DNA from: Halichondria panicea
Taxonomy: Eukaryota; Porifera; Demospongiae; Suberitida; Halichondriidae
Length of the DNA stretch: 64,000 nt
Assembly (NCBI RefSeq): GCF_963675165.1
Contig: NC_087379.1
Span: forward strand, 5,411,442-5,475,441
Reading direction: 5' to 3'
The notes under the pieces are model-generated. The model was not told where the DNA came from. It saw only the letters and a list, made by a program, of their open reading frames with translations, and searched no databases. Of the stretch, positions 1 through 64,000 are shown piece after piece; the stretch's first letter is position 1; every line of letters starts with the position of its first letter. A program made the translations under genes and the position numbers.

Positions 1-436
1 TCACTCCTCAGAGATCAGTGGACACTAAACAACTCAAGGTGTCTCACTCAACCTCTGTTAAAGTCAATATATGAATGTTAGATACACTTCACTTGTGCCA
101 TCAACCCATTATCCTACACTTGTTAAATTTTGGCTAATGAATGTCCGTAAAATGTCCTTTACAGTATATGTTGCTTCCTTGAGACCTACGTCTGTACTGT
201 GTGTACTGCATGTGGACATTCTCAATTCGTTATAATGCATGTACCGTATAGCAGGTTATTTTCGTACTGTAGAAGTTTTTGTATTTTTCGTATTGTACAT
301 AATAACATTATCATTCGAAAATTAAAACTGAGCGATAGGTTCAACGTCACTATCCTGAGCTGTACGAGTATTTAGAATACGAAATATTTGATTGGGCAGT
401 TCATAAGAACATTTACCAGTATGTATGTGATTGTAG

Positions 437-2079
437 GAAGCCACTGAAGTACTGAGGAGAACAGTTGGTGAGATGACCACCTCACAGCTTGGCTCTACTG
501 TGGAGAGTGTACTGTCACTAATGGAGAAAATGACAACTGCACTTCAGTGAGCTGTCTACTATTTTAATGGTAGCACTGTATTCACAATATCTCCCACCTC
601 AGGTCATCTTCTCTGAGTGAGCTGACAGGCCACACTGACTCCATACGGACAGAGATAGCGTCTGTCCTTGTAGTGACCAGGAGGGTTGTCCAGGAGTGCA
701 CAGTACAGAGCATCAGTGAGAACATGGGAGCCAGTCTCTCTAAGATGGAGACTTTATCTCACCAGCTTTGTATGGTGGCTAAGGTCAAACTGAGAAACTG
801 TCATGAAGGTGAGAACGTGTGTTTATGATATCAAGTGTTAGCTCTCATTCTCAATGGTACAGACCAGTCAGAGGAGACAGCTGCTCTTGTTGACTTGGTG
901 GAGAATGGAGCTAATCTGTTGAGAGCTGTGGACTGTCTACTCAGGGACATCCACACACTCAGTGCAGTCAGTGGTAAGTGTACATTATTGTCAGAGTCTG
1001 TGCATGTATTGAGTATCTACCTATACCGTATAGCGGGTATATTTCGAGGGTATAAATTTTCGCGGAAATGCCTTTAGAAATTAAGGTTTTTGCAGATTTG
1101 ATTTTCGTGGAATAGCAGCCTTTTTTCAGCATGCATGCATGCGATATTAAATTCGCGGTACATGCTTAATCCGTGACAACCATGAACATGTATACCCTCT
1201 ATAGAGGGTATAAAATCAAAACATAATACCGTATAGATACGGTATTATGTTTTGATTTTAGATCAATGATCTCTGCTGCTCAACTGCAACCCCCCTCCCT
1301 CCGTTTCTTTTAGCTTCCATAACATGGCAGTTACAGTAGGATAACATGTTTGAATTTTAAATTTCAACAGGGGCAAACCAAATCCAAAAGGAGGGTGGCA
1401 ATTAAAAGCCTCCCTAATTTCCCCCTGAGATTAATGAGATTAATATCCACGTACAGTCTTTTGTCGAAATTTGCTGTTTTTTTTCTTCCTCCCAGAACTT
1501 ATAGCCAATGTATGTAGAGCTACAAAATGCATTTTTTTGTTTTGAGTTATGACCTCCTGAAAGAAGCTAGTGCCATATTCCTTTCCACTTCCACTGTATT
1601 GTACATAGGGTTCACATTACATGTACTGTACTTAGTGCTTCAGTGTGTGGTCGTATCATGCTCTAACTTTCTCTATTGTCATTGTATTGAACTGCATGCA
1701 ATCCACGTACACCATTTCCTTTGCTGACCCTCACCCTATCCACACTACAGGCCTGGCAGAGAGGATAGACATTGAACACCCTCTACTCAACAACGAGATT
1801 GAGACAACAGAGTTCGTATATTTGGCGGCTCATTTTGACAACGTGATAATGTACTCTCAGATGTTGGGCCTCAATCGTTCTCAGCAAGCTAGTGTGAGGC
1901 AGCTCCTAGTTTTATATGACATGCAAACGGCCATGATGGAGTGCTTATCTCTGTGGCAGAGGAGTAACCCAGCTGCTGCAACTTATAGAACTCTTCTGAA
2001 ACTACTCATAAGAATGAAGAAATATAACATTGCGAATGATGTGTTTAAACATTGCCTAGAGAATAGTAAACTTACATAG
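437..2079 (+). CDS. 3' end of a death-domain gene (5' part outside window)
   Basis: Four exons join in one frame: 437-546, 603-808, 863-973 and 1751-2079, with the stop at 2077-2079. Junction phases match at every step (2, 1, 1) and all sites are GT-AG. The first three exons encode helical, coiled-coil-like sequence rich in Leu, Ser and Glu. The last exon encodes about 108 residues resembling a death-fold domain, with motifs FDNVIMYSQMLGL, TAMMECLSLWQ and ATYRTLLKLLI. The same motif order occurs in the downstream giant gene (28440-28772), so the two look like relatives; death-fold domains bind partners in apoptosis and innate-immune signalling. Upstream exons lie before base 1 or are unrecognised. 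The domain call rests on pattern only; exon joining is more secure than function. Confidence 0.7.
974..1750 (+). other. Intron of the upstream gene, with repeat debris
   Basis: No coding sequence seen. It holds one end of a short inverted-repeat element (terminus near 1022, resembling the copy at 48631) and a perfect hairpin at 1211-1260. Confidence 0.6.
1211..1260. repeat. Perfect 24-base inverted repeat with 2-base loop
   Basis: Bases 1211-1234 and 1237-1260 are exact reverse complements, separated by AG. The arm contains the terminus-like string ATACCGTAT, shared with the short inverted-repeat elements in this window, so this may be two element ends brought together. Confidence 0.85.
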
Positions 2080-2585
2080 TACATGTGTAGCGTATCATTT
2101 GTATTTTAGGTTAGTAGAGTTTGAATGCACATAATTATTTGGATAATGTAATCTGACTATGAATTGTGAATCACATTGTTATGGTGGTCATGTACTGTCA
2201 TGCTCCCTCATGATTGTTATGCCTTGATGCGTATGGTCCATGCGGAGGGGCACACAGTCATCTGTTTGTGTGTGCATGTGTGTGTGTGTATTCCAGCTGT
2301 AACTGTTCCTTCTATTAGCAGTATCAAGAGTAGATCTAGATAAGAGTACTCTTGGCAGTATACAAACATCATATCACCTTCTAGGTATAGGTTTGTTGAG
2401 GATTTTGGAGTAATTTTCTGAATAATTATTATGTAAAAAGAAAACTGCCAAGCCGGATAATCGAGGTTCCGGATAATCGAGGGCCGGATAATCGAGGTTC
2501 TACTGTAATAACATTGCGTAACTAGCAATAATAGAATTAGTGATCTTTACCAAATCACTAAAGATGCTGACATAGCGTATTTAAA
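2080..2585. other. Spacer between the first two genes
   Basis: Contains the 3' untranslated region of the upstream gene, probably the promoter of the giant gene, a GT-rich stretch near 2264-2290 and one transposon end (2453-2508). No TATA box or clear poly(A) signal could be assigned. Confidence 0.5.
2453..2508 (-). repeat. Pogo/Tigger-like terminal repeat, solo
   Basis: Three adjacent copies of a 15-16-base motif (CCGGATAATCGAGGTT and close variants) end in TCTACTGTA. Read on the minus strand this is TACAGTAGAACCTCGATTAT followed by CCGG, the style of terminus seen in Tigger/pogo-type Tc1/mariner relatives. No matching opposite end was found nearby, so it is a fragment. Confidence 0.5.
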
Positions 2586-2675
2586 ATGGACATACGTGAT
2601 GCTGCCAGGGCTGGTAACTTGAGTGCTTTACAACATACCATCAAGAGGGGAGATGATGTCAACAGTGTGGATAAG
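2586..2675 (+). CDS. Exon 1: N-terminal ankyrin cap
   Basis: Thirty codons beginning MDIRDAARAGNLSALQ and containing KRGDDVN, an ankyrin cap-like helix pair. The start is supported by the context AAAATGG and by two downstream paralogous copies (37238 and 46449) that begin at the same codon. The donor GTAAGC follows in phase 0. Confidence 0.85.
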
Positions 2676-5600
2676 GTAAGCTGGTTTGTGGGTATGTAGA
2701 GCTGATTCGTATTAAGCTGTGAAAGTGTCGTGCAGCCGGCCGGCTTACGATGTTATGCTGAGGGTAAAGCGTTCCACCATAGATAGTAGAGCTAGAGGAG
2801 ATCTAGAGGGATTGGAAACACAGGGATTTCCCGCGGTCCATGCGTGTCGCACCGGAAATAGACAGGAAGTTAAAGGGGCCAAAAGAGAGTGAACAGATAG
2901 CTAGCTAGCTGTCTCTGGCCCATAGTAGCTACTAACATAGCTACTACATACATAGATCTGAACTAGGTTCTTTGGTTGCTGTACATCAGAATGAGACTTT
3001 TCTCTGTTGCATTGAAGAATTACACATTCTATAGCTAAGACCTTAACAAACCTTCAAAGAACAAGACATGCACTCACAAAAAAACTATAGTACTAGGCAC
3101 AGCTCATGATCATATAGACTGCATACTTATTTCTTAACATTATGATACACACAATCACAAAGGATGCATGGAGAAATAATGATGTTTACAAACACAAAAC
3201 ATAAATTTTGTAAGTCTGACGACGTTTAAGTAGTGGTGTATTTCCGTCATCAGGTCACTACACAGCGCTTACACGACCAATCGTAATGAATAACAGTGTC
3301 CCTTCCCTCTGTTATTGGCATGCCAAACTTTTCCAAAGGAGTACCCTGGGAAAGCAATTTACGGGTAAGTTTGAATTAGCATATTTCCAAAACGTTAGCA
3401 AGGAAAAACTTTTCTCAAGGCACATCGGGATCATTAGGCAATATGTAGACCTAAACAGCAGTGATGTGCAATGTATTGTTAACCAGCAACTCCCCCGCAA
3501 ACAAATGTACTTACGAATTCTTCTTTTCACACTTTTATGTTAATATTCAACAATAAACAGCATAATCTTAGCTATGCCTAAGGCATATTTCAATGCTTCC
3601 TCTACACTGTGATCACTCTCAAGCAACCATAGCTACTTCCTAGCTCAAGATATCCCCCCACAAAATTTCATACCTTCAAATTCCCAGCTAAATACATATA
3701 AAATAGTGCTACATGGACCTCTGATGATCAAATAAATTAGGTAAATGATGTAAACCATGCATTTACTATGGATAATGTACATACATACTAGCTCTGCCAG
3801 TGCTTACTGCAGTTTTCTTCAGTTTCTTCTCCTCTGTCTTTGCAGCTGGCTGCAATCAATCGCAATCAACGCTTGCGCAATGCAACACACATGGTGTCAG
3901 AATTCCCAACGGCAAGTGCAATACATTGGTCACCTGAGATGTTTCCAATCCCTCCCTTCTACTATCTATGGTTCCACTAGGTATTTACATAAAATGAGTA
4001 TTATATCTGTAGCAGTCTAGCATGCTTGCAGAGTGTAGTGACAGATGGTGTGACTTTGTTAACTGACTTGAGAGGTTATAATGGTTTTTGAAGCACAAGC
4101 AGTCCATCTTGTGGAATGTCTTATACGTTTGGCCATAGATTATAGAGGAGACAATTTTCTTGAATGTCCTCTTTGGTAGTGGTTCAGTGAACGTGCTACA
4201 GTCTGCCGATGTAAACCCTGAAGAAGCATCATCAGATGCACACAATCTGAGATTAAAAACAATATCAGTTTGAGATAACAGTTACCTTGGGTCTTTCAAC
4301 TGACACTTCCGTCGTTTATTCTCTCATAACTCTTCCCCAAAAAACTTGCCGATCCATTCGTAATGAAGTGTACAAAAGCATGTAGTAACATTAAAGGGTC
4401 ACTTCTAGCCTATATATACATTTGCTACTTCAACACAGAGGAGGAACTCCAGGGTCAATAGGGTCACGTTTAATGAAGGATTAAACATTCTTGTTCTGGG
4501 TTCTTGACCTTTGTTGTATATAGCAGTTTATTTGCCTGCTTACTATACCTAGATCTATCCAGTGCAGCAAGCCAGTGCATCAAAATTGCGATATCTTGTG
4601 GTTTTGAAGAATGCAATAAAAGGTCAAAGGTTGCAATTAAATCCTGGATCTCCTCTCTCAAGCTGATTCCTCTGGGGCGCGATAGCTCAACCAATTTCTG
4701 TTGTGATTATAAAGAGGATCAAGCTAGAGGTGGTGTATAAACCCAGGGGCGCGAGGGTAAACTCAGTTTTACATGTAAAACATAGGGCAGCGTGGTGTTT
4801 TAATTAGTGACCTTTTGACACTGGCATTCCTCCTCTGACTTCAACACATACATGGGCCACGGTGGATTTCAGAGATGCGGATGTGGTTGCATTTTTATGG
4901 TTTTGTTAGCTTGTACAGTGACGTAATACATTCCATTGTGAAATGATTTCTCGTAAAGAGTGCTCAGACGGACACCAAAGGTGCGGCTGATTCATGAGAC
5001 TAGTTGGCAGCTAGCTAGCTACATGTGGCCTTTATTACGTAGTTGCCTGAAGTGATCCGTACCAGGAACAATTGAATAGGGTCAAAGTAGAATTGTGACT
5101 GGGTTGGTTGTTGACTGGCTCTGAATCCAGCCTGGCAGGAGCCATACTTTTCTAAGTCTAAGACTCCAGGCTTCTTTGCTGTGATCCCAGTCTCCACAGT
5201 GCATGTCTCATGCATGTACGTTGTTAGTTTAGTTTTATTGCTTTTGAGTTGCTGTGCTAGTCATACATGCTACATGCACTGCAGTATAATTATATCACTC
5301 CTCTGGTTTCTTTATTGTTTAAATAGAGGCTACAAAAGATGAATTAAAGTTATACATTCTAACAACAAAGCGCATCATGGGTAGTTGCGCATTTTTTGCT
5401 CATTGGCAATCCCGTTCCTTTACTTTATTTATGCAAGGCCGTAGCAAGCGGTCAGGTTTTGGCCTGACCACTTTTTGTAGCTGGGTAGGTAATGGTGATC
5501 ATTCTTGAAATTGCATGATCGTTTCCTGGTAATGGTTGCCGATATTGTGCTGATTGGTGAGGAAAAGTTATGACCTTTTTTTAGCTAAAATTCACCGCTG

Positions 5601-8600
5601 TAGACAAAAGTGTTCATAGTAGAATGAAAGCACCACAGGTGCTGATGCCTCGGTGGAGATGCCAAAGCTACATAAGCTTTTATACATACATTATATCATG
5701 ATGAACATTTTGCATTAATTAATTTTGCTGCATGCAAACTCGAAGAGTGGGTAATGATCGACCACGATTGTTGTTAAAAACGAAAGTCTAAAATTAATTG
5801 CTGCATCATCAGCAGCTGCCAATAGCTAGCGTTCTAGTGCAGAGCTAAGTACTAAGTAGAGTAGCAACACTCGGTAAACAAGTTTTGCTACGTGCTCTTC
5901 TGAAAAGGCTGCAATGGCATTCCAAGTAAGCAAAACTAGGCATAACTCGAGAACGAAGCTTTATTTTGCAAATCCAAGAGAACATGACTAGAAGCATAGA
6001 AACTCTTGCTCGCAGCTGTAGCGGTCTACACAGACACACACACACATGCACACACACACTATCGTATCCCTTGCTTGCGCATGCGCACCGAGGCATAAAA
6101 ACAGTTGACCTTTAATTGTAAGTTGGCCTGACCACTTTAAACTTGCTTGCTATGCCCCTGTTATGGTCTATCACACATAATTATGTGTTGTCAAAAGTTA
6201 CTGTATGCTCTCACTTTTGTAGGATGGGTGGACTCCACTGTTGTGGGCAGCCTATGGAGGTCACACTGACTGTGCTAAAGAGCTGCTCTCCTCAGGAGCC
6301 GTGGTGGACCTGGCTAACAAGGTGAGTATCTGATACTAAACTGATGTGTCTATAGGCAGCATGTTCGTGACCATCACATCCTTTACTAGTGATGGTTGTG
6401 TGGTCCCTATGAGATCCCTAAGGCACTAACATTGACATGATCTACTAGTGTGTCGTACTGCATGTCCTTAATTTGTATGTACATTCATTGAGGTGGCCGG
6501 TATTTATTGTTTAAATAGAGGCTACAAAAGACGAATTAAAGTTATACATTCTAACAACCAAGCGCATCATGGGTAGTTGCGCATTTTTTGCTCATTGGCA
6601 ATCCCGTTCCTTTACTTTATTTATACAAGGCCGTAGCAAGCGGTCAGGTTTTGGCCTGACCACTTTTTGTAGCTGGGTAGGTAATGGTGGTCATTCTTGA
6701 AATTGCATGATCGTTTCCTGGTAATGGTCGCCGATATTGTGCTGATTGGTGAGAAAAAGTTATGACCTTCTTTTAGGTAAAATTCACCGCTGTATCAAAG
6801 TGTTCATAGTAGAATGAAAGCACCGCAGGTGCTGATGCCTCGGTGGAGATGCCAAAGCTACATAACATAAAGCTGCTAATAGTTTTTATACACACATTAT
6901 ATCATGATGAACATTTTGCATTAATTAATTTTGCTGCATGCAAACTCAAAGAGTGGATAATGATCGACCACGATTGTTGTTAAAAACGAGCGATGCCAAA
7001 GTCTAAAATTAATTGCTGCATCATCAGCAGCTACCAATAAGCTAGCGTTCTAGTGCAGAGCTAAGTACTAAGTAGAGTAGCAACACTCGGTAAACAAGTT
7101 TGGCTACGTGCTCTTCTGAAAAGGCTGCAATGGCATTCCAAGTAAGCAAAACTATAGGCATAACTCGAGAACGAAGCTTTATTTTGCAAATCCAAGAGAA
7201 CATGACTAGAAGCATAGAAACTCTTGCTCGCAGCTGTAGCGGTCTACACAGACACACACACACATGCACACACACACTATCGTATCCCTTGCTTGCGCAT
7301 GCGCACCGAGGCATAAAAACAGTTGACCTTTAATTGTAAGTTGGCCTGACCACTTTAAACTTGCTTGCTATGCCCCTGTTATGGTCTATCACACATAATT
7401 ATGTGTTGTCAAAAGTTACTGTATGCTGTAGGGTGGGTTGACTCCACTCATGAAGGCAGCCAGTAAAGGTCACACTGACTGTGCTAAAGAGCTGCTCTCC
7501 TCAGGAGCCGTGGTAGACCTGGCTGACAAGGTGAGTAAACTGATGTGTCTATAGGCAACACGCTGGAATTATTAGCATTTAGGTATTATTTGCATGTACG
7601 TACAATTATAATGGACATTGCCTTAAAACCACCTCTATGTTGAATAATTGTTGACAAGAATTCCATGGAATTGATTGGATTGACTCATTATTTTGGTTTG
7701 TGTGGATTTTAATCTGCCGTCACTCAACTGCTCGCTTGCTGAAAGGTTATAGTTAGTGTTATGTAATTTCGTACGTGGGTGGATGACGTCAGAGGCACCC
7801 ACTCTATTATAGTAAATATTGCCAACCCCTTTCCTTTACCTTCTTTATGGTCTATCACACAGATGTGTTGTCAAAAGTTACTGTATGCTCTCACTTTTGT
7901 AGGATGGGTGGACTCCACTGTTGTGGGCAGCCTATGGAGGTCACACTGACTGTGCTAAAGAGCTGCTCTCCTCAGGAGCCGTGGTGGACCTGGCTAACAA
8001 GGTGAGTATCTGATACTAAACTGATGTGTCTATAGGCAGCATGTTCGTGACCATCACATCCTTTACTAGTGATGGTTGTGTGGTCCCTATGAGATCCCTA
8101 AGGCACTAACATTGACATGATCTACTAGTGTGTCGTACTGCATGTCCTTAATTTGTATGTACATTCATTGAGGTGGCCGGTATTTATTGTTTAAATAGAG
8201 GCTACAAAAGACGAATTAAAGTTATACATTCTAACAACCAAGCGCATCATGGGTAGTTGCGCATTTTTTGCTCATTGGCAATCCCGTTCCTTTACTTTAT
8301 TTATACAAGGCCGTAGCAAGCGGTCAGGTTTTGGCCTGACCACTTTTTGTAGCTGGGTAGGTAATGGTGGTCATTCTTGAAATTGCATGATCGTTTCCTG
8401 GTAATGGTCGCCGATATTGTGCTGATTGGTGAGAAAAAGTTATGACCTTCTTTTAGGTAAAATTCACCGCTGTATCAAAAGTGTTCATAGTAGAATGAAA
8501 GCACCGCAGGTGCTGATGCCTCGGTGGAGATGCCAAAGCTACATAACATAAAGCTGCTAATAGTTTTTATACACACATTATATCATGATGAACATTTTGC

Positions 8601-10014
8601 ATTAATTAATTTTGCTGCATGCAAACTCAAAGAGTGGATAATGATCGACCACGATTGTTGTTAAAAACGATCGATGCCAAAGTCTAAAATTAATTGCTGC
8701 ATCATCAGCAGCTACCAATAGCTAGCGTTCTAGTGCAGAGCTAAGTACTAAGTAGAGTAGCAACACTCGGTAAACAAGTTTGGCTACGTGCTCTTCTGAA
8801 AAGGCTGCAATGGCATTCCAAGTAAGCAAAACTATAGGCATAACTCGAGAACGAAGCTTTATTTTGCAAATCCAAGAGAACATGACTAGAAGCATAGAAA
8901 CTCTTGCTCGCAGCTGTAGCGGTCTACACAGACACACACACACATGCACACACACACTATCGTATCCCTTGCTTGCGCATGCGCACCGAGGCATAAAAAC
9001 AGTTGACCTTTAATTGTAAGTTGGCCTGACCACTTTAAACTTGCTTGCTATGCCCCTGTTATGGTCTATCACACATAATTATGTGTTGTCAAAAGTTACT
9101 GTATGCTCTCACTTTTGTAGGGTGGGTGGACTCCACTGTTGTGGGCAGCCAGTAAAGGTCACACTGACTGTGCTAAAGAGCTGCTCTCCTCAGGAGCCGT
9201 GGTGGACCTGGCTAACAAGGTGAGTATCTGATACTAAACTGATGTGTCTATAGGCAGCATGTTCGTGACCATCACATCCTTTACTAGTGATGGTTGTGTG
9301 GTCCCTATGAGATCCCTAAGGCACTAACATTGACATGATCTACTAGTGTGTCGTACTGCATGTCCTTAATTTGTATGTACATTCATTGAGGTGGCCGGTA
9401 TTTATTGTTTAAATAGAGGCTACAAAAGACGAATTAAAGTTATACATTCTAACAACCAAGCGCATCATGGGTAGTTGCGCATTTTTTGCTCATTGGCAAT
9501 CCCGTTCCTTTACTTTATTTATGCAAGGCCGTAGCAAGCGGTCAGGTTTTGGCCTGACCACTTTTTGTAGCTGGGTAGGTAATGGTGGTCATTTTTGAAA
9601 TTGCATGATAGTTTCCTGGTAATGGTCACCGATATTGTGCTGATTGGTGAGGAAAAGTTATGACCTTTTTTTAGGTAAAATTCACTGCTGTATACAAAAG
9701 TGTTCAAAGTAGAATGAAAGTCTAAAATTAATTGCTGCATCATCAGCAGCTACCAATAGCTAGCGTTCTAGTGCAGAGCTAAGTACATGTACTAAGTAGA
9801 GTAGCAACACTCGGTAAACAAGTTTGGCTACATGCTCTTCTGAAAAGGCTGCAATGGCATTCCAAGTAAGCAAAACTATAGGCATAACTCGAGAACGAAG
9901 CTTTATTTTGCAAATCCAAGAGAACATGACTAGAAACCTATAGAAACTCTTACTTGCACTTGATTCATCCTTGAGCAGCTGTAGCAGTCTACACAGACAC
10001 ACACAGACACACAG

Positions 10015-10045
<31 letters not shown>

Positions 10046-11117
10046 CACACACACACACTATACCGTATCCCTTGTTTGCGCATGCGCACTGAGCCATAAA
10101 AACAGTTGACCTTTAATTGTAAGTTGGCCTGACCACTTTAAACTTGCTTGCTATGCCCCTGTTATGGTCTATCACACATAATTATGTGTTGTCAAAAGTT
10201 ACTGTGTGCTCTCACTTTTGTAGGATGGGTGGACTCCACTGTTGTGGGCAGCCTATGGAGGTCACACTGACTGTGCTAAAGAGCTGCTCTCCTCAGGAGC
10301 CGTGGTGGACCTGGCTAACAAGGTGAGTATCTGATACTAAACTGATGTGTCTATAGGCAGCATGTTCGTGACCATCACATCCTTTACTAGTGATGGTTGT
10401 GTGGTCCCTATGAGATCCCTAAGGCACTAACATTGACATGATCTACTAGTGTGTCGTACTGCATGTCCTTAATTTGTATGTACATTCATTGAGGTGGCCG
10501 GTATTTATTGTTTAAATAGAGGCTACAAAAGACGAATTAAAGTTATACATTCTAACAACCAAGCGCATCATGGGTAGTTGCGCATTTTTTGCTCATTGGC
10601 AATCCCGTTCCTTTACTTTATTTATGCAAGGCCGTAGCAAGCGGTCAGGTTTTGGCCTGACCACTTTTTGTAGCTGGGTAGGTAATGGTGGTCATTTTTG
10701 AAATTGCATGATAGTTTCCTGGTAATGGTCACCGATATTGTGCTGATTGGTGAGGAAAAGTTATGACCTTTTTTTAGGTAAAATTCACTGCTGTATACAA
10801 AAGTGTTCAAAGTAGAATGAAAGTCTAAAATTAATTGCTGCATCATCAGCAGCTACCAATAGCTAGCGTTCTAGTGCAGAGCTAAGTACATGTACTAAGT
10901 AGAGTAGCAACACTCGGTAAACAAGTTTGGCTACATGCTCTTCTGAAAAGGCTGCAATGGCATTCCAAGTAAGCAAAACTATAGGCATAACTCGAGAACG
11001 AAGCTTTATTTTGCAAATCCAAGAGAACATGACTAGAAACCTATAGAAACTCTTACTTGCACTTGATTCATCCTTGAGCAGCTGTAGCGGTCTACACAGA
11101 CACACACAGACACACAG

Positions 11118-11148
<31 letters not shown>

Positions 11149-13414
11149 CACACACACACACTATACCGTATCCCTTGCTTGCGCATGCGCACTGAGCCAT
11201 AAAAACAGTTGACCTTTAATTGTAAGTTGGCCTGACCACTTTAAACTTGCTTGCTATGCCCCTGTTATGGTCTATCACACATAATTATGTGTTGTCAAAA
11301 GTTACTGTATGCTGTAGGATGGGTTGACTCCACTCATGGAGGCAGCCAGTAAAGGTCACACTGACTGTGCTAAAGAGCTGCTCTCCTCAGGAGCCGTGGT
11401 GGACCTGGCTAACAAGGTGAGTATCTGATACTAAACTGATGTGTCTATAGGCAGCATGTTCGTGACCATCACATCCTTTACTAGTGATGGTTGTGTGGTC
11501 CCTATGAGATCCCTAAGGCACTAACATTGACATGATCTACTAGTGTGTCGTACTGCATGTCCTTAATTTGTATGTACATTCATTGAGGTGGCCGGTATTT
11601 ATTGTTTAAATAGAGGCTACAAAAGACGAATTAAAGTTATACATTCTAACAACCAAGCGCATCATGGGTAGTTGCGCATTTTTTGCTCATTGGCAATCCC
11701 GTTCCTTTACTTTATTTATACAAGGCCGTAGCAAGCGGTCAGGTTTTGGCCTGACCACTTTTTGTAGCTGGGTAGGTAATGGTGGTCATTCTTGAAATTG
11801 CATGATCGTTTCCTGGTAATGGTCGCCGATATTGTGCTGATTGGTGAGAAAAAGTTATGACCTTCTTTTAGGTAAAATTCACCGCTGTATCAAAAGTGTT
11901 CATAGTAGAATGAAAGCACCGCAGGTGCTGATGCCTCGGTGGAGATGCCAAAGCTACATAACATAAAGCTGCTAATAGTTTTTATACACACATTATATCA
12001 TGATGAACATTTTGCATTAATTAATTTTGCTGCATGCAAACTCAAAGAGTGGATAATGATCGACCACGATTGTTGTTAAAAACGATCGATGCCAAAGTCT
12101 AAAATTAATTGCTGCATCATCAGCAGCTACCAATAGCTAGCGTTCTAGTGCAGAGCTAAGTACTAAGTAGAGTAGCAACACTCGGTAAACAAGTTTGGCT
12201 ACGTGCTCTTCTGAAAAGGCTGCAATGGCATTCCAAGTAAGCAAAACTATAGGCATAACTCGAGAACGAAGCTTTATTTTGCAAATCCAAGAGAACATGA
12301 CTAGAAGCATAGAAACTCTTGCTCGCAGCTGTAGCGGTCTACACACACACACACACACATGCACACACACACTATCGTATCCCTTGCTTGCGCATGCGCA
12401 CCGAGGCATAAAAACAGTTGACCTTTAATTGTAAGTTGGCCTGACCACTTTAAACTTGCTTGCTATGCCCCTGTTATGGTCTATCACACATAATTATGTG
12501 TTGTCAAAAGTTACTGTATGCTCTCACTTTTGTAGGGTGGGTGGACTCCACTGTTGTGGGCAGCCAGTAAAGGTCACACTGACTGTGCTAAAGAGCTGCT
12601 CTCCTCAGGAGCCGTGGTGGACCTGGCTAACAAGGTGAGTATCTGATACTAAACTGATGTGTCTATAGGCAGCATGTTCGTGACCATCACATCCTTTACT
12701 AGTGATGGTTGTGTGGTCCCTATGAGATCCCTAAGGCACTAACATTGACATGATCTACTAGTGTGTCGTACTGCATGTCCTTAATTTGTATGTACATTCA
12801 TTGAGGTGGCCGGTATTTATTGTTTAAATAGAGGCTACAAAAGACGAATTAAAGTTATACATTCTAACAACCAAGCGCATCATGGGTAGTTGCGCATTTT
12901 TTGCTCATTGGCAATCCCGTTCCTTTACTTTATTTATGCAAGGCCGTAGCAAGCGGTCAGGTTTTGGCCTGACCACTTTTTGTAGCTGGGTAGGTAATGG
13001 TGGTCATTTTTGAAATTGCATGATAGTTTCCTGGTAATGGTCACCGATATTGTGCTGATTGGTGAGGAAAAGTTATGACCTTTTTTTAGGTAAAATTCAC
13101 TGCTGTATACAAAAGTGTTCAAAGTAGAATGAAAGTCTAAAATTAATTGCTGCATCATCAGCAGCTACCAATAGCTAGCGTTCTAGTGCAGAGCTAAGTA
13201 CTAAGTAGAGTAGCAACACTCGGTAAACAAGTTTGGCTACATGCTCTTCTGAAAAGGCTGCAATGGCATTCCAAGTAAGCAAAACTATAGGCATAACTCG
13301 AGAACGAAGCTTTATTTTGCAAATCCAAGAGAACATGACTAGAAACCTATAGAAACTCTTACTTGCACTTGATTCATCCTTGAGCAGCTGTAGCGGTCTA
13401 CACAGACACACACA

Positions 13415-13456
<42 letters not shown>

Positions 13457-16400
13457 CACACACACACACTATACCGTATCCCTTGCTTGCGCATGCGCAC
13501 TGAGCCATAAAAACAGTTGACCTTTAATTGTAAGTTGGCCTGACCACTTTAAACTTGCTTGCTATGCCCCTGTTATGGTCTATCACACATAATTATGTGT
13601 TGTCAAAAGTTACTGTATGCTGTAGGATGGGTTGACTCCACTCATGGAGGCAGCCAGTAAAGGTCACACTGACTGTGCTAAAGAGCTGCTCTCCTCAGGA
13701 GCCGTGGTAGACCTGGCTGACAAGGTGAGTAAACTGATGTGTCTATAGGCAACACGCTGGAATTATTAGCATTTAGGTATTATTTGCATGTACGTACAAT
13801 TATAATGGACATTGCCTTAAAACCACCTCTATGTTGAATAATTGTTGACAAGAATTCCATGGAATTGATTGGATTGACTCATTATTTTGGTTTGTGTGGA
13901 TTTTAATCTGCCGTCACTCAACTGCTCGCTTGCTGAAAGGTTATAGTTAGTGTTATGTAATTTCGTACGTGGGTGGATGACGTCAGAGGCACCCACTCTA
14001 TTATAGTAAATATTGCCAACCCCTTTCCTTTACCTTCTTTATGGTCTATCACACAGATGTGTTGTCAAAAGTTACTGTATGCTCTCACTTTTGTAGGATG
14101 GGTGGACTCCACTGTTGTGGGCAGCCTATGGAGGTCACACTGACTGTGCTAAAGAGCTGCTCTCCTCAGGAGCCGTGGTGGACCTGGCTAACAAGGTGAG
14201 TATCTGATACTAAACTGATGTGTCTATAGGCAGCATGTTCGTGACCATCACATCCTTTACTAGTGATGGTTGTGTGGTCCCTATGAGATCCCTAAGGCAC
14301 TAACATTGACATGATCTACTAGTGTGTCGTACTGCATGTCCTTAATTTGTATGTACATTCATTGAGGTGGCCGGTATTTATTGTTTAAATAGAGGCTACA
14401 AAAGACGAATTAAAGTTATACATTCTAACAACCAAGCGCATCATGGGTAGTTGCGCATTTTTTGATCATTGGCAATCCCGTTCCTTTACTTTATTTATAC
14501 AAGGCCGTAGCAAGCGGTCAGGTTTTGGCCTGACCACTTTTTGTAGCTGGGTAGGTAATGGTGGTCATTCTTGAAATTGCATGATCGTTTCCTGGTAATG
14601 GTCGCCGATATTGTGCTGATTGGTGAGAAAAAGTTATGACCTTCTTTTAGGTAAAATTCACCGCTGTATCAAAAGTGTTCATAGTAGAATGAAAGCACCG
14701 CAGGTGCTGATGCCTCGGTGGAGATGCCAAAGCTACATAACATAAAGCTGCTAATAGTTTTTATACACACATTATATCATGATGAACATTTTGCATTAAT
14801 TAATTTTGCTGCATGCAAACTCAAAGAGTGGATAATGATCGACCACGATTGTTGTTAAAAACGATCGATGCCAAAGTCTAAAATTAATTGCTGCATCATC
14901 AGCAGCTACCAATAGCTAGCGTTCTAGTGCAGAGCTAAGTACTAAGTAGAGTAGCAACACTCGGTAAACAAGTTTGGCTACGTGCTCTTCTGAAAAGGCT
15001 GCAATGGCATTCCAAGTAAGCAAAACTATAGGCATAACTCGAGAACGAAGCTTTATTTTGCAAATCCAAGAGAACATGACTAGAAGCATAGAAACTCTTG
15101 CTCGCAGCTGTAGCGGTCTACACAGACACACACACACATGCACACACACACTATCGTATCCCTTGCTTGCGCATGCGCACCGAGGCATAAAAACAGTTGA
15201 CCTTTAATTGTAAGTTGGCCTGACCACTTTAAACTTGCTTGCTATGCCCCTGTTATGGTCTATCACACATAATTATGTGTTGTCAAAAGTTACTGTATGC
15301 TGTAGGGTGGGTTGACTCCACTCATGAAGGCAGCCAGTAAAGGTCACACTGACTGTGCTAAAGAGCTGCTCTCCTCAGGAGCCGTGGTAGACCTGGCTGA
15401 CAAGGTGAGTAAACTGATGTGTCTATAGGCAACACGCTGGAATTATTAGCATTTAGGTATTATTTGCATGTACGTACAATTATAATGGACATTGCCTTAA
15501 AACCACCTCTATGTTGAATAATTGTTGACAAGAATTCCATGGAATTGATTGGATTGACTCATTATTTTGGTTTGTGTGGATTTTAATCTGCCGTCACTCA
15601 ACTGCTCGCTTGCTGAAAGGTTATAGTTAGTGTTATGTAATTTCGTACGTGGGTGGATGACGTCAGAGGCACCCACTCTATTATAGTAAATATTGCCAAC
15701 CCCTTTCCTTTACCTTCTTTATGGTCTATCACACAGATGTGTTGTCAAAAGTTACTGTATGCTCTCACTTTTGTAGGATGGGTGGACTCCACTGTTGTGG
15801 GCAGCCTATGGAGGTCACACTGACTGTGCTAAAGAGCTGCTCTCCTCAGGAGCCGTGGTGGACCTGGCTAACAAGGTGAGTATCTGATACTAAACTGATG
15901 TGTCTATAGGCAGCATGTTCGTGACCATCACATCCTTTACTAGTGATGGTTGTGTGGTCCCTATGAGATCCCTAAGGCACTAACATTGACATGATCTACT
16001 AGTGTGTCGTACTGCATGTCCTTAATTTGTATGTACATTCATTGAGGTGGCCGGTATTTATTGTTTAAATAGAGGCTACAAAAGACGAATTAAAGTTATA
16101 CATTCTAACAACCAAGCGCATCATGGGTAGTTGCGCATTTTTTGCTCATTGGCAATCCCGTTCCTTTACTTTATTTATACAAGGCCGTAGCAAGCGGTCA
16201 GGTTTTGGCCTGACCACTTTTTGTAGCTGGGTAGGTAATGGTGGTCATTCTTGAAATTGCATGATCGTTTCCTGGTAATGGTCGCCGATATTGTGCTGAT
16301 TGGTGAGAAAAAGTTATGACCTTCTTTTAGGTAAAATTCACCGCTGTATCAAAAGTGTTCATAGTAGAATGAAAGCACCGCAGGTGCTGATGCCTCGGTG

Positions 16401-18980
16401 GAGATGCCAAAGCTACATAACATAAAGCTGCTAATAGTTTTTATACACACATTATATCATGATGAACATTTTGCATTAATTAATTTTGCTGCATGCAAAC
16501 TCAAAGAGTGGATAATGATCGACCACGATTGTTGTTAAAAACGATCGATGCCAAAGTCTAAAATTAATTGCTGCATCATCAGCAGCTACCAATAGCTAGC
16601 GTTCTAGTGCAGAGCTAAGTACTAAGTAGAGTAGCAACACTCGGTAAACAAGTTTGGCTACGTGCTCTTCTGAAAAGGCTGCAATGGCATTCCAAGTAAG
16701 CAAAACTATAGGCATAACTCGAGAACGAAGCTTTATTTTGCAAATCCAAGAGAACATGACTAGAAGCATAGAAACTCTTGCTCGCAGCTGTAGCGGTCTA
16801 CACAGACACACACACACATGCACACACACACTATCGTATCCCTTGCTTGCGCATGCGCACCGAGGCATAAAAACAGTTGACCTTTAATTGTAAGTTGGCC
16901 TGACCACTTTAAACTTGCTTGCTATGCCCCTGTTATGGTCTATCACACATAATTATGTGTTGTCAAAAGTTACTGTATGCTCTCACTTTTGTAGGGTGGG
17001 TGGACTCCACTGTTGTGGGCAGCCAGTAAAGGTCACACTGACTGTGCTAAAGAGCTGCTCTCCTCAGGAGCCGTGGTGGACCTGGCTAACAAGGTGAGTA
17101 TCTGATACTAAACTGATGTGTCTATAGGCAGCATGTTCGTGACCATCACATCCTTTACTAGTGATGGTTGTGTGGTCCCTATGAGATCCCTAAGGCACTA
17201 ACATTGACATGATCTACTAGTGTGTCGTACTGCATGTCCTTAATTTGTATGTACATTCATTGAGGTGGCCGGTATTTATTGTTTAAATAGAGGCTACAAA
17301 AGACGAATTAAAGTTATACATTCTAACAACCAAGCGCATCATGGGTAGTTGCGCATTTTTTGCTCATTGGCAATCCCGTTCCTTTACTTTATTTATGCAA
17401 GGCCGTAGCAAGCGGTCAGGTTTTGGCCTGACCACTTTTTGTAGCTGGGTAGGTAATGGTGGTCATTTTTGAAATTGCATGATAGTTTCCTGGTAATGGT
17501 CACCGATATTGTGCTGATTGGTGAGGAAAAGTTATGACCTTTTTTTAGGTAAAATTCACTGCTGTATACAAAAGTGTTCAAAGTAGAATGAAAGTCTAAA
17601 ATTAATTGCTGCATCATCAGCAGCTACCAATAGCTAGCGTTCTAGTGCAGAGCTAAGTACATGTACTAAGTAGAGTAGCAACACTCGGTAAACAAGTTTG
17701 GCTACATGCTCTTCTGAAAAGGCTGCAATGGCATTCCAAGTAAGCAAAACTATAGGCATAACTCGAGAACGAAGCTTTATTTTGCAAATCCAAGAGAACA
17801 TGACTAGAAACCTATAGAAACTCTTACTTGCACTTGATTCATCCTTGAGCAGCTGTAGCAGTCTACACAGACACACACAGACACACAGACACACACACAC
17901 ACACACACACACACATGCACACACACACACTATACCGTATCCCTTGTTTGCGCATGCGCACTGAGCCATAAAAACAGTTGACCTTTAATTGTAAGTTGGC
18001 CTGACCACTTTAAACTTGCTTGCTATGCCCCTGTTATGGTCTATCACACATAATTATGTGTTGTCAAAAGTTACTGTGTGCTCTCACTTTTGTAGGATGG
18101 GTGGACTCCACTGTTGTGGGCAGCCTATGGAGGTCACACTGACTGTGCTAAAGAGCTGCTCTCCTCAGGAGCCGTGGTGGACCTGGCTAACAAGGTGAGT
18201 ATCTGATACTAAACTGATGTGTCTATAGGCAGCATGTTCGTGACCATCACATCCTTTACTAGTGATGGTTGTGTGGTCCCTATGAGATCCCTAAGGCACT
18301 AACATTGACATGATCTACTAGTGTGTCGTACTGCATGTCCTTAATTTGTATGTACATTCATTGAGGTGGCCGGTATTTATTGTTTAAATAGAGGCTACAA
18401 AAGACGAATTAAAGTTATACATTCTAACAACCAAGCGCATCATGGGTAGTTGCGCATTTTTTGCTCATTGGCAATCCCGTTCCTTTACTTTATTTATGCA
18501 AGGCCGTAGCAAGCGGTCAGGTTTTGGCCTGACCACTTTTTGTAGCTGGGTAGGTAATGGTGGTCATTTTTGAAATTGCATGATAGTTTCCTGGTAATGG
18601 TCACCGATATTGTGCTGATTGGTGAGGAAAAGTTATGACCTTTTTTTAGGTAAAATTCACTGCTGTATACAAAAGTGTTCAAAGTAGAATGAAAGTCTAA
18701 AATTAATTGCTGCATCATCAGCAGCTACCAATAGCTAGCGTTCTAGTGCAGAGCTAAGTACTAAGTAGAGTAGCAACACTCGGTAAACAAGTTTGGCTAC
18801 ATGCTCTTCTGAAAAGGCTGCAATGGCATTCCAAGTAAGCAAAACTATAGGCATAACTCGAGAACGAAGCTTTATTTTGCAAATCCAAGAGAACATGACT
18901 AGAAACCTATAGAAACTCTTACTTGCACTTGATTCATCCTTGAGCAGCTGTAGCGGTCTACACAGACACACACAGACACA

Positions 18981-19016
<36 letters not shown>

Positions 19017-22000
19017 CACACACACACACTATACCGTATCCCTTGCTTGCGCATGCGCACTGAGCCATAAAAACAGTTGACCTTTAATTGTAAGTTGGCC
19101 TGACCACTTTAAACTTGCTTGCTATGCCCCTGTTATGGTCTATCACACATAATTATGTGTTGTCAAAAGTTACTGTATGCTGTAGGATGGGTTGACTCCA
19201 CTCATGGAGGCAGCCAGTAAAGGTCACACTGACTGTGCTAAAGAGCTGCTCTCCTCAGGAGCCGTGGTGGACCTGGCTGACAAGGTGAGTAAACTGATGT
19301 GTCTATAGGCAACACGCTGGAATTATTAGCATTTAGGTATTATTTGCATGTACGTACAATTATAATGGACATTGCCTTAAAACCACCTCTATGTTGAATA
19401 ATTGTTGACAAGAATTCCATGGAATTGATTGGATTGACTCATTATTTTGGTTTGTGTGGATTTTAATCTGCCGTCACTCAACTGCTCGCTTGCTGAAAGG
19501 TTATAGTTAGTGTTATGTAATTTCGTACGTGGGTGGATGACGTCAGAGGCACCCACTCTATTATAGTAAATATTGCCAACCCCTTTCCTTTACCTTCTTT
19601 ATGGTCTATCACACAGATGTGTTGTCAAAAGTTACTGTATGCTCTCACTTTTGTAGGATGGGTGGACTCCACTGTTGTGGGCAGCCTATGGAGGTCACAC
19701 TGACTGTGCTAAAGAGCTGCTCTCCTCAGGAGCCGTGGTGGACCTGGCTAACAAGGTGAGTATCTGATACTAAACTGATGTGTCTATAGGCAGCATGTTC
19801 GTGACCATCACATCCTTTACTAGTGATGGTTGTGTGGTCCCTATGAGATCCCTAAGGCACTAACATTGACATGATCTACTAGTGTGTCGTACTGCATGTC
19901 CTTAATTTGTATGTACATTCATTGAGGTGGCCGGTATTTATTGTTTAAATAGAGGCTACAAAAGACGAATTAAAGTTATACATTCTAACAACCAAGCGCA
20001 TCATGGGTAGTTGCGCATTTTTTGCTCATTGGCAATCCCGTTCCTTTACTTTATTTATACAAGGCCGTAGCAAGCGGTCAGGTTTTGGCCTGACCACTTT
20101 TTGTAGCTGGGTAGGTAATGGTGGTCATTCTTGAAATTGCATGATCGTTTCCTGGTAATGGTCGCCGATATTGTGCTGATTGGTGAGAAAAAGTTATGAC
20201 CTTCTTTTAGGTAAAATTCACCGCTGTATCAAAAGTGTTCATAGTAGAATGAAAGCACCGCAGGTGCTGATGCCTCGGTGGAGATGCCAAAGCTACATAA
20301 CATAAAGCTGCTAATAGTTTTTATACACACATTATATCATGATGAACATTTTGCATTAATTAATTTTGCTGCATGCAAACTCAAAGAGTGGATAATGATC
20401 GACCACGATTGTTGTTAAAAACGATCGATGCCAAAGTCTAAAATTAATTGCTGCATCATCAGCAGCTACCAATAGCTAGCGTTCTAGTGCAGAGCTAAGT
20501 ACTAAGTAGAGTAGCAACACTCGGTAAACAAGTTTGGCTACGTGCTCTTCTGAAAAGGCTGCAATGGCATTCCAAGTAAGCAAAACTATAGGCATAACTC
20601 GAGAACGAAGCTTTATTTTGCAAATCCAAGAGAACATGACTAGAAGCATAGAAACTCTTGCTCGCAGCTGTAGCGGTCTACACAGACACACACACACATG
20701 CACACACACACTATCGTATCCCTTGCTTGCGCATGCGCACCGAGGCATAAAAACAGTTGACCTTTAATTGTAAGTTGGCCTGACCACTTTAAACTTGCTT
20801 GCTATGCCCCTGTTATGGTCTATCACACATAATTATGTGTTGTCAAAAGTTACTGTATGCTCTCACTTTTGTAGGGTGGGTGGACTCCACTGTTGTGGGC
20901 AGCCAGTAAAGGTCACACTGACTGTGCTAAAGAGCTGCTCTCCTCAGGAGCCGTGGTGGACCTGGCTAACAAGGTGAGTATCTGATACTAAACTGATGTG
21001 TCTATAGGCAGCATGTTCGTGACCATCACATCCTTTACTAGTGATGGTTGTGTGGTCCCTATGAGATCCCTAAGGCACTAACATTGACATGATCTACTAG
21101 TGTGTCGTACTGCATGTCCTTAATTTGTATGTACATTCATTGAGGTGGCCGGTATTTATTGTTTAAATAGAGGCTACAAAAGACGAATTAAAGTTATACA
21201 TTCTAACAACCAAGCGCATCATGGGTAGTTGCGCATTTTTTGCTCATTGGCAATCCCGTTCCTTTACTTTATTTATGCAAGGCCGTAGCAAGCGGTCAGG
21301 TTTTGGCCTGACCACTTTTTGTAGCTGGGTAGGTAATGGTGGTCATTTTTGAAATTGCATGATAGTTTCCTGGTAATGGTCACCGATATTGTGCTGATTG
21401 GTGAGGAAAAGTTATGACCTTTTTTTAGGTAAAATTCACTGCTGTATACAAAAGTGTTCAAAGTAGAATGAAAGTCTAAAATTAATTGCTGCATCATCAG
21501 CAGCTACCAATAGCTAGCGTTCTAGTGCAGAGCTAAGTACATGTACTAAGTAGAGTAGCAACACTCGGTAAACAAGTTTGGCTACATGCTCTTCTGAAAA
21601 GGCTGCAATGGCATTCCAAGTAAGCAAAACTATAGGCATAACTCGAGAACGAAGCTTTATTTTGCAAATCCAAGAGAACATGACTAGAAACCTATAGAAA
21701 CTCTTACTTGCACTTGATTCATCCTTGAGCAGCTGTAGCAGTCTACACAGACACACACAGACACACAGACACACACACACACACACACACACACATGCAC
21801 ACACACACACTATACCGTATCCCTTGTTTGCGCATGCGCACTGAGCCATAAAAACAGTTGACCTTTAATTGTAAGTTGGCCTGACCACTTTAAACTTGCT
21901 TGCTATGCCCCTGTTATGGTCTATCACACATAATTATGTGTTGTCAAAAGTTACTGTGTGCTCTCACTTTTGTAGGATGGGTGGACTCCACTGTTGTGGG

Positions 22001-22860
22001 CAGCCTATGGAGGTCACACTGACTGTGCTAAAGAGCTGCTCTCCTCAGGAGCCGTGGTGGACCTGGCTAACAAGGTGAGTATCTGATACTAAACTGATGT
22101 GTCTATAGGCAGCATGTTCGTGACCATCACATCCTTTACTAGTGATGGTTGTGTGGTCCCTATGAGATCCCTAAGGCACTAACATTGACATGATCTACTA
22201 GTGTGTCGTACTGCATGTCCTTAATTTGTATGTACATTCATTGAGGTGGCCGGTATTTATTGTTTAAATAGAGGCTACAAAAGACGAATTAAAGTTATAC
22301 ATTCTAACAACCAAGCGCATCATGGGTAGTTGCGCATTTTTTGCTCATTGGCAATCCCGTTCCTTTACTTTATTTATGCAAGGCCGTAGCAAGCGGTCAG
22401 GTTTTGGCCTGACCACTTTTTGTAGCTGGGTAGGTAATGGTGGTCATTTTTGAAATTGCATGATAGTTTCCTGGTAATGGTCACCGATATTGTGCTGATT
22501 GGTGAGGAAAAGTTATGACCTTTTTTTAGGTAAAATTCACTGCTGTATACAAAAGTGTTCAAAGTAGAATGAAAGTCTAAAATTAATTGCTGCATCATCA
22601 GCAGCTACCAATAGCTAGCGTTCTAGTGCAGAGCTAAGTACTAAGTAGAGTAGCAACACTCGGTAAACAAGTTTGGCTACATGCTCTTCTGAAAAGGCTG
22701 CAATGGCATTCCAAGTAAGCAAAACTATAGGCATAACTCGAGAACGAAGCTTTATTTTGCAAATCCAAGAGAACATGACTAGAAACCTATAGAAACTCTT
22801 ACTTGCACTTGATTCATCCTTGAGCAGCTGTAGCGGTCTACACAGACACACACAGACACA

Positions 22861-22896
<36 letters not shown>

Positions 22897-25800
22897 CACA
22901 CACACACACTATACCGTATCCCTTGCTTGCGCATGCGCACTGAGCCATAAAAACAGTTGACCTTTAATTGTAAGTTGGCCTGACCACTTTAAACTTGCTT
23001 GCTATGCCCCTGTTATGGTCTATCACACATAATTATGTGTTGTCAAAAGTTACTGTATGCTGTAGGATGGGTTGACTCCACTCATGGAGGCAGCCAGTAA
23101 AGGTCACACTGACTGTGCTAAAGAGCTGCTCTCCTCAGGAGCCGTGGTGGACCTGGCTGACAAGGTGAGTAAACTGATGTGTCTATAGGCAACACGCTGG
23201 AATTATTAGCATTTAGGTATTATTTGCATGTACGTACAATTATAATGGACATTGCCTTAAAACCACCTCTATGTTGAATAATTGTTGACAAGAATTCCAT
23301 GGAATTGATTGGATTGACTCATTATTTTGGTTTGTGTGGATTTTAATCTGCCGTCACTCAACTGCTCGCTTGCTGAAAGGTTATAGTTAGTGTTATGTAA
23401 TTTCGTACGTGGGTGGATGACGTCAGAGGCACCCACTCTATTATAGTAAATATTGCCAACCCCTTTCCTTTACCTTCTTTATGGTCTATCACACAGATGT
23501 GTTGTCAAAAGTTACTGTATGCTCTCACTTTTGTAGGATGGGTGGACTCCACTGTTGTGGGCAGCCTATGGAGGTCACACTGACTGTGCTAAAGAGCTGC
23601 TCTCCTCAGGAGCCGTGGTGGACCTGGCTAACAAGGTGAGTATCTGATACTAAACTGATGTGTCTATAGGCAGCATGTTCGTGACCATCACATCCTTTAC
23701 TAGTGATGGTTGTGTGGTCCCTATGAGATCCCTAAGGCACTAACATTGACATGATCTACTAGTGTGTCGTACTGCATGTCCTTAATTTGTATGTACATTC
23801 ATTGAGGTGGCCGGTATTTATTGTTTAAATAGAGGCTACAAAAGACGAATTAAAGTTATACATTCTAACAACCAAGCGCATCATGGGTAGTTGCGCATTT
23901 TTTGCTCATTGGCAATCCCGTTCCTTTACTTTATTTATACAAGGCCGTAGCAAGCGGTCAGGTTTTGGCCTGACCACTTTTTGTAGCTGGGTAGGTAATG
24001 GTGGTCATTCTTGAAATTGCATGATCGTTTCCTGGTAATGGTCGCCGATATTGTGCTGATTGGTGAGAAAAAGTTATGACCTTCTTTTAGGTAAAATTCA
24101 CCGCTGTATCAAAAGTGTTCATAGTAGAATGAAAGCACCGCAGGTGCTGATGCCTCGGTGGAGATGCCAAAGCTACATAACATAAAGCTGCTAATAGTTT
24201 TTATACACACATTATATCATGATGAACATTTTGCATTAATTAATTTTGCTGCATGCAAACTCAAAGAGTGGATAATGATCGACCACGATTGTTGTTAAAA
24301 ACGATCGATGCCAAAGTCTAAAATTAATTGCTGCATCATCAGCAGCTACCAATAGCTAGCGTTCTAGTGCAGAGCTAAGTACTAAGTAGAGTAGCAACAC
24401 TCGGTAAACAAGTTTGGCTACGTGCTCTTCTGAAAAGGCTGCAATGGCATTCCAAGTAAGCAAAACTATAGGCATAACTCGAGAACGAAGCTTTATTTTG
24501 CAAATCCAAGAGAACATGACTAGAAGCATAGAAACTCTTGCTCGCAGCTGTAGCGGTCTACACAGACACACACACACATGCACACACACACTATCGTATC
24601 CCTTGCTTGCGCATGCGCACCGAGGCATAAAAACAGTTGACCTTTAATTGTAAGTTGGCCTGACCACTTTAAACTTGCTTGCTATGCCCCTGTTATGGTC
24701 TATCACACATAATTATGTGTTGTCAAAAGTTACTGTATGCTGTAGGGTGGGTTGACTCCACTCATGAAGGCAGCCAGTAAAGGTCACACTGACTGTGCTA
24801 AAGAGCTGCTCTCCTCAGGAGCCGTGATAGACCTGGCTGACAAGGTGAGTAAACTGATGTGTCTATAGGCAACACGCTGGAATTATTAGCATTTAGGTAT
24901 TATTTGCATGTACGTACAATTATAATGGACATTGCCTTAAAACCACCTCTATGTTGAATAATTGTTGACAAGAATTCCATGGAATTGATTGGATTGACTC
25001 ATTATTTTGGTTTGTGTGGATTTTAATCTGCTGTCACTCAATTGCTACATGTAGCTTGCTGAAAGGTTAGAGTTAGTGTTATGTACTTTCGTACGTGGGT
25101 GGATGACGTCAAATGCAACCACTCTATTATAGTAAATAATGCCAACCCCTTTCCTTTACTTAATTTATGGTCTATCACACAAATGTGTTGTCAAAAGTTA
25201 CTGTATGCTCTCACTTTTGTAGGATGGGTGGACTCCACTCTTGTGGGCAGCCTATGGAGGTCACACTGACTGTGCTAAAGAGCTACTCTCCTCAGGAGCC
25301 GTGATAGACCTGGCTAACAAGGTGAGTATCTGATACTAAACTGATGTGTCTATAGGCAGCATGTCCGTGACCATCACATCATGTACTAGTGATGGTTGTG
25401 TGGTTCCTATGAGATTCCTAAGGCACTAACATTGACATGATCTACTAGTGTGTCGTACTGCATGTCCTTAATTTGTATGTACATTCATTGAGGTGGCTGG
25501 CATTTATTGTTTAAATAAAGGCTACAAAAGATGAATTACATTCTAACAACAAAGCGCATCATGGGTAGTTGCGCATTTTTTGCTCATTGGCAATCCCGTT
25601 CCTTTACTTTATTTATGCAAGGCCGTATCAAGCGGTCAGGTTTTGGCCTGACCACTTTTTGTAGCTGGGTAGGTAATGGTGGTCATTCTTGAAATTGCAT
25701 GATCATTTCCTGGTAATGGTCGCCGATATTGTGCCGCGCGCATTTTTTACTCATTGGCAATCCCGTTCCTTTACTTTATTTATGCAAGGCCGTACCAAGC

Positions 25801-27178
25801 GGTCAGGTTTTGGCCTGACCACTTTTTGTAGCTGGGTAGGTATAATGGTGGTCATTCTTGAAATTAATTGCATGATCGTTTCCTGGTAATGGTCGCCGAT
25901 ATTGTGCCGCATGCTGATTGGTGAGGAAAAGTGATGACCTTTTTTTAAGTAAAATTCACTGCTGTATACAAAAGTGTTCATAGTAGAATGAAAACACCGC
26001 AGGTGCTGATGCCTCGGTGTAGATGCCAAAGCTACATTATCAGACACGTCTAATTACCCCAGACACTCTTTTGGGCAATTTTCGTTGTTCTATAATACAA
26101 CGGACACTCCAGTACTTTAATATTACATTTGTTCTAAATATCCGGACAATACCTTGAAAAGTTGAGTTACCATTCATAGACAACAAGTAAGACTTGGAGT
26201 GCTGCAGTTAGATAGCTTTGAGTAGCTAGTTTTAGATAGCTATATAGTGCAACTATTCAGTCGTACCCTGTTCTATAAACTTAGCTAGCTCGCATGCAGC
26301 TGCTTACTTGTTCTAATTATTCCGGACACTTCGCATGCTCTATAAAAAATCTGTTCCAACTAGTGTTCAAGCTGGCGCTGTGCTAATGCCTCTCGCCATG
26401 TTTTTGCTTTCGCTCAAAAGTATTAGAGTGTTATATTAGTTTCTATTATATTAAAGTTAGCTTATCTATATAAAGTCACTGAGAAGAAAAGACTTATTTA
26501 CATGCATCTATTGTTGTTATTTATTGTATTATGTAGCTTACCAGGACCTCAAGAAAGAAGAAAATTGATTCTTCCAGGATCTGTAGTTCAGTGTATATTA
26601 TAATATCTAAGAAGAAAAGACCTGTGTACATGCATATTGTTATCTATATTGTTAAAATTATGGTAGTGTTTTGTGGCTTACCAGGCCCTCAAGACAAAGA
26701 TGATTCTGCCAGGAGGATCTGGATCTGGATCTTGGATATTATTTTCTCACACGTGGGGAATGAGCGCGCATGCGCATTACATCCACAGGAATAATTAAAG
26801 GGTGTGTCCAATTTCACAAATGGCTACTGCACTGCTAGCTAGCTAGTTGGGCGGAGTCCAACCACTTGGCACCGGAGTCCAACTAGCTAGCTAGCTAGCT
26901 GTTTTTTAACAGATATTTTCTGAGTATTGTAGCTAACAAAAGCTAGCGCTTTAGTGCAAGGCTAACTCATATGTTGAATAGAAAGTTTGTGCGGACAGAT
27001 GATGCTATGAAAGATTCTGAAGAGGCCTTCAATGTGAGTCAAACTAGCCATAACTCGAGAAAGAAGCTTTAGTTTACTAATCCACGAATCAAAATCCAAG
27101 AGAACGTGGCTAGAAGCCTATAGAAGCTGTTAGCTTTTGTCGCATTGCAACAGTTACAGCTGGAACAGACACACACAT

Positions 27179-27217
<39 letters not shown>

Positions 27218-30200
27218 CAGCTTTACCGTATCCCTTGTGCGGCTACGCCTTGAGGCATAATTATACCCGGACAATTTCCAAATAATTATTTTTTGCTGTC
27301 CGATAAATTAGAAGATATACGATAATAGCTTTATACACACATTATATCATGATCAGGGGCTTCCCCTCTTTGCACTAATAAAGTGAGCACATGTACTTTA
27401 TAGAGTACATAGTTGCGTAGTTATACTTAACAAACAGCTTTATACATGTATCTATACCTCTTACAGTAGTTGATGACTGAACAGAGCTGTCATTTGTCTT
27501 AACTCTTAATGTGCAATTACCATTGCCAGTATTGCTCTGTCAGCAAAGTACATGTCATACGCATTAGACCACTTTTACCTCTTACAATGTACGTCTCATC
27601 CCTTCATATGATCATCATCACAGGATGGAGAGACTGCTCTGATGATGGCCAAGAAATCATATCGCCCTAACCCTTCAGTAATAAAGCTGTTGGAGGAAGC
27701 TGCTAAGTCACATGTGAGTCCATATACCTCAATAATGCATACACTGATCACAGAGGAGGTACAATTAGCCTCCTCTGCATTGATCATAAGTGTTTTAGTT
27801 AGTTCTTCCTGAATTACAATTACTGTAACATTAATTAAAAACACATTAATCAATTATTAGAAGTGTTTTCCTTTCACCAAGAGTTCATTATAGCCTAGAT
27901 TGTATATTTTGTTGTGGCTCATGTTAGTATCTGTGGTGATGATTGAGAGGTGTTGTTAGCATTCAAGCTATAGGTGTACTAATATAGACGTTCATTGCAT
28001 GGATAATTGAAGTGTGGAATGTGTATTATATTGTATTGCTCTTCACAGGGCCATGATACAGTCAGAGAAGAGGTGTCTTCTAAATTAGGTATGTCAGCAG
28101 GAACAAGGCTATAACTATAATATTGTGTGTGGAAGTGTTCTACAGTAGCGGTCAATATAAAGTACAGTGACCCTACTGTATATACCAAACACAGTTCTAG
28201 TATCACTATAATCTGAACTAGCTTACGTCAGCTGGTAATTTACCAAACTCAGACTCAGTTACTCATTCTGCAAAAGAATATAATAATTTACTTACTTAAT
28301 AGGCATAATTTCTATACTGCAGATAATTCACCTGCCCCATATCTTACCATCAGTATGTCTCCAACATTGAGTATGTATAAGCTTAGCTGCTTTGGTGTTA
28401 TGGTAATTGTTCATGCCACTAATCAATGTATAATTATAGGACCATCCGCTAAACGAGTCACTCTTCAAGAACTAGTAGAGCAATACAATCTGACTGACGA
28501 GCAACTCGACAGTGAAATAGAGGTTCCCGATACTCCCGAATTGGCCTTATGTTTTGATGATGTGGAACTTTATTCAACTGCAATGGGGCTAGCTATTGCT
28601 GAACAAGCCGATGTGAACCAATCACGTGGAACTCAAGCAGCCATGATGAAGTGCTTGCAAATCTGGAAACAACACAATCCTTTTCAAGCAACTTACAGAG
28701 CTCTACTGGATATCGCACTGAGATTGAGGAAAGGAGACACAGCTCATCAAGTCTGTCAGCAATTGACCAAACGTAAGTATACATGCATGTACACATGTTA
28801 CTACATGTCAGGTGATAACCACCCTCCGCCTAAGCCCTCTACTAAGTAGCTATTCGACTCATATCCATAATTACCGGTATTAAGATTGAAATCACAACAG
28901 AGAAGACAATCCCTACAGATTGTGACCATCATGCATGCATGCTTGTACACGTCCCGCACTGTTGAGTACAAGCGAGGTATATAGGGTAGTGTGCTTGTGT
29001 GTAGACTGTTAGAGCTGCTCAAGAATCAGCAAGAAGAGTTTCTATAGGCTTCTAATGTTTTCTTGGATTTGTATTTGTGGATTTGCAAAATAAAGCTTCG
29101 CCATTGCAGCCTTTTCAGAAGAGTCCGTAGCAAAACTTATTCACCGAGTGTTGCTACTCTACTTATAATATTAGTTATCTCTGCACTAGAATGCTAGCTG
29201 CAAGAGTGAGAAGAGACTGCTGACTTGCAGCCAATAATTTTAGACTTGTATCAATCGTTTTTAACAACAATCATCGTGGATCATTACCCACTATTTGAGT
29301 TTCCCTGTGATTGTGTATTCTGCGCAGCAAATTAAAAATGTTCATTATGATAATTATAATCAATGTGTGTATAAAAGCTAGCTATTAGTAGTTTTATGTT
29401 ATGTAGCTTTGGCACCTGCGGTGCTTTCATCAATCGGACTTCAGTTTTGATACAAAATGTGCCACATAAATAATAATTATTTACCACTACTTTGGTTCAA
29501 TAATTATTTTATCTTGTATAACCGATTGTTTACTTTTTTACAGTCAATATTCAAAACCGAACCTACTTAAAAAAACTGGATGAGCTGATGGCCGACAAAA
29601 GTGGTACTATAGAGCTACACTACCTCAAGACACACTTCATTGGTCCCTCGGGTCTTGGAAAAACGACCACTCGACAGCGGCTTGTTGGATCCATCACTAA
29701 CCTGTCTTTGCTGCCTGAAGATCAAAGGAAACGTTGCAGTACATTACTAGTCGAGTGTGAACAAGTATTGGCCTTTGTGGACAAATCTGGAACAAAGCTT
29801 GAATTCAAAGCATCTTCAAGTCTAGAGGAAGAAACACAGTTTATCTTCTCTTACCTTATGTCCTGTGAACCTATTGAAGACAGCACTGTCAGCAATACTA
29901 GTACACCTAAGGAACAGCCCAAAAAAGAAACCACTGACCCAAAGAAGCTAACTCAACTCAAGATCGATGAAGCTGCTACTGTACCCAAAGAAACAGTGTC
30001 ACCAACACCAGAACCACCGGAAAAGGTTGTGAAAGTGACCACTGTAGATGTTGGAAAGGTTGTCTCGAGACTCCGGAGCATTGTGGGTTCAGGAGAGTAC
30101 ACTAAAGAGCTGCTGAACAAAGTCCTACTCAATCTGATCGATATAGGTGGGCAGCCTGGATTCGTGGAGATGTTTCCTTTTCTAAGCAAAGGCGCAGGGA

Positions 30201-33200
30201 TTTTCCTAGTATTCTTTCGACTGGACAAAGACCTCGATGACATGTGTCAAGTCTCCTACGAACGAGGAAAGGACAAGATCACACCGTACGATTCAACGTA
30301 CACAAGCAGAGAAACGCTCTCTCAAATCCTGTCAGCTATCAACTACCATACCAAGATTGACTCGGACATTGACAGAGAGCAGTGTAGTAAACTGGGCAAT
30401 CTAGGCTCTGCTAAGCCTGTTGCTACCCTCATAGGTACTTTCAAGGATGAACTGGCAATGCAAATCAAAGTCGATCTCCTGTACGAGAAATGTTTTGCCT
30501 CCACAAAAGCTCTCAGCAAAAGCGATAGTACCACTGCCAGCAAGAGCAATAGTACCACTGCCAGCAAGAGTGATAGTACCACAGCCGACAAGAGCAATAG
30601 TACCACTGCCAGCAAGAGCGATAGCACCACAGCTGACAAGAGCGATAGCACCACTACCAGCAAGAGCGATAGTACCACTGCCAGCAAGAGCGATAGTACC
30701 ACAGCTGACAAGAGCGATAGCACCACTGCCAGCAAGAGCGATAGTACCACTGCCAGCAAGAGCGATAGTACCACTGCCAGCAAGAGCGATAGTACCACAG
30801 CTGACAAGAGCGATAGTAGCACTGCCAGCAAGAGCGATAGTACCACAGCTGACAAGAGCGATAGTACCACTGCCAGCAAGAGCGATAGTACCACAGTTGA
30901 CAAGAGCAATGGTACCACTGCCAGCAAGAGCGATAGTACCACTGCCAGCAAGAGCGATAGTACCACAGCTGACAAGAGCGATAGCACCACTGCCAGCAAG
31001 AGCGATAGTACCACTGCCAGCAAGAGCGATAGTACCACTGCCAGCAAGAGCGATAGTACCACAGCTGACAAGAGCGATAGTAGCACTGCCAGCAAGAGCG
31101 ATAGTACCACAGCTGACAAGAGCGATAGTACCACTGCCAGCAAGAGCGATAGTACCACAGTTGACAAGAGCAATGGTACCACTGCCAGCAAGAGCGATAG
31201 TACCACTGCCAGCAAGAGCGATAGTACCACAGCTGACAAGAGCGATAGCACCACTGCCAGCAAGAGCGATAGTACCACTGCCAGCAAGAGCGATAGTACC
31301 ACTGCCAGCAAGAGCGATAGTACCACAGCTGACAAGAGCGATAGTAGCACTGCCAGCAAGAGCGATAGTACCACAGCTGACAAGAGCGATAGTACCACTG
31401 CCAGCAAGAGCGATAGTACCACAGTTGACAAGAGCAATGGTACCACTGCCAGCAAGAGCCATAGTACCACTGACAGCAAGAGCGATAGTACCACTGCCAG
31501 CAAGAGCGATAGTACCACTGCCGACAAGAGCAATAGTACCACAGCCGACAAGAGCAATAGTACCACTGCCAGCAAGAGCGATAGTACCACAGCTGACAAG
31601 AGCGATAGTACCACTGCCGACAAGAGCGATAGTACCACTGCCAGCAAGAGCGATAGTACCACAACCGACAAGAGCGATAGTACCACTGCCAGCAAGAGCG
31701 ATAGTAACACAGCCAGCAAGACCACTGCCAGCAAGAGCGATAGCACTACTGCCAGCAAGAGCAATAGTACCACAGCCAGCAAGACCACTGCCAGCAAGAG
31801 CGATAGTACCACTGCCGACAAGAGCGATAGCACCACTGCCAGCAAGAGCGATAGTACCACAGCCAGCAAGACCACTGCCAGCAAGAGCGATAGTACCACT
31901 GCCGACAAGAGCGATAGCACCACTACCAGCAAGAGCGATAGCACCACTGCCAGCAGGAGCGATAGCACCACTGCCAGCAGGAGCGATAGCACTACTGCCA
32001 GCAAGAGCGATAGTACCACTGCCGACAAGAGCGATAGCACCACTGCCAGCAAAAGCGATAGCACCACTGCCGACAAGAGTGATAGTACCACAGCCGACAA
32101 GAGCAATAGTACCACTGTCAGCAAGAGCGATAGTACCACAGCCAGCAAGGCCACTGCCAGCAAGAGCGATAGCACCATTGCCGACAAGAGCGATAGTGCC
32201 ACTGCCAGCAAGAGCGATAGTACCACTGCCGACAAGAGCGATAGTACCACTGCCGACAAGAGCGATAGCACCACTGCCAGCAAGAGCGATAGTACCACAG
32301 CCAGCAAGACCATTGCCAGCAAGAGCGATAGTACCACTGCCGACAAGAGCGATAGTACCACTTCCAGCAAGAGCGATAGCACCACTGCCAGCAGGAGCGA
32401 TAGCACCACTGCCAGCAGGAGCGATAGCACCACTGCCGACAAGAGCGATAGCACCACTGCCAGCAAGAGCAATAGCACCACTGCCAGCAAGAGCGATAGT
32501 ACCACTGCCGACAAGAGCGATAACACCACTGCCAGCAAAAGCGATAGCACCACTGCCGACAAGAGTGATAGTACCACAGCCGACAAGAGCAATAGTACCA
32601 CTGCCAGCAAGAGCGATAGTACCACAGCCAGCAAGGCCACTTCCAGCAAGAGCGATAGCACCATTGCCGACAAGAGCGATAGTGCCACTGCCAGCAAGAG
32701 CGATAGTACCACTGCCGACAAGAGCGATAGTACCACTGCCGACAAAAGCGATAGCACCACTGCCAGCAAGAGCGATAGTACCACAGCCAGCAAGACCATT
32801 GCCAGCAAGAGCGATAGTACCACTGCCGACAAGAGCGATAGTACCACTTCCAGCAAGAGCGATAGCACCACTGCCAGCAGGAGCGATAGCACCACTGCCG
32901 ACAAGAGCGATAGCACCACTGCCAGCAAGAGCAATAGCACCACTGCCAGCAAGAGCGATAGCACCACTGCCAGCAAGAGCGATAGTACCACTGCCGACAA
33001 GAGCGATAGCACCACTGCCAGCAAGAGTGATAGCACCACTGCCGACAAGAGCGATAGTACCACAGCCGACAAGAGCAATAGTACCACTGCCAGCAAGAGC
33101 GATAGTACCACAGCCAGCAAGGCCACTGCCAGCAAGAGCGATAGTACCACTGCCGACAAGAGCGATAGTACCACTGCCAGCAAGAGCGATAGCACCACTG

Positions 33201-36200
33201 CTAGCAGAAGCGATAGCACCACTGCCAGCAAGAGCGATAGTACCACTGTCGACAAGAGCGATAGTACCACTGCCAGCAAGAGCGATAGTACCACTGCCGA
33301 CAAGAGCCTAAATGAACACGAAAAAAAAAAAGCAATTCGGAACGTTTTGAATCAACAGAAGAGTGATGAGCATGCTAACGTCAGTGCAGATGACATGGCT
33401 GCCATTGAGCAAACAGTCAGCCAACACCTCAACTCAGACACTTTCAAGAAAGATGTCCAAGACCGCTTAGAGCAAAAGTTGACAGAGAAAAACGAAGCTG
33501 TGACCAAGATTACCAGCAAGTTTGAGAAATTACTTTCAAATCCAAAAGACAAGAAGTTCATAGCAGTCGACAACTATGAAGGCACTGATTCTGATATGGA
33601 ACCTCTTCGTGAACATCTTCATGGCATATTTAGTAGCTATTTCAAAGATGCCAAGCTTCGAATTCGCCCACAACAGCTTTTGTTGGGAGTTGTACTGAGA
33701 AAAGAGTATGACATTGTGTCTATGGAAGATTGCATTCGTATCGGTACCGAGGGGTTAAAGATGACAGAGAAGGAAGTTCGATTCACCGTTTGGTACCTGG
33801 ATCGATACATTGGAGCTTTGATATATCATCCAGAGATCAAGGACAAAGATGGTTGGTTTGGAAACTTTGTCATTTGCAACCCCCAAGTGGTATTCAACAG
33901 CCTCAGTGTTTTCGTTGTCAAGCCGCTGCTGGAGCTCCATTTTGAAGAGGGTAATATTCAGTTTAATGATAATGAGAGAAAAAATTGGATACTCAAGGGT
34001 CAATTCTTACTGAAAACAATCACTCGATGCCATTCGGAGGAAAACCAGGGGGTGAAGAAAGACCAGTTGATTCCTATTGAGAAGCTGCTCATACTACTCG
34101 AGCATTCCCACCTTTTGGCCAAAATCACAACAGTGGAGGAAGACCATACCACAGAAGAAGTTGAAACGACATATTTCATCCCCGCTATTCTCAAGTGTGC
34201 ATCTCGCGAGGAACTAACAAAACCACCCCCCACTGGTATTGATACACCCTCTCCAATCAAGATCACATTCAAACCCCAATACGTTCCCATTGGAGTATTC
34301 TGTGCCATGATCAGTGAATTGGTCTCAAGGGGGAGTACTGGAATTCTGGGCATGACATGGAAACTTGCCGCTGATACCTCAGTAAAGAGAAACCTCGTCT
34401 CCTTTCACATTGACGAATCTGCCAAGCATTTTGTTACCCTGATTTCTCATGTTGATTGCTACGAGATACGGATTATTCGACAGAATCGAAAGTATACGAT
34501 GCACCAGCTTTGTTCCTACGTCCTCTCAACCCTCCTGTTGGTGATGAAGGACATTAGTCCACTACTCTCTCCAATCATTGCCTTCGACTGCTACTGTGGC
34601 AGACATGAAAATGCCACGAAACTCTGTGTCCTCACACCTGGATTATATCCCAGCTTTAACTGCACCAGTGAAGTTTCTCTGAGTCCTCACCAAAAATGCT
34701 GGTTTGCAGAAGTAAGTAAACCATCAGTGCACTGTGTTATGAGTAGAAGTTTTGATCGTAATTTTACCTACATAATTTCACTCTTTCCCCATTTCTACCT
34801 TCGTTTCCAATCTGTACTTACTCTTTATTAAACATTAACTTGTGTGTGCAGGAAGTCAGCCTGGGAGATTATGTTACTCTCCTTGCCTTGCCCTATGCTG
34901 AGGACCTAGATCCAAGCCTCTCTTTCAAATGGAGGAAGAGAAATCCGAAAATTAAAGGGATAGAAAATGAATTGGAATTTAAGGCCTCGTCAAATGATCA
35001 TTTCGAGGGCTTTATCAGTTGTGAGATCTCCAAGAACCAAAAGCATTTCTTTACCGTGTACCACTGCCTCAAAGAGAGTGTTGGTGAGAATAATGTTAGA
35101 GCTTGCATGTATGCAGATTGCGTGTACGTGTGTACTGTACCATCTATTTACAATTTTAATTGTTACAGAGGACACCTCCAGCTCTGAAACTGATCGGCTG
35201 TTTGCAGATGTGAAGGAACTGATCAAAGAGATACGCTCTGACTGGTACAGCCTGGCTAAAGAGCTGGACATTGACTATGCAACTAGGAATGTGAGACCTT
35301 AAGAATGTGTCCCTCCACCTTGAGTGTATTCTCCCAGTGTAGTCCTAATTATGTGTGTGCACTATTTAATTGACTGCTGCGGTTATTTGAATAGTGAGCA
35401 TTTAAATAAGAATGAGGTATCTATAGCAATGCTGACTCTGTATATTTGATGTGGTCTTGTATGAAGTACCAACTTATTTAACAGATTACTATAGCAACGT
35501 AATGTTGAGGCCTTACTATAAGTATTTAATACTGTATGTACTAATACAGAGTCTTGAGAAGGACTATCGATGGATTGAGCCGTGCTTTGAGGCCATGCTG
35601 ACACACTGGGTGAAGCGCTCCTCTCCTCCCCCCTCCTGGTCTGCCCTTGTTAGAGCACTAGAGTCTCCCGCCATTGCTCGTGGGGACATTGCAACAACCA
35701 TTAAGGTTGGCAACTATCGACTATAATTGAAAGCTTTATTTTGTATAAATTGTTGCAGTACATGTTCTATCCTATACGTTATAAACGCAAGTAGCTAATA
35801 TTTTATTTCTCTTTACAGACAAAAGCTACCAGCGACATCTCTCCTGATATTTGTCATCTCACTCACGGTGTGCTGCCATAACTTGTATATTGTATAGTAT
35901 TACTGTATCAACCGTAAAATAGCTAATGCTTGCTCTTCATATCTGTCGTTCTATATTCCATTCCATTCCGCATTCCTCCTGTTACAACATGCCTTCCTCC
36001 TATTGTGTACTACCAGCCATATACAGTGTATTGTACATGTACTGAGTCTATTTGTTCACGTTACATGTATTTAGGTCTCCAGTGTGTGGGCGTATCATGC
36101 TCTAACCATTTCCTCTCTCCTGCAGATAACGCTGGCTACAGTGTGCTGGTGAGCTGCAGTGAGAAGATAGTCCAGTCACTCTCTGAGGACCCAAAGGCCT

Positions 36201-36424
36201 TGGCCCTCCACCTCCTGTCAGCTGGGCTCATCACTGTGTCCATTCTTGAGAAAACTAACGAGTTGAATGAGACCAAGAGAGAGAAGGCCACCAGACTGTA
36301 CACTACCCTGCTGAGTGTGGTCAAACACCACCCCCACAAGTACCACGAGTTTGTCTCCACTCTCAGACTCAACCCACTACACACTGACTTGGTCACACAA
36401 TTAGATAGTTTGTCAAAGACATGA
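2586..36424 (+). CDS. Giant ankyrin / death / ROCO GTPase / death / CARD-like gene
   Basis: Exons: 2586-2675; 21 ankyrin exons between 6223 and 25321; 27624-27713; 28049-28088; 28323-28370; 28440-28772; 29544-34711; 34852-35083; 35169-35290; 35550-35705; 35819-35867; 36126-36424. All junction phases agree and the sum is 8,706 bases, giving 2,901 residues plus stop. Predicted order: ankyrin cap and 21 repeats (about 1-723), degenerate repeat (724-753), death-like domain (783-893), Roc-type GTPase with P-loop GPSGLGKTTT (927-936), DIGGQ switch (1093-1097) and G4-like GTFKDE (1191-1196), Ser/Thr-rich repeat (1218-2148), COR-like region, death domain, CARD-like end. The family pattern is a GTP-controlled intracellular signalling scaffold for immunity or cell death; this is inference. 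The donor at 28371 could instead be 28353, removing six residues and keeping frame. Confidence 0.8.
2676..6222 (+). other. Intron 1 of the giant gene
   Basis: No recognisable coding sequence. The last 900 or so bases (from about 5314) match the long introns between the ankyrin cassettes, including the hairpin at 5450-5469 and the CA-rich tract near 6031-6060. The duplicated unit therefore starts inside this intron. The rest looks like ordinary spacer; bases 4961-5000 share a motif in inverted orientation with 37354-37400. Confidence 0.6.
6223..6321 (+). CDS. Ankyrin cassette 1, class W1
   Basis: First half DGWTPLLWAAYGGHTD, end DLANK. Pyrimidine-rich acceptor CTCACTTTTGTAG. Following intron is 1,110 bases. 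Confidence 0.9.
7432..7530 (+). CDS. Ankyrin cassette 2, class L1
   Basis: First half GGLTPLMKAASKGHTD, end DLADK. Acceptor reduced to ATGCTGTAG. Following intron is 372 bases. Confidence 0.85.
7903..8001 (+). CDS. Ankyrin cassette 3, class W1
   Basis: Same protein as cassette 1. Strong acceptor; following intron is 1,119 bases. Confidence 0.9.
9121..9219 (+). CDS. Ankyrin cassette 4, class W2
   Basis: GGWTPLLW joined to AASKGHTD, a mixture of W1 and L1 features; end DLANK. Following intron is 1,004 bases, the CA-expanded subtype. Confidence 0.9.
10224..10322 (+). CDS. Ankyrin cassette 5, class W1
   Basis: W1 protein. The upstream intron end reads ACTGTGTGCT where most W1 copies read ACTGTATGCT. 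Following intron is 995 bases. Confidence 0.9.
11318..11416 (+). CDS. Ankyrin cassette 6, class L2 with W-type end
   Basis: Begins DGLTPLMEAASKG with the weak acceptor, but ends DLANK and is followed by a W-type 1,119-base intron, so the 5' and 3' halves have different ancestry. Confidence 0.85.
12536..12634 (+). CDS. Ankyrin cassette 7, class W2
   Basis: W2 protein, strong acceptor; following intron is 991 bases. Confidence 0.9.
13626..13724 (+). CDS. Ankyrin cassette 8, class L2
   Basis: DGLTPLMEAASKG start, DLADK end, weak acceptor; following intron is 372 bases. Confidence 0.85.
14097..14195 (+). CDS. Ankyrin cassette 9, class W1
   Basis: W1 protein, strong acceptor; following intron is 1,110 bases. 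It forms a 1,680-base pair-unit with cassette 10. Confidence 0.9.
15306..15404 (+). CDS. Ankyrin cassette 10, class L1
   Basis: Same protein as cassette 2 (LMKAASKG, DLADK), weak acceptor; following intron is 372 bases. Confidence 0.85.
15777..15875 (+). CDS. Ankyrin cassette 11, class W1
   Basis: First exon of the first 3,880-base block. Following intron is 1,119 bases. Confidence 0.9.
16995..17093 (+). CDS. Ankyrin cassette 12, class W2
   Basis: W2 protein, second exon of the first 3,880-base block; following intron is 1,002 bases. Confidence 0.9.
18096..18194 (+). CDS. Ankyrin cassette 13, class W1
   Basis: Third exon of the first 3,880-base block; upstream intron ends with the ACTGTGTGCT variant. 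Following intron is 991 bases. Confidence 0.9.
19186..19284 (+). CDS. Ankyrin cassette 14, class L2
   Basis: Fourth exon of the first 3,880-base block; weak acceptor, DLADK end; following intron is 372 bases. Confidence 0.85.
19657..19755 (+). CDS. Ankyrin cassette 15, class W1
   Basis: Exactly 3,880 bases after cassette 11; opens the second block. Confidence 0.9.
20875..20973 (+). CDS. Ankyrin cassette 16, class W2
   Basis: Exactly 3,880 bases after cassette 12. Confidence 0.9.
21976..22074 (+). CDS. Ankyrin cassette 17, class W1
   Basis: Exactly 3,880 bases after cassette 13, with the same upstream intron variant. Confidence 0.9.
23066..23164 (+). CDS. Ankyrin cassette 18, class L2
   Basis: Exactly 3,880 bases after cassette 14; weak acceptor. 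Confidence 0.85.
23537..23635 (+). CDS. Ankyrin cassette 19, class W1
   Basis: Start of a third partial block; its 1,110-base intron now leads to an L1 cassette and not a W2 cassette. Confidence 0.9.
24746..24844 (+). CDS. Ankyrin cassette 20, class L1
   Basis: L1 protein with Val-Val changed to Val-Ile before DLADK; weak acceptor; following intron of 378 bases is more diverged than its siblings. Confidence 0.85.
25223..25321 (+). CDS. Ankyrin cassette 21, class W1
   Basis: W1 protein with Val-Ile before DLANK. Last full cassette; its flanks are the most diverged, so it is probably the oldest copy or the one least homogenised. Confidence 0.9.
25322..27623 (+). other. Last ankyrin-array intron, transposon-rich
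   Basis: Begins like a long array intron, then holds two partial copies of the GGTCAGG...CCTGACC segment (near 25636 and 25803), a dispersed element at 26358-27262, and near 27374-27382 a remnant (ACTAATAAA, then GTGAGC) matching the end of the third ankyrin exon of the neighbouring paralogue. The final 200 bases match the paralogue's intron just before 61250. Confidence 0.65.
26358..27262 (+). mobile_element. Dispersed non-coding element, copy 1
   Basis: About 905 bases, beginning near CTAGTGTTCAAGCTGGCGCT and ending at GGCTACGCCTTGAGGCATAA. It includes a CA tract (27177-27216). A near-complete inverted copy lies at 50357-51316 and a truncated direct copy at 48960-49580. No protein is encoded, so it is a non-autonomous element. 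Confidence 0.65.
27624..27713 (+). CDS. Degenerate terminal ankyrin exon
   Basis: Thirty codons, phase 0 on both sides, starting DGETALMMAKKSYRPN and ending EEAAKSH. Typical capping repeat. The paralogous exon at 61250-61339 keeps the same pattern and the same acceptor context ATCATCATCACAG. Confidence 0.85.
28049..28370 (+). CDS. Two small linker exons
   Basis: Exons 28049-28088 and 28323-28370 encode about 29 residues (GHDTVREEVSSKL, then DNSPAPYLTISMSPTL). Phases 0/1 and 1/1 fit their neighbours. A second donor at 28353 also fits. Confidence 0.65.
28440..28772 (+). CDS. Death-like domain exon
   Basis: Encodes about 111 residues with LQELVEQYNLTDEQL, CFDDVELYSTAMGLAI, QAAMMKCLQIWKQHNP and ATYRALLDIALRLRK. 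The helix pattern and the Trp/Ala/Leu spacing fit a death-fold domain, and the segment parallels the terminal exon of the upstream gene (1751-2079). Acceptor TTATAG and donor GTAAGT, phase 1 on both sides. Confidence 0.7.
28773..29543 (+). other. Intron with an inverted copy of the array-intron element
   Basis: Bases 29037-29440 match, in inverted orientation, the sequence found in every long array intron (AAATAAAGCTTCG, CACCGAGTGTTGCTACTCTA and ATCGTTTTTAACAACAATCA blocks). This shows that the array-intron sequence is an independently mobile or dispersed repeat. Confidence 0.65.
29544..34711 (+). CDS. Roc-type GTPase and COR-like exon with giant repeat
   Basis: A single 5,168-base exon. It encodes the P-loop GPSGLGKTTT, the switch motif LIDIGGQPGF followed by hydrophobic FLVFFRL, and a G4-like LIGTFKDEL, as in Roc domains of ROCO proteins. 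After the inserted low-complexity tract come a charged helical segment (residues NVSADDMAAIEQTVSQHL) and a COR-like part with TVWYLDRYIGALIYHP, VICNPQVVFNSLSVFV and a cysteine-rich end. An ATG at 29588 opens a long frame, but the acceptor at 29543 and phase match show the exon starts earlier. The role inferred from the family is GTP binding with COR-driven dimerisation. Confidence 0.75.
30515..33307 (+). repeat. 2.8-kb in-frame octapeptide repeat
   Basis: About 116 copies of a 24-base unit encoding SKSDSTTA-like octapeptides, 931 residues in all, with variants ADKSDSTT, ASRSDSTT, SNGTT and shorter KTTASK units. A 264-base (11-unit) higher-order repeat is visible from the rare AGTAGC variant near 30816, 31080 and 31344. 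Rich in Ser, Thr, Lys and Asp and predicted to be disordered. Confidence 0.95.
34852..35290 (+). CDS. Exons after COR-like region
   Basis: Exons 34852-35083 and 35169-35290. The first encodes a beta-rich stretch (EVSLGDYVTLLALPY ... FISCEISKNQKHFFTVYHCL) whose family I do not recognise; it lies where ZU5- or UPA-like modules sit in related receptors. The second opens the death domain with IKEIRSDWYSLAKELDIDY. Phases 0/1 and 1/0 match. Confidence 0.7.
35550..35705 (+). CDS. C-terminal death-domain exon
   Basis: Fifty-two codons with CFEAMLTHWVKRSSPPPSW and SALVRALESPAIARGDIA. Together with WYSLAKELDI from the preceding exon this matches the death-domain core W..LA..L ... ML..W ... W..L..AL. 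Phase 0 on both sides, acceptor AATACAG. Confidence 0.8.
35819..36424 (+). CDS. CARD-like C-terminal exons
   Basis: Exons 35819-35867 and 36126-36424 (stop at 36422-36424). About 97 residues with KIVQSLSEDPKALALHLLSA, GLITVSILEKTNEL and HPHKYHEFVSTLRL. The six-helix rhythm and the KY..FV..L ending resemble a caspase-recruitment domain. This would give the protein three death-fold modules. Confidence 0.65.
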
Positions 36425-36540
36425 TTATAATACGCATGAGATTGTGTTGTGCATGCTTTTGCTTTAGTTTTATACTTCTTTTACTGTTTTTATATTACAA
36501 TTTTTACTCTTAGCTTTTTGTGCTTTGAATCTACATCGTA

Positions 36541-36546
36541 AATAAA
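36541..36546 (+). terminator. Poly(A) signal
   Basis: AATAAA about 117 bases after the stop of the giant gene, followed by an A-rich run. A second AATAAA lies near 36691. Confidence 0.55.
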
Positions 36547-37237
36547 AAAATTTTGGTTGGAGTCTAATGAAGTCATCTGCATGCATGGGTCCAAATAGCT
36601 TAGCAGCTCCAACCCCAATACATAATTTATGTACTGCAATCCAAGGTTATACCTGGAAGCAACCATCAATTATTAATTGTTTTGTTATTGAAATAAAGTC
36701 GTCTGTACTATAGAACAAGCTGTTTCGGTGGAACTATATACAAGTCATGTATACCCTATATTTATAATTGTTATTATAAACATGCATGTATTCATGACAA
36801 GATACTATAAATTAATGGGTACCAAAAATGAACAAACACAAGATACTGTAATTTATAGTATCTATGCTAGCTTAAACTAGAGCACTAAAGTGCAAACCCT
36901 CGGCTGGTGACATGATTATAAAGAAACCAGAAGAGTGATATATATATAATGGTATAGATGGCAGAAGTAAAGTGTATCCAATAAGGAATGTAATTATAAT
37001 TTATACATCTTGTACCACCCTGCTGCTGGCCGGGGCAACTCAAAGATCTTGTGAAACAACTAGCAACTCCAAGGAATATGCATGAAATTGCTATATAGAT
37101 TCTAGTAAGTGTTCAAGCATTACCAATAAAATGGTAAACTTACAAAATAATTATTTCAATATAGATTAAGAAGGCAAGAATAGATCTTGAGGAAGGGAAA
37201 ACAAAGTACGTGCGTGTTTTGGGTTACCATCAGGAAC

Positions 37238-37332
37238 ATGGACATACACATTGAATTGCTGCCTGTGATGGTGACTTGAGTGCTGTGCAAGCTGCCATAA
37301 TTAAGAGAGGAGATGATGTAAACAGTATGGAA
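37238..37332 (+). pseudogene. Broken copy of the ankyrin first exon
   Basis: Starts ATGGACATACAC like the exons at 2586 and 46449 and ends GGAGATGATGTAAACAGTATGGAA|GTAAGC. A net five-base insertion after codon 4 shifts the frame, giving a TGA at codon 14. An extra codon (ATT) is also present. No ankyrin exon follows in the next 9 kb. Confidence 0.75.
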
Positions 37333-38288
37333 GTAAGCTGGTTTAATTTTGTGGTAGTCTCATGAATCAGCCGCCCTTCCACGGAGAGTCCGTCTGAACA
37401 CTTTAGTCCAGAGGTCATTGCACAATGGAATGTTAATTGTCATTATGTTCAAAACTAATTATTTTCCAATGCATGCAAAGGTCAACCGCGAACGTTTGAC
37501 TATAGCTAGCAGCTATGAATTTTTGTTTGGCTTGCTCCAAGAACGTTGCTAAAGGAAAAAAAAACGGGTCACACAGGAGCAGTGCAGTCAACTCAACTTA
37601 TTATAGCTCCTTGACTGGCTAACAGTAGCCACAGTTAGGCTGACTAGCGCTATCTATAAATGCGTCCTATATATACATTATGTAGCAATCGTTATATGTA
37701 TATATATAGCATAATAATTATATTATGTACACAACACATCTTCACTCTAGGTGCACTTGTGTAAATCTAAGGTCACATTGTCTGGTCTGCTGGTTTATGA
37801 GACATTTAGTCTGTTCTGCTGCTTACGAGTCCCTGGGGTTTTCCCTAGTCTTGGCCATGTATTGGTTACACTATAAATGTGCATGTGTGAAACTAACACC
37901 ACATGTTGTGACATGTGTTAATTTATAATTTACCACTAGACTCTATAGCAGATCAGTGGGATGTCAGACTCTTAGTTATAGGCGGCTGCATGTGCTACAT
38001 GCATGTACTGTTCACCTTTAATTGTTGCACATGATACCATGGAACAACGTTGTACACTTTTACCAGATCATCGATTCGACATCTGCATGTGTGTTTATTT
38101 TTCTATAGGGCCAGACGTTTTGTATTATATGATAGTCACTCCTTACCTATAGTATGCGTGTAACAGTCAGCAAGGTGACTTAGGACATACACCCCATAGG
38201 GTATACCAGTCAGTATAGTATAGAACAACAATATGGCAGTTGTGACAACAGAATCTATGTATATAATTATATTCACCACACATTCCAG

Positions 38289-38590
38289 TAGTCTCATGAA
38301 TCAGCACCCTTGTCTTGAGGTCATTTCAATGTAATCAATTCCTGACCTTACGCCTGCGCATATTTGTTAATTGTACAAAGCGTCAAGCGCAGGCATCTCT
38401 CTTTCTGAAGAACGTGCTTCAATCTATTTTGTGTTTTGCCTGTGGTGCTAACTCTGTGCCCAACGACCCCTGCTTGGCTTGTTTATGCTTTCAGCTCAAT
38501 CTGATTGAGCTGCTGGAATTCCAGCGTGTGCAACAGTATACATCAAGAGTGCTCAGATGGTCCTTTAAGTTCGGCTGATTTATGAGACTA
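38289..38590. mobile_element. Small inverted-repeat element (MITE-like)
   Basis: Ends TAGTCTCATGAATCAGC and GCTGATTTATGAGACTA are reverse complements with one mismatch. Related single ends occur near 4978-4996 and 37354-37372. About 302 bases, no convincing protein, no clear target duplication. Confidence 0.45.
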
Positions 38591-39580
38591 ACATTTCAGG
38601 TTTTCTATAATAAGTGAGAATGAACTACATAATTATAGGTTGAGAGTGCACCATGACTTATTGTAAAAGTAGATGCCACATTGTCTGCATGCATGGTAAG
38701 CATAATCATATGTCACGGGCAGTTTCAGTTCACTTGTTTGTGCAGCTGTGTCAGCCCGGGCCATGCACATGGGATTTAACCAGGGAAAAAACCCCAAGTC
38801 CCATGTTGCCATGCACGCACAGCTGCAAACATATCAACCATCTGAGTGAAAATGCCCTCACCTCTGCTTACCAGACAATGTGGCATCTACTACTATAATA
38901 CCAGAGTCCCTGCATGGGTTCGCTGCATGGGTTCCATGTATAGATTTATAATACAGTCATCGCAACTCATTGATTTAAATTGTGTCGGGTGGTATTTATT
39001 GTATGCCTCTGCTGTTTTTCTTGTGTGCGATGGTGCATGTATATTTGTCGATATCAGTAAAAACACCCCGGTGAAGGTCACCAATTTGAGTGGTGAGCTT
39101 CACCATTTTTCTACTTCACCAGTGTAAAAGACTGAAATTGTTACCATTGCTCTTTTTTCACTACCTAAATAAATGGTGATCATCACCATTTTGTTTAACA
39201 TTTTGTTGGTGAATTGTAACAGTGATACACAATAATGGTGATTATCACCTTAGTACCCAAGTACACATTGGTGTGGCAGGGTCCGGTATAAGGAATCAGA
39301 CAGCTCACTTGGAGGGTGGTTAGGATCGAAGGCCTGCCTGCAGAACATTAACTCACAAAATTTGGGACCAAAATATGCTACAAATTAGTACAGTACTCAA
39401 ATTTGTGAAAATGCCTTGACAACTACCATTATAAAGAACCAGACAGCCCAAACAAAGTTTATAGCAGTTGAAGGATGGTTAAGAGGGCCTACATGTAGAA
39501 TAATAGCATACAAATCCAATGTATTAATGATTTAGGATCAGAACCATAGCCATCAGTCATTAAGCGACAAAAATATGCAG

Positions 39581-41362
39581 TCGTAAAAAGAGAACAGGAG
39601 CCACCCTTACTACGACCTTTCCCATTGCCCGCCAACTACAGGGCAGGGATAGCTCAAGGACTGAAGGATGGGAAGCTCTACGGATTTAAAAAGGCAAAAC
39701 TAATGTCCAGTGTGGCGGATGCCATCTTTTCGCACAAGAGCAATCCAACAGGGGAAGAATTAAGACACGTGGCACAAGAAATGGCAAAAAAATGGCCATT
39801 TTTAGCAATGGCTAATGCAGATTATGTAAGTTGAAATCGTGTAATCGAATACCGTTTATCAGTGTAAATCTTATAGGAATACATTGCAAGGGAGCTACGG
39901 CTCAAAATAGAATATAAAAGAAAATACCACAAAAGAGGAAGTGGCCACTCAAGGTCTGGAATAAAGAAAAAAAGAGCTTTCCCACATGCCAGAAGTCGTT
40001 ACCTTCCACAGGCGAAGATAAACATGCGTTTACACGCCACCTCCATAGACTTGCACAGGAGTATAAACACGGCAAGCCGACGAACAGAGAAGTATATAAT
40101 TATAATAATTATTATATTTAATATGCTCCCATTGTATACAGTACAGTCCTTATAGGTCAACGGCCTGTAAATGTTAAATCCCGCCTGATTGTATGCTATG
40201 CACAGACATTACTGTGAAAAGAAAAAACTAGCTGCAGGTCACAGACGATCTTATGACTAGAACATATTCGTTCAGGAGAGCGGATATAATGAGTAAGAGC
40301 TCCCCAACGCTGCAATCAGTCCTAAGCACATATCCTCCCCTAAAGAATGCTGACGAGGTACTGGTACTTCCTTGATGATACACACCATAATATGTAACAT
40401 TGAATTCAGATAGTCAAAGAGTGTGAACGGGCTGTCAGTGCTCAGATACAGGAACACTACACAAGAACATGGGAGAAAATATGCCCCAAAATCCTGAACA
40501 TCGCGAAATATGACACAGACAAACATTTGCAAACTGAGTTGGCCAGATACGATGTAAGCTACGCTACAGGTGAGAAAGATTGTTTGCTAAATTGCTCTTT
40601 CCTTGTCCACATTTTATTCTTATACAGCTGAGGGTAACAGTATCCTGGAAATATGGTGCTTGTATTATATGCTTTGCGACGTGCGTTACAAGGCAACCCA
40701 TGAAAGATTGCTAATACTAGCCAAGGTTCAACTACTATACTGTATAGCGCGAATTTTTAAAAGGGCTTTGATTTCGATGATTTCGTGGGTTAGCAATTTT
40801 ACACGAAAATTAAGTCCACAAAAATTGTTCTTTTATTATAATTATCTGCTAGGTGTGGCTTCCGGTAAGCAATTGTGCAACAAAATGCTTTTAGAGGCCA
40901 TTCCACGAAATATAAATTTTCGCGCTATACTGTACGTGTATACTATAACTCTAAAAAAAAACTTGTAAGAATTGGGGAATTGATTATAGGCTTATGTGAG
41001 ATATATAAGTCCCTGCAATAAAAACATACTGTGAACGATACGAAACTTATCTTTGCTTGCAGGATGGTGAAACACTGAAGGATGTTCCATTCCCACAGCC
41101 ATGCCTTTGGGTTGCCAGCAGCAATATTCTAGGGAGGATAAATGAAGTTGATCTGGTGATTGAAAAAGAAAAAATTGCAACAATACCTGCAAAGAAAGCA
41201 CTTTTGGTCCTCTTGAGCACCTTCTACGCCTTCAATATGGAGTACACTGAAGGGTGTTCTAAGTTTTACACCGCACTGGAGATCATTTTTCTTGGCTCAA
41301 AGAGAGATCCATCGAAGATTAAAGTAAATAGGCTTTTGGTAGCACTTGGTGTGTATAACTAA
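39581..41362 (+). CDS. 3' part of a SAMD3-like gene
   Basis: Probable exons: 39581-39825, about 39877-40091, 40238-40357, 40410-40569, 40628-40725 and 41063-41362 (stop). Motifs include RPFPLPANYRAGIAQGL, EELRHVAQEMAKKWPFL, ELRLKIEYKRK, LSTYPPLKNADE and a C-terminal LLVLLSTFYAFNMEYTEGCS. This series is the pattern of SAMD3-like proteins, found in many copies in lower animals, function unknown. The usual N-terminal SAM domain was not found upstream. The junction between the second and third exons does not fit in phase with the obvious donor (GTATAT at 40092); a donor at GTATAA near 40061 with an acceptor near 40243 would fit. It may therefore be a partial gene. Confidence 0.6.
40738..40935. 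mobile_element. Short inverted-repeat element in SAMD3-like intron
   Basis: Termini ACTGTATAGCGCGAA and TTCGCGCTATACTGT are reverse complements with one mismatch. It is the same family as 48631-48836 and fills most of the intron before 41063. Confidence 0.6.
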
Positions 41363-42475
41363 AACTCTTGAACGCTTTATTTTACTAGCATTAACTAAAA
41401 CTCTACCAACTTAACAACTAACTAGATCTAGCTATAAATTATTGCAATTATTTTACCATGTGCTCTTGTTCCTGCTTCATCAGCATTAAGTTAGAGGAGA
41501 TGTTGAAGTTACTTCTTATGAAAGAAAACCAAAATCCTAAAATAGCTCTAAAATTTTACTTTGTAGTGTACTGAACATTATTAGTTTGCTCCATAAGGGT
41601 TGTTTTCCTAGGCCCTGTCACATATCATTATATCACTGTATTTTTAGCCAACTGCTGAAGATTTTACAGTATATCCCTTTACCGTTCAGCCGCACACAAT
41701 CTGGAAAATCTGGAACACTTTAGTTTGCATCTGAGCCCAACCCACCAAATTAGCTTGATGTTATCTCCGCCCCAAAAATGAAGTGGCTAATGCTTGTAGA
41801 GATGGGCGTGGGTCAATGGCTGTGCACAAACTAACCATCGATTTTATGCCTTGCTGCTGCCTCGATGGAAGTATGTGTGGCCTTTATAAAAGCTGCACTC
41901 TGGTCAACTAAGCTGCTTAGCAAGCATGTAGACTATTGTAGAGCTTGTGTCCACTTGTGAAGTGCCTGTGTACACAAATGGCTTGCTGCTTCCTCTTCGA
42001 AAATATTCTATGGCTACCAAGATAGTCCAGAGGTCTACCAATGGATACTACTCAGTCCTACATGCTGTATAGCTTGTTTTAAACCTTTTTTTTTAAGTGT
42101 CCTAATTGAACAGCTCAGCAGAACATCAAAGGATAATCGCATTCATGATACTATCCAATCTGCCACAGAATCCAATATCATCATAGATTGAAGAGTTAGA
42201 CTCTTCAATCTATGATATCATGCAACATTCACAAGTTGATAGCACGCTCCCTCCCAGATTGTTGTTGTAAAAATTACAACATTTTGACCGGTAAAGGGAT
42301 AATCTTTACAACAATGGGTACGGATCGTCGCCCACCCTCTGCCACGCCCACTGGGTTGTTTTTCATGACTGACACTTGTAGCTTAGTAATATTTCATGTT
42401 TAGTTGCAAAATAATGAGAGAAAAAACACTTGAAAACGACATGTACACAATTAATATTTATTAGCACGTTCACAC
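41363..42475. other. Spacer with a probable TTAA-class MITE
   Basis: No gene. Bases 41675-42299 are bounded by CCCTTTACCG and CGGTAAAGGG. A hairpin with 17-base perfect arms lies at 42180-42196 and 42200-42216. Confidence 0.5.
41675..42299. mobile_element. piggyBac-like MITE candidate
   Basis: Ten-base perfect terminal repeats CCCTTTACCG / CGGTAAAGGG, similarity continuing a few bases outside. The terminus resembles that of the large TTAA-flanked insertion at 51401. No TTAA duplication remains here and no protein is encoded. Confidence 0.4.
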
Positions 42476-43406
42476 CTAGTCTAGTTTACTACATCTATGT
42501 CCAATAATAGCATGTTCATGGCAGATCCTGATGGTACAGTTGGGGCAAGCCATTGCTGTGTGCTTTTGCTCCTTGCTGGGTATCCTGTCTTGCACACATA
42601 TTTGACATCTACCTCTGCTCAGTCCCACTCTGCTGACACTCACACGGATGTCCTGTGAGGGAGGATTACCAAGGTTGAGACCACTATACACATCAAACGT
42701 ACATAGATACCCACAACAAGAACAAGAGCAGCACCACACCTTGAAACCTAGCTTTACAGGCTTTCTGGGCATATGAATTTTACCCCCTTTTCTACCCTTG
42801 TACTTAATCATCATTTCATCTACGGAAAGCTCTTGGCTAGGATGATATTTGGCCAAGTAGTTTGTACTGAGCGTTTCCAAAACTATATGTATCTTGCTTG
42901 TTATCTTTTTGCTATCAACTATGCATGTATTGTCGTCACAATGGAGATAGCGCCGCAAGGATTTAAATCTATTGAAAGGCATGGTGTCCTTAACAGCCTG
43001 TACTCCTAAGAGCCGATCTGTGGACCAGTAGTCAGTATACTCGGGGAGCCTATGAATACCCATCTCCAGTATTATGCCAATAAATACCCAGATCTCGTCT
43101 CTATGAGTACCCTTCCAACTTTTAGCTCCACACTGTGTGGCATACGGGTTTGTTTGCTCGGCTATGTGCTCACACAGCTATCTGGCCACAATAGTTTCAC
43201 AAAGTCTATGAACGCAGTGTTACAGGGGTCAACTTTATCTGCAGCACCAACTACACCCTTGAACTCGGGATATTTCCCAGTGGACTTAGCTTTTCGTAAT
43301 CCATCCTGTCTTGCCAGCTTCCTTCGTTTCGGAGTTGGAGCCATACCATCCACCAGCTTGTCTCCTCCTCCTCCTCCGTCTTCTGTGTCCTCGTCGTCAC
43401 TCGCGT
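42476..43406 (-). pseudogene. piggyBac transposase, decayed (main exon)
   Basis: Minus-strand reading gives FVKLLWPDSC, WKGTHRDEIWVFIGI, MGIHRLPEYTDYWSTD, FNRFKSLRRYLHCDD, ELSVDEMMIKYKGRKG and KPVKLGFKVW, a clear piggyBac transposase series. A Cys/His-rich tail (CQICVQ ... CPNC ... CHEHA) follows. There is a frameshift near 43178, and about 200-250 residues normally lying between TFDVYSG and the tail are missing. The exon start follows an acceptor at 43407-43408 on the minus strand. Inactive as it stands. Confidence 0.85.
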
Positions 43407-43438
43407 CTACATGACAGAAAGAAATAGCAACTGTCAAG

Positions 43439-43440
<2 letters not shown>

Positions 43441-43526
<86 letters not shown>
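43441..43526. repeat. (CA)43 microsatellite
   Basis: Uninterrupted CA dinucleotides, lying in the presumed intron of the piggyBac pseudogene. Confidence 0.98.
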
Positions 43527-43529
<3 letters not shown>

Positions 43530-43544
43530 GAAACGGGAGGAGCC

Positions 43545-44350
43545 TAATACACCACAGGGACTATGAACATCATTATAGGAGCGCTGCGACCACATAATAG
43601 CGCTATGAATATCATTAAGTGCTGGGGGGGGCAGTACAGTACAGCAGAGGAAAAGGCTCGTCCACATATAAAGCAGTGTGGAAGGAGCCTAATTAACCAC
43701 AGGACAACTATGAATACCATTATGGGAGCGCTCCGACCACATAATAGCGCTATGAATATCATTAAGTGCTGGGGGGTGGGGGGGGACAGTACAGTACAGC
43801 AGAGCTCGTCCAGATATAAAGCAGTGTGGGAGGAGCCTAATTAACCACAGGACAACTATGAATACCATTATGGGAGCGCTCCAACCACATAATAGCGCTA
43901 TGAATACCATTAAGTGCTAGGGGGGGGGACAGTACAGTACAGCAGAGCTCGTCCACATATAAAGCAGTGTGGGAGGAGCCTAATTAACCACAGGACAACT
44001 ATGAATACCATTATGGGAGCGCTCCAACCACATAATAGTGCTATGAATATCATTAAGTGCTGGGGTGGTGGGCAGTACAGTACAGCAGAGGAAAAGGCTC
44101 GTCCACTTCAAAGCAGTGTGGGAGGAGCCTAATTAACCACAGGACAACTATGAATACCATTATGGGAGCGCTCCAACCACATAATAGTGCTATGAATATC
44201 ATTAAGTGCTGGGGGGGCAGTACAGTACAGTAGAGTACAGCACAGCAGAGGAAAAAAGGCACAAGAAAAAAGGCTCATCCACATCGAAGGCCGCTCCCAT
44301 AGAGTCTAATAAACCACAAGGACTATGAATATAATTATAGGAGAGCTTAG
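43545..44350. repeat. About 147-base minisatellite, six copies
   Basis: The marker CTATGAA recurs at 43561, 43708, 43856, 43999, 44148 and 44323. Units contain GGGAGGAGCCTAATTAACCA, GGAGCGCTCC and a G-run followed by CAGTACAGTACAGCAG. No coding potential is credible. Confidence 0.9.
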
Positions 44351-44568
44351 GAGCACTATTAATGGCTGGGGGTACAGTACAGTATGGAGCAGAGGAAAAA
44401 AGGCTGCAATAAACCACACGAACCTTAATTAAGGACTACGAATACCATTAGGCAAGTAAGCAAAAAAGCGACCGTAGAGAAGGACAGTGTGTTAGGTACA
44501 CACTTCAGTAGGCAGCATGTGGTAATAGGCAGCATGTGGTAATGACTTTTCTACAGCAAACCAGTTAC

Positions 44569-44607
44569 CTGAAATATCTGTCTCAAAACAGTCATCACTG
44601 CAGTCAT
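44569..44607 (-). pseudogene. piggyBac first-exon end, cut by Merlin
   Basis: On the minus strand this reads DCSDDCFETDIS with donor G|GTAACT. It joins in phase to the acidic start DASDDEDTED of the main exon at 43406, as in piggyBac N termini. Probable continuation lies beyond the Merlin element at 46147-46205. Confidence 0.55.
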
Positions 44608-44700
44608 GGTGTTCGCCTCCAACTTTTAATTACTTCCGGAAGCGGGGGCGTAGCTTCATTGCATACTCCACTAACCGTAGTAGCTAAATGATCTTTGACC
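44608..44700 (+). repeat. Merlin left terminal inverted repeat
   Basis: Pairs with 46054-46146. Also contains the transposase start codon at 44688. Confidence 0.9.
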
Positions 44701-46048
44701 TTGGTGCGTTACTGCCGGGATATTCGCTCACACATGGCATTCTAAGTACATCTATCCATCCATCCACTATCAGTATGTCTATTTTGAGCATGTCAACAGT
44801 GGTGGGAGGTGGGACAGGGGGTATTATCAGTTATCTTAGGGGTAAAGGACTGCTTGCAACTACCTGCGACTGTACAAGGTAGGTATCTTATATTATAATA
44901 AGGGATATCCATAATAAGCATAATTATAATAAAAGGAAAAATAGGTGTGATCAAAATAATAAACAAAAATAGGTGTGCTATTCCAATGATCGAGCGGCGA
45001 AGGTCTTCATCAGGCTCGGATGGTGTCTGTTGGTCCTGCCCACAATGTAAGACCACCAGGAGCATCAGACACCTCAGTTTCTTCTCTAAGAGTAGGATTA
45101 CTCTCCAACAGTGGTTGGTAGCCATTTTGTGGTGGTCCAGAGAATACCCTGTGACAGACATGGCAATGGAGGCTGAGGTGAGACCATCCACGGGGTGTGA
45201 TATATACCAATGGCTCAGAGAGGTATGCTCAGCAAAGCTGATCGCAACTGTTATCCGTCTTGGAGGAGCTGGTGTTATTGTTCAGATCGATGAAAGTCTG
45301 TTCCGACACAAACCTAAGGTAAAATTGTGCTCACAATAATATTGTAAACACTTAAACACAATAGGGTGGACGGGGTAGGCGACCCAGGAGTGACTTGTGG
45401 GTGTTTGGGTTGGCTGACACGTCAACAACCCCTGCCACTGGCTTTGTCCAGTTAGTGGCAGATAGAAGAGCAGTCACACTCTTGCCTATAATACAGGCAC
45501 ATGTTCAACCAGGCACAGTGATACATTCCGACTGTTGGGCCGCTTACAATAATGTAGCATCGTTGCCAAATGTTGGATCCCATGGCACCGTCAACCACAG
45601 TATTGAGTTTGTGAACAGCGTCACAGGGGTACACACACAAAACATTGAGAGCTATTGGAATAGAATTAAGATCAAGCTGAAGAGGATGCGGGGGGTGACA
45701 GAACAACAGTTGCCATCATACCTTGACGAGTTCATGTGGAGAGAGCGACTGTCAACCCCTCAATCGAAACAAGCTGCCTTTACCCAAGTAATGGCTGACA
45801 TCGCCACAGTATCCAGTCTAAGCCAAAATCATCTATCTGTCCATCCATCAATCATGATTGTATTATTCACTCGATTAATTAACTCTTCATTGTTTTCATC
45901 CATCCAGGAACATCAGTATCATATCACTTTCCCTTGTTTTCACATCCAGAAACATCACACACAGTATCATCCCAGTTTTGGATCAGTTTATCCATCCAGT
46001 ATCATCTGTTTTCTTCAGCCAGTATCATTAATTTTTTTCTACAAATAA
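44688..46048 (+). CDS. Merlin / ISXO2-like DDE transposase
   Basis: Exons 44688-44878, 44973-45318 and 45365-46048 with matching phases (2/1, 0/0). Zinc-ribbon cysteines CDCTRC and CWSCPQC lie before a helix-turn-helix-like stretch. Catalytic motifs are IDESLF (first Asp), HSDCWAAY (second Asp) and HTQNIESYWNRIK (Glu), the ISXO2/Merlin arrangement. The start ATG lies inside the left terminal repeat; this start is the only one that keeps the zinc ribbon. The last 80 or so residues after WRERL are Ser/His/Ile-rich and may be non-conserved or contain an unrecognised intron. It would cut and paste DNA carrying the 93-base ends. Confidence 0.85.
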
Positions 46049-46053
46049 GGGTA

Positions 46054-46146
46054 GGTCAAAGGTCACTTAGCTACTACGGTTAGTAGAGTATGCAATGAAG
46101 CTACGCCCCCGCTTCCGGAAGCAATTAAAAGTTGGAGGCGAACACC
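46054..46146 (-). repeat. Merlin right terminal inverted repeat
   Basis: Reverse complement of 44608-44700 with a few substitutions. Confidence 0.9.
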
Positions 46147-46251
46147 GTTACTGATCCTTGAACGCTGGGTCGCCTCCTGGTATTGGGGCGTGACCGGAAA
46201 CTGGTAAGTATCGTACCACTTCAATTAACTATCTATCACCACAGCCTCGAT

Positions 46252-46330
46252 CCCATGCCGAGTTTTTGCTTTTATAACTGCTAGGCAAATTGTTCACCTA
46301 TCCCTTATAAAAGCGAAAACTCGGCCTGGG
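46252..46330. repeat. Hairpin upstream of second ankyrin gene
   Basis: Arms of about 25 bases (CCCATGCCGAG... and ...CTCGGCCTGGG) match with two mismatches and enclose a short loop. It ends 118 bases before the start codon at 46449, so it may lie in the promoter or 5' untranslated region. Confidence 0.65.
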
Positions 46331-46448
46331 ATTAATTGTACCATTTATAGCTGTATAGTACGCATCTATGAGATAAGAGTACACAGATCCTAAAACGGTG
46401 ACAGAGTAAAGGGCAAACAAAGGCCGTGCGTGTCTACTCTCGAGGAAA

Positions 46449-46538
46449 ATGGACATACACGATGCTGCTAGTGCTGGTGATTTAAGTGCCGTGAGAGATG
46501 CCATCAAGAGGGGAGATGATGTCAATAGTGTGAATGAG
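46449..46538 (+). CDS. Paralogue exon 1
   Basis: Ninety bases, context GAAAATGG, donor GAG|GTAAGC. Nearly identical to 2586-2675 in the KRGDDVNSV segment. Confidence 0.85.
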
Positions 46539-49500
46539 GTAAGCTAGTGTATGGGTATGTAGAGCTGAAGCTGTGAAATGTTTTTGCTAGCTGCACTGTG
46601 TCATGCTATTTATATATAAATTAGGCCACTCCAAGTGATACTACTCCGGTTTCTGATCCACCGCCTGCATCAGATTTATTCTTAGATTATCTGCTACGCA
46701 TGCGCAGAATGGTCCAAATAGTATGTTTGTTTGTTTACCACTGTTGTGGCTAACGAGAGTCTGTAATAGGGTCAAAACCTTTCGAGACAGACCCCCCCGG
46801 GACGTCCGGCTTTACATACCATGATATCTGTCAGGATGCGATGGTGAACACCTACTCATTATTCATAGTCGACTCCTTAGAAATATGATAGAACTCGAAC
46901 TCGCAACCTTCTAATCACTTGGCCACCCAGTGTATAAGGTGAACTGCAAATATTAAACAAATAAATGACATAATGGCAAAAACCGCCCACCCGCATGCAA
47001 TTAGAAAAACTTCGGGACCAGAAACCAGAGTATCACTTGGAGTGGCCTTATATGCACTTAAACTGTCCCTTGATTCCTAGCTTTACTTAGCCTCAGTCCC
47101 GGGCCGAATAGAACAAAGTTGCTTGTATCTGGGCGTGGTTAGGAACCGAAAACAAAAGTATAGTACCGTAATTTTGCTCCGTAAAATCTAGCCATAGATT
47201 ATCTAGCTCTAGCTAGCTACGAATCCCTATATGTGTTGTACACAATATAGCGCCGCGGTTTGCAATAACGGTTTACGTGACAGGTACTCTCGCTCTAGAC
47301 ATTGCAAATGCAAAAAACTCTGAAAACCGCTGCATGAGCTAGCTTGCTGAATGGATTAGAATCTGTGTTATGTACTTTCGTAAGTGGGTGGATGATGTCA
47401 GATGCAACCACTCTGTTAAATTAATAATGCCCCTACCTTAACTAATTATGGTATATCGCACAGATGTGTTGTCAAAGTTACTATGCTCTCACTTTCATGT
47501 AGTATTGGCGTACTCCACTCTGGCAGGCAGCCAGTAGAGGTCACACTGACTGTGTTCGAAAGCTGCTCTCATCTGGAGCCGTAGTGGACCTAGCTGACAA
47601 GGTGAGTTTACCTGATAGCAAGAGACCATAATAAAAGAGAACGAAGCGTTTCTTACATTAGATGTATTTCGGAAAGTAACGTAACATCCTGCTTTGTAAC
47701 TGACCGTGCAATTCGAGCGCTGGAGCCGCCACTTGCCTCGAGGCAGCAGCAATTTTATTGCCAAAATTTCATTATGGATCACGCGTTTCAGACAGGAAGT
47801 CATATTACTTTTTCGAATACATCTAATGCAAGGTAATACTTCAATCTTTTATTTGGGAGACTCTTGCTGATCAAATGCTGAATCAATTTGTCTATAATAA
47901 TATAGGCAGCATGTTCGTAACCATCACGCTAGTGATGGTTGTGAGTGGTCCCTATGAGATCTCTAAGGCACAATCAGAGGAGGTTAATTAAGGTCACTAA
48001 TTGAATTTCTCCAAACCTCTTTTACAGACTACATCAAGCCTAGGTTTTAGTGCCTGTAAACTTAAAACGTTATTTTGCAGGGGGGGAGGGGTCAAATTTT
48101 ATTTTCAAAAGTTGCTGTATGCTCTCACTCTTGTCAGGAGCCCATAAATAAGAGAAGGAGCGGCTGACTACGGGGATCACGTTTCGTAAGTGGTTATGAC
48201 CGCATTTCCATATATGCAGAGTCACTAAGTGGTTGAATCCCTACACGTGTTGTATGCAATACAGGGATGCGGTTTGCAAGCACTTAGTCGCTTCCATAAA
48301 AGGAGTGCGGTTTCACTTTCAATTACGAAACGTGATTCCTGAGTATACGTGCCGCTCCTTCTCTTATTTATGGGCTCCTGCTCTTGTAGAATGGGGACAC
48401 TCCACTCTGGATGGCAGCCTACCAAGGTCATACTGACTGCGTTAGAGAGCTGCTCTTGTATGGAGCTGTGGTGGACCTAGCTGATGAGGTGAATATCTGA
48501 TACACTAAACTGATGTGTCTATAGGTACCATATTCGTGACCATCACATCATTTAGTAGCAGTGGTTTTGGTAAGTATTTGCATAATTATACTATGGGCAC
48601 AAAACACTATAGTAGTACTAGTACATTGTACCGTATAGCGGGTAATTTTCGGGGGACAAAATTTTCGTGGTTCAGCAATATTGAGACATTTTGTGGGTAA
48701 TATTTTCGTGGTTGGAGCTTGCACTGCAGGTAAAGGTAGGCAAGGTCGCTTCATTCGTGGGTAAAATATTCGTGGTCAGAGCTCCAACCACGAAAACCAC
48801 GAATATTTTGCCCCACGAAAATTACACGCTATACGGTATTACACTCCAAACCTTTATTGTCAAGGGCACAGACTAAGAGAGAATTTAAGCACAGACAGTA
48901 GTATAGCACAGACAGTATAGTATAGCACAGACAGAATAGTATCTAAACAAGCAGAAAGTGTATAGGCCTATATCTATCTAGATCTATATTAACTGAGAAG
49001 AAAAGAATTAGTGTACATGCATGACTGTATCTATTGTTGCCAGACTTGTGTACATGCATCTATTGTTATCTATTATATATATATATGGTATCATTGTCGT
49101 GTTTTGTGGCTTATCAGTATACCAGGACCTCTACCACTGGATTCTCTAACCATGTAGAGGCGAGCGCGCATGCGCATTACATCGACAAAGGGTGTGTCCA
49201 AAGAGATCAAGTTCACAAATGGGTACTATAGCTAGCTGCTTTAACAGATCTCTTCTGACTCTTATAGATAAAGCGCTTTAGTGCAAGGCTAACTCATGAT
49301 TATGTTGAATAGAAAGTTTGTGCGAACAAAATTAATGATGCTCTGAACGATTCTGAAGAGACTGCAACAGCTTTAAATGTAAGTCAAACTAGCCATAACT
49401 CGAGAAAGAAGTTTTAGTTTGCTAATCCACGAATCAAAATCCAAGCTGATCCACTTCACGCCTATAGAAGCTGTTAGTGTTCGTCGCATTGCAACCGTTG

Positions 49501-52500
49501 ATCAGTTATAGCTGGAATACACACATACACACAGTCAGCTTTTATCGTATCCCTCGTGCGGCTACGCCTTGAGGCATAATAAACACAGCGATTCGTTTCA
49601 AACAGCAGATCAACTGACACAAAGTTATTAAAAGAGTGAATACAGCCATTTTCAGCTCCACAAATCAGCTATAACGCTCTAGCTGAAACAATCATAACTA
49701 AAACTTACTTTACAGACCTAGTTAAAGCCAATCACAGTGGTATCACTTCAGATTTCAATCGTAGACTCTTGTGACAACAGATTCTTTGCTTGCCAGTAGC
49801 TCTTCATTTTCAGGTAGCTGCGAGACAATCCTCCTCCCAGCAAAACTCCGGATACTATCTGGAATCACTGTAATCTAGAGGCGTTTCATATCCATGTAAT
49901 TTATAGTATCTATGATTTCACAGTTTATACAACAGCATATGTGGTTGTGACGTAGGTTAGACAGAACACCTACTATGGTTTTAAGTGGAGTTGGTACTCT
50001 TCCTAATGAACTCTTGATTACATGTATAAATATCCCTGTGCATTTTACTGGCGTACCAGTCTGTTTTAATATTTATAATTATGTGCTATACTATAGCTAG
50101 CTGACGTATATGCATGACTGTTGTGCTTGTTTGGGATGTAGTTGGAAATGTACAGCAGTGAATGTCTGTATTGTTCATTCATATTGTGTTGTCACTATCT
50201 CCACTCTTGCAGGATAGGGTCACTCCACTCATGACAGCAGCCTTCCGGGGACGTGAAGATACTGTCAAGGTGCTTCTCTCTTCAGAGGCTTCAATTGACA
50301 TTACTAATAAAGTGAGCAAACACATGTTGCGTAGTTATACTTAACGAACAGCTACATAATTATGCCTCGAGGCGTAGCCGCACGAGGGATACGGTAAAGC
50401 TGACTGTGTGTCTGTGTGTCTGTGTGTCTGTGTGTCTGTTCCAGCTGTAACTGCTCAACGGTTGCAATGCGACGAAAACTAACAGCTTCTATAGGCTTCT
50501 AGCCATGTTCTCTTGGATTTTGATTCATGGATTAGCAAACTAAAGCTTCTTTTTCGAGTTATGGCTAGTTTGACTCACATTGAAGGCTGTTGCAGTCTCT
50601 TCAGAATCTTTCATAGCATCATCTGTCCGCACAAACTTTCTATTCAACATATGAGTTAGCCTTGCACTAAAGCGCTAGCTTTTTGTTAGCTACAAGACTC
50701 AGAAAATACCTGTTAAAACAGCTAGCTAGCAGTAGCCATTTGTGAAATTGATCTCTTTGGACACACCCTTTAATTATTCCTATGGATGTAATGCGCATGC
50801 GCGCTCATTCCCCAGATCCAGATCCTCCTGGCAGAATCATATTTTTCTTGAGGGCCTGGTAAGCCACAAAACACTACTATAGATAACAATATGTATGTAC
50901 ACAAGTCTTTTCTTCTTAAATATTATAATTATACACTGCATGAACTACAGATCCAATTTTCTTCTTTCTTGAGGTCCTGGTATTAAAGCCACATAATACA
51001 ACAATAGATGCATGTAATAAGTCTTTTCTTCTCAGTGACTTTATATAGATAAGCTAACTTTATGAAATGATTATGCACTTCCGCTTATAATTAATTGAAA
51101 ACAAAATCTTCTTCTTTGTTGCTTCCTAGATCCTTGAGGTCCTGGTATAAGCAGCCACAAAACACAACAATGATACCATAATTATACAATTGCAAGTCAG
51201 TTTTAGACAGATTATTTTATACACTTTTTCCTCTTCTATACTTTCTCTTCTATACTTTTGAGCGAAAGCAAATCATGGCGAGAGGCATTAGCACAGCGCC
51301 AGCTTGAACACTAGTTATATATCGTACACATATCTCTTATACACAGTACAAAGGTAGTTAATAACTGAACAGAGCTGAGCTATGATTTGTAGCCTCTTAA
51401 CCCTTTCCCGGCTTTAAATTACATAAAGTATTTCTTTAAACATCCAAATATCATGAACTATATACATTGAAATCACTTGTAATAGCGTGACCAACCCCCA
51501 CTAATTAGCGATTGTTACAAGCATTCACTATTATGTGCACAAACAACGTTGTATGAACGCACAAAATATGACTACCATAGAGCGGGTAATTTTCGGGGGG
51601 GCAAAATATTTGTGGTTCAGACATTTCGTGGATAATATTTTCGTGGTTGCAATTTGATGAAATCACATGCACCCATCCAAGAATAATAGCTAGGCATCCT
51701 CAACTGTCTATCTAATAGCAAATTTATGGCTGTCTCTTTTGAAGTCAGAGCTATGATACGAGGATATCATGAGTACCAACACATTTGGACTGTTGTGATG
51801 TGAAGGTGTGCAAGAAACTAGCAATTCTCTGCTGGTGGTAATAATGAAGTATGGAGTTGTCGTCCGGCATGCATGTTCCACGCAAAATATCGTCTATATA
51901 CTCACTGTTTCTTCGACGTGGAGGGATTATACTGTATATGCTTGATCAGACGCCACTCTTGTATAAAGGCCGCTCTCAAACAGTAGCCTCAGACTCTAGC
52001 ATCTCTGCACGTGGCAGCCATAATACTAGCAGCTTGTTGGTGCTTCACAAAGACTTTCTCGTGGCAGAAATAACTTTTAAGGACAAACTAAAGGTTGTTG
52101 AATTAGCTGGGGCTAATAAACGCCTCTCTTGAACAATGGCCTCTCTCGAATTGTAGCCTCCTCTGCCAGCAAAATGAAACATATATACACTGTAAAAACA
52201 AGTGGGTTGTTTCAACACTGACACGCGTGTCATTTGATTGTCCCTCCAAATAACATGCTACACGTGTGTCAAATTGAAGGTGTGTCGATTTGACCCACTT
52301 CTAGCGGGTCATTTTGACACGTGTTATTAATCATTCCCATTTCAATCTCATAAAACTAACAAAAATAATGACGAGTCTACACTGTTAAAAATGGGGTGTT
52401 ACGTAGCACACTAATTTTAGTAGGTAAATGTCAGTGGTGTGTTAATGAACACACTCGTGTGTTTGACGTGCTCAACAACACACTTGGAGTGTAATAGAAC

Positions 52501-55500
52501 ACACTCGGGTGACACAACAGAATGGTGTGTTACTGAACACTCTGACATCCATACAGTGGTGTAAAGTAGCACACGATATATAAGATATTAAGAAGGTCTT
52601 TTTACTTTTCAGATACCAGAATTAATATTTATGTTCCACTTAGTACAGTTAGATCACCAAGAGTGCTAAGTATGTGCAAGTGAAATAAGAGTTGAAATGC
52701 TGCAGTCCCTGCAAATGCGGGAAACAACTTGCTATCACTCTCAAAGGAAGCTTTATACTTTGCAAACCCAGAAATCCAGGTCCTAAAAGTATGGCTATAG
52801 TATATAGAAGCCTGCAATGCATGTAGAATCTCTACATGCATGCTATACTAGAGCTAAGTGGCTAAGTCCAGACCTTCTGTGTGCGCATGCGCATTGAGGC
52901 TAGAAGCACATGTAGTGTGCTTTAATTAAAATCAACAAAAAGAAGAACTGGAGAAGAACTCAATTTAGCTCTGTACTAACTGCACTGAGTATTTAGCTTT
53001 CCTGAAGAATATACACTACTGCAGCACTTCATGGAGCTTCCAAAGGCCATTCATGTGGTAAGCTGGTGAAATACTATGTGTGATATGATCATATAAATAA
53101 TATATAGCCTTTCTCACAACTCAGCCCAGAACTTGACCTCATTCTTGACTTGAGCACTGTTTGGGTATAGAAGTGACTATTCTCTGGGACATACTAACTG
53201 CTATAAATGTGCAGAAAAGTATCCAGGTACGTGGAGTAATAGATATGCTTACCAGACATAATTGTATTTATTATTTAGGACTGATAAGATGAGATACAAG
53301 ATGACTTCAATCAAAATGTGCTACTGCTGCTGTGCGCTCTTTCGTCAAAAAGGAAACATGTGATGTGCTGTCATTAACAGTAATGTGTTATGTAATAATC
53401 CGTATAACATTTAAATAGTCGTTCGTTGTATAATTATAGTCGTTCGTTGTATATATGTTTTTGATTTGTGTTGAATGACTTGTACATTTCGTTGAAATTG
53501 CAACAGCACCAAGCTAGAAGTAATCTTACCGTCCTGAAAATAACCAAGTTACGAGCACTGTATGCATGTGCTAGACAAACATTATTAGTGTGCTTGAAGG
53601 CACTGTATGCATGTGCTGGACAACACTTTACCATTATTAGTGTGCTTAAAGGCACCTATGCATGTGCTAGATAACACACTTGCCAATGTGTTCAGCAACA
53701 CACAACAGCTTGTGTGTTACAAAACACCTTTAGGGGTGTCAAATTTAAAGTGTCATACCAACATGCCAAAAGTGTGTTCCAGAACACATCATTTTTAACA
53801 GTGTATATAGCGCTATAGCATAATTATAGTAACTGAAAATGAAACAAAAGTGTTCAGAAGTGTTTGCAAAACTTGCATGCATGTATCCAGTTAATTATGA
53901 GTCTTTACAGTCCTTTGAACTTGTACTTCATAGCTAAAATAATGGTGAAAAATATTATAAGTTGTGAACGCATTGTATGAAATTACATACCTATTTCGGA
54001 CCGGTATTAAGATTCAGACAGCTAGTTCACTTGGAGTGGTTAGGAAGGCCTACCTGCAAAAGAATAATTATGCTGATGAGCTACAATAATAGTACTCAAA
54101 TTTGTGTAAATGCCTTGACAACGGCTAGAAAAAAGAATCAGACCGCAAAAATTAATGTTAGAGCAGTTTGAGGATAGTTAAGAGGGCCTACACACATAAA
54201 TGAAAAGTTTCAATTTAGCATGCAAACGCGTGTCAAACTGCTTTCCCAAAAATTAACACACTAACACGGGTGTCAAATTAATATATGTCATTTTTACTGT
54301 GTCAAAACCGGCACATGTGCTAAATTCTACTGTGCTGAAACATCTGTGCTGAAACATCTGTGCTGATTGTATTGTGCTAAATTAATGTCAAACATTAAAA
54401 ACAATAATACATCAATTCAGTATTAATATTGTATCTAAACAAACGATAAGGATATAAAAAAGTGAAAGGTTTCTTTTAACATAGTTAAACATAGCAAGTC
54501 TGCACTCAGATCACTGCAATTGCAAGATACTGCCTTTGACTTCTCAGCATCACCTGCATGCGCGAAGTAGAAAAATATGTCACATAAAAGCCGGTAGAAT
54601 TATAACCAAGTATAAGAATAATTAAGTGCATATAGATTAGGTACATAACATCAGTCATAGCATGAACAAAGTATGCATTGCGATGAAACTTATAATTATT
54701 ATGGGGCGAAATAAGAAAAGTATTTGTTGTGATCCATGACAAATGCCAGTGCATGAAAAAGTACATGAGCCGAAAGCAAAGAATTCTAGCTACAGAAAGA
54801 GTCATATAACACAGGTAAGACCAAGAGGAAGAGTACGCAACACCAATAATCTGTACACAGGAGGCAAACTCACTATTGCATGTAACCACAGTCACTTGAG
54901 ATACAACAATAACAATAACAATGCTGATAAGGAAAAGCAATGAATAAAATTAGTGGTAATCATCTAACGTTTATTTATCCATTAATTTTAAGATTTTACA
55001 GTTTATACAACAGCATGTGGTTGTGACGTAGGTTAGACAGAATGCTTACTACGGTTAGTGGAGTTGCGTACTCTTCCTAATGAACTCTTAGTAAGACATT
55101 ATAGTCGTTTTACGCACTATTTAAGTTTGCGAGACTATGATAATGCAAATGAGTTCTTGTTGTGCTATTATAGAGCAGCATCAATATTCGGGCCCATCAA
55201 TTATCTCGTACAGAGAGCAGATTGAGAAGTTGTCTTCCACTGACAATACTCGTTGTAAGGGCTAAACAACAAATATAATCCACTACAAGCCTTCCCTTAA
55301 TTGTCAGAAAAGAGCTGCATATAAAGCTTAATCCGAAACGATATAAAAGTTTAATTAAACTGCGTTGTCCTATAAATTATTATATCAATAGAACTGTTTC
55401 AAAAATCGTTTTGCGCACAAGGAAATTTGGGATTTCCGTAGCAGCAATTTTTATCAATTATGAACTTACAAAGTGGTAAATATAAAGTCCCCGTTCCGTT

Positions 55501-58500
55501 TACGTAGTACGTGCATAATATACACTGATACAGCGTAAATTAAACGCTAAAAAGGACGCTCAAGATAAGAGCTTTTTTCTGTTGTTAAAATTACTTTGGT
55601 CACCCATGCAGCTATAGTTATCATGAAATTTTGCAGCTTGCTAGCTTTGTATTATAGTGCGGTGAATGGTGCGTTATATTTCTTTGTTAGATCTATGTAG
55701 AACTATAGGCTTATAGCTAAGCAAAATTTAGCTGGATATTATGTTACTAGAGGATTGTCGCTTTGTATTCAAAAACACAGCACACCACATTTGTAAAGTG
55801 CAATGGTATTGTATCGTTCACCGAGTGTTGCTACTCTACTTAGTAGTTAGTTCTGCACTAGAACGCTAGCTGCAAGAGTGAGAAGAGAGCTGCAAGGCTC
55901 TGCTGACTTGCAGCCATTAATTTTAGCTTTAGGCATCAATCGTTTTTAACAACAATCATGGGTCGATCACTACCCACTATTTGAGTTTCCCTGCGATTGC
56001 ATGCGCAGCAAAAATAGTTATCATCAATCAATGTGTGTATAAAAGCTAGCTATTAGTAGTTTTATGTTATGTAGCTTTGGCACCTCCACCGAGGCATCAG
56101 CACCCGCGGTGCTTTCATTAGAAGAAGTAAATAACTCACTTATTGTGCTATTAAACTTGGGCAATATAGGCTTCAATTGGTCTCCACTTTGTTGAGCCCC
56201 CATTCAACCTTTTACTTGCTTGTCCTTCCTGCATAATTATTATAATTATTGTAGAGTTATTACAGGGTGTCATACAGGATTTTAAAGTAGAGGGGGGAAA
56301 TATAAGGCATTCTTTTAAAAAAAGTCAACTGCATGTTATTTCAATACCCTGGTTAGTAGCTATACAGACTACGGATACTCAGTCATACAACATTACTAAT
56401 ACCTGAATTTTAGGGGGGGAGGGGGGTTGGAGCCAGGGGGGATACTTCCCCTGTGTACTGTATGACACCCTGGTACAATTGGTACAATAATTATTATACA
56501 ATAGCTGTGCAATTAATTGTACAGATGCTCCCCTGTGTACTGTACAACACCTGGTACAATACAATAGCTGTGCAATTACATTGTACAGATGCTCCCTTGT
56601 GTATACTGTACGACACCTGGTACAATACAATAGCTGTGCAATTACATTGTACAGATGCTCCCTTGTGTACTGTACGACACCTGGTACAATACAATAGCTG
56701 TGCAATTACATTGTACAGATGCTCCCTTGTGTACTGTACGACACCTGGTACAATACAATAGCTGTGCAATTACATTGTACAGCATTGTTCAGCATGTTGA
56801 GGGAAACTTACCTAGTTCCACAGTTTTTCAAACAGCTCTCAAACCATGTCTAAACTCAACTTCTTTTCTTCTTTGCAAGAACAGCAAAAAAAAAATCTTT
56901 GTTGCTATGTAGCTGCAACTGCACATCTGTTGTACTGCATGCCCTTATTTGGTACTGAAAACAGCACACTGTGCTGAATTAGCACGTTTACCTGTTTCAG
57001 CACACCCATTACATTTAGCACAGTCTATTTAGCACATTAATCGAACATCAAAATCACAAGCCATGAAAAAGCACACCAATACAACACGTAGGCTGTGCTA
57101 TATGCCTACAAAACAGCACATGTAGTGTGCTGAATCACTGTTTAGCACACCACGGTGCTAATATAGCACACGCTCAGGGTCTAAAACAGCACACCTCTTT
57201 TCTCTGTGTACATGTAGAATAATAGCATACAAATCCAATGTGTGTATGTGTTGTGGCAAAAAATGTGGTAAAACTTGTATGTATGGTTATAGGAAATGTA
57301 CCTCAAGTTTGTGCCCTGACAGGGACCAGTATTAAGATTCAGACAGCTAGCTCACTTGGAGGGTGGTTAGGATGGCCTACCTGCAGAATAATAACTATGC
57401 TGATGACAATAATAGTACTCAAATTTGTGTAAATGCCTTGTGTAAATGTGGTAAAACCGTTGTATGTAATAAATTAAATTGATAGGAAACGTACCTCAAA
57501 TGTGTGCCCTGACAGGGACTAGTATTAAGATTCAGACAGCTAGCTCACTTGGAGGGTGGTTAGGAAGGCCTACCTGCAGAAGAATAATTATGATTGCTGA
57601 TGAGCTACAATAATAGTTATTTATTTATTAGTACTGTACTCAAATTTGTGTAAATGCCTTGACAACGGCTAGTAAAAAGAATCAGACTGCACAAATAAAT
57701 GTTTGGTTAAGAGGGCCTACATGTAGAATAATAGCATACAAATCCATGTGTGTATGTGTTGTGGCAAAAAATCTTGTATATATAGCTATAACAATAGGAA
57801 ACGTACCTTTGAGCCCCTCTGTTTCGTACACTATCACAATCAAAGGAGTCTGCCATTGTTGAGAAAGGAGAATTACTGACTCATAAGCCAAAAAAACAAG
57901 TAGAGTCTATCAATTCTGCAATAATTACATATTAATATCTTTTTAATAGAGAATATAAACCTACCACTGAAAAACTGGGTAGTTTCAGAGTTGAGGGTGG
58001 TTCCAGCAGTTCAATTCTTTGAAGTGAACAGTTGTCTCGACTGTACTGTACTATACTTGGTTGAACTAACTAGCAAGCTACCATTTAAACAGTCTCACTC
58101 GTTGCTATGTCACATTTGTTGCCAGGGACATATGAAGTATGATTTTTACAAGTGATTGTGTTATCACTTGTAACAATCGATCATGTTTATATGTAATGTG
58201 CATAAGAAACGACACATGTGTAATGGGTCGTTTTCATTCAGTGGGTTAAAACGACATACTTTTAGCTGTGATAAACTTTTCTAGAGGGTAAATAACACAC
58301 TTTAAGCAGTTTGGCACATGTGTAACACGCTACACGCGTGCTATAATGGCACATCTCTTTTTACAGTGTAGTAGCCGTGGCCTCTGATCAAGCATATAAT
58401 TATATGGTATGTATTGTACAGTTTTAAGGATAAGGCGCTATTCTGAGGATTTAGTGCAAGGTGGTCTTGAAATACCTTGTGTTCTACCTTCTAAAGCTGA

Positions 58501-61339
58501 AATACCGATAATCTGCTCTTGGTTCTTTTAAAAGCATATTCGAGCAATCTAAGGTTGGTGCTGAAGCTGTGACAGTTTAAAAGAGAAAGTTGATGGATGA
58601 TAAGCCGACGACTGTACAGTGTCATGCTATAAAGAGAAAAACTGACATTGACAAGACTATGATTGAAAGGTGATAAGTTAAAATAATTATCTCCACATCA
58701 ACTATGCTCAGAATTACTTATTGAAAAGGCAATCTCCCTCCCTCAATGGCTTTCAATCAACGCTCTTACATCAAAGGGAGTTAACTAAAAGTGCATTACA
58801 GTTACAAATCATCCATTGCTGAGGAGACCACTGAATTGTAGCATCAGCATCCACTATTGGTTCTATAGAGCAGATGTGGTGAATGTATATGATTCTGTCC
58901 ATACCTTTGCCGAGGACACAACGAAAACTGGTTGTTTCATACGCGAAACACCAAATCCAGCCTTTACAGAAACAAATACCAGAATATTACTAGGATATTT
59001 TGCTGGTGAAAAACCTTTGCGAATGAACCAAATCAGCAGAAAATTTGACCCTTTGCGATCTAACTATTGCATTTTGGTAAGGATCGTGTGTTAATAATTT
59101 AGGTTTTGCGGATTTTATTGTTGCGAATTGATCAACCATTGTTCGCAAATGTTTGATGCTCGCAAAACATTCTAGTAATACGATAGGTGAGGCAGATTAT
59201 GGTCTGTTTGCCATAGCAGCAGAGCAGTAATTACCTCGCTTGCATATGGCACTGATCCTTGCCAAGCACATTTCAAGCAAGAAGATATGGATATGAGAAA
59301 ACATCTCCTGAAATGCTTTGGAGAGGAGCGCATTACACAATTCCCATGCTACGATTGATCATGAACTTAAGTTTACTGAATCCCCTTATTAAACTGCATG
59401 CCTGCTATATATTATATTGTTTATACACATGCAGTGCATGGTCTTTATTGTTTTCATGCCTTTTAGGCTCACATGTCACTGCCTATATATAGTACCCTTG
59501 TCCACCAATGTTATGTGCATGCTTATAACAGACAACGCATGCGTGAACGGTTTTAAAAAAATCGTCAACTGCCACAATATTAATCAGTAAAGTAAGTAAT
59601 CAGCTATATACCAGCTCCAGTAAATCTAATATCTGCATGGAGTGATTTGAGGAAGTCTTTTAGTAACAATTAACCATCTGACCGCTAGTGGTTTAACAAA
59701 TACTCAGCTTCAAATCTACAGGTCTCGTACCAGTTTGAATTTTTTGCTTACATTTGCTCTGCATGCATGCATACCAATGTTCACGCAGATGACAACTTTG
59801 GCAGATTTGTTGACACTAACATCTATATGGGCTGTAAGCGATCAGCATTTGGCAGGTACAAAAACAATATCTAAATTGTTTTTCTGTGAATGCATCGTAA
59901 AGAACCAGAGCATGATGGTCAGAAGAGAGTTTCAATTCTTGTACCATGGCACAAAAATCTCTCGACAATGTATTTTTTTTATCAATGACCAATGATTCGG
60001 ATTGTGCCAATTGGTTTGAAAAGTATACACTGGATTGGGTGGCCATTATAGATGTTGGTATACTATTGCATAGGCAAGAAATCACCACTTATTGAGACCC
60101 CTCCCTAAATAGCAGTTATCTGCCTTTTGTTATTAATTCCACAAATCAACACGCTTGGATCCCATTGTCCAGGGATATAATGTTTGGTCCCAGTTAATAA
60201 CTATAGGTCCAAAAGTATACTCTTCATGCATGACATAGGCTTTGATATCCAATAAAAATTGCTCTTTTTTTGTCTTTTAAAGTCAGCAACAGCCTTAGCC
60301 TTAGTGCTAGCCCTTCGCTTATAACTATTCCCATTCTCGTTAATATATTATTTCCCCCAATATTTTGTAATGAGTATATGATCACCATTACAGGCTGGCA
60401 TCTACACTTTTAACTATTCCTTCTGCACAAGCTATAGCTATGGCAGTGTTCACAACAGCACCATGCACATTCTCAAAAGTTAGTTAAGTATTATTGCACT
60501 TGCCTATCCAGCTCCTCCCCAAGTAATAGTGGTCTGCCTTTCTTTTTTACTAGCAATTCATGAATGTCCGCATCACCTGTACCCGATATCTTCTGCTCCC
60601 TAGAACCTCGGTGAGGTTGTATTATGAAGACGTGTCGCTATATTTATCAAAAGTGACCTTTCGACAATACCTCGAGGCAAAATAATTTTAAACTCAAGGC
60701 GCATATGTACTGGTACTAACTAGATGGGCGTGGCCCGCCTCCATATAGGGGAGGACTGGTTTCAAGCCTATCAAGCATTCGTTCTGCTGCAGAAAATCAT
60801 GCAGCACCAATCAAATTGCAGAGTAACTTACGTAATGCATTTCAGTACCAATCAGATTGTATAGCCCTTGCGTAATGCATTTGTTGGCTCCCAGCTCCTT
60901 CCCTTCTTTGCAGCAAGGTGAGCTCTGTGGTTAGAGGCGCGGCTAATATTAACAATATTCATAGTTAGTACGCAATGCAGAGAACGAATGCTTGATAACC
61001 TTGAAACCCATCCCCCCATTTTATGGCTGGGGATGAGGGTACTAACAGCTTGTGCATAGCTCCAACACAGCGTTCACAGCGACTTTTTTGAAGCATGAGA
61101 CCGTTATATGACGACTTCAGCGGGCAAAGGGTTAATGTGCAATTAACATTGCCAGTATTGATCTGTCAGTAAATACATGTACATCGTTACACGCATCACT
61201 TTACCTCTTACAATGTACGTGTTAAATCTTCATATGATCATCATCACAGCGTGGAGAGACTGCTCTGATGATGGCCAAGAGATCATATCGCCCTAATTCT
61301 TCAGTAATCAGGCTTCTAAAGGAAGCTACTGAATCACAT
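46449..61339 (+). CDS. Paralogous ankyrin gene, 5' part
   Basis: Exons found: 46449-46538, 47503-47601, 48390-48488, 50213-50311 and 61250-61339, all phase 0 at both ends. The first starts MDIHDAASAGDLSAV. Three ankyrin exons follow (TPLWQAASRGHTDCVRKLL; TPLWMAAYQGHTDCVRELL; TPLMTAAFRGREDTVKVLL), then the capping exon RGETALMMAKRSYRPN. Exon order, phases and intron flanks mirror the giant gene, but with 3 cassettes in place of 21. No linker, death or GTPase exon was found in 61340-64000, so the gene continues beyond the window or is truncated. Confidence 0.8.
46624..47047. mobile_element. MITE with about 37-base terminal repeats
   Basis: Ends GGCCACTCCAAGTGATACTA and the reverse complement at 47013-47047 match with few changes. 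Flanked by TTA on both sides (46621-46623 and 47048-47050), a probable 3-base target duplication. It carries a tRNA-like stretch near 46887-46928. Confidence 0.75.
46887..46928 (-). other. tRNA-like A-box/B-box remnant (SINE-like)
   Basis: The minus strand has GTGGCCAAGTGATTAGAAGG, close to a tRNA D-arm (box A), followed at once by GCGAGTTCGAGTTCT, close to box B. No anticodon arm is present, so it is not a functional tRNA gene but could be a SINE head or decayed tRNA. Confidence 0.4.
47503..47601 (+). CDS. Paralogue ankyrin exon 1
   Basis: Thirty-three codons beginning YWRTPLWQAASRGHTD, ending DLADK; acceptor TTCATGTAG, donor GTGAGT. Confidence 0.8.
47651..47833. mobile_element. Short inverted-repeat element
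   Basis: CTTACATTAGATGTATTTCG at the left and CGAATACATCTAATGCAAGG at the right are near reverse complements. About 180 bases, non-coding. Confidence 0.6.
48135..48380. mobile_element. MITE inserted at a splice acceptor
   Basis: A 246-base element with 30-base perfect terminal repeats starting CAGGAGCCCATAAATAAGAG. It is flanked by the 7-base duplication CTCTTGT (48128-48134 and 48381-48387). The right-hand duplication plus AG forms the acceptor of the exon at 48390. Confidence 0.9.
48390..48488 (+). CDS. Paralogue ankyrin exon 2
   Basis: Thirty-three codons beginning NGDTPLWMAAYQGHTD, ending DLADE; donor GTGAAT is weaker than the GTGAGT of its siblings. Confidence 0.8.
48631..48836. mobile_element. 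TA-flanked MITE
   Basis: Termini CCGTATAGCGGGTAATTTTC and its partner ending GTAATTTTCGTG...-type on the opposite strand (ACACGCTATACGG at 48824-48836). TA dinucleotide on both sides (48629-48630, 48837-48838). Inner sequence repeats TTTTCGTGGTT. Relatives at 40738 and, as single ends, 1022 and 51574. Confidence 0.7.
48960..49580 (+). mobile_element. Dispersed non-coding element, copy 2 (truncated)
   Basis: Matches the right two-thirds of 26358-27262, including AACTCATGATTATGTTGAAT-like sequence and the end GGCTACGCCTTGAGGCATAA. Confidence 0.6.
50213..50311 (+). CDS. Paralogue ankyrin exon 3
   Basis: Thirty-three codons beginning DRVTPLMTAAFRGRED, ending IDITNK; acceptor CTCTTGCAG, donor AAA|GTGAGC. 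More diverged than the other cassettes. Confidence 0.8.
50357..51316 (-). mobile_element. Dispersed non-coding element, copy 3 (inverted)
   Basis: Near full-length inverted relative of 26358-27262, from TTATGCCTCGAGGCGTAGCC to CCAGCTTGAACACTAGTTAT. Together with copy 2 it forms a long inverted repeat around the exon at 50213. Confidence 0.65.
52188..54302. mobile_element. Outer nested element with GTGTCAAA-type repeats
   Basis: Left end CACTGTAAAAACAAGTGGGT and right end ATTTTTACTGTG are near reverse complements. Subterminal words CACGTGTGTCAAA, CGGGTGTCAAAT and TGACACGTGT recur at both ends. It encloses the element at 52380. Confidence 0.5.
52380..53803. mobile_element. Inner nested element, TA-flanked
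   Basis: Ends CACTGTTAAAAATGGGGTGT and its near reverse complement (ACACATCATTTTTAACAGTG), with TA on both sides. Subterminal arrays of AACACAC / GTGTGTT words. Central part includes a 2-3-copy minisatellite near 53547-53680 with GTATGCATGTGCT. No transposase recognised. Confidence 0.6.
55815..56130 (-). repeat. Inverted copy of the array-intron element
   Basis: Blocks CACCGAGTGTTGCTACTCTA, ATCGTTTTTAACAACAATCA and CACCTCCACCGAGGCATCAG match the long introns of the ankyrin array in reverse orientation. Confidence 0.65.
56457..56782. repeat. About 64-base minisatellite
   Basis: GATGCTCC recurs at 56524, 56588, 56654 and 56718. Each unit contains TGTACTGTACGACACCTGGT and ACAATAGCTGTGCAATTACA. 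Confidence 0.9.
57210..57860. repeat. Tandem copies of a dispersed repeat
   Basis: ATTAAGATTCAGACAGCTAG recurs about 193 bases apart (57331 and 57524), with a partial third copy. Single relatives lie at 39284-39540 and 54000-54200. Confidence 0.6.
58373..60757. other. Interior of the TTAA insertion, unassigned
   Basis: Open frames at 58816-59094 and 59735-59995 are short and match nothing I recognise. Bases 59790-59870 read DNFGRFVDTNIYMGCKRSAF on the + strand before a stop, which may be a decayed gene fragment. Confidence 0.3.
60758..61009. mobile_element. Short inverted-repeat element at the insertion's right end
   Basis: GGTTTCAAGCCTATCAAGCA on the left pairs with TGCTTGATAACCTTGAAACC on the right, with a one-base offset. 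About 250 bases. Confidence 0.6.
61250..61339 (+). CDS. Paralogue terminal ankyrin exon
   Basis: Thirty codons beginning RGETALMMAKRSYRPN, ending KEATESH. Same acceptor and donor context as 27624-27713. Confidence 0.8.
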
Positions 61340-62426
61340 GTGAGTCCGCACCTCAATTAAATTGGTGTTTTGGAATGTCATTGACATCAATAAAATAATT
61401 ATGTATTTATCATCAACGATAAATTTTCAATATCACATAATTATGACACTGTAATGCTGATCATGTTTTAATTTTAAAAGTTAGTTGCCGAATTAATTAA
61501 TCGTGTATTGTATTCTACCGAGATTACGCTCACCCTAATTGCAGCAGCTACAGGTATGAGGGGCTTAATTTAAATTTCAGAAACGGTAGTTTCGTTTCCC
61601 ACTTATAGGTGTTTGCCTCGAAATTACACCCACATGTTAATAACTTTTGTCTGAGTCTGACTCGATCAGGCCTGCCAGCACTTGAAATACAATGAATTCA
61701 ACAATGGTATAATGCAGGTAAATAGCTAGGTATAAAGAAAAGTATATAAAGAAAAGTATATAAGGGAAGAGTCGACTGTCAGAGTCTCCAACAGAGATTC
61801 TGAGAAGATTGCTAATATTTAAGACTAATGGATCTAGCTATATCCAAGCTAACCAGCGTACACAAAAACTGCTAAACGGGACATTCCATGTCAAGTCAAC
61901 GAGCACCCCCTCCGATTTCGACGAAACTTAGCATATACATACCTTACTATAAGTTATATATATAATCACACGCCCCATATGTCGTATGTCTTCTTAGTTA
62001 CGAGCCCTTGAAAATTTACCAAAATTTACAAATTTCGGTTCTTAGAGCATAAATTCTTCTCTGCCATGATTAATATGACAGATAAAAACTGCATGTATCA
62101 CCGTATGATATGGCCCTTCAGGTGGCAGGGGGTGGGCATTCGTTAAAAGGTCACAGGTCATTATTGTAACCTTTAATCATGCAAGCGTTATACTCGCGTA
62201 TTTATTTTTACTAAACCAGTCTTTAAGTACTATTGCCTGCCTTGTATAAGTTTTGTGATGGGATCTTCACGGGATCAGAAGATATGGACTTTGCAATACA
62301 AGTTGGTGCAGTATTTACTGCCTGTAGTTTATCCTATTGAATTCAACGGGTGATCTCTCAGAATTCTCCGAAATTTCATACATAAATAGAGTAATTATAT
62401 GGTGAGGTAATAACACACATAGGAAT

Positions 62427-62690
62427 TTAGGGTTGTGGCTTCTGAGGTATGGCCACCTGAATATTGCCGTTTTCCCAGACAGTTTCATTCAGCAAAGCCT
62501 TGACATCTGACAATTCATTCTTGAGAGCTTCTATCTCTCCCTGGAGGGTGCTTACAATGGCAGAGTGCATCTTTGGGTGCAGGTGCATGTGACAAACAAA
62601 GGGAGAGGTCCTGGAGCTTTCCATTATCCCTTTTATGACAAGTAACTGTAACCCCAGCACATGCAGTACCTGTGTAGTTGCTTCTGGCAC
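62427..62690 (-). CDS. Hypothetical small protein with coiled coil
   Basis: Eighty-seven codons; the second half, LQGEIEALKNELSDVKALLN, is a good coiled-coil heptad pattern and the end is PQKPQP. Just upstream on the same strand, in a different frame, a Cys-containing stretch (SSATCDLCCGAIKDGEDSL) ends in a stop. I do not recognise the family; it could be the last exon of a gene or a decayed transposon protein. Confidence 0.25.
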   Translation of the reverse strand: MPEATTQVLHVLGLQLLVIKGIMESSRTSPFVCHMHLHPKMHSAIVSTLQGEIEALKNELSDVKALLNETVWENGNIQVAIPQKPQP

Positions 62691-62732
62691 ACACCATCAC
62701 AAGTTATAGGCTGTCTTCTCCATCTTTGATAG

Positions 62733-62982
62733 CACCACAGCAAAGGTCACATGTGGCAGAGGACTTTCCCCAATGCAGGCTTTCTTTTTGCTCTCTTTGA
62801 TACACTGGCCACTGGAAAACTAACCATTGCTGCAATGCTAAGTTTTTAGCCTTCTTACACCACAGCAAAGGTCACATGTGGCAGAGGACTTTTCCCAATG
62901 CAGGCTTTCTTTTTGCTCTCTTTGATACACTGGCCACTGGAAAACTAGCCATTGCTACAATGCTAAGTTTTTAGCCTTCTTA
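62733..62982. repeat. 125-base tandem duplication
   Basis: CACCACAGCAAAGGTCACAT starts at 62733 and again at 62858; the copies differ at only a few bases. On the minus strand one copy has an open frame with VYQREQKESLHWGKSSATCD and the other has a TAG. Confidence 0.85.
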
Positions 62983-63448
62983 GTGTTCTCAGTGCAGTAA
63001 AGAACCTATACTTTAAAATCAGTTTTCTAGTTATCCACACACAAGTTTCTAGCAACTTCTCTGTTTAAAAGGCCCAAAGCCTCCCTTTGTCACACCATCC
63101 TCCATCTCAGATCCTCACCGTATGCGCTTGTTCTGTTAGGCTCGCAAGATACCATCATTCAAATTTACCACTCAGGGCAAAGGAAGAAAGAACGAACCGT
63201 CCAAGAAAAAGGAGAGCCTGCCTCGCTAAGTCGCGTGACGGTGGCACAGTGGTGGCACAGTGAAAATGAACGTGTGCTTTCAGTAGATAGGCGGAGCCTG
63301 ACAGGCAACAAAGCCACAGGATGCCTACGTATTGCAGACTCACTTTATAAAAGCTGCATGTAGCCAGAATCAATTGCAAGTCTGGAGATATCATAGACGA
63401 GGGCTTACCTAGCATAGTAAACACTAAAGATCTATCCTTGAGGCTTGA

Positions 63449-63449
<1 letters not shown>

Positions 63450-63490
<41 letters not shown>
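63450..63490. repeat. (TTA)n microsatellite
   Basis: About 13 trinucleotides; probable tail of the minus-strand LINE. Confidence 0.95.
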
Positions 63491-63721
63491 GAGCAGTATA
63501 TTGGTGAGAACGACAAACGTTGCAAGGTTGTGACCTCATGAGTACTGACATGTCCAGACTAAACCATTGGAGGAATAGCTGACTTAGATCTATATACATA
63601 CTAATTTGTTTGCTTCAGGGGCACGAGCCAATTATGTCGAATGTTCCCATGCAGTAACTCTGGAACTCTCTTAGTTACATGTAATAGATTGTATTGATGA
63701 TGTTAGATCGATAGGGTCCAG

Positions 63722-64000
63722 TCAATTCCATGCATAGTCGTGCAATCCTATTGTAGTAGTTTTAGAGGTTCTGCTCCTTTTGGGAAACTTTCTGGCAGTA
63801 GAACCAGCTCTAGTGGATGCGGAAATAATACCTGCATGCAGGTAAGCACTCAGGTCTACATTGTCTGGTAGATATTTGAGACACTCGACTAGGAACGTGA
63901 GGTCTTGAAGCTCTAACAATAGAGAGAGTGGGCGCATATTGAGGTATGTAGTTCTGCTGTAATTATCCGAGGATAAAATTGGTTGCCCTTGCCCTTCTAG
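63722..64000 (-). CDS. LINE reverse transcriptase C terminus (partial)
   Basis: Open to the window edge. Reads ILSSDNYSRTTYLN, LSLLLELQDLTFLVECLKYL, DNVDLSAYL and STRAGS. This matches the C-terminal pattern of jockey/CR1-type ORF2 proteins (Y.SR...L..LPL....EL.D..F..K.L, then TR..S). The 5' part is missing, so activity cannot be judged. Confidence 0.6.
   Translation of the reverse strand, partial: LEGQGQPILSSDNYSRTTYLNMRPLSLLLELQDLTFLVECLKYLPDNVDLSAYLHAGIISASTRAGSTARKFPKRSRTSKTTTIGLHDYAWN

Follow-up and report, generated by a model that had tools for sequence, protein, structure and literature searches.

The question that this locus raises is how animals without antibodies produce varied recognition proteins, which is still open. 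The window analysed here (the whole 64,000-nucleotide stretch of the Halichondria panicea contig NC_087379.1) holds a run of 21 cassette exons of 99 bp each, from 6223 (first base) to 25321 (last base). The reading favoured here, with a probability of about 0.6, is that they form a germline-diversified ankyrin recognition module of a Death-domain GTPase, produced through unequal exchange, intron homogenisation, and diversifying selection. The raw material for such a module is legible in one genome, as exon cassettes with a fixed framework and, in related arrays, strongly selected surface positions.

Each of the 21 cassettes is open, encodes one 33-residue ankyrin repeat, follows a TAG acceptor, begins and ends in phase 0, and carries the donor AAG|GTGAGT (21/21), and all the coordinates, phases, and donors given in a preliminary description of these one-repeat exons hold. 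In a Pfam profile scan that covered both caps and four cassettes, PF00023 was matched over positions 1-33 of 33, and the PDB matches include ankyrin-1 and DARPins. A strict cassette search (AG, 99 open nt, GT[AG][AT]G, and an ANK signature) recovered 21 cassettes on the plus strand of the window and 0 on the minus strand. None of 30 shuffles of the window that kept its dinucleotide composition gave a single one, which rules out a chance origin of the array.

The array had been assigned to one gene, and an intact 31-exon model, spliced by hand, joins all 21 cassettes; it extends past the range of the array on both sides (2586-36424) and encodes 2885 aa with one terminal stop. Its order is N-cap, 21 repeats, C-cap, Death-like, Roc-like GTPase with a giant minisatellite, Death, and an unnamed C-terminus (Table 1).

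Table 1. Exons and repeat features of the window gene, in window coordinates.
Feature	Coordinates	Strand	Remarks
Exon 1, start codon and N-terminal ankyrin cap (MDIRDAARAGNLSALQHTIKRGDDVNSVDK)	2586..2675	+	phase-0 donor GTAAGC
Cassette 1	6223..6321	+	type D-W-LW-YG
Cassette 2	7432..7530	+	type G-L-MK-SK
Cassette 3	7903..8001	+	type D-W-LW-YG
Cassette 4	9121..9219	+	type G-W-LW-SK
Cassette 5	10224..10322	+	type D-W-LW-YG
Cassette 6	11318..11416	+	type D-L-ME-SK
Cassette 7	12536..12634	+	type G-W-LW-SK
Cassette 8	13626..13724	+	type D-L-ME-SK
Cassette 9	14097..14195	+	type D-W-LW-YG
Cassette 10	15306..15404	+	type G-L-MK-SK
Cassette 11	15777..15875	+	type D-W-LW-YG
Cassette 12	16995..17093	+	type G-W-LW-SK
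Cassette 13	18096..18194	+	type D-W-LW-YG
Cassette 14	19186..19284	+	type D-L-ME-SK
Cassette 15	19657..19755	+	type D-W-LW-YG
Cassette 16	20875..20973	+	type G-W-LW-SK
Cassette 17	21976..22074	+	type D-W-LW-YG
Cassette 18	23066..23164	+	type D-L-ME-SK
Cassette 19	23537..23635	+	type D-W-LW-YG
Cassette 20	24746..24844	+	type G-L-MK-SK, isoleucine at position 28
Cassette 21	25223..25321	+	type D-W-LW-YG, isoleucine at position 28
C-terminal ankyrin cap exon (DGETALMMAKKSYRPNPSVIKLLEEAAKSH)	27624..27713	+	phase 0
Short linker exon	28049..28088	+	phase 0 in, 1 out
First Death-like exon	28440..28772	+	Pfam Death E 0.037, below cut-off
Large exon: Roc-like P-loop GTPase half, minisatellite, second half at the expected COR place	29544..34711	+	Roc E 0.015, sub-threshold; second half without Pfam match
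24-bp in-frame minisatellite (SKSDSTTA)n, within GTPase exon	30514..33307	+	
Exon after GTPase exon	34852..35083	+	
C-terminal Death domain, first exon	35169..35290	+	PF00531 E 1.6e-5, above cut-off
C-terminal Death domain, second exon	35550..35705	+	donor GTTGGC, weakest in model
Short exon	35819..35867	+	phase 0 in, 1 out
Last exon, through stop; part earlier described as CARD-like	36126..36424	+	without Pfam match

Downstream of the array, ROCO, death, and CARD-like domains had been proposed. The Death domain is confirmed once, at the C-terminus, where it passes the Pfam cut-off (PF00531, E 1.6e-5); the first Death-like exon and, in the GTPase piece, Roc and AAA_22 (E 0.071) remain below it, and neither COR nor CARD was matched in the scanned pieces of the window gene. 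The large exon contains the sequences GPSGLGKT and DIGGQ, which we take to be a P-loop and a GTPase motif, respectively, and the GTPase region gave no convincing match to PDB sequences. In the scanned pieces (the caps, four cassettes, and the downstream exons outside the minisatellite) there was no Pfam match to NACHT, NB-ARC, or a protein kinase, and the model begins at the ankyrin cap.

The cassettes were originally called near-identical, a term that can be refined. Their mean pairwise protein identity is 89% (lowest 76%), and the 21 comprise 8 distinct sequences at the nucleotide level and 7 at the protein level, with a mean pairwise DNA difference of 6.1%. Judging by these sequences, they are recent duplicates, and the array contains higher-order units that, at an offset of ~3880 bp, are 99.5% identical across 5.9 kb. 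Because its diversity is so low, the window array appears to be mostly expansion and offers little surface diversity. Its introns fall by length and sequence into three families (1110-1119, 372-378, and 991-1004 bp), whose mean internal identities, sister-gene introns included, are 99.7, 97.5, and 99.1%, respectively. The earlier statement that the introns are almost as conserved as the exons is therefore accurate within each family, where they are even more conserved, but not between families, whose members show no whole-length match to one another.

The contig also carries a sister gene, at a distance of ~98 kb, a position that makes it unlikely to be an uncollapsed allele. By the same search it holds 12 cassettes, against 21 in the window gene, while the compared stretches are 96.7-100% identical overall (outside the array, 98.9-100% in 10 coding pieces, 99.2-100% in 4 introns or intron parts, and 96.7% in the 3' flank). 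The open frame around the minisatellite also differs (1769 aa in the window gene vs 1545 in the sister). Array length thus differs between near-identical genes, which suggests, from sequence comparison, that cassette number turns over fast. The proposal that cassettes can be gained or lost in frame is supported, because the sister holds 12 of them and the frame is kept at any number.

Exon and intron divergence were compared in three paralog arrays (a non-random sample, the second being picked for regular spacing and the third for matching introns), which have one ~687-bp intron in common. Among their 19 exon-intron units, the introns differ on average by about 1% (pi 0.0092) and the exons by 14.7% (pi 0.147); the exon difference exceeds the intron difference in 169 of 171 unit pairs. 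The 58 pairs with intron differences of 0.5% or less still average 13.3% in their exons, and intron divergence is still low in 50-bp windows beside both exon edges. The intron following the tenth cassette (659 bp, unlike the others) and the cassettes of other fetched genes, with introns of other kinds, were left out of this test. No exon is common to two of the three arrays, though their introns are identical or nearly so, and a search of 94 exons for exact blocks at the 5' end (36 nt) or 3' end (63 nt) that recur in unrelated gene groups gave none; those genes thus show no sign of having exchanged exons recently. The introns would record a recombination history apart from that of the exons.

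In 22 exons of these arrays, pN at codons 1, 3, 7, 8, 11, and 12 is 0.49 against an exon-wide pS of 0.088 (ratio 5.6, bootstrap 4.5-7.1), a ratio that may be inflated in recombining repeats; at 21 framework codons pN is 0.016. Entropy is highest at positions 3, 8, 11, 7, 12, and 1 among the 51 distinct core cassettes in a set of 85 (9 C-terminal-type exons having been removed from 94). In the same 51, the positions that we take to be those randomised in DARPins are more variable than the rest (one-sided p 0.006). The changing codons probably correspond largely to the ankyrin binding surface, an assignment that relies on these DARPin positions and on mapping in fungal repeats. The idea of a recognition module, put forward for this locus, draws its strength from the excess amino-acid change at surface codons of the three paralog arrays, but not from the window array itself. 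Natural ankyrin sequences from such arrays can be compared with designed ankyrin binders.

The sister and other arrays of the genome show the same design, and the presence of Wnt marks this genome as an animal's. Genome-wide, the exon-start pattern has 492 matches at no more than one mismatch (0 for a reversed-pattern control), and the GTPase piece has 143, many of them clustered. A Pfam Roc search gave 141 matches, which were set aside as a family count because the window copy is not among the matches listed and many fall within short reading frames of the kind expected for small GTPases. On C3, 7.48-8.24 Mb, there are at least 40 copies, 94-100% identical, of a 601-bp part of the shared intron (40 of 145 candidates scored; 3 short matches of 43 were left out).

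According to the favoured reading, the protein would be a large receptor-like molecule, in whose ligand-binding half two ankyrin caps enclose the 21 one-exon repeats, with the Roc-like GTPase after the array, a Death-like domain before the GTPase, and a Death domain behind it. Exon and intron would be copied as one by unequal exchange, as the repeat pattern suggests, so that repeat number shifts while the frame stays unbroken. The introns of a family may have been made alike by gene conversion or recent spread, and selection may hold the exons different at ligand-facing residues, both in keeping with the pattern of the three paralog arrays; such differences would give each gene a different stacked surface. 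Binding would presumably be signalled onward through the GTPase and then the Death domains, with cell death or defence as the outcome; an immune or cell-death function of the gene, like the choice of cassettes by splicing, is inferred.

An array grown to 21 copies by recent unequal crossing-over in a recombination-prone repeat, tolerated because the exons are phase symmetric and with no role in recognition, would account for the higher-order units, for the mere 7 distinct proteins among 21, and for the giant in-frame minisatellite of the same gene, whose surrounding frame differs in length between sisters. Neutral growth is nevertheless considered unlikely, since neither a pN/pS of 5.6 centred on surface codons in three related arrays nor hundreds of cassette exon starts genome-wide would be expected from it; that all 21 frames and their splice sites are intact argues in the same direction, but weakly at such recent divergence. 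An assembly artefact is less likely, because the repeat units differ (intron families 97.5-99.7% alike), the sister and other arrays have the same design, and errors would not favour surface codons.

The sharp contrast between exons and introns could also reflect targeted diversification of the exons, by mutagenesis or very short conversion tracts rather than mutation plus selection, in which case like introns would report only how recent the copies are. The exon differences between units with nearly identical introns, the low intron divergence up to both exon edges, and the lack of common exons among arrays with matching introns are what such a process would leave. Selection, however, can make sharp edges too, and exon synonymous diversity (0.088) exceeds intron diversity, as expected if the exons are older than the homogenised introns. 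A single-base (DGR-like) mutagenesis signature was looked for and is absent, since departures from the commonest base in those six codons are of several kinds (G>A 39, G>T 30, T>G 24, A>T 14, T>A 10, others 16). A targeted process is held to be quite improbable. Still less credence is given to a spread of introns instead of cassettes, with an introner-like element inserted or copied at one phase-0 site between older, unlike repeats. The copies of the 601-bp sequence and the near-identical introns between unlike exons in the three arrays would fit it, but each repeat of the arrays read has its intron at an identical position, with periods of about 760-786 bp, the listed copies are all confined to a single region of the chromosome, in other genes cassettes with similar sequence flanking the exon have different intron bodies, and tandem duplication is the simpler account. 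A bolder extension of the favoured reading, which is doubtful, would make the family a germline (possibly somatic) diversity generator in a non-bilaterian animal, with near-identical introns, kept alike at roughly a dozen loci of a single chromosome, as a recombination scaffold and an exon-confined process rewriting surface codons. If true, nature would have its own version of a designed ankyrin library, coupled to a Death-domain GTPase.

Among known systems, DAPK1-type proteins are described with the domain order ANK-ROC-COR-Death, and they carry a protein kinase domain. The window gene likewise has ankyrin repeats, then a Roc-like region, then a C-terminal Death domain, but it differs in showing no kinase match in the scanned pieces and in its extra Death-like exon, minisatellite insert, expanded exon array, and many paralogs. 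In the sponge Amphimedon, Death/TRADD-N proteins with ankyrin repeats, a lineage-specific Death-superfamily expansion, and variable repeat ends have been reported (PMC8195603). The resemblance lies in the lineage-specific expansion, in a sponge, of members of the Death superfamily whose repeat ends vary; the central domain is different, and exon cassettes do not figure in the portions of that paper describing them. No one-ankyrin-per-exon array in an animal GTPase/Death gene was found described in searches of an open-licence literature library.

Fungal NLRs hold near-identical ANK, TPR, or WD repeats subject to concerted evolution and copy-number change (Dyrka et al. 2014, PMC4986451; Ament-Velasquez et al. 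2025, PMC12222747), with positively selected ANK positions mostly on the concave surface (PMC4986451). Their high-internal-conservation class (>85% identical over at least 100 aa) resembles the window cassettes, at 89% mean and 76% lowest pairwise protein identity. Their switch is NACHT or NB-ARC, neither of which was matched in the scanned pieces of the sponge gene, and here each repeat has its own exon, whereas the word "intron" is absent from the main text of PMC4986451. The brown-algal LRR-ROCO genes, proposed immune receptors, have tandem 72-bp phase-2 LRR exons with exon shuffling, observed alternative splicing, and positive selection on the concave face (Teng et al. 2024, PMC11378527, citing Zambounis et al. 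2012). Common to both are one repeat per exon of constant length and phase (21/21 in the window gene), diversifying selection on the binding face (in the sponge, in the three paralog arrays, not the window array), and, in the sponge gene putatively, a Roc-type GTPase in the same protein, here sub-threshold and without a COR match. The sponge gene differs in its ankyrin repeats (PF00023) instead of leucine-rich ones, its 99-bp phase-0 exons, its animal origin, its Death domains, its array of 21, and its introns common to genes at about 99%. If arrays vary among individuals, or if splicing picks cassettes, this family would be an ankyrin counterpart of the exon-shuffled algal and fungal self/non-self receptors.

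The ankyrin gene of the window combines symmetric cassettes, an open gene model and one Death domain with a cassette number that differs between near-identical copies of the gene. All 21 cassettes (6223-25321) are 99 bp long, keep an open frame, encode a single 33-residue ankyrin repeat and are in phase 0 at both ends, with acceptors ending in TAG and the donor AAG|GTGAGT. A strict search for such exons found 21 on the + strand of the window and 0 on the - strand, and 0 matches in every one of 30 dinucleotide shuffles. The coordinates, length, phase and donor given for the 21 exons in the preliminary description were all reproduced. These exons comprise 8 distinct DNA sequences and 7 distinct proteins, and the array is built of higher-order units with a shift of ~3880 bp (99.5% identity across 5.9 kb). 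The introns, which had been described as almost as conserved as the exons, are so inside each of three families (mean identity 99.7, 97.5, and 99.1%, window and sister introns together); they do not form a single family, and one intron of the sister gene (S9) lies outside all three.

The gene model, spliced by hand from the sequence, extends from 2586 to 36424 and holds 31 exons with compatible phases, 2885 residues and a single terminal stop; its one weak donor (GTTGGC) follows 35705. An N-terminal ankyrin cap precedes the 21 cassettes, which are followed by a C-terminal cap, a short linker, a Death-like exon, a 5.2-kb exon with a Roc-like GTPase, a Death domain across two exons, and the C-terminal part. 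Four pieces were submitted to Pfam: the caps with 4 of the 21 cassettes, the Death-like exon with the GTPase half, the part of the large exon beyond the minisatellite, and the C-terminal part. The ankyrin match of the first was very strong, and the C-terminal Death domain was over the cut-off (E 1.6e-5). In the GTPase half, Roc (0.015) and AAA_22 (0.071) were both under it, and neither COR nor CARD matched any of the four pieces. Of the ROCO, death and CARD-like domains previously proposed downstream, Death is confirmed once and Roc matches below the threshold. Scanned singly, the first Death-like exon gave Death at 0.037, under the cut-off, while the last exon and the GTPase exon of the paralog L034 gave no match. 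The large exon holds a P-loop and a DIGGQ sequence, which we take to be GTPase motifs. A PDB search with the repeats returned ankyrin-1 and DARPins among its matches, and one with the GTPase region returned no convincing match. The GTPase exon also carries an in-frame minisatellite of 24 bp (30514-33307, ~930 residues of SKSDSTTA/DKSDSTTA); the open frame containing it measures 1769 aa here versus 1545 aa in the sister gene, and the corresponding frames of paralogs vary in length (1119, 993 aa and others).

The sister gene, ~98 kb downstream, yielded 12 cassettes in the same strict search. Outside the array, nine coding pieces of both genes are 99.2-100% identical, exon 1 is 98.9% identical across 88 of its 90 bases, the four whole or partial introns compared are 99.2-100% identical and the 3' flank 96.7%; longer alignments, including flanks and minisatellite, reach 95.8-98.3%. 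The cassette number therefore differs by nine while the remainder barely differs, which supports the earlier proposal of an expandable array. Segmental duplications surround the locus (window and numbered loci L009-L026), with shifts of ~97-98 kb, 168 kb and 80 kb and 95.8-99.5% identity.

The genome searched comprises 131.5 Mb in 39 contigs, the window being C3:5411442-5475441. Ten pieces on three of its contigs matched Wnt domains, against none in 14 control genomes, prokaryotic as far as they are named, which marks it as an animal's; the small number of Wnt pieces and the size of the genome would fit a sponge. The GTPase piece has at least 143 matches (130 of 267 candidates scored), many clustered on contigs C1, C3 (that of the window), C4 and C6, although some genes account for two of the matched pieces and the weakest matches may come from different GTPases. 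A 32-base exon-start pattern with an obligatory acceptor matched 492 times at <=1 mismatch (222 exact; places taken from the matches listed, ~100 per search), and the reversed pattern, used as control, 0 times genome-wide. At least 40 copies of a 601-bp intron piece, at 94-100%, lie on C3 between 7.48 and 8.24 Mb (40 of 145 candidates scored). The 40 exons listed as matches of one query exon include those preceding 14 of these 40 introns: two at 100% (the query and an identical copy), one at 98% and eleven at 88-92%. The exons preceding the other 26 are absent among the matches listed.

The contrast between variable exons and uniform introns was quantified in three paralog arrays sharing one ~687-bp intron. 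In C3:8051499, the mean difference is 0.5% among nine introns (683-687 bp) and 12.5% among the nine exons that precede them; the tenth cassette was excluded, as its following intron is unlike the others. C3:7728157 was chosen for its regular spacing and C3:7806619 for its matching introns, both having the C3:8051499 intron; other fetched genes were omitted because their cassette introns are of other kinds. Over the 19 pooled exon-intron units, pi is 0.0092 for introns (47/700 columns variable) and 0.147 for exons (42/99). The exon difference exceeds the intron difference in 169 of 171 pairs, and in the 58 pairs with introns differing by <=0.5%, exons differ by 13.3% on average. No exon is common to two of the three arrays. 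Synonymous diversity of the exons is ~10x that of the introns, indicating that exons are older than the surrounding introns or mutate faster. Homogenised introns together with selection for unlike exons would explain this contrast.

Diversity in these arrays is focused on the repeat surface. Across their 22 exons, pN is 0.49 at codons 1, 3, 7, 8, 11, and 12, against an exon-wide pS of 0.088 (ratio 5.6, bootstrap 4.5-7.1), 0.24 at codons 17-20, 32, and 33, and 0.016 at the other 21, both six-codon groups having been defined post hoc on data already seen. Entropy ranks positions 3, 8, 11, 7, 12, and 1 highest among 51 distinct core cassettes of 85 (94 exons minus nine of C-terminal type). DARPin libraries are randomised at positions 2, 3, 5, 13, 14, and 33, which correspond to cassette positions 33, 1, 3, 11, 12, and 31, where mean entropy is 1.82 vs. 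0.58 (one-sided p 0.006); position 31 is nearly invariant, and positions 7 and 8 are highly variable yet outside that list.

As to how cassettes diversify, sister types such as G-W-LW-YG and G-L-ME-SK (shorthand for residues at the variable segments) are other combinations of window segments, which points to exchange within exons, recurrent change being the alternative source. The same alternative applies to the four-gamete test, failed by 238 of 351 informative site pairs. No exact exon block is common to independent gene groups among 94 exons, which counts against easy exon swapping. In 20 cassettes of different lineages, the last 20 alignment columns of the intron hardly vary (pair identity 0.90-1.00), the preceding ~30 columns fall to 0.52-0.73 and those farther away, where not mostly gaps, to 0.21-0.39; in the intron that follows the exon, identity is 0.85-0.86 over the first 20 columns. 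Such conserved ends may have a role in splicing or offer short homology for exchange.

Further features accompany the gene. The Death-like exon at its 5' side shares 38% identity with the first Death-like exon of the gene, and a stop comes soon after it; an upstream ankyrin-Death gene lacking a GTPase appears to end there. Among the matches listed, no GTPase match lies between the second ankyrin gene and the sister gene.

Neighbouring features of the ankyrin gene in the window
Feature	Position	Strand	Remarks
Death-like exon	1753-2073		
Further N-cap-like piece	37258-37332		
Open frame, transposase-like	42479-43177	-	piggyBac-like by eye
Tandem repeat	43535-44235		143-bp unit; adjoins long CA run
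Open frame, transposase-like	44902-46045	+	IS-like by eye
Second ankyrin gene or remnant	46449-61339	+	N-cap-like exon, cassettes, C-cap-like piece
Its N-cap-like exon	46449-46538	+	70% identity
Its cassettes	47503, 50213	+	
Its C-cap-like piece	61253-61339	+	

The stacked repeats would form one long binding surface, and binding could be relayed through the GTPase and Death domains to a death or defence response. The nearest published system found is the brown-algal LRR-ROCO family in which, according to the excerpted text of PMC11378527, each 72-bp phase-2 exon encodes one LRR, and the exons are shuffled, alternatively spliced and under selection. In the way they evolve, fungal NLRs whose repeats are highly conserved within the protein come closest, as far as the excerpts of PMC4986451 and PMC12222747 go; in fungal ANK repeats, all selected positions but one map to the concave face, on its inner helices and hairpin (excerpt of PMC4986451). 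The gene differs from the algal family in its ankyrin rather than LRR repeats, and from the fungal proteins in that no NACHT/NB-ARC was found in the pieces scanned; its Roc-COR is putative, with Roc sub-threshold and COR without a match. For these reasons we assign it to neither system, while it probably works like both.
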